A DNA stretch of 42,790 nucleotides from Alphaproteobacteria bacterium (lineage in GTDB: Bacteria > Pseudomonadota > Alphaproteobacteria > SP197), in assembly GCA_016869675.1 (NCBI GenBank), contig VGDP01000028.1:1-42790 (forward strand), in the 5' to 3' direction. The translations under genes and the position numbers were made by a program. Below, piece by piece: positions 1 to 42,790 of this stretch. The notes under the pieces are model-generated. The model saw nothing but the letters and a program-made list of their open reading frames with translations. It did not search any database and was not told where the DNA came from. Positions within the stretch are counted from its first letter, which is position 1. Each line of letters begins with the position of its first letter.

Positions 1-19
1 CTCTAAGACTTTGAATCGC

Positions 20-77
20 GAGCAACTTCATCCGATCGGACGGAACCCGGACGGTTCCGCCCGATCGGATGTTGCTC
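20..77. repeat. Long imperfect palindrome, copy 1
   Basis: A 58-base inverted repeat. The outer arms are GAGCAAC-ttc-ATCCGATCGG and CCGATCGGATGTTGCTC, with a 3-base bulge on the left arm. The inner arms are CGGAAC at 41-46 and GTTCCG at 54-59. The same element lies at 9431-9488 inside repeat copy 2. It resembles the dispersed palindromic (REP-like) elements of high-GC genomes. Its core ATCCGATCGGAT is close to the hairpin at 16539-16562. There is no T tract, so it is not a typical intrinsic terminator. Confidence 0.75.
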
Positions 78-83
78 TAGGTT

Positions 84-101
84 GGGCGCCCCAAGGCGCC
101 C
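84..101. other. Hairpin upstream of truncated MFS start, copy 1
   Basis: A perfect 7-bp stem, GGGCGCC-CCAA-GGCGCCC, ends nine bases before the GTG start of the MFS fragment at 111. The identical hairpin is at 9495-9512 before the intact gene. It may influence translation start because it occupies the space where a ribosome binding site would be expected; no clear Shine-Dalgarno sequence is visible there. That role is an inference from position only. Confidence 0.55.
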
Positions 102-110
102 GCACCGACC

Positions 111-569
111 GTGACCGCTTCCCCTGCACCCTCCGAACCGCCCGGCGGCTGGCCGCTGGTCGTCGCGCTGGCGCTGTGCCAGCTCGTCTCGTGGGGCTCG
201 ATCTACTACGGCTTCGCGTTGTTCGTGGCGCCCATGGAGGCGGAGCTGGGATGGAGCCGGGCCACGATCAACGGCGCGCTGTCGGTCGGCTTGGTGGTCT
301 CGGGACTGTGCGCCTACGGCATGGGGCGCTGGATCGACCGGCGCGGCGGCCAGATCCTGATGACCGCCGGCTCGGCCGGCGCGGGGCTCCTGCTGCTGGT
401 CTGGTCGGCGCTCGACGACGTGGTCGTGTTCTACCTGGTGTGGATCGCCATGGGCGTCGCCATGGCGGCCATGCTGTACCAGGCCCTGTTCGCCGTGCTG
501 ACGCGCACCTACCAGGTCACCTACCGGGCGCGCATCACGGTGGTGACACTGTTCGGCGGTCTGGCCAGC
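111..569 (+). pseudogene. Truncated MFS transporter, 5' fragment
   Basis: This holds the first 153 codons of the MFS transporter that is complete at 9522-10736, with the same GTG start and the same sequence. It covers roughly the first four to five membrane segments. The homology stops at 569. The frame stays open to 683, but the last ~38 codons are unrelated and run across the 3' end of the opposite-strand hydrolase gene. A protein of half a transporter fold with a foreign tail is unlikely to work. It is either a by-product of the duplication or an assembly artefact at the edge. Confidence 0.85.
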
Positions 570-640
570 GCGATGAAGGTTCTCAGGTGGCAAATGGTCC
601 ATGACATCGCGGCCGCCTTGCCCGCCGTCGCAGCGCGCCA

Positions 641-1321
641 TCAGATCGAGTGGTACATGCCTTCGACGGTCTCGAGCGTGTAGGGGTAGGCGTTCGGCTT
701 CGCGAACTCCCAAGCCTGGAACGGATCGCCGGCCATGGCCTTGGCGAGTTCCTGTGCGTGGATGATGCGCCCGCCGTAGAGCCAGTTCGCCAGATCGAGG
801 ATCGAGGTCATGTGCATCAGGGACGTGGCGGTTGAGCACGCGTCCTTGACGATGGTGATGCGGAAATCGCGCCACAGTGCGTCCCACACGGTGGTCTCGA
901 AGCACGCCTCGGTCCACACGCCGAACATGATCAGGTGCGCGGCGTCCATCTTGCGCAGCACCAGCTCCAAGTTGGTGGCGAAGAACCCGGTCCAGCGCTG
1001 CTTCTCGACGATGATGTCCTCAGGGCCGGGCGCCACGTCGGCGTGAATCGCGCCCATGGGGTCGCCGGCGACGCTGTGGGTCGGCCGCCCGTCCTGACGC
1101 ACCGGCTCGTAGCGCAGGGTGTTGATGCCGCGCGGATCGAGCGCGTGGCGCGTGTAGATGATGGGCAGCCGTGCCTTGCGGCACGCGGCGAGCGCCGTGG
1201 CCGCGTTCCGCAGCAGCTCGCCCTTGTTGAAGATCGGCCAGGCGCCCTCGGCCTCGATGCACTCGTATTGCAGATCGACGGCCACGACGGCCGTGCGCTC
1301 CATGTCAAAGGTCCGCGTCAT
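641..1321 (-). CDS. Isochorismatase-fold cysteine hydrolase
   Basis: A 226-residue protein of the isochorismatase/nicotinamidase/N-carbamoylsarcosine amidase superfamily. The expected catalytic triad is visible: Asp16 (VAVDLQ), Lys107 (IIVEKQRW) and Cys140 in GVWTEAC. Family members split C-N bonds in amides, carbamoyl compounds or related substrates in the cytosol. The ATG at 1321 is chosen over an upstream in-frame start at 1372 because GGGAGG lies just before it and the upstream extension is not family-like. It is the last gene of the minus-strand operon, 25 bases after the amidohydrolase. In an operon with hydantoinase, D-amino acid and amidohydrolase genes, an amidase role (for instance on an N-carbamoyl compound) is attractive, but the substrate cannot be read from sequence. 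Confidence 0.88.
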   Translation of the reverse strand: MTRTFDMERTAVVAVDLQYECIEAEGAWPIFNKGELLRNAATALAACRKARLPIIYTRHALDPRGINTLRYEPVRQDGRPTHSVAGDPMGAIHADVAPGPEDIIVEKQRWTGFFATNLELVLRKMDAAHLIMFGVWTEACFETTVWDALWRDFRITIVKDACSTATSLMHMTSILDLANWLYGGRIIHAQELAKAMAGDPFQAWEFAKPNAYPYTLETVEGMYHSI

Positions 1322-1346
1322 GGTGGCCTCCCTTGCCGCTGTCCGA

Positions 1347-2975
1347 TCAGCCGAGCTCGCCCACGCGATCATACGCGACCCGGCCGTCCAGGAACGTCAG
1401 GTCGACCCGGGTGTCCAGCAGATCGTCGATACCGCGGGCGAAGGGGTCGCCGTCGATGACCGCAACGTCGGCGATCTTGCCGGGGGTCAGGGTGCCCAGG
1501 TCCGCGTCGACGCCGCACGCGTAGGCGCCGTTCTCGGTGTAGGTGGCCAGCGCCTCGGCCAGCGAAAGCGTCTCGTCGGCGCCGATCACGGTGCCGGCGC
1601 GCGTCCGGCGTGTCAGCGCCGCGTGCAGGTTGACGAACGGGTTGACGTGGGACACCGGTGTGTCCGAGCTCATGGCCGGCTTCATGCCGCGCCGCTGCCA
1701 GCGCGCCATGGGGTAGCACGCGGCCGAGCGCTGCTCGCCCAGCACGTCCAGGTAGGTCTCGCCGAAATCACGCACGAACACCGGTTGCGGTGCGGGGATC
1801 AGGCCCAGCCGGGTCATGGCATCCAGGTGCCCGTCGTCGACAAACCCGCAGTGTTCGATGCGGTGTCGCCGATGGGCGCAGGTGCGCTCGGCGCACGCCC
1901 GGTCGAACGCGGCGATGGTCTGGTCGATGGCCGCGTCGCCGATGGCGTGCACCGCCACCTGGTAGCCGCGATGGTGGTAATGCGCGACCATGTCGTCGAG
2001 CTCGCGATCCGTGAAGATCAGCACGCCCAGGTCGCCGTTGGTGTAGGGCGCGCGCATGGCCGCCGTGCAGCCGCCGGCACTGCCGTCGGTAATGAACTTG
2101 ATCGGTCCGGTGCGCAGGCGCCCGTTGCCCCGGCCAGTGACGTAGCCCTTGGCGAACGCCTTCTCGGCGATGCCGTCGGGGCCGCCGGCCATGGCCATGG
2201 TCATGCGCACCGGCAACCGGCGCGCAGCGTCGGCCGCTTCGTAGGCCTCGACGTCCGTCCAGCCTCCGGCCATGCCGACGCACGCGTCCATAACCGAACC
2301 GATGCCGAAGCTCAGGCACTGGCGTCCGGCGGTCTCGACCGCGTCCACCAGGTCCTCGACCGTTGGTTCGGGCAGCACGTGCTTGAGCGCCTCCATGGCG
2401 CGCTCCTGCAACAGGCCCGTGGGCTCGCCATTCTTGCGCACGATCACGCCGCCGGGCGGGTCGGGCGTGGCGCGGTCGATGCCGGCCAGGGCGAGCGCCC
2501 GCGAGTTCGCGACACCCATGTGCGCGCAGCATCGGCGCAGCCAGACCGGGTGGTCCGGCGCGGCACGGTCCAGGTCCCAGCGGGTCGGATGGCGCCGCTC
2601 GGCCAGGCTGTCGTGGTCGTAACCGCTGCCTATCACCCAGGCGCCGGGCGGCAGGGACCGCGCCCGCTCGGCGATGCGCGCGACCACATCGGCCATGGCA
2701 CCCACGGAACCGGGGCACAGGTCGACGTTGCGCGCGGCACGGCCCATGGACATCAGGTGCATGTGGGCGTCGTGGAACGCCGGGATGGCCAGACGCCCAC
2801 GCAGGTCGACGTGGCGCGTGACACGTCCCGCCAAAGCCGCGATCTCGGACCCCGGCCCCGCCGCCAGCACGCGCCCGTCGCGCACCGCCAGGGCCTCGGC
2901 GAAGCCGGCGTCGAGGCCGCACCAGATGCGCCCGCCGGACAGGATCAGGTCGGCCGTACCGTCGATTCGCGCCAT
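1347..2975 (-). CDS. YtcJ-like metal-dependent amidohydrolase
   Basis: A 542-residue enzyme of the amidohydrolase superfamily, YtcJ/AepA type (amidohydro_3). The metal-binding HxH is His71 and His73 in AFHDAHMH, after an N-terminal beta domain typical of the family. Later motifs include VAVHAIGDAAID, RIEHCGFVDD and a SSDTPVSHVNPF segment near the C-terminal third. The C-terminus (GKIADVAVIDGDPF) is the usual amidohydrolase ending. Length fits the family. GAGAGGA stands before the ATG. It follows the permease by 83 bases and precedes the cysteine hydrolase by 25. Family members hydrolyse amides, formamides or cyclic ureas; the substrate here is unknown. Confidence 0.88.
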   Translation of the reverse strand: MARIDGTADLILSGGRIWCGLDAGFAEALAVRDGRVLAAGPGSEIAALAGRVTRHVDLRGRLAIPAFHDAHMHLMSMGRAARNVDLCPGSVGAMADVVARIAERARSLPPGAWVIGSGYDHDSLAERRHPTRWDLDRAAPDHPVWLRRCCAHMGVANSRALALAGIDRATPDPPGGVIVRKNGEPTGLLQERAMEALKHVLPEPTVEDLVDAVETAGRQCLSFGIGSVMDACVGMAGGWTDVEAYEAADAARRLPVRMTMAMAGGPDGIAEKAFAKGYVTGRGNGRLRTGPIKFITDGSAGGCTAAMRAPYTNGDLGVLIFTDRELDDMVAHYHHRGYQVAVHAIGDAAIDQTIAAFDRACAERTCAHRRHRIEHCGFVDDGHLDAMTRLGLIPAPQPVFVRDFGETYLDVLGEQRSAACYPMARWQRRGMKPAMSSDTPVSHVNPFVNLHAALTRRTRAGTVIGADETLSLAEALATYTENGAYACGVDADLGTLTPGKIADVAVIDGDPFARGIDDLLDTRVDLTFLDGRVAYDRVGELG

Positions 2976-3058
2976 GCTCGGAGGGTCCTCTCGAGTACGC
3001 TGCGTCGGTGCCTACGCTACCAGCCGGCCGGTGCGGGCGGAAAGGTGCCGCGTCGCCG

Positions 3059-4984
3059 TCACGTTGTCCCGGAGCGGCGAAAGCGGGTCGTGACCAGCCA
3101 AGCCACGATCACGCCGCCGACGACGGTGTGCCCGTAGCCGTAGTGGAGCCCGACGCCGTCCAGCGCGATCAGAACCGCCGCCACCAACAGCGCCCCGACG
3201 ACCGCGCCGGCGATGGACGACCGGCCGCCGCCGGCCGCCATGCCGCCGAACACTGCGGCCGCGACCGACGGCAGCAGATATGTGTCGCCGATGCCGAAGC
3301 GGGCGGGCGCCGGTTCGACCGAGCCCAGGATGCCAGCGGCGGCGGCGCACAGGCCGGCCAGGGCGTGGGCCGCGACCAGAATCGTGCCGTGTGCGGCCGG
3401 CTGCACCGGCGCTGGGCCCGCTAGGGCCGCCGCGCCCGCGCCCAGACCCGTACGCCGGACCAGGACGGCGGCGGCGAAGGCGAGCACGCCGAACGCGAGC
3501 GCCGGGTTTGGCACGCCGAACGTCGTGCCGGTGATGAAGCCGAGCGCGGCGGGCGCCACGAACCGCTCGGTGGTCCACAGGGTGGTGTCGATCACCAGAG
3601 CCTGCAGCCCGCCCGCGACCGCGAGCGTGACGAATAGCGGGCGCAAACCGAGCAGCGCCACGGCCAGGCCATTGGTCAGGCCAATGGCGAGGCCCGCCGC
3701 CATGGCCACGGCGATGGCCGACGGCACGCGTGCGTCCGCGCCCGCCGAGACGGTCGCGAACAGGCTGGCGCTGATCGCCATGATGGCGGGTAGCGACACG
3801 TCGAGTCCGCGCGTCGCCATGACCAGCGTCTGGCCGATCGCGAGCAATCCGAGCAACGCCGCAGCCGCCGTCAGGTGCAGCCCGTACGCCACGGCGTCGA
3901 AGGAGCCCCGCCGCACGATGGCCGTCACGGCCACGACCAGCAGCAGCGCGACCAGCGCCGGCCACCACGATGCGCGCGTGGGCGGGCCTGGGTCGGGGTG
4001 GGGCCCCGGCAAACCGCGCGCCCGCGCCCGCAGCGCGGCGCCGAGCGCGGCACGGATGGCGCGGTAGGGGATGGCGGACAGGCGCGATCCGGTCATCAGC
4101 AGCCCGACGATCAGGAGCGCGCCTTCGACCGCCGTGCTCCAGAACGCCGGGGCGTCGATGACGAACAGCAGCCCCGAGGCGGATGCAACCGTGAGCGCGC
4201 CGACGGCAGCGCCGAGCGGCCCGCCGCGCCCGCCGCCCAGGGCGACGCCGCCGATCGCCACGGCCGCGTAGATCTGCAGCACGGTCGGTGCACCGATCAG
4301 CGGGTCAGCTGAGCCGGTGACGCCCGAGACGAACACGCCCGCGGCGCCGTAGCCGGCGCCCGCCAAGACGTGCGCGATGGCGCGTGTCCGGCCGACCGCG
4401 ATGCCGGCGCGTGCCGCCTCCTCCATGTCGCGGCCGACGGCGTAGAGATCGCGTCCCAGCCGCGACCGCAGAACCAGCGCGGCGACGACCACGGCGCCGA
4501 TCACGAGCACCGCCGACGCTGGCACGACGCCGGGCACGACATCGCCGATGACCAGGGTCATGAACGCGGCGGGCGCCGGGGGTGAGGTCACATCGAGAAA
4601 GGTCAATGTGACGCCGTAGACCACGACGCTGGTCGCCAGGGTCACCAGGGTCGATGACAGGCCGAGCCAGCCCACCAGGGCGCCGTTGACCAGGCCGATC
4701 GCGGTGCCGATCGCCGGACCGGCCAGGGTCCACGCGGCGATCGAGGCCGGATCGTCACGCAGCCCGCTGACCACCAGCACGTTGACCAGCGCGATCGCGG
4801 CGCCGCCGCCCAGGCCCTGGCTACCGCTGGCCAGGACGTAGAGCTGCGCGACCGCGGCGATCGCCAGCGCGCCGGCGGTGACGAACAGCGACGACCAGTA
4901 GAACCCGTCCAGCGGGCCGACGCCCAGGCGCCAGGCCACGAGCGTCAGGCCGAAGGTGAGCCACGGCCCGTACCGCGCGGCCAT
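3059..4984 (-). CDS. Tandem fused ABC sugar-type permease (two RbsC-like domains)
   Basis: A 641-residue membrane protein made of two permease units of the RbsC/AraH type (BPD_transp_2) in one chain. Unit one spans about residues 1-310 and contains a GRDLYAVGRDMEEAARAGI loop that matches the family's EAA-like coupling segment. A charged linker follows (about 315-340). Unit two spans about 340-641 and has TRGLDVSLPAIMAISASLF, typical of the first half of such permeases. In unit two the segment equivalent to the coupling loop looks poorly conserved (LVRRTGLGAGAAALAGPAP). Normally two separate permeases pair with a double ATPase and a periplasmic binding protein. Neither is in this window. The ATG at 4984 lies 11 bases after the SDR stop, so the two are probably co-translated. 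Substrate unknown. Confidence 0.87.
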   Translation of the reverse strand: MAARYGPWLTFGLTLVAWRLGVGPLDGFYWSSLFVTAGALAIAAVAQLYVLASGSQGLGGGAAIALVNVLVVSGLRDDPASIAAWTLAGPAIGTAIGLVNGALVGWLGLSSTLVTLATSVVVYGVTLTFLDVTSPPAPAAFMTLVIGDVVPGVVPASAVLVIGAVVVAALVLRSRLGRDLYAVGRDMEEAARAGIAVGRTRAIAHVLAGAGYGAAGVFVSGVTGSADPLIGAPTVLQIYAAVAIGGVALGGGRGGPLGAAVGALTVASASGLLFVIDAPAFWSTAVEGALLIVGLLMTGSRLSAIPYRAIRAALGAALRARARGLPGPHPDPGPPTRASWWPALVALLLVVAVTAIVRRGSFDAVAYGLHLTAAAALLGLLAIGQTLVMATRGLDVSLPAIMAISASLFATVSAGADARVPSAIAVAMAAGLAIGLTNGLAVALLGLRPLFVTLAVAGGLQALVIDTTLWTTERFVAPAALGFITGTTFGVPNPALAFGVLAFAAAVLVRRTGLGAGAAALAGPAPVQPAAHGTILVAAHALAGLCAAAAGILGSVEPAPARFGIGDTYLLPSVAAAVFGGMAAGGGRSSIAGAVVGALLVAAVLIALDGVGLHYGYGHTVVGGVIVAWLVTTRFRRSGTT

Positions 4985-4995
4985 GCTTGGTGCGC

Positions 4996-5751
4996 TCAGC
5001 GGCCCCCGCCGATGTCGACCAGCGCGGCGGTGACGTAGCTCGCCCGCTCGGACACCAGCCAGACGACCGCGTCGGCGACCTCCTCGGCGGTACCGATGCG
5101 CTTCATCGGCACGGTCGGCACGATCGTCGGCACCCGCTCGGCCAGGCCCGCCTTGGAGTGAATCTCCGTGTCGATCATGCCCGGCCGCACCGCGTTGACA
5201 CGGATGCCCTCGGCCGCGACCTCCTTGGCCAGGCCGATCGTGAAGGTATCGACCGCGCCCTTCGAGGCGGCGTAGTGCACGAACTCGCCAGGGCTGCCCC
5301 GGCGCGACGCGATGGAGGAAATGTTGACGATGGCGCCGCCCGCGCCGCCGTGGCGCGTCGACATGCGCCGCACCGCCTCGCGCGCCGCAAGGAAGCAGCC
5401 GACGACGTTGACCGCCATCACCCGCTCCAGCAGCTCGACGGGCAGATCGGCGACCCGCGAGCCGCGCCCGACGATGCCCGCGTTGTTGACCAGCACGTGC
5501 AGCCGTCCGAGCGCGCCGTCGACGGCCGCGAAGGCGGCCAGCACGTCGTGCTCGACGGCCGTATCCGCGCGCAGCGCCAGCGCGCGCCGTCCGAGCCCGC
5601 GCACGGTCTCGGCGGTCGCCTCCCCGCCCGCCCGGTTCTCGAGATAGGTCAGGGCGATGTCGTAGCCCTCGCGCGCCAGCGCCATGGCGCAGGCCCGGCC
5701 GATGCCGCCGCTGCCCCCGGTGACTAGCGCGACCTTCGTCTCGGTTGCCAC
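4996..5751 (-). CDS. SDR-family NAD(P)-dependent oxidoreductase
   Basis: A 251-residue classical short-chain dehydrogenase of FabG type. The nucleotide-binding TGGSGGIG is at residues 11-18, NNAG at 89-92, the catalytic serine near 145-146, and YAASK gives Tyr160 and Lys164. The C-terminus VDIGGG is the usual SDR end. The GTG at 5751 is selected because the frame runs further upstream only as a shadow of the previous gene, and this start leaves an 11-base gap to the stop at 5763. It is the fourth gene of the operon. It would oxidise or reduce an alcohol or ketone intermediate; the substrate is not evident. Confidence 0.9.
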   Translation of the reverse strand: MATETKVALVTGGSGGIGRACAMALAREGYDIALTYLENRAGGEATAETVRGLGRRALALRADTAVEHDVLAAFAAVDGALGRLHVLVNNAGIVGRGSRVADLPVELLERVMAVNVVGCFLAAREAVRRMSTRHGGAGGAIVNISSIASRRGSPGEFVHYAASKGAVDTFTIGLAKEVAAEGIRVNAVRPGMIDTEIHSKAGLAERVPTIVPTVPMKRIGTAEEVADAVVWLVSERASYVTAALVDIGGGR

Positions 5752-5762
5752 GGTCGGGCCCC

Positions 5763-6872
5763 TCACGCCGAAACGTCGGCGCGCAACGCCGCCGTGCGCG
5801 CCGCGTCGACCACGTAGTCGATGCCGTTGGACGCCAGCCCCAAGGCCACCTTGTAGACCGCCTCGGCGCGCTCGACCGACAACCAGCGGCGGTTCACGTC
5901 GCGGGCCACGCGGTCGGGATCGCGCCGGTCGGGCCGGCCGTAACCGCCGCCGGCACAACTGCGGAAGTGCATGGTCTCGCCCGGCTTGCACATCTCGATG
6001 TGGAAGGCGGGCAGCGTGTCCATGTGGCCGTTGCGCGACTCCTTGCGGTTGATGACCGGCTCGCCGGCCTGCCCGCCCAGCACCCCGCGCGCGGCGTTGA
6101 CGTCGCCGTCCGAACAGTAGGCGACGGTCATGTCGCCCGACAGCGACTGGTACGCGCCCTCGGTCGATGGCGCGCCGTTCCAGCGCCCGGCGCCCATGGT
6201 GTCGCGCGCCATGTTCCGGCCCTCGACCAGGATCGGGTACATGGCCTCGTCGATCTCGATCGAATCGAGCTTCAGCACGCCGCCGCCGTTGGGTGCCTCG
6301 TAGGTCAGCCAGCCGTGGTGGCCGTGGTTGCCTGGCCCGCCCGAAAGGCCGAAGAACACCATGTTGATGTAGTCGCGCGGCGTGCCACGCCGCCCGTCCA
6401 CCCCCGAGACCACGCCCATGAAGGCGCCGAATTCGGTGCCGCCCTCGGCCAGGCCATACGGCTCGCCCAACTGGGTGAAGCTGCACTGCACCGCGTTCAT
6501 CAGGCGGTCGTTGATGCCCATGGTGGCGTTGGACGTGCCTACGGGATAGCGCGGCCGGCCGACGATGCAGCCGTCGCGCAGCAGCACGGTGATGCGGTCG
6601 GCGCTGCCCTGGTTGTGCGGCACGCCGGGATCCAGGTTGTAGAACACGCCGATGCGGCCCGCCGCGGTCGCGCACGTCTCGGACAGGTTGACGCCGCCAT
6701 CGACACAGTCCGGGTTGTCGCGCAGGTCGACCGTGATCGCGCCGCGCTTGCCGTCGATGATGACCTTCGCCGTGGTCGGCGCCTTGAAGGTCACGACGCG
6801 GCCCGACGGTGTCTCGAGCGCGAACAGATCGGTGAAGGTGCCGCCGACATCGACACAGACGTGGAACGTCAT
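5763..6872 (-). CDS. Chimeric HyuA N-terminus / HyuB C-terminal hydantoinase ORF
   Basis: A 369-residue ORF. Residues 1-34 (starting MTFHVCVDVGGTFTDLFALE) are the N-terminus of a hydantoinase A/oxoprolinase subunit, including its first phosphate-binding loop. From about residue 35 the sequence becomes the second half of a hydantoinase B subunit, recognisable by VFYNLDPGVPHNQGSADRI, RPRYPVGTSNATMG and the C-terminal CAGGGYGRPDRRDPDRV. HyuA is usually ~690 residues and HyuB ~550-600, so most of HyuA and the first part of HyuB are absent. The join lies near base 6770 and keeps the frame. This looks like an in-frame deletion across two adjacent genes, or an assembly collapse. ATPase function must be lost; activity of the HyuB remnant is doubtful. 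ATG at 6872 is the natural HyuA start. Confidence 0.8.
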   Translation of the reverse strand: MTFHVCVDVGGTFTDLFALETPSGRVVTFKAPTTAKVIIDGKRGAITVDLRDNPDCVDGGVNLSETCATAAGRIGVFYNLDPGVPHNQGSADRITVLLRDGCIVGRPRYPVGTSNATMGINDRLMNAVQCSFTQLGEPYGLAEGGTEFGAFMGVVSGVDGRRGTPRDYINMVFFGLSGGPGNHGHHGWLTYEAPNGGGVLKLDSIEIDEAMYPILVEGRNMARDTMGAGRWNGAPSTEGAYQSLSGDMTVAYCSDGDVNAARGVLGGQAGEPVINRKESRNGHMDTLPAFHIEMCKPGETMHFRSCAGGGYGRPDRRDPDRVARDVNRRWLSVERAEAVYKVALGLASNGIDYVVDAARTAALRADVSA

Positions 6873-6945
6873 CGCACCGCCTCGGTATACATCTGGTGTC
6901 GACTCTGGCCCGCGCGGCGCGGGCAGCGCAAGGCGGCCGTCGGGC

Positions 6946-7926
6946 TCAGCCCCACAAGACGGGCGAGGCCGGTTCCATGGTGCCACCGACGTAGCGGATC
7001 GGGAGGTCGCGGTCACGCGCCAGCATCAGCGGCCCGTCCAGGTCGACCACCGCTGCCAGCGGCGCCAGCAGCGCCGCCGGCGCCATGGCCAGGCTGGTCG
7101 CCAGCATGCAGCCGACCATCAACTCGAAGCCCGCCGCGCGCGCCGCCTCGGCCACGGCGATCGCCTCGGTCAGGCCCCCGGTCTTGTCCAGCTTGATGTT
7201 GACCATGGCGTAGCGGCCCTTCAGCCCAGCCAGGCTGGCGCGGTCGTGGAACGATTCGTCGGCACACAAGGGGATCGGGTAGTTCAGCCCGGACAGTCCG
7301 TTGTCCTCGCCGGCGTGCAGCGGCTGCTCGATCATGGCGACGCCGAGCTCGACCAGCGCGCGCTCGTGCAGGCACAGCATGGCGACTGTCCAGGACTCAT
7401 TGGGGTCGACCACCAGCCGGGCCTCTGGGCTGCCGGCGCGCACGGCGCGCAGGCGCTCAATCGGTGCCTCGGCGTCGAGCTTGACCTTCAGCAGGGGCCG
7501 GTGGGCGTTGGCCGCGGCCTTGGCGCCCATGGCGGCCGGCGCGTCGATGGCGATGGTGTAGGCCGTCTCCACGGGGCGCGGCGCGGGCAACCCGGCCAGG
7601 CGCCAGACCGGCGTGCCGGTTCGCTTCGCCTCCAGGTCCCACAACGCGCAGTCGAGCGCGTTACGCGCCGCCCCGGGCTTAAGGGCTCGGCCGAGGCCGG
7701 CGCGGTCGAGGCCGCCCTCGATGGCGCCGCGCAAGCCCTCGATCTCGGCCAGGGTGCGGTCGGACGTCTCGTCATAGCGCGGATAGGGCACGCACTCGCC
7801 GCGCCCATGCGCGCCGTCCTGCTCGATCTCGACCACCACCACCGTGCGTTCGGTGATGGCCGAGCGCGAGATGCGGAACGTGCCGGCGATCGGCCAGGAT
7901 TCCGCCCGCGCGGCCAGCCGCCTCAC
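6946..7926 (-). CDS. dgcA: Enolase-superfamily epimerase, DgcA type
   Basis: A 326-residue member of the muconate-lactonizing/dipeptide epimerase group of the enolase superfamily. Visible catalytic elements are the KxK motif (Lys147, Lys149 in LLKVKLD), metal ligands Asp174 (VVDPNESW), Glu200 (MIEQPL) and Asp223 (CADES), and the opposite acid/base lysine in NIKLDKTGG (Lys245/248). Its GTG start overlaps the stop of the upstream DUF1611 gene in a GTGA, so the two are translationally coupled. The DUF1611-epimerase pair is known as DgcN-DgcA in D-glutamate breakdown, where DgcA racemises N-acetyl-D-glutamate. Older annotation would call it an L-Ala-D/L-Glu epimerase, which remains possible. Confidence 0.88.
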   Translation of the reverse strand: MRRLAARAESWPIAGTFRISRSAITERTVVVVEIEQDGAHGRGECVPYPRYDETSDRTLAEIEGLRGAIEGGLDRAGLGRALKPGAARNALDCALWDLEAKRTGTPVWRLAGLPAPRPVETAYTIAIDAPAAMGAKAAANAHRPLLKVKLDAEAPIERLRAVRAGSPEARLVVDPNESWTVAMLCLHERALVELGVAMIEQPLHAGEDNGLSGLNYPIPLCADESFHDRASLAGLKGRYAMVNIKLDKTGGLTEAIAVAEAARAAGFELMVGCMLATSLAMAPAALLAPLAAVVDLDGPLMLARDRDLPIRYVGGTMEPASPVLWG

Positions 7927-8918
7927 GCCGTCAACCGGTCGACCAGCGGCGCCACGCCCGTGCGCAGCGGGTCGACCGCCGGCACGCCGGTGGTCTCGGC
8001 CGCCTGGCCCAGGGCCTTCCGTGCCGCCGCCTCGTCGAGCCGCGAGGTGTCCATGCTGATGCCGATCATGCGCACGGCCGGGTTGGTCAGCCGCGCCGCG
8101 CCGAGCGTCGCCTCGATGCAGGCCGCGATCGAGGGCAGCGGCCGGTCGGGCAGGCCGCGCATGTGCTGGCGCGTCGGCTCGTGGCACATGATCAGCGCGT
8201 CGGGCTGGGCGCCGTGGATCAGGCCCAGCGTGACGCCCGCGTAGGACGGGTGGAACAGCGAACCCTGGCCCTCGACCACGTCCCAGTGATCGGCCGCGTT
8301 GTCCGGCGTCAGCCACTCGGTCGCGCCCGAGATGAAGTCGGCCACCACAGCGTCGACCGACACCCCGTCGCCGGCGATCATGATGCCGGTCTGGCCGGTG
8401 GCGCGGAAAACCGCGTTCAGGCCGCGGCCCCTCATTTCCTTCTCGATGGCCAGCGAGGTGAACATCTTGCCGCAGCTGCAGTCGGTACCGACCGTCAGAA
8501 GCCGCTTGCCTGGCCGCTTCGATCCCTTGCCGACGGCGAAGTCGCGGCTGGGGTGGCGTACGTCGAACAGGCGCCGGCCGTGCTTGGCGGCCGCGGCGGC
8601 CAGCGCCGGGATATCGGTCAGTCGCGTGTGCATGCCGGCGGCGACGTCCAACCCGGCGGCCAGCGCCCGCACGCTGGGCTCGACCCACGTCTCGGGGATG
8701 AAGCCGCCGGCGTTGGCGACGCCGATCAGGAACGTGCGGGCCCCCTTGGCGGCCGCCTGCTCGGGCGTCATCTCGGGCAGCCCCATGGTGGTCTTGCAGC
8801 CCGGCAGGCTCATCTGGCCCAGGCACTTTTCGGGCCGCCATATCAGCACGCCACGCGCGGATTTGGCCGCCAGGTCGTCGCGCGCGTCGCCCAGAAATAG
8901 CAAATAGGGTGCGTCCAT
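7923..8918 (-). CDS. dgcN: DUF1611 protein, DgcN-type N-acyltransferase
   Basis: A 331-residue DUF1611 protein with a P-loop-like GTDCSCGK at residues 144-151, which is characteristic of the family, and conserved stretches DVRHPSRDFAVGKG, VVEGQGSLFHPSYAGVTLGLIHG and MCHEPTR. Described relatives (DgcN) N-acetylate D-glutamate so that the partner racemase DgcA can convert it to the L-form. Here the partner gene overlaps its stop codon. The ATG at 8918 has GGGAGGA seven bases upstream and is the first gene of the minus-strand operon, so the promoter should lie in 8919-9036. The D-glutamate role is inferred from the pair and not from residues in this sequence. Confidence 0.85.
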   Translation of the reverse strand: MDAPYLLFLGDARDDLAAKSARGVLIWRPEKCLGQMSLPGCKTTMGLPEMTPEQAAAKGARTFLIGVANAGGFIPETWVEPSVRALAAGLDVAAGMHTRLTDIPALAAAAAKHGRRLFDVRHPSRDFAVGKGSKRPGKRLLTVGTDCSCGKMFTSLAIEKEMRGRGLNAVFRATGQTGIMIAGDGVSVDAVVADFISGATEWLTPDNAADHWDVVEGQGSLFHPSYAGVTLGLIHGAQPDALIMCHEPTRQHMRGLPDRPLPSIAACIEATLGAARLTNPAVRMIGISMDTSRLDEAAARKALGQAAETTGVPAVDPLRTGVAPLVDRLTA

Positions 8919-9262
8919 CGTGTCCTCCCGCCCCCCCGGGGCGGCGGATCATAGCGAAGCACGACGGTGCGGGGCAGGGGGGTGTTCAGCCCAGGTTCAT
9001 CGGGCCGATGTAGCGCCGGGCGACCACTAGCCCGATCTATTCACGGGCGTAGCTGATTTTGTCGCGCGGCGTCGGTTTCCAGGCCCGCGACAACTCCTGC
9101 GCCTTGGGGAGCTGATCAGGTGTGAGCAAGGACGCAACATTTTCTCGATTCTTGACCGCCGACTCGCGTTCCGGCGTGTCTGACGTCAGCGCTTGTGGGA
9201 CGGATTGAGGGGATTTGGTAGTGGAGGATTTCTGGCTCATCGTAGGGACCGAAGGGACGGAG
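8919..9262. other. Decayed intergenic stretch upstream of dgcN
   Basis: About 340 bases without a convincing gene. It should contain the dgcN operon promoter near its left end. On the minus strand a short fragment ending at 8986 reads RRYIGPMNLG before a stop, and a TAG interrupts its frame about 15 codons upstream; it looks like the tail of a lost gene. The 67-codon ORF at 9037-9240 is listed separately. The bases before 9263 (a run including gggaccgaagggacggag) resemble the leader seen before IS3-type OrfA genes. Confidence 0.5.
9037..9240 (-). CDS. Small hypothetical ORF, possible Sel1/TPR protein tail
   Basis: A 67-codon ORF. The C-terminal half (VASLLTPDQLPKAQELSRAW) resembles the helical endings of Sel1/TPR-repeat proteins, which commonly finish with 'TPEQ..EAQ.LA..W'. 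The N-terminal half is low-complexity and unlike that family. No good ribosome binding site precedes the ATG. The ORF sits between an IS3 remnant and the dgcN promoter region, so it may be the decayed end of a larger gene. It could also be a chance ORF. Confidence 0.25.
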   Translation of the reverse strand: MSQKSSTTKSPQSVPQALTSDTPERESAVKNRENVASLLTPDQLPKAQELSRAWKPTPRDKISYARE

Positions 9263-9411
9263 ATGAGGCAGAAATCGCAAACGTTGACGTCCGAGGCGGA
9301 TCAGACGGTGCGGGACATCCGGCGCCGGACGCGCAAGCCGTATTCGGCCGAGGAGAAGATCCGGATCGTCTTGTCCGGGCTGCGCGGCGAGGACAAGACG
9401 ATCCGGATCTT
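9263..9411 (+). pseudogene. IS3-type transposase OrfA remnant
   Basis: The first ~50 codons read like the N-terminus of an IS3-family OrfA: the segment RRRTRKPYSAEEKIRIVLSG followed by LRGED is the start of the helix-turn-helix that binds the element's ends. Family members continue with a recognition helix (IAELCRREGI or similar). Here the sequence instead runs into KTIRIF and then directly into the 569-bp repeat at 9412. The break region repeats GATCCGGATC (near 9358-9367 and 9400-9409), which may mark the junction. OrfB is absent, so the element is dead. Confidence 0.8.
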
Positions 9412-9430
9412 CTCTAAGACTTTGAATCGC

Positions 9431-9488
9431 GAGCAACTTCATCCGATCGGACGGAACCCGGACGGTTCCGCCCGATCGGATGTTGCTC
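9431..9488. repeat. Long imperfect palindrome, copy 2
   Basis: Same 58-base nested inverted repeat as at 20-77, located between the IS3 remnant and the MFS gene. The position between a mobile-element scar and a gene start suits a dispersed palindromic element that marks a recombination boundary. Confidence 0.75.
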
Positions 9489-9494
9489 TAGGTT

Positions 9495-9512
9495 GGGCGC
9501 CCCAAGGCGCCC
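9495..9512. other. Hairpin directly before the MFS start
   Basis: Stem GGGCGCC, loop CCAA, stem GGCGCCC, ending nine bases before the GTG at 9522. No purine-rich ribosome binding site is visible between it and the start, so the hairpin could limit or position translation of the transporter. Confidence 0.55.
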
Positions 9513-9521
9513 GCACCGACC

Positions 9522-10736
9522 GTGACCGCTTCCCCTGCACCCTCCGAACCGCCCGGCGGCTGGCCGCTGGTCGTCGCGCTGGCGCTGTGCCAGCTCGTCT
9601 CGTGGGGCTCGATCTACTACGGCTTCGCGTTGTTCGTGGCGCCCATGGAGGCGGAGCTGGGATGGAGCCGGGCCACGATCAACGGCGCGCTGTCGGTCGG
9701 CTTGGTGGTCTCGGGACTGTGCGCCTACGGCATGGGGCGCTGGATCGACCGGCGCGGCGGCCAGATCCTGATGACCGCCGGCTCGGCCGGCGCGGGGCTC
9801 CTGCTGCTGGTCTGGTCGGCGCTCGACGACGTGGTCGTGTTCTACCTGGTGTGGATCGCCATGGGCGTCGCCATGGCGGCCATGCTGTACCAGGCCCTGT
9901 TCGCCGTGCTGACGCGCACCTACCAGGTCACCTACCGGGCGCGCATCACGGTGGTGACACTGTTCGGCGGTCTGGCCAGCACGGTGTTCATCCCGTTGAC
10001 CCAGGCGCTGATCGACGGGTTCGGCTGGCGCCAGGCCCTGGTGATCCTCGCGGCGCTGCAATTGCTGGTGTGCCTGCCGGTGCACGGCTTCGGGCTGCGC
10101 GGCCAGGGGGGCGGCCGGAGGGGGGCGGGGGCGCTGCCCTCGGCCGGGGCCGTTGGCCACGCGGTACGCAGCCGGGTGTTCTGGAGCCTGGCCCTGTGCT
10201 TCGTCGCGACCTCGATGATCAACGCCATCTTCTCGTTCCACATGGTGCCGATCCTGGTCGAGCGCGGGTTCGCCATCGTCAACGTGGTCGGCGCCATTGC
10301 GGTCATGGGCCCGGCCCAGGTCGCGGGGCGCCTGTTGCTGTTCGGTCTCGGCCGGCGCATCGCGCCGACCACGGCCGGCCAGCTCGCGCTCGGGCTGCAA
10401 CCCGTGGCCCTGGCCATCCTGGTGCTGTGGCCGTCATCCCTGGCCGGCATCTACGGCTTCGCGATGCTCTACGGCCTGGTCAACGGCACCATGACCATCG
10501 TGCGCGCGACCACGATCCCTGATCTGTTCGGCCGCGCCGGCTATGGCGCGATCAGCGGCCTGCTGACGCTGCCGGCGACCGCGGTGCACGCGGTGACACC
10601 CCTGGTGGCGGCCCTGGCGTGGTCCCGCTTCGGCGGCTACGGCGTGGTGGTGTGGTCCATGGTCGTCGCGTCGATCGTCGCCGTCGCGGCGTTCTGGGGC
10701 GCGGTGCGGTGGGCGCGCAGGGCCCGCCCCATATAG
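9522..10736 (+). CDS. MFS transporter, 12-TM type
   Basis: A 404-residue major facilitator superfamily membrane protein. The N-terminus has the segment CQLVSWGSIYYGFALFVAPM and the later GWSRATINGALSVGLVVSG, characteristic of the monocarboxylate/oxalate-formate-type branch of MFS. GRWIDRRGG is the cytoplasmic loop 2-3 motif. About twelve hydrophobic segments are visible with a basic loop in the middle (around residues 195-215). It starts at a GTG and no alternative in-frame start gives a better fit. It is followed after 105 bases by the liv genes on the same strand. Substrate unknown, perhaps a small carboxylate. The first 153 codons are duplicated at the left window edge. Confidence 0.88.
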   Translation: MTASPAPSEPPGGWPLVVALALCQLVSWGSIYYGFALFVAPMEAELGWSRATINGALSVGLVVSGLCAYGMGRWIDRRGGQILMTAGSAGAGLLLLVWSALDDVVVFYLVWIAMGVAMAAMLYQALFAVLTRTYQVTYRARITVVTLFGGLASTVFIPLTQALIDGFGWRQALVILAALQLLVCLPVHGFGLRGQGGGRRGAGALPSAGAVGHAVRSRVFWSLALCFVATSMINAIFSFHMVPILVERGFAIVNVVGAIAVMGPAQVAGRLLLFGLGRRIAPTTAGQLALGLQPVALAILVLWPSSLAGIYGFAMLYGLVNGTMTIVRATTIPDLFGRAGYGAISGLLTLPATAVHAVTPLVAALAWSRFGGYGVVVWSMVVASIVAVAAFWGAVRWARRARPI

Positions 10737-10817
10737 CGCTTGCCGGGGCAGAACCGCTCGGCTAGACGTGATTTCATCATCGGCGGTCGACAACGCCGGG
10801 AAGGACCGGTCTTCGCG

Positions 10818-10841
10818 CAGGGGGGGCCGCAGGGGGGGCCG
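10818..10841 (+). repeat. 12-bp tandem duplication carrying the livH ribosome binding site
   Basis: CAGGGGGGGCCG occurs twice in a row, at 10818-10829 and 10830-10841, ending exactly one base before the GTG at 10842. Each unit contains a run of seven G that can serve as a Shine-Dalgarno sequence, so livH has two adjacent ribosome binding sites. The GTG at 10842 is preferred over the upstream in-frame start at 10740 because of this site and because LivH proteins normally begin at about this point. Confidence 0.8.
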
Positions 10842-11756
10842 GTGGCGTACTTTTCGCAACAGCTCATCAACGGTCTGGCGCTCGGGTCGATCTACGGCCT
10901 GATCGCGATCGGCTACACGATGGTCTACGGGATCATCGGCATGATCAATTTCGCGCACGGCGACATCTACATGCTGGGCGCGTTCCACTCCCTGATCCTG
11001 TTCCTGATCCTGGGTTCCCTTGGCGTCACCTGGGTGCCGCTCGCCATCCTCCTGGTGCTGGTGTTCGCCATGGTGCTGACCGCCATGTACGGCTGGGCGG
11101 TCGAACGGGTGGCGTATCGACCGTTGCGCGGATCGACACGCATCGCGCCGTTGATCTCGGCGATTGGCATGTCGATCCTGCTGCAGAACTATGTCCTGCT
11201 GCTGCAGGGCGCGCGCGGCAAGCCGCTGCACGGCGTCGTGACGGGCAGCATCCCGCTGTTCGAGCAGGGCGGGTTCGTCGTGCAGATCGGCTACATGCAG
11301 ATCCTGATCATCCTGGTGACCATCGTGCTGATGGCGGGGTTCACCTGGCTGATCACCCGCACGACGCTGGGGCGCGCCCAGCGCGCGTGCGAGCAGGACC
11401 GGCGCATGGCGGCGCTTCTGGGCGTCAACATCGACCGTACGATCTCGATGACCTTCGTGATCGGCGCCAGCCTCGCGGCGGTGGCCGGCCTGATGGTCAC
11501 GCTCTACTACGGCATTATCGATTTCTACATCGGCTTCGTCGCCGGCATCAAAGCGTTCACGGCGGCGGTGCTCGGCGGTATCGGCTCGCTGCCCGGCGCC
11601 ATGCTGGGCGGCATGCTGATCGGCCTGATCGAGGCGTTCTGGTCGGCCTATTTCACCGTGGAGTACAAGGACGTGGCGGCGTTCTCGGTCCTTGTCCTGG
11701 TGCTGATTTTCCGGCCGACGGGGTTGCTCGGCAAACCCGACGTCGAGAAGGTCTAG
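10842..11756 (+). CDS. livH: Branched-chain amino acid ABC transporter permease LivH
   Basis: A 304-residue inner-membrane permease. Typical LivH features are the N-terminal LINGLALGSIYGLIAIGYTM, the conserved MINFAHGDIYMLGAF, the cytoplasmic coupling segment RTTLGRAQRACEQDRRMAAL followed by LGVN, and AVLGGIGSLPGAMLGG near the end. Length equals the family norm. It forms the channel with LivM and is powered by LivG and LivF. It ends three bases before livM. The system may carry other amino acids or amides rather than leucine, since this family is broad. Confidence 0.95.
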   Translation: MAYFSQQLINGLALGSIYGLIAIGYTMVYGIIGMINFAHGDIYMLGAFHSLILFLILGSLGVTWVPLAILLVLVFAMVLTAMYGWAVERVAYRPLRGSTRIAPLISAIGMSILLQNYVLLLQGARGKPLHGVVTGSIPLFEQGGFVVQIGYMQILIILVTIVLMAGFTWLITRTTLGRAQRACEQDRRMAALLGVNIDRTISMTFVIGASLAAVAGLMVTLYYGIIDFYIGFVAGIKAFTAAVLGGIGSLPGAMLGGMLIGLIEAFWSAYFTVEYKDVAAFSVLVLVLIFRPTGLLGKPDVEKV

Positions 11757-11759
11757 CCC

Positions 11760-13238
11760 ATGATCGCCCGGGCGGAGACGCGCGCGGACGTGCCGGCGAG
11801 CGGTGTCCTCGCGTCCCTGCTCAAGCGCGCGGCGCTGGCCGCTGGTGTCGCGTTCCTCCTGACCGTCGGCATCGTCGGCTTCGAGCTGGTGAGCAGCACG
11901 GGCGAGCTCGAGTACCACACGCGCTTCGGCTCGATCGTCGTCACCGTCGCCGCCGTGTTCTTCGGCTATCTGGCCATGGGCCTGCTGCAGGCCGGCCTGA
12001 TCTGGCCGGCGATCATCGGTGCCGTCGTCGTCGGCGCCGTGCTGCTGTTCGTCCTGGTGGGCAGCATCAGAGATCCTTCGCTCGAACGCTTCCTCCCCTA
12101 CGAATCCTCGATCGTCGACTGGTCGCTCCTGATGTTCCCGGTCGGCATCGTGCTGCGCGGGCTGTGGCTGTTCGGCAAGGCGCGCTCCCAGGCCAAGACC
12201 GGGCGGATCGCCGGGTCGCGTCGCTACTCGGGCTGGCTGGCCTGGGCGCTGATCGGCGCGGCGCTGGTGCTGCCCTTCATGCCCTTCGCGGACCGCCGGC
12301 TGGTCGATATCGCGACCCTGACGCTCACCTACATCATGCTCGGTTGGGGGCTGAACATCGTGGTCGGCCTGGCCGGGCTTCTCGACCTCGGCTACGTAGC
12401 CTTCTACGCGGTGGGGGCGTACTCCTACGCCCTGCTGTCGACCAACTACGGCCTGGGATTCTGGGTATGCCTGCCGCTGGCCGGCGCGCTGGCGGCGACC
12501 TTTGGCATCCTGCTCGGCTTCCCGGTGCTGCGCCTGCGCGGCGACTATCTGGCGATCGTGACGCTCGGCTTTGGCGAGATGATCCGCATCGTCCTGATCA
12601 ACTGGTACTGGTTCACGGGCGGGCCGAACGGCATCAACAACGTGGCGCGACCCTCGTTCTTCGGGCTCGACTTCGACCGCAACCCCGACGAGGGGGTCGC
12701 GGCGTTCCACACGTTCTTCGGCATCGAGTACAGCCCGATGCAGCGGGTCGTGTTCCTCTACTTCCTGATCCTGGCGTGCGCGCTGGTGACCAACCACTTC
12801 ACGCTGCGCATCCGCAAGATGCCATTGGGGCGTGCGTGGGAAGCGCTGCGCGAGGACGAAACGGCGTGCCGCGCGCTCGGCATCAACCCGACCAACACCA
12901 AGCTGACCGCGTTCGCCTTCGGCGCGATGTTCGCCGGCTTCGCGGGTTCGTTCTTCGCCGCGCGCCAGGGCTTCATCAGCCCGGAAAGCTTCGTGTTCCT
13001 GGAATCGGCGGTGATCCTGGCGATCGTCGTGCTGGGCGGGCTGGGCAGCCAGATCGGCATCGTGCTGGCCGCCGTGGTGCTGATCGGCATCCCGGAGTTC
13101 TTCCGCGAGCTCAAGGACTACCGCATGCTCGCCTTCGGCCTGGGCATGGTGCTGATCATGGTCTGGCGCCCGGGCGGGCTGCTGGCCCATCGTGACCCGA
13201 CGATGCTGCTGCATGGGCGGAAGCGGGGGCGGTCCTGA
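11760..13238 (+). CDS. livM: Branched-chain amino acid ABC transporter permease LivM
   Basis: A 492-residue permease. The N-terminal ~160 residues hold extra hydrophobic segments not seen in short LivM proteins, as in the extended alphaproteobacterial forms. The core begins near residue 190 with [21 protein letters not shown] and includes [21 protein letters not shown], then [11 protein letters not shown] and the coupling loop [20 protein letters not shown]. It ends in a standard VWRPGGLL. It starts three bases after livH and stops two bases before livG, so the operon is tightly packed. Confidence 0.94.
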
Positions 13239-13240
13239 CC

Positions 13241-14077
13241 ATGCCGGACGCGCCGCTGCTCACGGTCGAGCATCTGTCCATGCGCTTCGGCGGGCTGGTC
13301 GCCGTCGACGATGTCTCGTTCGCCGCCGCCGACCGCGCGATCACGGCGATCATCGGCCCCAACGGGGCCGGCAAGACCACGGTGTTCAACTGCCTGACCG
13401 GATTCTACAAACCGAGCATCGGGTGCATGCGACTGGACGGTGCGCGGGGATCGTTCCTGCTCGAGCGGCTCGACGGCTTCCGCGTCGCGCAGAAGGCCGG
13501 TGTCGCGCGCACATTTCAGAATATCCGGCTGTTCGCCGGCATGTCGGTGCTGGAGAACCTGGTGGTGGCCCAGCACAACCGGCTGATGAAGGCGTCCGGC
13601 TACACGGTGCTGGGCCTGTTCGGCCTGGGCACGTACCGCGCCGAGGAACAAGCGGCGGTCGAGCGCGCGCGTTACTGGCTGGACCGCACGGGCCTGACCA
13701 ACGCGGCCGACGACCAGGCGGCTTCGCTGCCCTACGGCGCGCAGCGGCGGCTCGAGATCGCCCGCGCTATGTGCACCGAGCCCGTGCTGCTCTGCCTCGA
13801 CGAGCCGGCGGCCGGCCTGAACGCGCGGGAATCCGCCGAGCTCAACGAGCTGCTGCTCAAAATCCGCGACGATGAGAAGATCGGCATCCTGCTGATCGAG
13901 CACGACATGAGCGTGGTCATGGAGATCTCCGACTACATCGTCGTGCTCGACTACGGGCGCAAGATCGCCGAGGGCGTGCCCTCGGAGATCCGCCGCGATG
14001 CCAACGTCATCAAGGCGTACCTGGGCGAGGCCGAGGACGAGGGCCCGGCCGCGCGCGCGGGCGAGGCGCGGCCATGA
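13241..14077 (+). CDS. livG: Branched-chain amino acid ABC transporter ATPase LivG
   Basis: A 278-residue ABC ATPase. Walker A is GPNGAGKTT (about residues 41-49), the Q-loop lies in ARTFQNIRLF, the signature is the LivG-type LPYGAQRRLEIARA, and Walker B is VLLCLDEPAAGLN. The His switch is in IEHDMSVVM. The C-terminal tail after KAYLGE is acidic then Ala/Arg-rich and looks non-essential. It overlaps livF by an ATGA. It works as a heterodimer with LivF on the cytoplasmic side of LivH/LivM. Confidence 0.95.
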   Translation: MPDAPLLTVEHLSMRFGGLVAVDDVSFAAADRAITAIIGPNGAGKTTVFNCLTGFYKPSIGCMRLDGARGSFLLERLDGFRVAQKAGVARTFQNIRLFAGMSVLENLVVAQHNRLMKASGYTVLGLFGLGTYRAEEQAAVERARYWLDRTGLTNAADDQAASLPYGAQRRLEIARAMCTEPVLLCLDEPAAGLNARESAELNELLLKIRDDEKIGILLIEHDMSVVMEISDYIVVLDYGRKIAEGVPSEIRRDANVIKAYLGEAEDEGPAARAGEARP

Positions 14078-14805
14078 GCGGCAACGGTCTCCTGCGCATC
14101 GAGGGTGTGCGCACGTTCTACGGCCAGATCGAGGCCTTGCGCGGCGTCTCCATGGAGGTCGCGAAGGGCGAGATCGTGACCCTGATCGGCGCTAACGGCG
14201 CGGGCAAGACGACGCTGCTCATGTCGATCTGCGGCAGCCCGGCGCCGCGCCAGGGCCAGATCCTGCTGGAAGGCAAGGCGATCACGCGTCTGCCGACCTA
14301 CGAGATCATGCGCCGCGGCATCGCGCACGCGCCGGAGGGGCGGCGCATATTTCCCCGCATGACGGTGCTCGAGAACCTGCAGATGGGCGCGCTGACCGCC
14401 GATCCGACGGTGTTCGATCAGGACCTTGAGCGCGTGCTGGCCCTGTTCCCCATCCTCAAGCAGCGCCTCGGCCAGCGTGGCGGCACGCTTTCGGGCGGCG
14501 AACAGCAGATGTTGGCGATCGGCCGCGCGTTGATGGCACGCCCGCGCCTCTTGCTGCTGGACGAACCATCGCTCGGTCTGGCGCCCCTGATCGTCAAGCA
14601 GATCTTCGAGGTGATCCGCGAGATCAACGCGCGCGACGGCGTGACCGTGTTCCTGGTCGAGCAGAACGTGCACCACGCGCTGCGTCTGGCGCACCGCGCC
14701 TACGTCCTGGTCAACGGCCAGGTCACGCTGCAGGGCACGGGAGCCGAACTGCTGGCCAACCCCGAGGTGCGCGCCGCGTACCTCGAGGGCGGCGGCCGGC
14801 ACTGA
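14074..14805 (+). CDS. livF: Branched-chain amino acid ABC transporter ATPase LivF
   Basis: A 243-residue ABC ATPase. Walker A is GANGAGKTT, the signature is LSGGEQQMLAIGRAL, Walker B is LLLLDEPSLGLAP, and LVEQNVHHAL contains the LivF-type Gln/Asn in place of the usual switch His. These details separate LivF from LivG. ATGA overlap with livG indicates coupled translation. It is followed 12 bases later by the small DUF6867-type gene. Confidence 0.95.
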   Translation: MSGNGLLRIEGVRTFYGQIEALRGVSMEVAKGEIVTLIGANGAGKTTLLMSICGSPAPRQGQILLEGKAITRLPTYEIMRRGIAHAPEGRRIFPRMTVLENLQMGALTADPTVFDQDLERVLALFPILKQRLGQRGGTLSGGEQQMLAIGRALMARPRLLLLDEPSLGLAPLIVKQIFEVIREINARDGVTVFLVEQNVHHALRLAHRAYVLVNGQVTLQGTGAELLANPEVRAAYLEGGGRH

Positions 14806-14817
14806 GCAGGGACGAGC

Positions 14818-15159
14818 ATGGATTCGATCCTGGGTGGGACCCTCGCCGAATTTATTGGGCTTACGCTCGTGCTGTTCGGCGGCGCCGCGTGGATGATGGG
14901 TCAGGCGCTTGGCGCCACGTGGCGCCCCGCGTGGCACGTCTTCGTCTACGCGGCGCTGCTGGGGGCCGCCGACCGGTTCTTCCACAACGCCTTGTTCGCG
15001 GGCGCGATGGTCGCCCTGGTGCCCTACCTCGTGGACACCGCCGTGCTGATGGCCGTGGGCTGGGTGGCCTATCGCGTCACCAAGGTCCACAAGATGATCA
15101 CGCAGTACCCGTGGCTCTACCGGCGCGAGGGACCGTTCTCGTGGCGGTCCAAAACGTGA
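14818..15159 (+). CDS. Small membrane protein, DUF6867 type, in liv operon
   Basis: A 113-residue protein with three hydrophobic stretches (about 7-27, 40-60 and 63-86), a conserved-looking AADRFFHNALF segment and a C-terminal tail MITQYPWLYRREGPFSW. Proteins of this kind (DUF6867) occur just downstream of livF in alphaproteobacteria. It probably sits in the inner membrane and may accompany the transporter; its function is not known. It starts 12 bases after livF and ends 161 bases before the binding-protein gene. Confidence 0.8.
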   Translation: MDSILGGTLAEFIGLTLVLFGGAAWMMGQALGATWRPAWHVFVYAALLGAADRFFHNALFAGAMVALVPYLVDTAVLMAVGWVAYRVTKVHKMITQYPWLYRREGPFSWRSKT

Positions 15160-15320
15160 CCGGACTAGGACCGAATTGCGCGCTTATCTCCGGTTGCGGC
15201 GCGCCGGTGCGGTGCTAGATTAGTCGCAATGGACGGCACCAAGTGCCCGGGATGTCGTCCGTTCGCGCCATCGTCTAAGGTGGTGCTTCGTCTTCACGGG
15301 CGCGCAAGGGAGAGTCACGC

Positions 15321-16436
15321 ATGCGCAAGTTAATATTATCGTTGGTGGCGGCGGCTGCGTTCAGCATGAACGCCGCGGCGGCCGACGAGATCGTGATCGC
15401 AGGCGCCGGCCCGTACACGGGCGATCTGGCGGAGTTCGGCGCCCAGCTCAAGTCCGGCGCCCAGAAGGCGGTGGACGACATCAACGCGGCCGGTGGCGTG
15501 CTCGGCAGCCAGCTGCGCATCGAGTACGGCGACGACCAGTGCGATCCGAAGCAGGCGGTGGCCGTGGCCAACGACCTGGTCGCCAAGGGCGTCGTGTTCG
15601 TCGCCGGGCACTTCTGCTCGGGTTCGTCGATCCCGGCCTCGGCTATCTACCACGAGGAAGGCATCCTGCAGATCACGCCGGCCTCGACCAACCCGAAGTT
15701 CACCGAGGACCCGGCGGCCGAGGGCTGGGGCACCGTGTTCCGCACCTGCGGGCGCGATGACCAGCAGGGCGACTTCGCCGGCCAGTGGCTGAACGACCAC
15801 ATGAAGGACAAGAAACTCGCCGTCGTGCACGACAAGTCGGCGTACGGCCAGGGCCTGGCCGACCTGACCAAGGCGAAGATGAACTCGCTCGGCATCACCG
15901 AGGTGCTCTACGAGGGCATCACGGCGGGCGAGCAGGACTACACCGCGCTGGTGACCAAGCTGAAGGACGCGGGCGTCGAGGTGATCTACTTCGGCGGCTA
16001 CCATCCGGAAGCGGCGCTGATCATCCGCCAGGCGCACGAGCAGGGCTACACGCCAACGCTCCTGTCGGGTGACTCGCTCAATACGCTGGAGTTCGCCACC
16101 CTCGCGGGCGACGCGGCCAATGGCGTGATGTTCACCAACGCGGCCGAGTCGCGCAACCTGCCGTCGGCCCAGGACGTCGTAAAGGCGTTCCGTGACGGCG
16201 GCTTCGAGCCCGAGGGCTACACGCTGTCGACCTACGCGGCGATCCAGATCTGGGCCGCGGCGGCCAACAAGGCCGGCACGACGGAGGCGGCGGCGGTGGC
16301 CGCGGCGCTCCGCAGCCAGTCTTGGCCCAGCGTGATCGGCGAACTCGCCTTCGACGACAAGGGCGACCTGACCTCGTCGACGTACGTCTGGTACGTCTTC
16401 GAGAACGGCAACTACATGGAAGCGCCGGCCATGTAA
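15321..16436 (+). CDS. Branched-chain amino acid-type periplasmic binding protein
   Basis: A 371-residue substrate-binding protein of the leucine/isoleucine/valine-binding family (periplasmic type I fold). A Sec signal peptide spans residues 1-21, with likely cleavage AAA-DE. The mature start IVIAGAGPYTGDLAEFG is typical. Cysteines in DDQCDP and HFCSG fit the family's N-domain disulfide. SGSSIPAS and TPASTN line the usual ligand site. A separate promoter in the 161-base gap upstream is likely, since binding proteins are made in excess. AAGGGAGAG precedes the ATG, and a strong terminator follows at 16481. The preceding genes supply the permease and ATPases. Confidence 0.94.
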   Translation: MRKLILSLVAAAAFSMNAAAADEIVIAGAGPYTGDLAEFGAQLKSGAQKAVDDINAAGGVLGSQLRIEYGDDQCDPKQAVAVANDLVAKGVVFVAGHFCSGSSIPASAIYHEEGILQITPASTNPKFTEDPAAEGWGTVFRTCGRDDQQGDFAGQWLNDHMKDKKLAVVHDKSAYGQGLADLTKAKMNSLGITEVLYEGITAGEQDYTALVTKLKDAGVEVIYFGGYHPEAALIIRQAHEQGYTPTLLSGDSLNTLEFATLAGDAANGVMFTNAAESRNLPSAQDVVKAFRDGGFEPEGYTLSTYAAIQIWAAAANKAGTTEAAAVAAALRSQSWPSVIGELAFDDKGDLTSSTYVWYVFENGNYMEAPAM

Positions 16437-16441
16437 GGCAG

Positions 16442-16465
16442 CGTTGGCCGCCGCGGCGGCCAACG
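16442..16465. other. Perfect 24-bp palindrome after the binding-protein gene
   Basis: CGTTGGCCGCCG followed by its exact reverse complement, starting five bases after the stop codon. As RNA it can fold into a GC-rich 3' hairpin, which may protect the upstream message. It has no T tract of its own. Confidence 0.7.
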
Positions 16466-16480
16466 AGTCGCTACGAAAGG

Positions 16481-16520
16481 AAAGGGCCCGTTAGACTATG
16501 TCCTCGGGCCCTTTTTCTTT
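16481..16520 (+). terminator. Intrinsic terminator of the liv operon
   Basis: Stem AAAGGGCCCG (16481-16490), a 14-base loop, and stem CGGGCCCTTT (16505-16514) running into TTCTTT. The perfect 10-bp stem and T-rich tail make it a classical Rho-independent terminator for the plus-strand transporter operon. Confidence 0.92.
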
Positions 16521-16538
16521 GCCCTTGGCGAAGCCTAG

Positions 16539-16562
16539 GGCTGCATCCGATTGGATGCAGCC
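16539..16562. terminator. Hairpin at the 3' end of the MucR-like gene
   Basis: GGCTGCATCC-GATT-GGATGCAGCC, a perfect 10-bp stem touching the stop codon of the minus-strand regulator. There is no clear T tract in the minus direction, so termination is likely but not certain. The core resembles the ATCCGATCGGAT palindrome at 9431-9488, hinting at a shared repeat family. Confidence 0.6.
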
Positions 16563-16997
16563 TTAGCGCCGCGCCTTCGTGCGCTTGCTGCGGCCAAGCC
16601 CAATCTGCTTGGCAAATTCGGAGCGCTGCTTGGCATAGTTGGGGGCAACCATCGGGTAGTCGAGCGGCAGACCCCACTTCGCGCGGTACTCCTCAGGGCT
16701 CAGGTTGTAGAACGTGTGCAGATGCCGCTTGAGCATCTTGAGCTTCTTGCCATTCTCGAGGCAGATTAGAAACTCGGGTGTGATCGACTTGCGGATCGGA
16801 ACCGCCGGCTTCAGGGCCTCGGCCGCTTCCTCGCGCGGGCCGCCCTGCTGCTCCGCCAGGGAGGAGTAAATCGACTTGATGACCTCGGGCAGTTGCCCGG
16901 CGAGCACCTGATTGTTGCTCACATAGGCCGAAACCACGTCGGCAACCATGTGAAGCAACTCACTCTGAGACAATTTTGACTGATTTTCTTCTGTCAC
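16563..16997 (-). CDS. Ros/MucR-family transcriptional regulator with altered zinc site
   Basis: A 144-residue DNA-binding protein of the Ros/MucR family, H-NS-like silencers of alphaproteobacteria. The N-terminal SAYVSNNQVLAGQLPEVIKS is the oligomerisation part. The C-terminal PAVPIRKSITPEFLICLENG and NLSPEEYRAKWGLPLDYPMVAPNYA are diagnostic. In MucR the zinc ligands are Cys, Asp (two residues on), His and His four residues later. Here the positions read Cys79, Asn82, His92 and Phe96, with an extra His at 94, so two of four ligands are changed. I choose the GTG at 16997 because AAGGA lies eight bases upstream and the length fits the family. A longer in-frame start at 17048 exists. Base composition is more AT-rich than in its neighbours. 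Confidence 0.88.
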   Translation of the reverse strand: MTEENQSKLSQSELLHMVADVVSAYVSNNQVLAGQLPEVIKSIYSSLAEQQGGPREEAAEALKPAVPIRKSITPEFLICLENGKKLKMLKRHLHTFYNLSPEEYRAKWGLPLDYPMVAPNYAKQRSEFAKQIGLGRSKRTKARR

Positions 16998-17083
16998 GAC
17001 GAAATCCTTATGGACACACGACACAGTATTGCCATCGCCTTTATGCACGGCGTATTGGTCATGTCAACGATAAATTTACTTTG

Positions 17084-17101
17084 TGTCGCGAGTGTCGCGA
17101 G
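17084..17101. repeat. 9-bp tandem repeat upstream of the MucR-like gene
   Basis: TGTCGCGAG occurs twice in succession, next to an AT-rich stretch (17068-17080). MucR-type proteins bind AT-rich promoter DNA, often their own, so this region could be a regulatory target. It could equally belong to the edge of the IS remnant that starts a few bases further right. Confidence 0.4.
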
Positions 17102-17105
17102 CAGA

Positions 17106-17400
17106 TGAGTGAGGTGGACCCCATTCGTGGGACCACTTTGACGTTGAGCTAAGGCGGAGCCGCGTCTTCTCCTGTCATCAATCTATCATGCTGCCTGCTG
17201 CTGTGGTTGAGGCTGTGGGCATGTGGGCAACGCGCCAGCGTTGTCCAACCCGCGGACTTCGATCCGCAGGGTCATGTCCACAGCCTTGCCCCGGTCGCGC
17301 CGGAACTGCATCGGTGGGAGGTTCGCCAACGCCTGGTGCGGGTGCTGGTCGTTGTAAAAGCCCATCCACCTGCCGATTTCTTTGACGTCCGTGCCCAAGG
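17106..17400 (-). mobile_element. IS3-type element end with OrfB C-terminal remnant
   Basis: On the minus strand 17186-17398 encodes the last ~70 residues of an IS3-type OrfB (integrase-core) transposase: GRWMGFYNDQHPHQAL is the C-terminal part of the catalytic domain and contains the helix after the last catalytic Glu, and the protein ends in a Pro/Gln-rich tail, a common ending in one IS3 subgroup. Beyond the stop, 17106-17160 (TGAGTGAGGTGGACCCC onward) looks like the element's terminal region, with GTGGACCC and GGGACCAC as an imperfect inverted pair. OrfA and most of OrfB are missing. Its orientation is opposite to the OrfA remnant at 9263, so the two are not halves of one element left in place. 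Confidence 0.78.
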
Positions 17401-17472
17401 TGCGTGACTCGCGTTCGACCCTCGGTTATGTTGCGGTCCAGACCCTATCACGACACAAGATGTGGTGACACT

Positions 17473-17808
17473 ATGTGGACCGAGGAAAAGACCGCGCTGT
17501 TGCGGCAGCTCTGGGAATCGGGTCTTTCGGCGAGCGAGATCGCCAAGCGCCTGGGTGGCATCAGCCGCAACGCCGTGATCGGCAAGGCGCACCGCATCGG
17601 GCTGGCCGCTCGGCCGTCGCCGATCCGCATTCGCCCGGAACTGCCGGCCGCCGCTCCGGTGTTTGGCGGTCGCACCTGCGCTTGGCCGATCGGGGACCCC
17701 GGGCAAGCGGATTTCCGCTTCTGTGGCGACCGTGCCGTGGCTGGGCGGCCCTACTGCGCCGTCCACTGCGCCCAGGCCTACCGCAAGCGGGATCGCGACG
17801 CAGCCTGA
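17473..17808 (+). CDS. gcrA: GcrA-family cell-cycle regulator
   Basis: A 111-residue GcrA protein. The N-terminal helix-turn-helix (MWTEEKTALLRQLWESGLSA, then SEIAKRLGGISRNAVIGKAHRIGL) is the family's hallmark and binds DNA, in Caulobacter at methylated GANTC sites together with sigma-70. The C-terminal region TCAWPIGDPG with later FCGD, YCAVHC matches the sigma-binding domain and has four regularly placed cysteines. It is shorter than Caulobacter GcrA (~173 residues), mainly by a short linker. The ATG at 17473 is chosen because the conserved domain begins immediately; the frame is open to 17404 upstream, but the extension is not conserved-looking. Confidence 0.92.
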   Translation: MWTEEKTALLRQLWESGLSASEIAKRLGGISRNAVIGKAHRIGLAARPSPIRIRPELPAAAPVFGGRTCAWPIGDPGQADFRFCGDRAVAGRPYCAVHCAQAYRKRDRDAA

Positions 17809-17900
17809 CAGTGCCGGTTCCAGACGCGGCCGGATTGTCGGGTCGCGCCGCGCGGGCGTAGGGTTCCGCCGATCCTTCCGAATGCGCGGAGGTCGGGACG

Positions 17901-18695
17901 TTGGGCGACATAGGGGTTCACATCGACATCGGCCGCTATCCGGTCGATCAACCGGGCAGTCTTGCTTACGACGCGCTGCGTGACCGATGCCGGGTCGCGC
18001 TGGCGGACGACGGCGCGGTCGTTCTCGAGGGTTTCGCGCCACCGGCGACCGTCGAGGCCCTGATCGCCGAGGTCGAGCCGCGACTCGGCGATGCCTTCTT
18101 CAAGCCCAAGACCCATAACGTGTTCCTGGTGGCTGATGACCCGGCGCGGCCCGCGCATCATCCGCGCAACCGCAAGCAGGCCACCACCTCGGCGACACTG
18201 GGCTACGACGGCGTACCAAGCGGCGGGCTGCTCGACCGCGTTTACGGTTGGCCGGCGCTGCGCGCGTTCCTGGCCGATGTGCTGGGGCTCCCGGCGCTCC
18301 ATCCGTACCGAGACCCGCTGAGCCCGCTCAACGTCCTCGTCTACCGTGACGGCGCTGCCACGGGCTGGCACTTCGACGGCGCCAAGTTCGTGGTGACGTT
18401 GATGCTGCGGCCCGCCGAAGCAGGCGGTGTCTTCGAGTACGTTCCGTTCGTGCGCGGCGAGGACGAGGCGTCCTTCGCTCGCATCGGCCGCATCATCGAT
18501 GGCACGGCGAGCGACGTCCGCGTGTTGCGGCAGCCGGCCGGCGCGCTGGTCATCTTCCGCGGCTCGCGCACGCTGCACAGGGTGACCGCGGTGGCGGGCA
18601 CGCCGCGCCTGGTGACCGTGTTCAGCTACTCGCCCGACCCGTCGTTCGAGCTGGACGCCCACACGCGCCAGACCTTCTACGGCAAGGTCGCCTGA
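17901..18695 (+). CDS. 2-oxoglutarate/Fe(II) oxygenase, possibly BesD/HalD-related hydroxylase
   Basis: A 264-residue non-haem iron oxygenase. The iron triad is His157 and Asp159 in GWHFDG and His226 in TLHRVTAV, with Arg236 as the 2-oxoglutarate anchor. The layout (short HxD loop, FEY after a GG, GSRTLHRVT, SYSPDP, FYG near the end) recalls the family that contains the free amino acid halogenases BesD/HalD. Halogenases there have Gly in place of the Asp; this protein keeps Asp159, so hydroxylation is expected and not halogenation. The substrate is unknown. The start is a TTG at 17901 with GGAGGT seven bases upstream. It is followed by the AceE-like gene after 70 bases. The BesD resemblance is from memory of motifs and needs a search. 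Confidence 0.78.
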   Translation: MGDIGVHIDIGRYPVDQPGSLAYDALRDRCRVALADDGAVVLEGFAPPATVEALIAEVEPRLGDAFFKPKTHNVFLVADDPARPAHHPRNRKQATTSATLGYDGVPSGGLLDRVYGWPALRAFLADVLGLPALHPYRDPLSPLNVLVYRDGAATGWHFDGAKFVVTLMLRPAEAGGVFEYVPFVRGEDEASFARIGRIIDGTASDVRVLRQPAGALVIFRGSRTLHRVTAVAGTPRLVTVFSYSPDPSFELDAHTRQTFYGKVA

Positions 18696-18765
18696 GCGAG
18701 CCGGCGTGCGCTGACGTCGCGGCCCGCACCGTCGTAGACTGGCGCCGCAACAGAAGGACGTGACC

Positions 18766-21114
18766 ATGGCCGGTACGCAGCCTCGTCTCCGGGTTGTCGG
18801 CGACAACAGCGACACCCGCCGCCTGGCCCATCTCCAGGCACTGGAGCGCAAGGTGCTGTGGTTGGCGTCGTGGATGATCCACGCGGCCAACCATCGGCGC
18901 CCGAAGCGTGACGGGCTGAAGGTCGGCGGGCATCAGGCGAGTTGCGCCTCGGTCGCGACGCTGATGACTGCGCTCTACTTCGACGTGCTCGAGCGCGCCG
19001 ACCGCGTGGCGGTGAAGCCGCACGCCAGCCCGGTGTTCCACGCCATCCAGTATCTGCTGGGCAACCAGACGCTGGATCAGATTGAGCGCTTCCGCGCCTT
19101 CGGCGGCGCCCAGTCGTATCCGTCGCGCACCAAGGACCGCGACGACGTCGACATCTCGACCGGCTCGGTCGGGCTCGGCATCGGGTTCACGACGTTCGCG
19201 GCGCTGACGCGCGATTACCTGTCGCTCAAGCGCATGGCGCCGGCGGCCCAGGGTCGCATGGTCGCCATCGCGGGCGACGCGGAACTGGACGAGGGCAACG
19301 TCTACGAAGCCTTGCTCGAAGGCTGGAAGCACGACGTGCGCGACCTGTGGTGGGTGGTCGACTACAACCGCCAGAGCCTGGACAGCGTCGTCGCCGATCG
19401 CCTGTTCCTGCGCATCGACACGCTGTTCGAGATGATGGGATGGCGCGTCGTCACCCTGAAGTACGGCCGTCGGCTGGAGGCCGCGTTCACCCGGCCGGGC
19501 GGGGAGGCGCTGCGCGACTGGATCGATGCTTGCCCCAACACGCTCTATTCGGCGCTCACCTTCAAGGGCGGGGCGGCGTGGCGCGAGGCCCTGACGCGCG
19601 ATCTGGGCGGCACGGTCGGGATCAGGACGCTGCTCGACGAGAACGACGACGCGGCCTTGCAGACCCTCATGACGAACCTGGCCGGGCATGACATGGAAAC
19701 GGTGCTCGACGCCTTCCGCGCCGTGGGCTCCGACGACACGCCGACCTGTTTCATCGCCTACACCGTCAAGGGCTACGGGCTGCCGTTCGCCGGCCACAAG
19801 GACAACCACGCCGGCCTGATGACCGCCGAGCAGGTGACGGCGTTCCAGGTCGCCATGGGCGTGCCCGAGGGCGCCGAGTGGGACCGCTTCGCCGGTCTGG
19901 AGGTTGATCGCGATCAGCTCGAGGCGTTCCTGGCGGACTCGGCGTTCGCGCCCGGGCCGGCGCGCCGGCTCGAGGCACCGCGTCTCGCGGTGCCGGCCGA
20001 GATCGCGGCGCCGACGGGCGACCAGCAATCGACCCAGGAGGCGTTCGGCCGCATCCTCAACGACCTGGCGCGACGTGACGACGCCTTCGTGCGCCATATC
20101 GTCACGGCTTCTCCGGACGTGACGGTCTCGACCAACCTGGGACCATGGGTCAACCGGCGCGCGATCTTCGATCGGCGTCGGCGCCAGGACGTGTTCAGCG
20201 AACAGAAGGTCGTCTCGGCCCAGAAATGGGTCATGGCGCCCGAGGGCCAGCACCTGGAGCTCGGTATCGCCGAGAACAACCTGTTCCTGCTCCTGGGCGC
20301 GCTCGGCCTGTCGGCGCCGCTGTTCGGGACGCGCCTGCTGCCGATCGGCACGCTCTACGATCCGTTCATCGAGCGCGGGCTCGATGCGCTCAACTACGCC
20401 TGCTACCTGGGCGCGCGCTTCATGGTCGTGGCGACGCCGTCGGGCCTGACGCTGGCGCCCGAGGGTGGTGCGCACCAGTCGATCAAGACGCCACTGATCG
20501 GCCTGGCGCAGGACGGCCTGACCTCGTTCGAGCCGACCTACGCCGATGAACTGGCCGTGATCCTGGCGTGGTCCTTCGACCATATGCAGCACGACGACGG
20601 CGGCGCCGTGTACCTGCGCCTATCGACGCGCCCCTTGACCCAGCCCAAGCGGACGCTGGACGCCCAAGCGCGGTGCGACGTGACCGACGGCGGGCTGTGG
20701 CTCGTGCCGCCCGCGACCGGCGCCGAATTGGCGATCGTGGCGATGGGGGCAGTCACGCCCGAGGCGATCGCCGCCCATCGCCTGCTGATCGAGGACGTGC
20801 CCGGCGCGGGTCTGCTGTCGGTGACGTCGGCGGACCGGCTCTACGCCGGCTGGCGCCGGTCAATGTCCGAACGAACGGACTCGCACGTCGCCCGGCTGCT
20901 GGCGCCGTTGGCGCCTGACGCCGCGCTGGTCACGGTGCACGATGGCCACCCCGCGACCCTGTCGTGGCTTGCGGCCGTGGGCCGGCACGCGGTGCACCCG
21001 CTGGGTGTCGATCATTTCGGGCAATCGGGTGACATCGAAGATCTTTACGCGGCGTACGGACTGGGCGTGAACGCTATCGTGGACGCCGCAGCGGCCGCGT
21101 TGCTGCGCCGATGA
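18766..21114 (+). CDS. AceE/MdeB-like thiamine-diphosphate E1 enzyme
   Basis: A 782-residue transketolase-fold protein of the homodimeric pyruvate dehydrogenase E1 type. AceE-like landmarks include GGHQASCASVATLM (54-67), the ThDP motif GDAELDEGN (170-178; AceE has GDGEMDE), VDYNRQSLD (198-206), YTVKGYGLPFAGHKDNHAGL, and the C-terminal DHFGQSGDIEDLYAAYGL. AceE is ~890 residues, so this is shorter and closer in size to MdeB-type alpha-ketobutyrate E1 proteins. It should decarboxylate a 2-oxo acid and pass the acyl group to an E2, but no E2 or E3 gene is in the window. The ATG at 18766 has AAGGA seven bases upstream. It overlaps the DMSP-lyase-like gene by ATGA, so the two products are probably needed together. 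Confidence 0.85.
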   Translation: MAGTQPRLRVVGDNSDTRRLAHLQALERKVLWLASWMIHAANHRRPKRDGLKVGGHQASCASVATLMTALYFDVLERADRVAVKPHASPVFHAIQYLLGNQTLDQIERFRAFGGAQSYPSRTKDRDDVDISTGSVGLGIGFTTFAALTRDYLSLKRMAPAAQGRMVAIAGDAELDEGNVYEALLEGWKHDVRDLWWVVDYNRQSLDSVVADRLFLRIDTLFEMMGWRVVTLKYGRRLEAAFTRPGGEALRDWIDACPNTLYSALTFKGGAAWREALTRDLGGTVGIRTLLDENDDAALQTLMTNLAGHDMETVLDAFRAVGSDDTPTCFIAYTVKGYGLPFAGHKDNHAGLMTAEQVTAFQVAMGVPEGAEWDRFAGLEVDRDQLEAFLADSAFAPGPARRLEAPRLAVPAEIAAPTGDQQSTQEAFGRILNDLARRDDAFVRHIVTASPDVTVSTNLGPWVNRRAIFDRRRRQDVFSEQKVVSAQKWVMAPEGQHLELGIAENNLFLLLGALGLSAPLFGTRLLPIGTLYDPFIERGLDALNYACYLGARFMVVATPSGLTLAPEGGAHQSIKTPLIGLAQDGLTSFEPTYADELAVILAWSFDHMQHDDGGAVYLRLSTRPLTQPKRTLDAQARCDVTDGGLWLVPPATGAELAIVAMGAVTPEAIAAHRLLIEDVPGAGLLSVTSADRLYAGWRRSMSERTDSHVARLLAPLAPDAALVTVHDGHPATLSWLAAVGRHAVHPLGVDHFGQSGDIEDLYAAYGLGVNAIVDAAAAALLRR

Positions 21115-21740
21115 GCAACATCGACGCCCTGATCGACGCCATGGCGGCGACCTTTCGGGCCTGCCCCGAGGGTCACCCGGGCACCTCCGTGGGCCGCGCC
21201 GTGGCTGAGCGGCTCGATGCGCTCGACCGCCGCGCGACCGACATAAGCACCGCGCCACGCCGCGTGCCGGCCGCCGACACTATGGACGGGGTGCTCGACG
21301 GTGCCGAGCGGGGACCCGGCGCCGCGCTCGCCCGCGCCTTGCGCCCAGTCCTGTCCAGGGTCGCGTGGCACCAGACGTATACCGAGGCCGAGCTCGGCCC
21401 AGACTACCTGAGGAACTATGGCTACTTCGACATCGCGAGCCCGGCGCGCGGCCTGATCCGCACGGATGCGCTCGCCACCGGGTTCATGGTCATCGGCCCG
21501 GGCAGGCTCTACCCCGCGCATTACCACCCGGCGGTCGAGCTCTACCACGTGGTGGCTGGTGCGCCCGACTGGTCGATCGATGACGGTCCTTGGCAGTCGA
21601 AGCCGGCGGGCTCGTTCGTGTTCCACCCGACCATGGCCGTGCATGCCATGCGCACCGGCGACCGGCCGTTCCTGGCGCTCTACGCCTGGCTCGGCGACCT
21701 GAACACCTCGGCGAAGCTGGGCCGGCCCGTGCGCGACTAG
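21111..21740 (+). CDS. DMSP-lyase-type cupin protein
   Basis: A 209-residue cupin of the dimethylsulfoniopropionate lyase family (DddQ/DddL-like). The barrel motif GPGRLYPAHYHPAVELYHVV gives the clustered His, His, Glu and Tyr that bind metal or act in catalysis, and HAMRT supplies the distal His. The stretch SKPAGSFVFHP and the final LALYAWLGDL also match. Length fits. True lyases split DMSP into acrylate and DMS, but many relatives have untested activity, so the substrate is uncertain. It starts within the stop of the AceE-like gene (ATGA). A cupin lyase coupled to an E1-type enzyme is not a pairing I know as a described pathway. Confidence 0.82.
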   Translation: MSNIDALIDAMAATFRACPEGHPGTSVGRAVAERLDALDRRATDISTAPRRVPAADTMDGVLDGAERGPGAALARALRPVLSRVAWHQTYTEAELGPDYLRNYGYFDIASPARGLIRTDALATGFMVIGPGRLYPAHYHPAVELYHVVAGAPDWSIDDGPWQSKPAGSFVFHPTMAVHAMRTGDRPFLALYAWLGDLNTSAKLGRPVRD

Positions 21741-21742
21741 GC

Positions 21743-22714
21743 CTAACCCGGCCACACCGCGATCGGGCGGCCCGAGAAGGTCGCGCGGTACATCAGGCGG
21801 CGGAATCCGGCGTAATCGTTCACCGCGTAGTGCAGGGTCGAGTAGTTGTCCCACACGGCGATGGTGCCGGCGGTCCAGCGGAACCGGCAGAAGAACTCGG
21901 GCCTGATGCAATGGGCGCGCAGCCGGTCGAGGATCGGCCGGCTTTCGTCCTCGGTCATGCAGTCCAGCTGCGTGACGTAGATCGGGTTGACGTAGATCGA
22001 GCGTCGGCCCGTGACCGGGTGGACCAGCACGGCCGGATGAAACCGCTTCTCGTCGGCCTTGGGATCGTCGCGGATGATCTTGATCGCGCCGGTCATGCGC
22101 GTTTCCATGGGCGGCGCCCACTTGAGGCCGTGCGGCTTGCCGACATGGACGGCATCGCGGCCGTCCAGGACCACGCGCAGATCGGCGGGCAAGGCCTCGT
22201 AGGCCGTCGCCTGGTTCGACTACAGGGTATCGCCGCCGTAGGGCGGCACCTGGACCGCGTTGAGCAGCGAACCGGCGGGTGGTTGCTCGAGGAAGCTCAA
22301 GTCCGAGTGCCAGTCACCGCCGAACACGCCGCCGGTCTCGTGCGCCTCCTTGATGACCTTGATGGCGTAGGGGTCGTCCGCCATGCCCTCGATGTAGGTC
22401 GAGCGGGCGAGTGGGCCGAACACCTCGGTCAGTACCTTCTGCTGCGGGATGGTCAGAAACTGGTCGCGAAGAAACAGGACAAGGTGGCGATGAAGCGCTT
22501 CGCTCCGGGCCTGCGCGAGCTCGGTCGCGATAGGCGCGCGCAGATCGACACCGTCGATCTCGGCGCCGACGCGTCCCGTGAGCGGATGTTCGGCGAGCGT
22601 GATTCCTCGTACCCCAGGATCACCGCTACCATGGCACGTCGAATGTGGGAGTACGAGGGGCGCACGGTTCCCCGGCTTCGGGCGAGGCCCTAGAATGGGC
22701 CATGGCTCGGGCAC
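21743..22714 (-). pseudogene. TauD-type dioxygenase with internal amber codon
   Basis: Two adjacent pieces in one frame make a single TauD/TfdA-family 2-oxoglutarate dioxygenase. The N-terminal piece contains GAEIDGVDLRAP, WHSDLSF (His-x-Asp iron ligands) and ends at GGDTL; after a TAG (22220-22222) the sequence continues SNQATAYEALPADLR, with WDNYSTLHYAVNDYAGFRRLMYR carrying the distal His and Arg. Family members have Trp at the TAG position (GDTLWSN), so one G-to-A change in TGG explains it. A normal start is also hard to find: the only in-frame ATG (22714) overlaps the divergent regulator gene. Loss of function is likely. A sequencing error is possible, and readthrough is less likely. Confidence 0.88.
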
Positions 22715-23697
22715 GATCCTCGGACGACGCGATCGGCACCATCGGGGCCGATCATGGCCAGACCGAGCAGGTCGGCTTCCTTCTGGTCGACCAGTTCTCC
22801 ATGCTCGCCTTCGCCTCGGCGGTCGAGCCGCTGCGTTCGGCCAACCGCATGAGCGGCCGGCGGCTCTACGACTGGCGGATCTTTTCGCCGGATGGCGGGC
22901 CGGTACGGGCGTCGAACGGCATCCCGGTGGTGCCCGACACGGCCGTGACCGCGGTCGATCGGCTGCCGACGCTCTATGTGGTCGCCGGGATCGACGGCCA
23001 TGGCTTCGAGGACAAGCGGACGTTCGCCTGCCTGCGACGGCTGGCGCGCCGCGGCTGCCGCATGGGCGCCATCTGCACGGGCAGCCACGTGCTGGCCAAG
23101 GCCGGGCTGCTGGACGGTTACCGCGCGACCATCCATTGGGAGGATCTGCCGGCGTTCGCCGAGGCGCACCCGGATGTCACCGTGACCCATGACATCTTCG
23201 AGATCGACCGCAACCGGCTGACCTGCTCGGGCGGCACGGCGGGGCTCGACATGATGCTGCACGTCATTGCCGTCAGCCACGGCCAGGCGTTGGCGGCGCA
23301 GATTTCGGACCAGTTCATCCACCAGCAGATCCGCACACCGGAAAGCGGCCAGCGACCCACCGTTCAGTCGCGCCTCGGCGTCAGCGACCCAAAGTTGATC
23401 GCGGCGGTGGCGGCCATGGAAAGCCATCTGGAGAGCCCTTTGCCCATGGCCGTGATCGCCAAGCGCGCCGGGCTGTCGACACGCCAACTCGAACGTGCGT
23501 TCCGCCGGCAGTTCGGGCGCGGTCCGCTACGCTACTACCACGAACTGCGCTTGAACCAGGCGCGCTTGCTGTTGATGCAGGGCGAGAATTCGGTTCTCAG
23601 CGTCGCCATGGCCACGGGCTTCACCTCGGCGTCGCACTTCTCCCGTCGCTATCGCGCGTACTTCAACCGCAGCCCGCGCGAGGAGCGCGCACGCTGA
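22702..23697 (+). CDS. GlxA-family AraC-type transcriptional regulator
   Basis: A 331-residue regulator. Residues ~20-185 form a DJ-1/PfpI-like sensor domain, with Cys125 in GAICTGSH at the nucleophile-elbow position. Residues ~225-325 are an AraC double helix-turn-helix (AVIAKRAGLSTRQLERAFRR, later SVAMATGFTSASHFSRRYR). Relatives (GbdR, CdhR, ArgR of Pseudomonas) respond to glycine betaine, carnitine or arginine. The ATG at 22702 begins the conserved protein; the ORF extends upstream to 22645 without support. It is divergent from the TauD pseudogene and converges on the PhyH gene nine bases away. It may have controlled the dioxygenase or the osmolyte genes nearby. Confidence 0.88.
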   Translation: MARARSSDDAIGTIGADHGQTEQVGFLLVDQFSMLAFASAVEPLRSANRMSGRRLYDWRIFSPDGGPVRASNGIPVVPDTAVTAVDRLPTLYVVAGIDGHGFEDKRTFACLRRLARRGCRMGAICTGSHVLAKAGLLDGYRATIHWEDLPAFAEAHPDVTVTHDIFEIDRNRLTCSGGTAGLDMMLHVIAVSHGQALAAQISDQFIHQQIRTPESGQRPTVQSRLGVSDPKLIAAVAAMESHLESPLPMAVIAKRAGLSTRQLERAFRRQFGRGPLRYYHELRLNQARLLLMQGENSVLSVAMATGFTSASHFSRRYRAYFNRSPREERAR

Positions 23698-23706
23698 GGC
23701 CGGCCG

Positions 23707-24555
23707 TCAGGCCCGCTGTCGAGAAACCCGATTGACCAGCCGTCCGGCGGGATCGGCGTTGACCGACGCGCCGCGGGCACGGGCGACAGCCGCCTGGAAG
23801 GCGCAACCCTCGTCCGAGAAATCGCTCGTGGGCCGGGGCTCGGGCCGGAAGTGGCCGAATCGATCGGTTCCGCGCAACGCGAGCGCGGTATCGTCCGCGA
23901 CGACGGTCTGGCGTACCGACGGCGTGATCAGGTTCATGTTGAAGCCGATGCGCCGATCGGTCGAGCGATTTCCACCCGAGGCATGCAGCACCAAGCCGTG
24001 GTGCAGCGACATCTGGCCCGGCCGCAGCACGATGGGCACGGCCCGCGCCAGGTCTTCGACCGCGACGTCCACGGTCTGACCGCGCGACAGGATGTTGTCG
24101 GCGTCGGCCGTCGCCCTATGAGCGGCGTGCGTCCGGTGGCTGCCCGGGATCATGCTCATGGTGCCGCTCTCGACCGTTGCCGGCGACAGCGCGAGCCAGA
24201 CCGAGACCACGTCGTCGACCTTGTCGAGACCCCAGTACGTCAGGTCCTGGTGCCAGCTCACGAATTTCGAAGTACCGGGTTCCTTGATGATGAAGGCGGA
24301 ATCCCAGGCCAGGATGTCGGGCCCGAGGATGTCCTCGACCGCGTCGAGCAACGCCGGCCAATGCGCCATTTCGTCGGCGGCCGTGACAAAGAGCGTCGGT
24401 TTGACGGTGTAGTGCAGGGGCCCGTGGGCCCGCTCCAGCGCCTCAATGCGGGCGCGAAGCCCGGCGGCCTGGTCCTCGGTCATGACCGTGATCGGCGCGA
24501 CGAAGCCGTCGCGCCAGTACCGCGCGACCTGCTCCTCGGTCAGGCGCTTGGGCAC
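23707..24555 (-). CDS. Phytanoyl-CoA dioxygenase (PhyH) family oxygenase
   Basis: A 282-residue non-haem iron, 2-oxoglutarate-dependent oxygenase. His102 and Asp104 in SWHQDLTYWG and His191 in LHHGLVLHASGGN form the iron site, and Arg201 in RRIGFNMNL is the 2-oxoglutarate partner. SMIPGSHR is a PhyH hallmark. Bacterial members act on small molecules (for example ectoine) as well as lipids. The WHQD and IPGSH region does not by itself prove an ectoine hydroxylase. The GTG at 24555 opens the conserved protein; the ORF continues upstream over the glyoxalase gene only as a shadow. It lies 16 bases after that gene and is likely co-transcribed. Confidence 0.88.
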   Translation of the reverse strand: MPKRLTEEQVARYWRDGFVAPITVMTEDQAAGLRARIEALERAHGPLHYTVKPTLFVTAADEMAHWPALLDAVEDILGPDILAWDSAFIIKEPGTSKFVSWHQDLTYWGLDKVDDVVSVWLALSPATVESGTMSMIPGSHRTHAAHRATADADNILSRGQTVDVAVEDLARAVPIVLRPGQMSLHHGLVLHASGGNRSTDRRIGFNMNLITPSVRQTVVADDTALALRGTDRFGHFRPEPRPTSDFSDEGCAFQAAVARARGASVNADPAGRLVNRVSRQRA

Positions 24556-24571
24556 GGTCGGCCCGCCGGCC

Positions 24572-24994
24572 TCACCAGTTTCCCGTGTTGGGCATCGAAG
24601 CCCAGGGTTCGCGCGGAGGGAGGGAATCACTCTCCTGGAGCAGCTCGACCGAAATACCATCGGGCGAGCGCACGAACGCCATGTGGCCATCGCGCGGCGG
24701 TCGGTTGATGGCGATCCCCGCCTTCTTGAGCTTGTCGCACAGCGCGTAGATATCCTTCACGCGATAGGCGAGGTGGCCGAAGTTGCGCCCACCCTTCAGA
24801 TCCTCGGCATCCCAGTTGTGGGTCAATTCGACCTGGGCCTCCTCGTCGCCGGGGGCGGCCAGGAAGACCAGCGTGAAGCGGCCCTTCTCGTTGACGTAGC
24901 GCTCGCCAACTTCGACGAGGCCGAGCTTGTTGCAGTAGAAGTCGAGCGAGGCGTCCAGGTCGCTGACCCGGACCATGGTGTGCAGGTATTTCAC
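24572..24994 (-). CDS. gloA: Glyoxalase I-type VOC protein
   Basis: A 140-residue vicinal-oxygen-chelate protein closely resembling lactoylglutathione lyase. The N-terminal LHTMVRVSDLDASLDFYCNK contributes the first metal His; QVELTHNW has a Glu; GRNFGHLAYRVKDI has the second His; and DPDG-type SPDGISVELLQ carries the last Glu. These match the four GlxI metal ligands. It detoxifies methylglyoxal with glutathione in the cytosol. The GTG start at 24994 is the only one consistent with the domain. It is first in a two-gene unit with the PhyH oxygenase. Confidence 0.9.
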   Translation of the reverse strand: MKYLHTMVRVSDLDASLDFYCNKLGLVEVGERYVNEKGRFTLVFLAAPGDEEAQVELTHNWDAEDLKGGRNFGHLAYRVKDIYALCDKLKKAGIAINRPPRDGHMAFVRSPDGISVELLQESDSLPPREPWASMPNTGNW

Positions 24995-25046
24995 GGGTAA
25001 CCGCTCCGCGCCAAGGTTGCGTCGAACCGCCGGAACCTTAGACTTC

Positions 25047-25062
25047 GCGCCCGATCGGGCGC
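25047..25062. other. 16-bp palindrome between DUF2336 and glyoxalase genes
   Basis: GCGCCCGATCGGGCGC is perfectly self-complementary and lies nine bases past the DUF2336 stop codon on the minus strand. It may form a 3' hairpin for that message, or an operator for the glyoxalase gene 52 bases downstream. No T tract follows. Confidence 0.45.
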
Positions 25063-25071
25063 AAGCGGCGA

Positions 25072-26223
25072 TCAGCTCGGGACGACTTCCAGGCGGCGTT
25101 CGGGGGCCAGGTCGAAATCGTTGCGCTCCAGGCCGGCGATCAGCATTTCGAGATCGCGTGGCGGATCGCCGGGCAGGCGCGATCCCAACGCCGCGATGGC
25201 CGCGCTGACCAACGCCCGGCGCCGCTCGGCCGGCGGCACGGTTTCAAACCGCCTTGCCAGAGGAATGGCGACGCGCAGCAGCTCGTGCATGCCGTCGGGC
25301 AGGCCGGCCGCGCGCACGATCGAACGAAGCCCGAGCGGCCCGGAATCGTGGATCAGGGCCTGCGCGTTGCCGCGCGGGATGCCGCACAGCTTGCTCAGGG
25401 CGCACTCCACCGCCAGCAGGCGGCCCGTGCACAGCATGCGGGTGATCATGGACGGCGTTACGCTACCCTTCACGCGCAAGGCATCGACGAACGTCTCGAT
25501 CTGCTGCGCGGTCGCGTCGACGGGCAGCAGATCCAGGGTGGCGCGTTCGCGGCCCAAGCGGATGACGGTCTCGCTCAGCGCGTCGAGGATGCCGTGGGAT
25601 TCGGCGAGCTGCAGGCGGATGTTCTTGGACACCAGGGTCACCAGCCGCTCGGCGAGATGCACGGGCAGGGCTTGGCGCTGGGCGAGCTGATCCATGACCA
25701 GCTCGCTGCCCGAGAACAGGTCGATGATCTTGGCGCCCACGCGGTCGCTCACCTCGGCGCCCGGGTTCTTCACCAGGGTCCCGACCACGTCCTCGCTGCC
25801 GTGGTCCGCGATGGCCTCGGATACGGCCTTGGACACGTGCTCGCGCTGGGCAATGGCCATCTGGAACGACGCGGGCCGGGTCCGTACCAGTTCGACAAGG
25901 TCGTCGTCGGTCAAGACCAACGAATTGTGCAGCATGGGCACCGCGACCTGCTCGACGTCGCGGGCGAGCGCCAGGGCCACGTCGTGTGGCACCATGGCGT
26001 TGTCCTTGAGCTGATCGGCGAGCGCCGCGCGCACGCGCGAGTCTGCATCGCGGATCATGACCCGGAAGATCGATTCGGCGAGCGCGCGTTCCTTGGGCGT
26101 CAGGTCAGGCCGCTTATGCACCGCCGCGATCTTGCTGGCCGCCTGCGCCTTGATCTCGGGCGTCGGTTCCTTGAGCAGCTTGGCGACGTCTTCTTCTGTC
26201 AGCACTGGCATGGCAAGTCCCAT
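25072..26223 (-). CDS. DUF2336 helical-repeat protein
   Basis: A 383-residue DUF2336 protein. This family is largely alphaproteobacterial and has HEAT-like helical repeats; several leucine-rich helix pairs are visible (for example VRAALADQLKDNAMVPHDVA and VSDRVGAKIIDLF). No signal peptide or membrane segment is seen. The function is not established. Single-gene unit on the minus strand, with 139 bases to the next gene upstream. Two starts are possible, 26223 and 26211 (four codons apart); I keep the first. Confidence 0.82.
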   Translation of the reverse strand: MGLAMPVLTEEDVAKLLKEPTPEIKAQAASKIAAVHKRPDLTPKERALAESIFRVMIRDADSRVRAALADQLKDNAMVPHDVALALARDVEQVAVPMLHNSLVLTDDDLVELVRTRPASFQMAIAQREHVSKAVSEAIADHGSEDVVGTLVKNPGAEVSDRVGAKIIDLFSGSELVMDQLAQRQALPVHLAERLVTLVSKNIRLQLAESHGILDALSETVIRLGRERATLDLLPVDATAQQIETFVDALRVKGSVTPSMITRMLCTGRLLAVECALSKLCGIPRGNAQALIHDSGPLGLRSIVRAAGLPDGMHELLRVAIPLARRFETVPPAERRRALVSAAIAALGSRLPGDPPRDLEMLIAGLERNDFDLAPERRLEVVPS

Positions 26224-26362
26224 GACCGACCCCGAGTGAATCCTGCCGCTCGCACGGCATGGTCCAGAATCCCGCCTCAGAGCTAAGGTTCGGTTAACCG
26301 GGGGCGGCCGACGACGATTTGCCGGTCCTGCAACGGGTACTTGGCCCGGTTGGGCCGGTTCC

Positions 26363-28357
26363 TTACCCCCGGCGTCGGCGGCGCTGGGCAGCCTCGCCAG
26401 ACGGACCGGTCGCCGCCTTGGGCGCGGGCAGGGTCACGGCCTTGGCCAGGTTGGGGTAGGGGGCCGTCTTGTGCGGCAAGGCCATGGCGCCGACGAAATG
26501 CTCCTGGAAGCGCGGCTCGATCGCGGTCTCGACCTTTTCGATGCGGTGGACCACGGTCTCGATTTCGGCGCGCGCCGCCTTGTTGAGCAGGGCGATGCGG
26601 GCACCCGTGCCGGCGGCGTTGCCGGCAGCCGAGACCTTGGCCAGATCGCAATCGGGGATCATGCCCAGCACCATGGCGTACATCACGTCGATGTGACTGC
26701 CGAAGGCGCCGGCCAGCACGATCCGATCGACGGTGTTCACGCCCATCTGGTCCATCAGCAGGCGCGCGCCGGCATAGAGCGCCGCCTTGGCGAGCTGGAT
26801 CTGGCGCACGTCGTTCTGGGTGATGACCAGGCGCGGCTCGCCCTCGTGCACCACGTAGGAAAAGGTGCGGCCGTCGGCGATGACGCGCGGGCTGCGTTCG
26901 GCGAAGGCACCGTCGACCACGCCGTCCTGGTTGATGATGCCGGACAGGTACATCTCGGCGATTGCCTCGATGATGCCGGAGCCGCAGATGCCAGTGACGT
27001 GGCCGTTGAAGCCCGGCTCGTCGGACCAGACGTCGCAGCCGATCACCTTGAAGCGGGGCTCCAGGGTCGCCCGGTCGATGCGGATCCGTTCGATCGCGCC
27101 GGGTGCCGCCCGCTGGCCGGCGCTGATCTGCGCGCCCTCGAAGGCGGGCCCGGTGGGCGATGAGCACGCGAGCACCTTGTGCTTGTTGCCCAGCACGATC
27201 TCGGCGTTGGTGCCGACATCGACCACCAGCATCAGCTCGTCGGACTGGTGCGGCGATTCCGACAGCACCACGCCGGCCGCGTCCGCGCCCACGTGGCCCG
27301 CAATGCACGGCAGCACATAGGCCCGCGTGTCGCGGTTGAGCCTGAGGTCCAGTTCGCTCGCCCACAGATCGACCGCGCCATCGGTGGCCAGGGGGAAGGG
27401 CGCGCCCCCCAGGGGCGTCGGGTCGATGCCCAGGATCAGGTGGTGCATGATCGGGTTGCCGACCAGCACGATCTCGAGAATGTCGCTGAGGGCGACACCG
27501 GCTTCCCGGGCGGTCTCCTCGGCCAGCGACTGGATCGCCGCGCGGACCACGCGGGTCAGCTCCTTGTCGCCGCCGGGGTTCATCATGACGTAGCTGACCC
27601 GGCTCATCAGATCCTCGCCAAAGCGGATCTGCGGATTCATGGCGCCGGCCGCGGCGACGACGTCACCGGTCTGCAGATTGCACAGGTGCGCCGCGATGGT
27701 GGTCGAACCCACGTCGATCGCCAGACCGAAGAGCTGGTCGTGGAAGCCCGGCTCGACGTGCAGGAGGCGCGCGCCACCGCGCACCGCCACGGTGACCTTG
27801 AACTCGCCCTTGGTCAGCGCCTCGTGGAGGCTTTGCAGCACCTGCAGGTCGGCGGTCAGGTCGCCGAGCCCCCATTCGCGCGCGAGCGCCCGCTTCAGCC
27901 GTTCGAAATGACCGGCGGGATCGTGCATGTCCGGCTGGTCGACCTCGACGTAGTGAAGCGTGACGATCGGGTCGAGCTCGATGCGGCGTGCCTCGGCGCG
28001 CTTGCGCACCACCTGCTTGTGCACCTGGGAATCGGCCGGGACGTCGATCACCAGGTCACCGCGAATCACCGCCTGACACGACAGGCGCCGGTCGGCCGCG
28101 AACTTGCGGTTGCGCGCGCGCAGGCGTCGCTCGACCTCGGTTTCACCGCCCACGTGGTCGGGGCGCGATTCGATGCCGTGTTTGGGGTATGAGCCCTCGC
28201 CCACGACCACCTGGCAGCGGCCGCACAGCGCGCGACCGCCGCACACGGAATCGATATCGACGCCGAGTTGGCGCGCGGCGGTCAGCAGCGGCGTGCCGAG
28301 GGCGAATCGCCCGCGCCGGCCGCTGGGCGTGAAGACGACGAGCGGATTGTCAGCCAC
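26363..28357 (-). CDS. Corrinoid-protein reductive activator (ferredoxin-ASKHA, RACo-like)
   Basis: A 664-residue protein (DUF4445/ASKHA family). The N-terminus is a 2Fe-2S ferredoxin domain with Cys39, Cys45 and Cys48 in SVCGGRALCGRCQ and the fourth, Cys94, in RLSCQ. A linker follows, and from about residue 215 an ASKHA ATPase fold begins with LAIDVGSTTIAAHL. Later motifs include VVDVGTNAEIVLG and VLAGAFGSHID. Such proteins use ATP and an electron to return oxidised cob(II)alamin to cob(I)alamin in methyltransferase systems. The GTG at 28357 overlaps the upstream methyltransferase stop by eight bases. The Arg-rich C-terminal tail (QRRRRRG) is unusual. It is last in the operon. Confidence 0.9.
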   Translation of the reverse strand: MADNPLVVFTPSGRRGRFALGTPLLTAARQLGVDIDSVCGGRALCGRCQVVVGEGSYPKHGIESRPDHVGGETEVERRLRARNRKFAADRRLSCQAVIRGDLVIDVPADSQVHKQVVRKRAEARRIELDPIVTLHYVEVDQPDMHDPAGHFERLKRALAREWGLGDLTADLQVLQSLHEALTKGEFKVTVAVRGGARLLHVEPGFHDQLFGLAIDVGSTTIAAHLCNLQTGDVVAAAGAMNPQIRFGEDLMSRVSYVMMNPGGDKELTRVVRAAIQSLAEETAREAGVALSDILEIVLVGNPIMHHLILGIDPTPLGGAPFPLATDGAVDLWASELDLRLNRDTRAYVLPCIAGHVGADAAGVVLSESPHQSDELMLVVDVGTNAEIVLGNKHKVLACSSPTGPAFEGAQISAGQRAAPGAIERIRIDRATLEPRFKVIGCDVWSDEPGFNGHVTGICGSGIIEAIAEMYLSGIINQDGVVDGAFAERSPRVIADGRTFSYVVHEGEPRLVITQNDVRQIQLAKAALYAGARLLMDQMGVNTVDRIVLAGAFGSHIDVMYAMVLGMIPDCDLAKVSAAGNAAGTGARIALLNKAARAEIETVVHRIEKVETAIEPRFQEHFVGAMALPHKTAPYPNLAKAVTLPAPKAATGPSGEAAQRRRRRG

Positions 28358-29276
28358 GGTTGCGTCGACCCTCCCGGCGCCGGCCGCCCGCGCCGCCGGC
28401 CTCGACCCCGCCGTGGCTCTGGGCGGCGAAACGGTCGCCCGAGAACTTGCGGATCCACCGCGCGCAGTTGGCGTCGTGGCCGAGCAGCACGTCGGCGCCC
28501 ATCACCGCCGCCATGATCTCGGGCTCCAGCGGGTTCGTGATCGCCGAGGTCATGCCGCTGGCCATGGCCATGGTCAGGAAGGCGGCGTTCAGCCCCTTGC
28601 GGTTGGGCAGGCCGAACGAGATGTTCGATGCCCCGCACGTCGAGTTGACCTTCAGCTCCTCGCGCAGCCGGCGGATGATGCGGAACGCCTGGTTGCCGGC
28701 CTCGCCGAGCGCGCCGATCGGCATGACCAGGGGGTCGACCACCACATCGGCCGGCGGGATACCGTGATCCTGGGCGCGCTCGACGATCTTCTTGGCCACC
28801 GCGAAGCGGACGTCGGGGTCCTCGGAGATGCCGGTCTCGTCGTTGGAGATGGCGACGACCGCCGCGCCGTACTTCTTGACCAACGGCAGCACGGTCTCGA
28901 GCCGGTCTTCCTCGCCGGTCACGGAATTGACCAGGGCCTTGCCCTTGTAGACGGAGAGGCCCGATTCGAGCGCCGCGACGATCGAGGAATCAATCGACAG
29001 CGGCACGTCGGTCAACGACTGCACCAGCTTGACCGCCTCGGCCAGGATGGCCGGTTCGTCGGCGAGCGGGATGCCGGCGTTGACGTCGAGCATGTGGGCG
29101 CCGGCCTCGACCTGGGCGCGCGCGTCGCTCTCGACGCGGCTGTAGTCGCGCACCGCCATCTCGGCGGCCAGCAGCTTGCGGCCGGTCGGGTTGATCCGCT
29201 CGCCGATGATGACGAACGGTCGATCGAAGCCGATAACGACCTCCTTGGTCGCCGAACTGATGACGGTATCGGTCAT
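28350..29276 (-). CDS. Methyltetrahydrofolate:corrinoid methyltransferase (DHPS fold)
   Basis: A 308-residue protein of the pterin-binding TIM-barrel family that includes AcsE and MtgA. GERINPTGRK (25-34) is the pterin-binding start, HMLDVNAGIPLADE carries the conserved Asp-Asn, and VPLSIDSS, LVNSVTGEE and TCGASNISFGLPNR follow in family order. It should pass the methyl group between the cob(I)alamin protein and tetrahydrofolate. The last ~25 residues are Gly/Arg-rich and look dispensable. The ATG at 29276 overlaps the MetF-like stop (ATGA), with AAGGA upstream. Its 3' end overlaps the activator gene. Confidence 0.9.
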   Translation of the reverse strand: MTDTVISSATKEVVIGFDRPFVIIGERINPTGRKLLAAEMAVRDYSRVESDARAQVEAGAHMLDVNAGIPLADEPAILAEAVKLVQSLTDVPLSIDSSIVAALESGLSVYKGKALVNSVTGEEDRLETVLPLVKKYGAAVVAISNDETGISEDPDVRFAVAKKIVERAQDHGIPPADVVVDPLVMPIGALGEAGNQAFRIIRRLREELKVNSTCGASNISFGLPNRKGLNAAFLTMAMASGMTSAITNPLEPEIMAAVMGADVLLGHDANCARWIRKFSGDRFAAQSHGGVEAGGAGGRRREGRRNRG

Positions 29277-30301
29277 GAAGCGGTCCTTCTGATGGATGGG
29301 TCGTGAACGGGGCGCGCGCCCGGGTTCTGGCTGGGCCGTCGGCCCGCCAGCGCGCCCGAGGCCTGGACGATGTCGCTGACCAGCTCTTCCTGGCGGTAGG
29401 CCATCATGTGGATGCCCGCGACGCCGGGGATCGCGCGGATGCGCTGGATGAGATCGACGCAGAGTGCCTTGCCCTCGGCCTTCTGGTTGGCCGCGCTTTC
29501 CAGCCGGGCGATGACGTCGTCGGGGATGTGGACGCCGGGCACGTTGCTGCGCATCCACTTGGCCGTGCGCGCCGAGGCCAGCGGCGCGACGCCGACCAGG
29601 ATGAACGCTTTCTCGTGCAGGCCCATGTCGCGGACCCGCGCCATGAAGCGTTCCAGCAGCGGGATGTCGTAACAGTACTGGGTCTGGATGAACTGGGCGC
29701 CAGCCGCGATCTTCTTGGCCAGGCGCAAAGGACGGAAGTTGTAGGGCGGGGCAAAGGGGTTCTCGGCGGCGCCCAGCAGCACGCGCGGCGGCACGGTGAT
29801 CGCGCGACCCGATAGGAAGCGCCGGTCGTCGCGCATGGTGCGGATGGTCGCCAGCAGCGACGTCGAATCCAGGTCAAACACCGGTTTCGCGCCCGGCTGA
29901 TCGCCGGCCTGCACGCCGTCGCCCGTCAGGCACAGGATGTTGCGCACACCCATGGCCGCCGCGCCCAGCACATCGCCCTGGATCGCGATGCGGTTGCGGT
30001 CGCGACACGAGATCTGCATGACCGTGGAGTAGCCGGCGCGCGTCAACAGGGCACAAATGCCGACGCTGGACATATGGGTGTTGGCGCCAGAGGCGTTGAT
30101 CGCGTCGGCGACCTCGGACAGCACCACCGCGCGGTCGTAGACCTCGCGCAGGTCGGCCGAATCCAACGGATTGAGTTCAGCCGTGACGGCGAACCGGCCG
30201 GCGCGCAGCACGCGCTCAAGCCGCGAGCCCGAAGCATAACCCTCGGGGATCGGGAACGGCGCCCCGGGGTCGTAGAGCGGGCTTTCGCGGGGTTCGGTCA
30301 C
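29273..30301 (-). CDS. Methylenetetrahydrofolate reductase-like protein 1
   Basis: A 342-residue MetF-type TIM barrel. Motifs: FAVTAELNPLDSADLREVYD (N-terminal strand with the catalytic-type Glu), GANTHMSS, RDRNRIAIQGDVLGAAAMG, NILCLTGDGVQAGDQPGAKPV for FAD/folate contact, and FIQTQYCYDI. MetF normally makes methyl-THF; in this setting it may run towards methylene-THF. Compared with the second copy (30774-31715) it has a longer N-terminus and a different C-terminal tail. The GTG at 30301 overlaps the preceding stop (GTGA), and its own stop overlaps the methyltransferase start, so it is translated in series. Confidence 0.88.
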   Translation of the reverse strand: MTEPRESPLYDPGAPFPIPEGYASGSRLERVLRAGRFAVTAELNPLDSADLREVYDRAVVLSEVADAINASGANTHMSSVGICALLTRAGYSTVMQISCRDRNRIAIQGDVLGAAAMGVRNILCLTGDGVQAGDQPGAKPVFDLDSTSLLATIRTMRDDRRFLSGRAITVPPRVLLGAAENPFAPPYNFRPLRLAKKIAAGAQFIQTQYCYDIPLLERFMARVRDMGLHEKAFILVGVAPLASARTAKWMRSNVPGVHIPDDVIARLESAANQKAEGKALCVDLIQRIRAIPGVAGIHMMAYRQEELVSDIVQASGALAGRRPSQNPGARPVHDPSIRRTAS

Positions 30302-30765
30302 GGCGTCAGGCTCTGAACCGGGTCGGCGCGCTCGCGCACGATCCGCAGCCACGAGGACGAGTCCTTCAGCCGATGGTCGACCGGTGGCTGTACCATCCCG
30401 ATCTTGTCGCCGCCGGCCATGCGCGTGGAGCCCTCCCACGCCTTGACCCAGACGCACGGCATGTCGGGTTTGACCTCGCAGTGGCCGTTCTCGCGCACGC
30501 CGCCGCACGGCCCGTTGCGCAGGGTCTTGGGGCAGTTCATCGGGCACGACATGCCGGTGGACGACAGGACGCAGCGGCCGCACATGCGGCAGTCGAACAG
30601 GAGGCCCTTGATCGTCCGTTCGGCTGCAGCGATGGGCCGTTCGGCCCGATCGAGCCCGATCCGGCGCCACAGCGGCGCGAGGCCCGCGAAGAGGGGCTCG
30701 AACACAGCGTAGACACGCTCAAGCAGCCGTGCGTTGCGGACCGACCACAGGCGAACGGCCAACAT
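30298..30765 (-). CDS. MetF C-terminal-type Cys-rich protein (MetV-like)
   Basis: A 155-residue protein with a dense cysteine core: CRMCGRCVLSSTGMSCPMNC, then NGPCGGVRENGHCEVKPDMPC. This is the pattern of the methylenetetrahydrofolate reductase C-terminal domain (PF12225), found as MetV in acetogens where it teams with MetF and may carry metal or Fe-S. The N-terminus (~60 residues) is helical and basic. It lies eight bases after one MetF-like gene and overlaps the other, so it probably forms a complex with one or both. Confidence 0.85.
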   Translation of the reverse strand: MLAVRLWSVRNARLLERVYAVFEPLFAGLAPLWRRIGLDRAERPIAAAERTIKGLLFDCRMCGRCVLSSTGMSCPMNCPKTLRNGPCGGVRENGHCEVKPDMPCVWVKAWEGSTRMAGGDKIGMVQPPVDHRLKDSSSWLRIVRERADPVQSLTP

Positions 30766-30773
30766 GAGCGCCG

Positions 30774-31715
30774 CTAGGCGCGCGGTCGACCGCGCACGGC
30801 GGCGGCCTCGGCGACCGCGGCGATCGCGTCGGCCTTCTGCTGCGGCGCCATGATGTGGGCGCCGGCGATGCCCGGGATCTCGGCGAACGCCTGAATCAGC
30901 TCAACGCAGATCGCGCGACCCTCGGCCTTCTGGTCGGCCGCACCTTCGATCCGTGCGATCGTCGGTTCGGGGATCGAGACGCCGAACAGGTTCTCGTTCA
31001 TCCAGCGCGCCTGCTTGACCGACAGCAGGGGGCCGACGCCGACGATGAACGACGCGCGCTCGGTGATGCCGAGGTCGCGCAGCCGCCCGAAGTAGCGCTT
31101 GGCCATGACGACGTCATAGACGAACTGGGTCTGAAAGAAATCAGCGCCGGCCGCGATCTTCGCCTCGATACCCTTGGGCGCGAAATCCGGCTTGGGATCC
31201 TGGGGCGCGTCGGCCGCGCCGACGAAGAGGCGAGGGGCTGGGTCGATCTTGCGGCCTGAAGGCAGCACTGCCTCGTCTCGCAGCTGGCGCGCCAGCGACA
31301 TCAAGGCGCGGCTGTCGATGTCATAGACCATCTTGGTCTCGGGCTGGTCGCCGGCCTTCACGTCGTCGCCGTGCAGGCAGAGAAGGTTCGGGATGCCGAG
31401 CGCCGACATGCCGATCAGATCGCCTTCCAGCGCCAGGCGGTTGCGGTCGCGCACGGTGAACTGCAGCACGGGCTCGATGCCGAGCCGGGCCAGCACCGCC
31501 GCCGCGGCGAAGGCGGACATGTGGGCACGCGCCCCGGCGCCATCGGTGACGTTGACCGCGTCGACCGCGCCCTTGAGCACGCCGGCGCGCGCGGCGACCG
31601 CATCCGCGCTGGCCGCGTCCGGCGGCGTGATCTCGGCGGTTAGGACGAAGCGGCCCGCGCTGATCGCGGCCTCGAGCGCGCCACCCGAGCGCAGGGTCGC
31701 CGTGCCGACGTTCAT
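30774..31715 (-). CDS. Methylenetetrahydrofolate reductase-like protein 2
   Basis: A 313-residue MetF-type protein, clearly paralogous to the one at 29273: FVLTAEITPPDAASADAV, GARAHMSAFAAAAVLAR, RDRNRLALEGDLIGMSALG, NLLCLHGDDVKAGDQPETKMVYDIDS, FFQTQFVYD. The ATG at 31715 overlaps the stop of the PF13769 gene (ATGA). Two MetF-like proteins flanking a MetV-like one suggests a hetero-complex or different partners for each reductase. Substrate is expected to be methylene-/methyl-THF. Confidence 0.88.
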   Translation of the reverse strand: MNVGTATLRSGGALEAAISAGRFVLTAEITPPDAASADAVAARAGVLKGAVDAVNVTDGAGARAHMSAFAAAAVLARLGIEPVLQFTVRDRNRLALEGDLIGMSALGIPNLLCLHGDDVKAGDQPETKMVYDIDSRALMSLARQLRDEAVLPSGRKIDPAPRLFVGAADAPQDPKPDFAPKGIEAKIAAGADFFQTQFVYDVVMAKRYFGRLRDLGITERASFIVGVGPLLSVKQARWMNENLFGVSIPEPTIARIEGAADQKAEGRAICVELIQAFAEIPGIAGAHIMAPQQKADAIAAVAEAAAVRGRPRA

Positions 31716-32017
31716 GGCTTCGCCTCCAGTCCACCGTTGAGCACGAGCCCGTGGACCCGTTCCTCGTCGTACTCGTTCTCCAGCCGCGCCGCGGCTTCGG
31801 CCGCAACGGCCTCCAGGTCGTCGCCGCAAGGCTGCGGATCGGCGCGGTGCCACTCGCCCAAGTACGAGTCCGTGTCGCGCAGGCCGGCGCGCATGGCCGC
31901 CCGATCGATCGCGGTCTCGAACCGCTCCGGCAACACACGCTTGGCGGTCTGCCGCCCCGCCTTGGCGATCACCTGGGCCGGGATGTCACGCCAATAGACG
32001 ACCGTCAGCGTCGCCAT
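31712..32017 (-). CDS. PF13769 'virulence factor' small protein
   Basis: A 101-residue cytosolic protein. The motifs VVYWRDIPAQVIAK, AKRVLPERFETAIDRAAMRAG and GEWHRADP match the alphaproteobacterial 'virulence factor' family (PF13769), a name without a proven function. It lies in the middle of the corrinoid operon. It starts 32 bases inside the DUF1638 gene and overlaps the MetF-like gene by ATGA. The position argues for a role in methyl or folate chemistry and not in virulence, but this is inference. Confidence 0.82.
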   Translation of the reverse strand: MATLTVVYWRDIPAQVIAKAGRQTAKRVLPERFETAIDRAAMRAGLRDTDSYLGEWHRADPQPCGDDLEAVAAEAAARLENEYDEERVHGLVLNGGLEAKP

Positions 32018-32627
32018 CGTCAGCCTCCATTGGTCGCGCAGCCCTGGCCATGAACGTGCCGAGCTCGCCGTAGCCGGTGAAACGCCGCTCGTAGGCCAGG
32101 CCGAGCCGTTGCGCCGCCGCCTCGGCCGCCGTGTCGAGCGCCGGATCGTCGACCTGGGCCAAATAGATCAGGCGTCGGTAGTTGCCGAAGTAGTCGTCGC
32201 GTAGCTGCGGATACCGATCCAGCCCGAGCCCGGCAATGATCAACCGGTCGAAGTGCTTCACCAGGTAGTCGGTCAGGTAGAACGTACCTGGCTCGGCGTC
32301 ATGCAAAGCCTCAAACGCCTCGCGCCCGGCGAAGAACTGGTAGCAGTGGGGTCCGTCGATCCGCTCGATGCCTTCCTCGGTGAGCACCCGGTCAAGCAGG
32401 CCGCCCGTGCCACAATCACCGTAGACCACGACGATGCGCTCGAAGCGGCCACGGTTCTCGCGGATCTTGGCGCGCACCGCCTCGGGGATCTTGTCCGGCG
32501 TGTTGTGCCAATGGGCGGGCAGGCACTGCACGGCCAGATGGCTCCAGCCATTAAGGCGGATCACGTCGGTGATCTCCCAGGCCAGCGCGCCGCACGCGAT
32601 CAGAAGCGTCCTGGGCGCGCGGCCCAT
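31986..32627 (-). CDS. DUF1638 protein in corrinoid operon
   Basis: A 213-residue DUF1638 protein of unknown biochemical function. It has a row of potential metal or cofactor ligands: Cys12 (ACGALA), Cys35, His39 and His41 (QCLPAHWHN), Cys72 (YGDCGTGG), His94 and Cys95 (GPHCYQFF). No signal peptide. It starts 13 bases after the corrinoid-protein gene and overlaps the next gene by 32 bases, so it is part of the same message. The ligand-rich pattern and neighbourhood suggest a metal- or corrinoid-related job. Confidence 0.85.
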   Translation of the reverse strand: MGRAPRTLLIACGALAWEITDVIRLNGWSHLAVQCLPAHWHNTPDKIPEAVRAKIRENRGRFERIVVVYGDCGTGGLLDRVLTEEGIERIDGPHCYQFFAGREAFEALHDAEPGTFYLTDYLVKHFDRLIIAGLGLDRYPQLRDDYFGNYRRLIYLAQVDDPALDTAAEAAAQRLGLAYERRFTGYGELGTFMARAARPMEADDGDADGRLLA

Positions 32628-32640
32628 AGCGGTCTCCGGG

Positions 32641-33354
32641 TCAGGCGGTGGCCGGCGGCTGGTTGGACCGCCAACGCTCGGCGATCATCTGCTTGGCCGT
32701 CTCGACCGCGACCGCGGCGTCGCGGCAGTAGGCGTCGGCGCCGATCGCCTCGGCGAACGCCTCGTTCAACGGCGCGCCGCCGACCAGCACGATGTAGTCA
32801 TCGCGCAAGCCCTTCTGCTTTAGCGTGTCGATGACGACCTTCATGTACGGCATGGTCGTGGTCAGCAGCGCCGACATGCCCAGGATGTCCGGCTGGTGTT
32901 CCTCCAGCGCGCCCAGGTACTTGTCCACGTCGTTGTTGATGCCGATGTTGATCACGTCGAACCCGGCGCCTTCCATCATCATGGCGACCAGGTTCTTGCC
33001 GATATCGTGGATGTCGCCCTTGACCGTGCCGATGACCATCTTGCCCATGCGCGGCGCGCCGGTCTCGGCCAGCAACGGCCTGAGGATGGCCATGCCCGCC
33101 TTCATGGCGTTCGCCGCCAGCAGCACCTCGGGCACGAACAGGATGCCGTCTCGGAAGTCGATGCCGACGATGCGCATGCCCTCGACCAGCGCCTTGGTCA
33201 GCACGTCGTAGGGTGTCCATTTGCGCCCCAGCAGAATGTGCGTGCCCTGCTCGATCTCCTCGGCCAGACCGTCGTAGAGGTCCTCGTGCATCTGCTGCAC
33301 GAGGTCGTCGTCGCTCAGCGCGTTCAGATCGAGGTCTTGTCCGTTGTCGGCCAT
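32641..33354 (-). CDS. Corrinoid (cobalamin-binding) methyl carrier protein
   Basis: A 237-residue protein of the MtbC/MttC/MtgC type. Residues ~20-100 form the helical cap (GIDFRDGILFVPEVLLAANAM), and the cobalamin domain follows with GDIHDIGKN: Asp114, His116 and Gly119 of the DxHxxG motif, His116 being the lower cobalt ligand. SALLTTTMP and VLVGGAPLN complete the fold. It carries the methyl group between the MttB-family enzyme and the THF methyltransferase. ATG at 33354 is chosen because the family's helical domain starts soon after; the frame is open to 33531 but the extension would run through the promoter region. First gene of the minus-strand operon, divergent from the MttB gene. Confidence 0.92.
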   Translation of the reverse strand: MADNGQDLDLNALSDDDLVQQMHEDLYDGLAEEIEQGTHILLGRKWTPYDVLTKALVEGMRIVGIDFRDGILFVPEVLLAANAMKAGMAILRPLLAETGAPRMGKMVIGTVKGDIHDIGKNLVAMMMEGAGFDVINIGINNDVDKYLGALEEHQPDILGMSALLTTTMPYMKVVIDTLKQKGLRDDYIVLVGGAPLNEAFAEAIGADAYCRDAAVAVETAKQMIAERWRSNQPPATA

Positions 33355-33450
33355 GGTCGTCGCGTCTCCGGTCCGGGCAAGGCTAGCCGCGCATGCGCCA
33401 TGCAATAGGGCCGCCGCAGTCCGAATTGATATCGCATTTCCGCCAATCAG

Positions 33451-33467
33451 TTGTCCATATTCGACAA
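33451..33467. promoter_or_regulatory. Candidate operator between divergent mtt-type genes
   Basis: The 197-base gap 33355-33551 must hold promoters for both the MttB gene and the corrinoid operon. Within it, TTGTC-CATATTC-GACAA is a 5-bp-arm inverted repeat in an AT-rich patch and could be a dimeric regulator site. TTGATA at 33425-33430 is a possible -35 element for the plus-strand gene. Both are weak, pattern-based calls. Confidence 0.35.
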
Positions 33468-33551
33468 GCGCAGGGTGCCGCGCGGCGCCCTTTGAAACGT
33501 CCCCGGCGCGACCCCATAATCGCGTCGTCACCAGCGGGCGAGGAGCGAGCC

Positions 33552-35078
33552 ATGGCCATTGTCCAACAACGCCGCGGCCGGGAGGCCCGGCGCGCCGAAC
33601 GGCTGCACGCGCCGATCGTCCAGAAGCGGACGCTGGTGCGCGATATTCCCCTTTACGAACTGCTCGACGCCGAAGGGCTCGAGGTCGTTCACGACGCCTC
33701 GATGACGGTGCTCGAGGAGATCGGCATCGAGTTCCGCGACGGCGAGGCCCTGGCGCTGTGGCGGGCGGCGGGCGCCGACGTCAAGGGGCAGCGCGTGCGC
33801 TTGCCGCGCGAACTGGTGCTGGCGAAGCTGAGTACACTGCCCGCGACATTCGTCCAGCACGCGCGCAACCCCGAGCGCAGCGTCACCATCGGCGGCCGCC
33901 ATACGGTGTTCGCGCCGACGTACGGCTCGCCCTTCGTGCGCGGGTTCGACAACGTGCGCCGCTACGGCACGATCGAGGATCTGCGCAATTTCGTAAAGCT
34001 GGCGTACTTGACGCCGCACATCCACCATTCCGGCGGCGTGATCTGCGAGCCGGTCGACGTGCCGGTGCCGAAGCGGCACCTGGAAATGGTCTACACGCAC
34101 ATCAAGCACTCGGACAAACCCTTCATGGGCATGGTCACCGCCCAGGAACGCGCCGAGGACACGGTGACCATGGCGCGCCTGCTGTTCGGCGAGGCGTTCG
34201 TCGAGCGCAACTGCGTTCTGGTCTCGGTGGTCAATTGCAACTCGCCGCTGGTGTGGGACGGCACGATGCTCGCCGCACTCAAGGTCTACGCCCGGGCGAA
34301 CCAGGCGGTCCTCGTCACGCCGTTCATCATGGCGGGCGCCATGAGCCCGGCCTCGACCGCGGGCGCAGTCGCGCAGCTCAACGCCGAGGTGGTCGCCGGC
34401 CTGGCGTTCACCCAGCTCGTGCGACCCGGCGCGCCGATGGTCTACGGTTGCTTCGTCTCGACCGTCTCCATGCAGTCCGGCGCGCCCATGATGGGCACGC
34501 CCGAGCCGGCGCAGATGATCTACCTGTCGACGCAACTGGCGCGGAAGTACAAGGTGCCCGTGCGTGCCGGCGGCATGCTGTGCGGTTCCAAGATCGCCGA
34601 TGCCCAGGCCGCCTACGAGTCGGTCCAGACCATGATCCCGACCCTGCTGGGCGGCACCAACTTCGTGCTGCATTCGGCGGGTTGGCTGGAAGCCGGCCTG
34701 TGCGCCGGCTACGGCAAGTTCGTGCTGGACGCCGACCAGGTCGGCATGCTCGAGCGCTTCGCCCACGGCGTCGACCTGGGGCCCGAGGGCTTAGCCATGG
34801 ACGCGCTGCGCGAGGTGGGACCTGGCGGGCACTATCTCGGGTGTGCCCACACGCGTCGGCACTACACGACCGCGTTCTATCTGCCGGCGACATGCGACAA
34901 CAATTCCTACGAGCAGTGGCAGGCTGAGGGCGAGTTCGACGCCAACGCGCGCGCGCTGGTGACGGCGCGCCGCATGCTCGACGAGTACGAGGCGCCACCG
35001 TTGGATCTGGGCATCGACGAGGCGTTGTGCGCGTTCATCGCCAAGCGCAAGGCCGAGCTGCCGGACGACGTGTCGTGA
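33552..35078 (+). CDS. MttB-family methyltransferase without pyrrolysine
   Basis: A 508-residue member of the trimethylamine methyltransferase (MttB) family. Family landmarks: EVVHDASMTVLEEIGIEFRD near the N-terminus, NPERSVTIGGRHTVFAPTYG, NCNSPLVWDGTM, FIMAGAMSPASTAGA and RAGGMLCGSKIADAQAAYES. The archaeal MttB needs an in-frame amber codon for pyrrolysine; none is present here, as in the bacterial glycine-betaine and related methyltransferases. It should demethylate a quaternary amine such as glycine betaine, proline betaine or carnitine and pass the methyl to the corrinoid protein; which one cannot be told. ATG at 33552 has AGGAG upstream; the frame extends to 33393 without support. Divergent from its partner operon. 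Confidence 0.9.
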   Translation: MAIVQQRRGREARRAERLHAPIVQKRTLVRDIPLYELLDAEGLEVVHDASMTVLEEIGIEFRDGEALALWRAAGADVKGQRVRLPRELVLAKLSTLPATFVQHARNPERSVTIGGRHTVFAPTYGSPFVRGFDNVRRYGTIEDLRNFVKLAYLTPHIHHSGGVICEPVDVPVPKRHLEMVYTHIKHSDKPFMGMVTAQERAEDTVTMARLLFGEAFVERNCVLVSVVNCNSPLVWDGTMLAALKVYARANQAVLVTPFIMAGAMSPASTAGAVAQLNAEVVAGLAFTQLVRPGAPMVYGCFVSTVSMQSGAPMMGTPEPAQMIYLSTQLARKYKVPVRAGGMLCGSKIADAQAAYESVQTMIPTLLGGTNFVLHSAGWLEAGLCAGYGKFVLDADQVGMLERFAHGVDLGPEGLAMDALREVGPGGHYLGCAHTRRHYTTAFYLPATCDNNSYEQWQAEGEFDANARALVTARRMLDEYEAPPLDLGIDEALCAFIAKRKAELPDDVS

Positions 35079-35146
35079 CCGCCAAGGCGCGCGAACGTTC
35101 ACGGGTTGTCGGCGCCACCGAGTCCTCGCTCCCGCCGTCCTGAGTC

Positions 35147-36010
35147 ATGCCCGCCGTGTCGGATCGGACGCGCGGCGTCCTGCTGTGCCTGCTCGCTGGT
35201 GTCCTGTGGAGCTCGCAGGGGCTGCTGCTGCGCGCAATCGAGCCGGTCGACCCGTGGCAGGTCAATGTCTGGCGTTCGGGCCTGACCGGCTGCCTGATCC
35301 TGGTCGGATTGGCGGTACGCTATCGCGGCGGCGTGCTACGGGCGATCCAGGGCATCGGGCGCCCGGGCGTTCTGGGCGCCATCTGCTTCGCCACCAGCAA
35401 CACGTGCTTCATCGTGGCGCTGACGCTCACGACCGTGGCGAACACGCTGTTCATGATCTCGAGCGAGCCGATCCTGGCCGCTCTGCTGGCGTGGCTGGTG
35501 CTGCGCGAGTCCGTGCGCGCCGCCACGTGGGGCGCCATCGCGGGCGCCGGCACGGGCATCGCGATCATGGTGGGCGGCGCCGACGACCAGGGCATCGCGG
35601 GCAGCCTGCTCGCGCTGCTCGGGTCGTTCGCCTTCGCCTCGTTGGCGGTGATCCTGCGCGCCAGCCGGACGACCGACATGGTGCCCGTGGTGGTGGTGGG
35701 CAGCGGCATCGTCGCGGCCGGCTCCGCGCTGGTCCTGGCCGGCGACATCTGGATCGGGTCGCTCGGGTTCTTGTCCTGCATGGTCATGGCGGTGACCTCG
35801 TCCGTGGGCTTCGTCGCCTTCTTCCGGGGCGCGCGCGAGCTGCCGGCGGCGCAGGTGATGGTGCTGGCCGCGATCGAGGTAGTGCTGGGACCGCTGTGGG
35901 TTCTGCTGGTGTTCGACGAGGTACCCACGTTGTGGACGTTCGTCGGCGGCGCGATCATCGTGCTGGCGGTGATGGTCCAGGCCCTGTTCGCGGGTCGGGC
36001 GCGTCCTTGA
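35147..36010 (+). CDS. EamA/DMT-family transporter 1
   Basis: A 287-residue membrane protein with about ten hydrophobic segments in two EamA repeats. Residues 1-35 (GVLLCLLAGVLWSSQGLLLR) and SNTCFIVALTLTTVANTLFM mark the first repeat; VGFVAFFRGARELPAAQVMV the second. These carriers export or import metabolites such as amino acids. It follows the MttB gene by 68 bases on the same strand. A second, clearly related gene starts at 42445. Substrate unknown. Confidence 0.88.
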   Translation: MPAVSDRTRGVLLCLLAGVLWSSQGLLLRAIEPVDPWQVNVWRSGLTGCLILVGLAVRYRGGVLRAIQGIGRPGVLGAICFATSNTCFIVALTLTTVANTLFMISSEPILAALLAWLVLRESVRAATWGAIAGAGTGIAIMVGGADDQGIAGSLLALLGSFAFASLAVILRASRTTDMVPVVVVGSGIVAAGSALVLAGDIWIGSLGFLSCMVMAVTSSVGFVAFFRGARELPAAQVMVLAAIEVVLGPLWVLLVFDEVPTLWTFVGGAIIVLAVMVQALFAGRARP

Positions 36011-36058
36011 CGGGCCCGGAGGCTGACGCCACAGTCTCGACCGATCAAGGGGGGCACC

Positions 36059-36982
36059 ATGGCGAAGCCGCGCAAACCCGACCAGTCCGTCCGCGTGAAG
36101 GTCGATGGCTACGACGTCGTGACCTACAGCTATGGCCGAGGCGACGAGGTCCTGTTCCTGCTGAATGGCGGCCCGGGTCTGCCGTGCAACTATCTGCGCG
36201 ATCCGCTGATCCCGCTGGCCGACGAAGACTACCGCGTCGTCACTTACGACCAGCTCGGCTGTGGCGCGTCCGACCGGCCGACGGACCCCAAGCTGTGGAC
36301 GATCAAGCGCTACGCGCGCGAGGTCGAGACGGTGCGCAAGGCGCTGGGCCTGCCGGCTGTCCATCTGCTCGGCCAATCGTGGGGTGGCTGGCTGTCCATC
36401 GAGTACGCGCTGACCTACCCGAATTCGGTCAAGACCGTGACTCTGTCGAACACATGCGGCGACATGCCGCACCTGGTCGGCGAGCTCGAGCGGCTGCGCG
36501 CGGCCTTGGGGCCCGAGACGATCGCGATGATGCAGCGGCACGAGGCCCAGGGGACGTACGACCACCCCGAGTATCAGGCGGCGATCACTCTGTTGAACTA
36601 CCGCCACGTCCATCGGCTGGACGTCATCCCACCGTCGCTCAAGGCCTCGCTCGACGGCTGGAACATGGGTCCTTACATGACCATGCAGGGGCCTAACGAG
36701 TTCCTCTACATCGGCAATCTGAAGGACTGGAACCGCATCCCAGACATGGGCCGCATCAAGCAGCCGGCGCTGATCCTGGTCGGCTACTTCGACGAACTCG
36801 GCCCGGCGTGCGCCATGCGCATGCACCACGCGCTGCCGGACAGCCGGGTCGTCGTGTTCCGCAACTCCTCGCATCTGCCCATGTACGAGGAGCCGGAGCG
36901 GTATCTGGCCGAGGTCAGGGGCTTTCTGGCGGCCCATCGCGGCCCGGCCAAGGCGCTGCGGCGGCGCACGCGCACCGCCTGA
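36059..36982 (+). CDS. Proline iminopeptidase-like alpha/beta hydrolase
   Basis: A 307-residue alpha/beta hydrolase of the proline iminopeptidase family (S33). NGGPG (36-40) is the oxyanion loop (usually HGGPG), the nucleophile is Ser107 in GQSWGG, an acid lies in VGYFDELG and the base His in RNSSHLPMYEEP. DQLGCGASDRP is also typical. It would release N-terminal proline or hydrolyse small amides or esters in the cytosol. It stands 22 bases before the dipeptide-type ABC operon, so a role in using imported peptides is plausible. GGGGCACC precedes the ATG at 36059. Confidence 0.88.
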   Translation: MAKPRKPDQSVRVKVDGYDVVTYSYGRGDEVLFLLNGGPGLPCNYLRDPLIPLADEDYRVVTYDQLGCGASDRPTDPKLWTIKRYAREVETVRKALGLPAVHLLGQSWGGWLSIEYALTYPNSVKTVTLSNTCGDMPHLVGELERLRAALGPETIAMMQRHEAQGTYDHPEYQAAITLLNYRHVHRLDVIPPSLKASLDGWNMGPYMTMQGPNEFLYIGNLKDWNRIPDMGRIKQPALILVGYFDELGPACAMRMHHALPDSRVVVFRNSSHLPMYEEPERYLAEVRGFLAAHRGPAKALRRRTRTA

Positions 36983-37004
36983 CCAACAGCGACCCGCACC
37001 GGCC

Positions 37005-37943
37005 ATGGAGCGGTTCCGCTTCCTGCTGTTCCGGCCGCTGCAACTGATCCCGGTGCTGTTCGGCATCAGCCTGGTCAGTTTCGTACTGGTCCAGTCGATC
37101 CCGGGTGATCCGGTCAAGATCCTGCTGGGCCCACGCGCCACGCCCGAGGTGGTGGCGGCGACCAAGGCCAAGTTCGGGCTCGACCAGCCGATCCACGTCC
37201 AGTACGCGCGCTTCCTGGTCAACCTGACCGAGGGTGAATTCGGCCGTTCGCTGCTCTACAAGGTGCAGGTGTTCGAGGTGGTCACGGCACGCCTGCCAGC
37301 GACTGTCTTCCTGGTTGTCTATGGGGTCGTCTTTGCCGTGGCGGTCGCGTTCCCCCTGGCCATCGTCGCCGCATGGTGGCGCGGCGGCTGGCCCGATCAC
37401 GCGATCCGCGTGTTCTCGACGTTCGGCCTGGGCCTGCCGGTGTTCTGGCTGGGCATCATGCTGATGATCCTGCTGAGCGTCGAACTCGACCTGTTTCCGG
37501 TCTCGGGCTACGGCGAGACGTTCATCGAGCGGCTGCACCACCTGTTCCTGCCGGCGCTGTCGATCGCGCTCGCCTTGTCGCCCATCCTGATCCGCAATTT
37601 GCGCGCCGGCCTGATCGCCGAGCAGAGCGCCGATTACGTCACAGCGGCGCGCGCCCGTGGGCTCGGGCGCCGTGCCATCCTGCTGCGGCACATCCTGCCC
37701 AACGCCATCCTGCCGACGGTGCAACTGCTGGGTGTCAACGTGGGCTGGCTGATCGGCGGCACGGTGGTCATCGAGTCCGTGTTCGCCGTCCCGGGCCTTG
37801 GCCAACTCATGGTCAGCTCCATCTTCGCGCGCGACTACATGGTGGTGCAGCTCGTCACCCTGGTGTTCGCCGTGGCCATCGTCGCGACCAACCTGTTGGT
37901 CGACGTGGCGACCGTTGCGCTCGATCCCAGGATCGACCTGTGA
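37005..37943 (+). CDS. Dipeptide/oligopeptide ABC permease, DppB type
   Basis: A 312-residue inner-membrane permease. The N-terminal RPLQLIPVLFGISLVSFVLV and IPGDPVKILLG, the VIESVFAVPGLGQLMV segment and the coupling loop YVTAARARGLGRRAILLRHIL are DppB/OppB hallmarks. About six membrane segments. Its stop overlaps the next gene in a GTGA. It pairs with the following permease. Confidence 0.93.
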   Translation: MERFRFLLFRPLQLIPVLFGISLVSFVLVQSIPGDPVKILLGPRATPEVVAATKAKFGLDQPIHVQYARFLVNLTEGEFGRSLLYKVQVFEVVTARLPATVFLVVYGVVFAVAVAFPLAIVAAWWRGGWPDHAIRVFSTFGLGLPVFWLGIMLMILLSVELDLFPVSGYGETFIERLHHLFLPALSIALALSPILIRNLRAGLIAEQSADYVTAARARGLGRRAILLRHILPNAILPTVQLLGVNVGWLIGGTVVIESVFAVPGLGQLMVSSIFARDYMVVQLVTLVFAVAIVATNLLVDVATVALDPRIDL

Positions 37944-38770
37944 GCGGGGCGTCGCTAGCCGAGGTGGCGCGGCTGCCCCGGCTCGCCATCGTTGGCGGCG
38001 CCATGATCCTGGCCTGGATCATGGTCGCGCTCCTGGCGCCGTGGTTCGCGCCCTTCGACCCGATCGAGCAGGACCTGACGCGAACGCTGCTGCCGCCGAA
38101 CCTTCAACACTGGCTGGGCACCGACAACTATGGCCGGGATGTTCTTTCGCGGCTGATCTGGGGTGCCCGGCTCGACCTCCAGATGGGTCTGGTCGCCGTG
38201 GCGATCACGTTCTCGATCGGCACCGTGATCGGGGCCATCGCGGGCTACGTGGGCGGGTTCCTCGACACCCTGCTCATGCGCCTGCTCGACGTGACCATTT
38301 CGTTCCCGTTCTTCGTGCTGATGATCGCGATCATCTCGGTGCTCGGGTCCGGGCTTGCCGGCTTCTACATCGCGGTCGCCCTGGTCGGCTGGGTCAGCTA
38401 CGCGCGCATCGTACGCGCGCGCACCCTGGTGCTGCGCCAATCCGACTTCGTTCTCGCGGCGCGCAGCCTGGGGTTCCGACCGGCGCGCATCCTGCTGCGC
38501 CACATTGTGCCGAACGCCATCGCGCCCGCCGTCGTGTTCTCCATGTCGGATGCGGTGCTCTACATCCTGCTCGGCTCGTCGCTCAGCTATCTGGGGCTGG
38601 GCGTCGAGCCGCCGACCGCCGAATGGGGCGTCATGATCGCCGAGGGCCAGACCTACATCGCCACGGCCTGGTGGATGACCACGTTTCCCGGCTTCGCCAT
38701 CGCTCTGCTCGCGTTGGCGTTCAGCCTTTTCGCCGATGGGCTGGCCGAAGTCTTGGGCACGTCCACGTGA
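37940..38770 (+). CDS. Dipeptide/oligopeptide ABC permease, DppC type
   Basis: A 276-residue permease. WFAPFDPIEQDL, HWLGTDNYGRDVLSRLIWGAR and the coupling loop FVLAARSLGFRPARILLRHI are standard for DppC/OppC. The GTG at 37940 overlaps the DppB-type stop; the long open frame upstream is a shadow. The stop overlaps the next gene's GTG. It forms the channel with its neighbour. Confidence 0.93.
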   Translation: MSGASLAEVARLPRLAIVGGAMILAWIMVALLAPWFAPFDPIEQDLTRTLLPPNLQHWLGTDNYGRDVLSRLIWGARLDLQMGLVAVAITFSIGTVIGAIAGYVGGFLDTLLMRLLDVTISFPFFVLMIAIISVLGSGLAGFYIAVALVGWVSYARIVRARTLVLRQSDFVLAARSLGFRPARILLRHIVPNAIAPAVVFSMSDAVLYILLGSSLSYLGLGVEPPTAEWGVMIAEGQTYIATAWWMTTFPGFAIALLALAFSLFADGLAEVLGTST

Positions 38771-39753
38771 GTGCCGCGACCTCGGCACCCTTGCTGGCGG
38801 TACGCGATCTGGCCGTCTCGTTCCACACCCCCTACGGCGTGGTGCGCGCCGTGGACGGTGTCGGGTTCGACCTGGCACCCGGTGAGTTCATGGGGCTGGT
38901 CGGCGAGAGCGGGTCAGGCAAGACGGTGACATGCCGCGCCATGCTCGGCCTGTTGCCCAACGGGCGCGGCCGCGTGGACGGCGGGACCGCGCTTTTCGAG
39001 GGCGTGGATCTGCTGCGCATGGACGACGAAGGCCTGCGCCGGGTGCGCGGACGGCGCATCGGCATGGTGTTCCAGAACCCGACCAGCCACCTCGACCCCG
39101 TCATGTCGATCGGCGAGCAGATCGGCGAGGTGGTGCGCCTGCATCACGGTTTGGCGGCCGGCGCGGCGCGGGTGAGGGCGGTGGAACTGCTGCGCGGCGT
39201 GCGCATGCCCGACCCGGAGACGCGGATCGATTCCTACGCCCACCAGCTCTCCGGCGGGATGCGCCAGCGTGCCATGATCGCCATGGCGTTAGCCGGCGGC
39301 CCGGCGCTGCTGGTCGCCGACGAACCGACGACTGCGCTGGACGTGACGGTGCAGGCGCAGATTTTGAGGCTGCTGCTCGACCTGCGCGACAGTCAGGGCC
39401 TCGCCATCGTCCTCGTGACCCACGATCTGGGGATTGTCCTGGAGACCTGCAACACGGTCGCCGTCATGTACGCCGGGCGCATCGTCGAACGTGGCCCGGC
39501 CGCCACCGTTCTCGCCGCGCCGCGCCACCCCTACACCATCGGGCTGCTGGGCTCGCGACCCGGCGCATTTCCGCGACGGGAGAGGCTGGCCGCTATTCCG
39601 GGCCAGCCGCCCGGCCCAGGCGCTCTGCCGACCGGCTGCGCCTTCGCGCCGCGCTGCGGCCACGCGGAGGCGCGGTGCGCAGCGGCGGCGCCGACCTTGC
39701 GCGCGGTGGGCGATGGGCGTTGGGTGGCTTGCGTCCGCGAGGGCTGGTCATGA
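38767..39753 (+). CDS. Dipeptide/oligopeptide ABC ATPase, DppD type
   Basis: A 328-residue ATPase. Walker A is [11 protein letters not shown], the signature is [15 protein letters not shown], Walker B is [14 protein letters not shown], and the C-terminal extension has the DppD-type [14 protein letters not shown], a Cys cluster that in relatives binds an Fe-S centre. The GTG at 38767 overlaps the stop before it; its own stop overlaps the next ATG. It forms a heterodimer with the DppF-type ATPase. Confidence 0.93.
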
Positions 39754-40763
39754 ACGTGCCGTTGCTCGAGGTGGAAAACCTTGTCGTCCACTTCCCGCTG
39801 CCGCGCGGGGTCGGGGACATGGCGGCTGGCCGGCCGCGCCGGGTCGTGCGCGCGGTTAACGGCGTCAGCTTGGCGGTTCGGCGCGGCGAGGCCTTGGGCA
39901 TCGTGGGCGAGTCCGGCTGCGGCAAGTCGACGCTCGGGCGTGCCATGCTGCACCTGGTGCCCGCGACGTCGGGGCACGTGCGCCTCGACGGTCGCGTCGT
40001 GGCGGGCCTGGACCGCGAGGGCCTGACGGGCCTGCGCCGACGCGCGCAGATAGTGTTCCAGGACCCGCACGCCTCGCTCGATCCGCGCCAGACGGTGCGG
40101 CGCGCGCTGGCCGAGGTGCTGACCTTGCACCGCTTGTGCCCTCGGGACGCCATGGGGCGCACCGTCGATCGTCTGCTCGAACGCGTCGGGCTGTCGGCGG
40201 CGCTCGGCGACCGGCGGCCCGGCAGCCTGTCCGGCGGCCAGTGCCAGCGGGTCGGCATCGCCCGCGCGTTGGCTCTCAACCCCGACATCCTCGTGGCCGA
40301 CGAATGCGTCTCGGCGCTCGATGTCTCGATCCAGGCGCAGATCCTGAACCTGCTGCTCGACCTGCAGGCCGAGACGGGCATGGCGATCGTGTTCATCTCC
40401 CACGACCTGGGCGTGGTGCGTCACCTGTGTCACCGGGTCGCGATCATGTATCTCGGCCGCCTTGTCGAGGAGGGGCCCGCCGAAGTGGTGCTGCGCGACC
40501 CGCGCCATCCCTACACTCGCGCCTTGATCGCAAGCATTCCGGGGCTCGGCCATGGCCCGAAGACGGCCGTGCAGGGCGAACCATCGAGCCCCATCGACCT
40601 GCCGGCGGGGTGCGCATTCCATCGCCGCTGTGCCGAGGCGATGGAGGTCTGCCGTGGCGGCGCGCCGCCGGCGCGCCAGGGCAACGCCGAACACGGCACC
40701 TGGTGCCATTTACCGCGCGCGGGCGGCACGACACCGATTGCCCAGGAAACGGGGCTCCGCTAG
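39750..40763 (+). CDS. Dipeptide/oligopeptide ABC ATPase, DppF type
   Basis: A 337-residue ATPase. Walker A GESGCGKSTLGRAM, signature LSGGQCQRVGIARAL (Cys replaces the more usual Arg or Gln after GGQ), Walker B ILVADECVSALDVS where the common Glu-Pro is Glu-Cys. The catalytic Glu itself is kept. The C-terminal GCAFHRRCAEAMEVC is the oligopeptide-type Cys cluster. ATGA overlap with the previous gene. Ends 58 bases before the binding-protein gene. Confidence 0.92.
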   Translation: MNVPLLEVENLVVHFPLPRGVGDMAAGRPRRVVRAVNGVSLAVRRGEALGIVGESGCGKSTLGRAMLHLVPATSGHVRLDGRVVAGLDREGLTGLRRRAQIVFQDPHASLDPRQTVRRALAEVLTLHRLCPRDAMGRTVDRLLERVGLSAALGDRRPGSLSGGQCQRVGIARALALNPDILVADECVSALDVSIQAQILNLLLDLQAETGMAIVFISHDLGVVRHLCHRVAIMYLGRLVEEGPAEVVLRDPRHPYTRALIASIPGLGHGPKTAVQGEPSSPIDLPAGCAFHRRCAEAMEVCRGGAPPARQGNAEHGTWCHLPRAGGTTPIAQETGLR

Positions 40764-40821
40764 CCTGCCGGCTGGCCGCGACCGCGACAAAGGGCCGGGG
40801 CGCCTCACAGGGGAGGACTTC

Positions 40822-42348
40822 ATGACCTATCGTAGACCCGTCCACCGGGCGCTTGGCGCGGCGATGGTGGCGGCCGTGCTCGGCCTGGCCGCCGCCGACG
40901 CCAGCGCTGGCGGCACGCTGCGCATCGCGCGCGAGCAGGATTCGACGTCGCTCGATCCGGCGCTGACCATCCTGAACTCGGACATCTGGGTGATGCAGAA
41001 CATGAACTGTCTGCTCGTCAAGGTGAACGACGCCGGCAACGACATCGTGCCGGATTGCGCCGAGTCCTGGACGATTTCACCCGACGGTCTGACCTACACG
41101 TTCACGCTGCGCGAGGGGCTGAAGTTCGCCGACGGCAGCAACCTCAAGGCGAGCGACGTGAAGTTCAGCCTGGAGCGCGTGCGCGACAAGCCGGACTCGA
41201 TCTGGAGCGGCATGTTCCAGCTCATCAAAGGCATCGAGACGCCGGACGATCGGACCGTGGCGATCAGCCTGGCCGAACCCTCGACGCCGTTCCTTGCCCA
41301 GCTCGCGATCTACGCCGCGGCGATTCTGCCCGAGGCCGTCGTCAACGAGAAGGGCGATGCGTTCGGCACCAGCCCCGTGGGGGCTGGCGCGTTCCGCTTC
41401 GTCTCGTGGGAGCCAGCCGACGTCATCAAGCTCGAGAAGAACGAGCATTACTACGACCCGTCGAAGCCTCAACTTGACGCGGTCGAGTGGTACTACATCC
41501 CGAACGACAACACGCGGATCCTGAAGCTGCAGGCGGGCGAACTTGACGTCATCCTGTTCGTGCCGTTCAACCGCATCGCCGACCTGCAACAAGACTCGAG
41601 CCTGCAGGTGCATTTGGATCCGTCCAGCCGTATGGACCATCTGCTGGTCAACCATTTGCACGCACCGCTCGACAACAAGAACGTGCGCAAGGCACTGAAC
41701 ATGGCGATCGACCAGCAGGCGATCGTCGACGTGGCCACGTCGGGCTTCGGCACCCCGGCCAACTCGTTCGTTCCGGCGGGCGCCATGTTCTACAACGCGG
41801 ACAACCCGCTCTACGCGTACGATCCCGAGGCGGCCAAGGCCATGCTGGCGGCCGAAGGCGTGTTGGACCTGTCGCTCAAGCTGCTGATCGCGTCGGGCGA
41901 TGCCGTGCACGAACAGATTGCCGTGCTGCTGAAGGATCAGCTCGCCAGGGTCGGCGTCGACGTTCAGATTGACAAACAGGAGCCGGGCCAGGCATGGGAT
42001 TCCACGGTGGCGGGCGACTACGACATCTCGATCAACTATTGGACCAACGACATCGTCGACCCGGACCAGAAGGCGTCGTTCTGCGTGTTCTGGGACGAGG
42101 CGAACCAGTCCTACTACACGAACTACAAGAACCAGGAGGTGTCGGACCTGGTGCTGGCCGGACGGGTCGAGCTGGATGCCGAGAAGCGCCGCGACATCTA
42201 TTACAAGATCCAGCAGATCGCCAAGGACGACGTGCACTGGGTCGATCTCTACTACAGCCCGTTCCGCAATGCCTCGCGTGCCAACGTCAAGGGTCTGTTG
42301 CAGAACCCCATGGGCAAGTTCACGCTCGAGGACGTGACGATCGAGTAG
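40822..42348 (+). CDS. Peptide/nickel-type extracellular solute-binding protein (family 5)
   Basis: A 508-residue periplasmic binding protein of the DppA/OppA family. A Sec signal peptide covers residues ~1-31 (cleavage near ASA-GG). Mature landmarks: TLRIAREQDSTSLDPALT, PDCAESWTISPDGLTYTFTL, KASDVKFSLERV, SPVGAGAFRFVSWEPAD and NVRKALNMAIDQQAIVD. It delivers substrate to the preceding permease; peptides, opines or other amine compounds are possible because the family is broad. GGGGAGGA lies before the ATG at 40822. The stop codon sits inside a 14-bp tandem repeat. Confidence 0.93.
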   Translation: MTYRRPVHRALGAAMVAAVLGLAAADASAGGTLRIAREQDSTSLDPALTILNSDIWVMQNMNCLLVKVNDAGNDIVPDCAESWTISPDGLTYTFTLREGLKFADGSNLKASDVKFSLERVRDKPDSIWSGMFQLIKGIETPDDRTVAISLAEPSTPFLAQLAIYAAAILPEAVVNEKGDAFGTSPVGAGAFRFVSWEPADVIKLEKNEHYYDPSKPQLDAVEWYYIPNDNTRILKLQAGELDVILFVPFNRIADLQQDSSLQVHLDPSSRMDHLLVNHLHAPLDNKNVRKALNMAIDQQAIVDVATSGFGTPANSFVPAGAMFYNADNPLYAYDPEAAKAMLAAEGVLDLSLKLLIASGDAVHEQIAVLLKDQLARVGVDVQIDKQEPGQAWDSTVAGDYDISINYWTNDIVDPDQKASFCVFWDEANQSYYTNYKNQEVSDLVLAGRVELDAEKRRDIYYKIQQIAKDDVHWVDLYYSPFRNASRANVKGLLQNPMGKFTLEDVTIE

Positions 42349-42387
42349 AGGCGATCGAGTAGAGGCGATCGAGTAGAGGCGATCGAG
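42339..42387 (+). repeat. 14-bp tandem repeat over the binding-protein stop codon
   Basis: GATCGAGTAGAGGC occurs three times (42339, 42353, 42367) plus a partial GATCGAG. The first unit contains the last codons and TAG stop of the binding-protein gene; the others repeat the same end downstream. This looks like replication slippage. Copy-number change would not alter the protein, since the first stop is always used. Confidence 0.9.
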
Positions 42388-42403
42388 CCAGTCGGAAGAG
42401 GAC

Positions 42404-42430
42404 GGGCGCCGGGCCGGCGACCCGGCGCCC
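42404..42430 (+). terminator. Hairpin after the peptide-transporter operon
   Basis: GGGCGCCGGG (42404-42413), a 7-base loop, then CCCGGCGCCC (42421-42430): a perfect 10-bp GC stem. Only GCTTCGT follows, so there is no full T tract, but the position between operon end and the next gene favours a terminator or 3' protector. Confidence 0.65.
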
Positions 42431-42444
42431 GCTTCGTGTAGGCC

Positions 42445-42790
42445 ATGTCGGACTATTTGCGGGGTGTCGCGCTGTGCCTGGCGGCCGGGGTGTTGTGGAG
42501 CCTCGGCGGCGTCATGGTGCGCAGCATCGAAGTGGCTGACGTCTGGCAGATCAGCTTCTGGCGGTCGGGCACCATGGCCCTGACTGGGTTGCTGTTGGTC
42601 GCGGTGCGCTACCGCGCGGCGATGATCCGCCCCTTTCGCGAACTGGGCCCGTCGGGCGTCGCTGCGGGGCTGTTCATCGGGCTGGCCAACATCTCGTTCA
42701 TCCTGGCGCTGACCAACACCACCGTCGCCAACACCCTGTTCATCCTGGCGGCCCAGCCGTTCATGGTCGCGCTGCTGGCATGGCTGCTGC
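42445..42790 (+). CDS. EamA/DMT-family transporter 2, 5' part
   Basis: The first 115 codons of a DMT transporter, cut by the window edge. GVALCLAAGVLWSLGGVMVR, WQISFWRSGTMAL and LALTNTTVANTLFILAA align with the transporter at 35147 (GVLLCLLAGVLWSSQGLLLR, WQVNVWRSGLTG, TTVANTLFMISS), so the two are paralogues. They flank the hydrolase and peptide-transporter block. Four hydrophobic segments are visible so far. Confidence 0.88.
   Translation, partial: MSDYLRGVALCLAAGVLWSLGGVMVRSIEVADVWQISFWRSGTMALTGLLLVAVRYRAAMIRPFRELGPSGVAAGLFIGLANISFILALTNTTVANTLFILAAQPFMVALLAWLL

What the first reader, a model, noticed from the sequence alone, without database searches (positions are those of the whole stretch)
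26363..35078. Corrinoid-to-folate demethylation system with two unassigned partner proteins
Eight minus-strand genes, most with overlapping ends, plus a divergent MttB gene form a complete methyl route: MttB-type enzyme, corrinoid carrier, DHPS-fold THF methyltransferase, MetF/MetV-type oxidation and a reactivase. The families are known separately, mainly from anaerobes. Here the surrounding genes (oxygenases, glyoxalase) suggest an aerobic host. DUF1638 and the PF13769 protein are embedded in the same overlapping chain, so they are likely functional parts of the pathway.
Basis: partly seen in the sequence, partly recalled or inferred. Interest (0 to 1): 0.75.

Follow-up and report, generated by a model that had tools for sequence, protein, structure and literature searches.

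The report
Aerobic betaine-type demethylation operon, extra protein
The genes form a vitamin-B12-dependent pathway that strips methyl groups from betaine-like compounds and burns them, a system already described in aerobic bacteria; the new part is that a small protein misnamed 'virulence factor' was found in nearly every sampled genome of this phylum that has the pathway.

Summary
In detail: eight same-strand genes, five of seven junctions overlapping, plus a divergent MttB. The pathway reading is right, but the kind is known: aerobic MtgBCD glycine-betaine demethylation (PMC12478193, 2025), with DUF1638 and the DUF4445 reactivase tied to B12 reactivation by fitness (PMC5764234, 2018). The open partner is PF13769. 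Of 144 genomes of the class it is in 31, all with MttB (in 32); of 299 of the phylum, in 38, all with MttB (in 39). It lies just upstream of a MetF-type gene in 68 of 80 loci and is fused to the reactivase once. I infer an accessory to the pathway's redox modules; its biochemistry is unknown. Against: a Paracoccus aminovorans plasmid operon without PF13769; Bacillus subtilis has PF13769 without MttB. The host has one close MtgC, no other PF02219 MetF, two stand-alone homocysteine methyltransferases and at least nine MttBs. The window MttB is a sister paralog of the usual operon MtgB.

The parts
33552..35078 (+). MttB-superfamily methyltransferase (non-pyrrolysine); substrate:corrinoid methyl transfer, sister clade of MtgB
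   Evidence: PF06253 3.8e-219; 59% to PDB 4yyc and 44.5% to PDB 2qne over aligned columns; trees
33355..33551 (.). divergent intergenic region between MttB and MtgC
   Evidence: sequence; no Rfam match in the window at gathering scores
32641..33354 (-). MtgC-type corrinoid protein (B12 cap + B12-binding, DIHDIG motif)
   Evidence: the only close copy in the genome, one further 28% partial match
31986..32627 (-). DUF1638 protein, B12-reactivation partner by published fitness of a relative
   Evidence: PF07796 1.1e-30; invariant C12, H41, C72, H94, C95 in 41 sequences; AF2 model pLDDT 88.5
31712..32017 (-). PF13769 'Virulence_fact' protein, pathway-linked accessory
   Evidence: PF13769 1.2e-27; co-occurrence; synteny; AF2 model pLDDT 93.9
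30774..31715 (-). MTHFR paralog A (MetF-like), extra copy seen in few lineages
   Evidence: PF02219 5e-29; 47% aligned identity to paralog B
30298..30765 (-). DUF5981 / MetV-like Cys-rich subunit
   Evidence: PF12225 2e-27; eight Cys invariant in 43 sequences
29273..30301 (-). MTHFR paralog B (MetF-like catalytic subunit)
   Evidence: PF02219 1e-30
28350..29276 (-). MtgD-type methylcorrinoid:H4F methyltransferase (DHPS fold)
   Evidence: PF00809 1e-29; NCBIfam NF005719 368 bits over a 259 cut-off
26363..28357 (-). RACo/DUF4445 ATP-dependent corrinoid reductive activase with 2Fe-2S domain
   Evidence: PF14574 1.5e-91, PF17651, PF17650, Fer2; Cys 39, 45, 48, 94 invariant in 66 sequences

Best explanation
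This is the single-copy core ('hub') of an aerobic-type MtgBCD corrinoid demethylation pathway. MttB-family enzymes pass a methyl group from a quaternary amine, most likely glycine betaine or a close analogue, to Co(I) on MtgC. The DHPS-fold MtgD moves it to tetrahydrofolate. A MetF/MetV-type enzyme (paralog B + DUF5981, with paralog A) oxidises methyl-H4F to methylene-H4F for C1 oxidation. When Co(I) is oxidised to Co(II), the RACo/DUF4445 activase, with DUF1638, reduces it again using ATP. Run backwards, MtgC and MtgD with a stand-alone homocysteine methyltransferase elsewhere in the genome (MtgE-type) would supply methionine. PF13769 is inferred to be a small non-redox accessory protein docking on the Fe-S redox modules (activase and/or MetVF), needed for the catabolic mode. 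Known from print for relatives: MtgC/MtgD function, the reactivation role of DUF4445 and DUF1638. Shown here: gene content, synteny, co-occurrence, the fusion. Inferred: substrate, MetF direction, PF13769 role.
For: Domain content. Published Ruegeria mtgC and mtgD mutants lose both GBT growth and methionine synthesis; MetF2, RamA and DUF1638 proteins are more abundant on N-osmolytes (PMC12478193, Results and Discussion read). Published Phaeobacter fitness links DUF4445 and DUF1638 to B12 reactivation (PMC5764234, passages). Host: one close MtgC, the only two PF02219 matches both in this operon, two PF02574 frames of 356 and 349 residues, too short for MetH, one passing the NF005718 cut-off, at least 9 MTTB. 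Azoarcus sp. KH32C plasmid pAZKH carries the same operon core with betA, betB, a choline-binding protein, proV and permease, one MTTB place about 20 kb off, folD, purU, a FAD oxidoreductase with ETF, sarcosine oxidase, glyA and serine ammonia-lyase: a choline/glycine-betaine island. PF13769: 63 of 63 distinct PF13769 genomes in two surveys have MTTB; 78 of 80 scanned loci have a core gene within 10 kb; just upstream of a MetF-type gene in 68 of 80 (41 DUF5981, 24 remote MetF-like, 3 MTHFRa); fused to RACo in Terrarubrum. DUF5981 has eight invariant Cys, enough for the two 4Fe-4S clusters predicted for acetogen MetV (PMC8760232, passages).
Against: The window MttB is not in the clade that holds most operon-linked MTTBs (58.5% to S. 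meliloti, 56.7% to Azoarcus); the host's closer match is on contig C20 (68-70%), so the window MttB may act on another substrate. No enzyme assay was found for this lineage. A P. aminovorans plasmid operon with MttB, MtgC, DUF1638, DUF5981, MTHFR, MtgD and activase has no PF13769 match in that record (its chromosome was not searched), and 7 of 15 plasmid records with MtgC hold none. Two of 80 loci (L099, L105) have PF13769 with no core gene within 10 kb. PF13769 is in the B. subtilis control, which has no MTTB, while Methanosarcina acetivorans has MTTB and DUF1638 but no PF13769. The MTTB matches of one PF13769 genome (G006, a fragmented assembly) are partial only. The PF13769-RACo fusion is a single case among 146 loci scanned by script, 112 of which carry PF13769 in the maps. 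MetE was not searched for, so methionine synthesis may not depend on this operon.
Confidence: 0.85

Rival explanations
1. PF13769 is a partner of the corrinoid reductive activase (RACo): it helps recognise MtgC or deliver electrons during reactivation of Co(II).
For: Fused to RACo in Terrarubrum flagellatum; directly upstream of RACo in L078, L082, L132 and in G045; next to DUF1638 (under 300 bp, same strand) in 22 of 31 PF13769 genomes.
Against: Only one fusion. In roseobacter loci such as L092 and L109 PF13769 sits with a MetF-like gene and mtgD, with no RACo within 10 kb. Price et al. name five Phaeobacter methionine-synthesis genes that include DUF4445 and DUF1638 but not PF13769 (passages), though a 100-codon gene could be missed.
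Confidence: 0.4
2. PF13769 is a subunit or assembly factor of the methyl-H4F-oxidising MetF/MetVF enzyme.
For: Just upstream of a MetF-type gene in 68 of 80 loci (L142 makes 69), and it stays with MetF-mtgD when MtgC/DUF1638 lie elsewhere (L051, L053, L068). It follows MTTB more tightly than DUF1638 does, as a catabolic-only part would.
Against: It is also present where the next gene is mtgD (3 loci) or RACo (3 loci). In L060 the MetF-like gene lies beyond mtgD and the activase. Three different MetF types would all need the same partner.
Confidence: 0.35
3. The window MttB and the operon demethylate a compound other than glycine betaine (for example another betaine or N-methyl amino acid), glycine betaine being handled by the C20 MttB using the same hub.
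For: Window MttB belongs to a separate supported clade (100/99) with two family relatives and two MAG loci; C20 groups with most operon-linked MTTBs. The eight other MttB loci fetched from the host show no second MtgC, MtgD or activase by tblastn, within the contig ends.
Against: Same position as MtgB in relatives; sister clades can share a substrate.
Confidence: 0.45
4. The operon is mainly a split methionine synthase, demethylation being secondary.
For: Only two PF02219 matches in the genome, both here; no PF02574 frame of MetH length; MtgE-type protein elsewhere.
Against: Divergent MttB, at least nine MTTB paralogs, 23 GCV_T matches, some partial, and the MttB-linked PF13769 point to catabolism; published mutants of a relative show both roles (PMC12478193). 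MetE was not searched for.
Confidence: 0.1

Closest known systems
MtgBCD(E) of Ruegeria pomeroyi DSS-3 (PMC12478193)
   Same: MttB-family enzyme, MtgC, MtgD, MetF paralog, RamA-type activase and DUF1638; MtgE-type protein encoded elsewhere
   Different: All in one operon here; MetV (DUF5981) + two MetF paralogs instead of MetF2; the words 'virulence factor' do not occur in the paper's main text (PF13769 itself was not a term there); window MttB is a sister clade
Split methionine synthase with DUF4445 and DUF1638 reactivation, Phaeobacter inhibens (PMC5764234)
   Same: Same corrinoid, pterin, DUF4445 and DUF1638 parts
   Different: There studied for methionine only; MttB and PF13769 not among the five genes named in the passages seen
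MtgABC of Desulfitobacterium hafniense, as described in PMC12478193
   Same: Same three-part logic
   Different: Anaerobe; window MttB 44.5% to PDB 2qne, whose origin from D. hafniense is recalled; 9yce, with nearly the same score, is deposited as glycine betaine methyltransferase
MetVF type II methylene-H4F reductase of acetogens (PMC8760232)
   Same: MetF plus Cys-rich partner encoded next to it
   Different: Probably runs in the oxidative direction here; electron acceptor unknown; that acetogen MetV is DUF5981 is recalled

Membership tests
MtgBCD aerobic corrinoid demethylation system | MTTB-family methyltransferase without pyrrolysine | tested here: met
   PF06253 3.8e-219, open frame without TAG
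MtgBCD aerobic corrinoid demethylation system | stand-alone MtgC with B12 cap and B12-binding domains and DXHXXG | tested here: met
   below the curated cut-offs of the two NCBIfam MtgC models (198 of 370 and 176 of 310 bits)
MtgBCD aerobic corrinoid demethylation system | MtgD pterin-binding methyltransferase in the same locus | tested here: met
   PF00809 and NF005719 over its cut-off
MtgBCD aerobic corrinoid demethylation system | DUF4445/RACo activase and DUF1638 | tested here: met
MtgBCD aerobic corrinoid demethylation system | MttB in the clade of most operon-linked MTTBs (MtgB) | tested here: not met
   window MttB falls in a sister clade (100/99); C20 paralog falls in the 32-row clade (99/96) of most operon-linked MTTBs; so 'window MttB is MtgB' is not claimed
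MtgBCD aerobic corrinoid demethylation system | glycine betaine as substrate | not testable with these tools
   only indirect: Azoarcus plasmid island
MetVF type II MTHFR | MetF plus adjacent Cys-rich DUF5981 subunit | tested here: met
   metal and flavin content not testable
RACo/RamA-type corrinoid activase | Fer2 plus linker, middle and ASKHA domains | tested here: met
PF13769 conserved virulence factor (CvfC-type) as a virulence protein | role in virulence | not tested
   name inherited from other work; Staphylococcus cvfC seen only in passages, its link to PF13769 recalled; nothing here points to virulence
PF13769 fold | similarity to a solved fold | tested here: inconclusive
   no Foldseek match at E 0.001 or better; best VIA Z 3.0

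The most novel reading that the evidence does not exclude
PF13769 is a dedicated aerobic-lineage addition to corrinoid methyl metabolism: a small adaptor that keeps the oxygen-sensitive Fe-S/corrinoid machinery (reductive activase and MetVF) working in aerobes, and so part of what let an anaerobic-type pathway operate there. It follows MttB in the Pseudomonadota samples, is fused to the activase once, and is missing from the one control genome with MttB and DUF1638, the anaerobe Methanosarcina acetivorans.
Probability: 0.3. Interest if true: 0.65.

Novelty: new member of a known kind. Interest (0 to 1): 0.42.

Why it matters
The aerobic corrinoid route is reported as a major route of N-osmolyte demethylation in the ocean (PMC12478193), while DUF1638's part in reactivation had no specific proposal in 2018 (PMC5764234). 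PF13769 gives a genetic handle: a 100-residue protein of unassigned function here, annotated 'virulence factor' in Sinorhizobium, Azoarcus and Terrarubrum records, whose occurrence matches MttB almost exactly in the Pseudomonadota samples. Removing it in Ruegeria or Sinorhizobium laboratory strains would directly test whether reactivation or methyl-H4F oxidation depends on it. It would also correct a misleading database name.

Tried and rejected
A structural clue for PF13769: a confident model (pLDDT 93.9; only two of the five models were above 90) but no PDB match at E 0.001 or better and Z at most 3.0 in the second look. This is not evidence of a new fold. DUF1638: an alpha/beta model with one Foldseek match under 0.001 (1a1s, 8.6e-4, TM-score 0.27) and weak resemblance to Asp/Glu racemases and other alpha/beta folds (best Z 7.5), under the level the tool calls meaningful. 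Solved-structure searches by sequence for DUF1638, PF13769 (E up to 1) and DUF5981 (E up to 0.1) found nothing. No tRNA and no Rfam match in the window, so no riboswitch evidence. Rejected: pyrrolysine use (no in-frame TAG in MttB); PF13769 as a virulence factor; DUF1638 as exclusive to MttB; DUF2336 (25072-26223) as part of the operon (it was a query and is absent from those maps).

Rows dropped or kept: of the 31 PF13769 genomes, G006 was not fetched with flanks, so maps the others. One search used the window and 26 loci; L061, L069 and L070 were left out because the script picked a wrong frame. A2 holds the window and 51 of 80 loci, A3 the window and 40 loci, both after a redundancy filter (L140 left out of A3 by hand). 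The tree dropped 20 near-identical rhizobial rows from the 68 and added two; the tool warns of long branches there (2qne, C60, G069, C14, C74). The 80 loci are the best of at least 596 and so favour close relatives; 13 of them are cut short of 10 kb on a side. The surveys are the less biased test; Fisher p values ignore shared ancestry. The MetF-like family between PF13769 and mtgD is only weakly MTHFR-like, so a host gene of that type could have escaped the PF02219 search. The figure 128 printed may count hits of other proteins in the same file and is not used.
Full report
Observation. The window holds, on the minus strand from 33354 down to 26363, genes for an MtgC-type corrinoid protein, DUF1638, PF13769, MTHFR paralog A, DUF5981, MTHFR paralog B, a DHPS-fold methyltransferase and a RACo/DUF4445 activase; an MTTB gene runs the other way from 33552. 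Five of seven junctions overlap. Cofactor signatures are in place: DIHDIG with an invariant His in MtgC (59 sequences), four invariant Cys in the activase's 2Fe-2S domain (66 sequences), eight invariant Cys in DUF5981 (43 sequences).

What is known. Aerobic MtgBCD demethylation of glycine betaine has been shown in Ruegeria pomeroyi: mtgC and mtgD mutants lose both growth on glycine betaine and methionine synthesis, and MetF2, RamA and DUF1638 proteins are more abundant on N-osmolytes (PMC12478193; Results and Discussion read). In Phaeobacter inhibens, fitness data place a DUF4445 protein and DUF1638 with the split methionine synthase as likely B12-reactivation proteins (PMC5764234; passages). 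In the library searched, DUF1638 or PF07796 occurs in three papers. So the pathway, its aerobic setting and DUF1638's link are not new.

PF13769. I found no paper linking PF13769 to this pathway. The searches: (80 papers hold one of the terms, 25 listed; 4 papers; none), and a term search for 'virulence factor' in the main text of PMC12478193 (none). Figures and supplements were not available, so it may be drawn there. In an even sample of 144 genomes of the host's class, PF13769 is in 31, MTTB in 32, DUF1638 in 30; all 31 PF13769 genomes have MTTB and 29 have DUF1638. In 299 genomes of the phylum, PF13769 is in 38, MTTB in 39, DUF1638 in 50; all 38 PF13769 genomes have MTTB and DUF1638, and 12 DUF1638 genomes have neither of the others, 3 of the 12 (G168, G174, G207) being weak partial matches. 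The one MTTB genome without PF13769 in each sample (G062, G220) has only partial MTTB matches; so has G006, which does have PF13769. The samples overlap; distinct PF13769 genomes are 63, all with MTTB. Against this, B. subtilis among the tool's 14 control genomes has PF13769 without MTTB, and Methanosarcina acetivorans has MTTB and DUF1638 without PF13769.

Gene neighbourhood. A collection scan gave at least 596 relatives, of which 80 were kept. In 78 of 80 a core gene (MtgC, DUF1638, MtgD, activase or MttB) lies within 10 kb. The gene just downstream of PF13769 is DUF5981 in 41, a MetF-like gene of a remote family in 24, MTHFRa in 3, mtgD in 3, the activase in 3, and 6 are other or undecided; one of the six, L142, also has the MetF-like gene there. 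The 24 MetF-like proteins are homologous to each other and match MTHFR models weakly where tested. When MtgC and DUF1638 lie elsewhere, as in G131, G018 and G067, PF13769 stays with the MetF-like gene and mtgD (L051, L053, L068). In Terrarubrum flagellatum a single 760-residue protein carries PF13769 and the whole activase; no other such fusion was found among 146 loci scanned, of which 112 carry PF13769 (maps). In a P. aminovorans plasmid the operon is complete but for PF13769, and of 15 plasmid records with MtgC, 8 have a PF13769 match. The other replicons of those strains were not searched.

Substrate. Azoarcus sp. KH32C plasmid pAZKH, predicted mobilizable, holds the same operon (corrinoid protein, DUF1638, PF13769, MetV, MetF, MtgD, activase) with choline-to-betaine genes, betaine transport, sarcosine oxidase, a FAD oxidoreductase with ETF, folD, purU, glyA and serine ammonia-lyase, and a single MTTB place at E 1e-30 about 20 kb away. 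This makes glycine betaine the likely substrate of the operon type. The S. meliloti pSymB MTTB next to its operon is identical to the solved structure 4yyc over the compared columns. In the tree of 50 rows, most operon-linked MTTBs, the Azoarcus enzyme and host paralogs C20 and C60 fall in one clade (99/96; C20's place within it is less well supported); the window MttB, two family relatives and two MAG loci form its sister (100/99). Six MTTBs near operons (G128, G069, L083, L093, L123 and the second of L146) fall outside both, with the other six host paralogs. So the core fits glycine betaine, while the window's own MttB could serve a related compound.

Host. MetE was not searched for. No core gene was found by tblastn beside the eight other MTTB loci fetched, within contig ends. 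This reads as one shared hub serving many methyl donors, and perhaps methionine synthesis too. The two MTHFR paralogs are 47% identical in alignment; the MTHFRa-DUF5981-MTHFRb order was also seen in G027 and G137 of the same family and in L073, L102 and L141.

Mechanism. Shown here: parts, order, co-occurrence, fusion. From print, for relatives: MtgC/MtgD function and DUF4445/DUF1638 in reactivation; acetogen MetVF is predicted to carry two 4Fe-4S clusters in MetV (PMC8760232, passages). Inferred: MetVF runs oxidatively here; PF13769 is an accessory to the Fe-S redox modules. It has no invariant Cys or His, so it is unlikely to carry a metal cofactor itself. I give the activase-partner version 0.4 and the MetF-partner version 0.35.

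Verdict. The operon is a new member of a known kind. The worthwhile new point is the near-exact coupling of PF13769 to MttB in the Pseudomonadota samples and its fusion to the activase, which makes its function testable.

Noticed in passing
window 21111-21740 (+): Cupin protein matching Pfam DMSP_lyase (PF16867, 3e-28; only a weak gentisate-dioxygenase hit in NCBIfam), 4 bp overlap with a 784-residue transketolase/pyruvate-dehydrogenase-E1-like gene (18760-21114).
   Followed up: no
window 37005-42348 (+): Peptide/nickel-type ABC transporter cluster (two permeases, an ATPase with oligo_HPY, SBP_bac_5) downstream of the MttB, EamA and alpha/beta hydrolase genes; EamA and ABC permeases recur next to the operon in relatives L034 and L069.
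   Followed up: partly
window 22220-22714 and 23707-24690 (-): TauD-type and PhyH-type dioxygenase genes near the operon, the basis for an aerobic host; the TauD frame is short (164 aa).
   Followed up: no
L176 10001-12283 (Terrarubrum flagellatum plasmid): Natural fusion of PF13769 and the RACo activase; found once.
   Followed up: yes
L174, L175, L177 (Azoarcus sp. KH32C plasmid pAZKH): An apparently complete choline/glycine-betaine catabolic island with this operon on a predicted mobilizable plasmid of a betaproteobacterium.
   Followed up: yes
L178 (Paracoccus aminovorans plasmid IV): Operon complete but for PF13769; whether the chromosome carries it is unknown.
   Followed up: partly
L163 9072-10634 (host contig C20): Host MttB paralog in the clade of most operon-linked MTTBs, beside a DAO-family FAD oxidoreductase and a peptide-type ABC transporter.
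   Followed up: partly
host genome: 23 GCV_T (PF01571) matches, many in long open frames as in dimethylglycine/sarcosine dehydrogenase-like proteins; looks like a large set, not compared with other genomes.
   Followed up: no
L040, L042 (G107): DUF1638 beside a 47% MtgC-like gene, and a second locus with DUF5981 and MTHFR, in a genome without MTTB or PF13769 matches: DUF1638 may serve other B12 methyltransferases.
   Followed up: no
PMC13009471 passages: In Staphylococcus the cvfC operon, whose name PF13769 shares (link from recall), is tied to thyA expression in a cited title: a possible folate link of PF13769 in Firmicutes.
   Followed up: no
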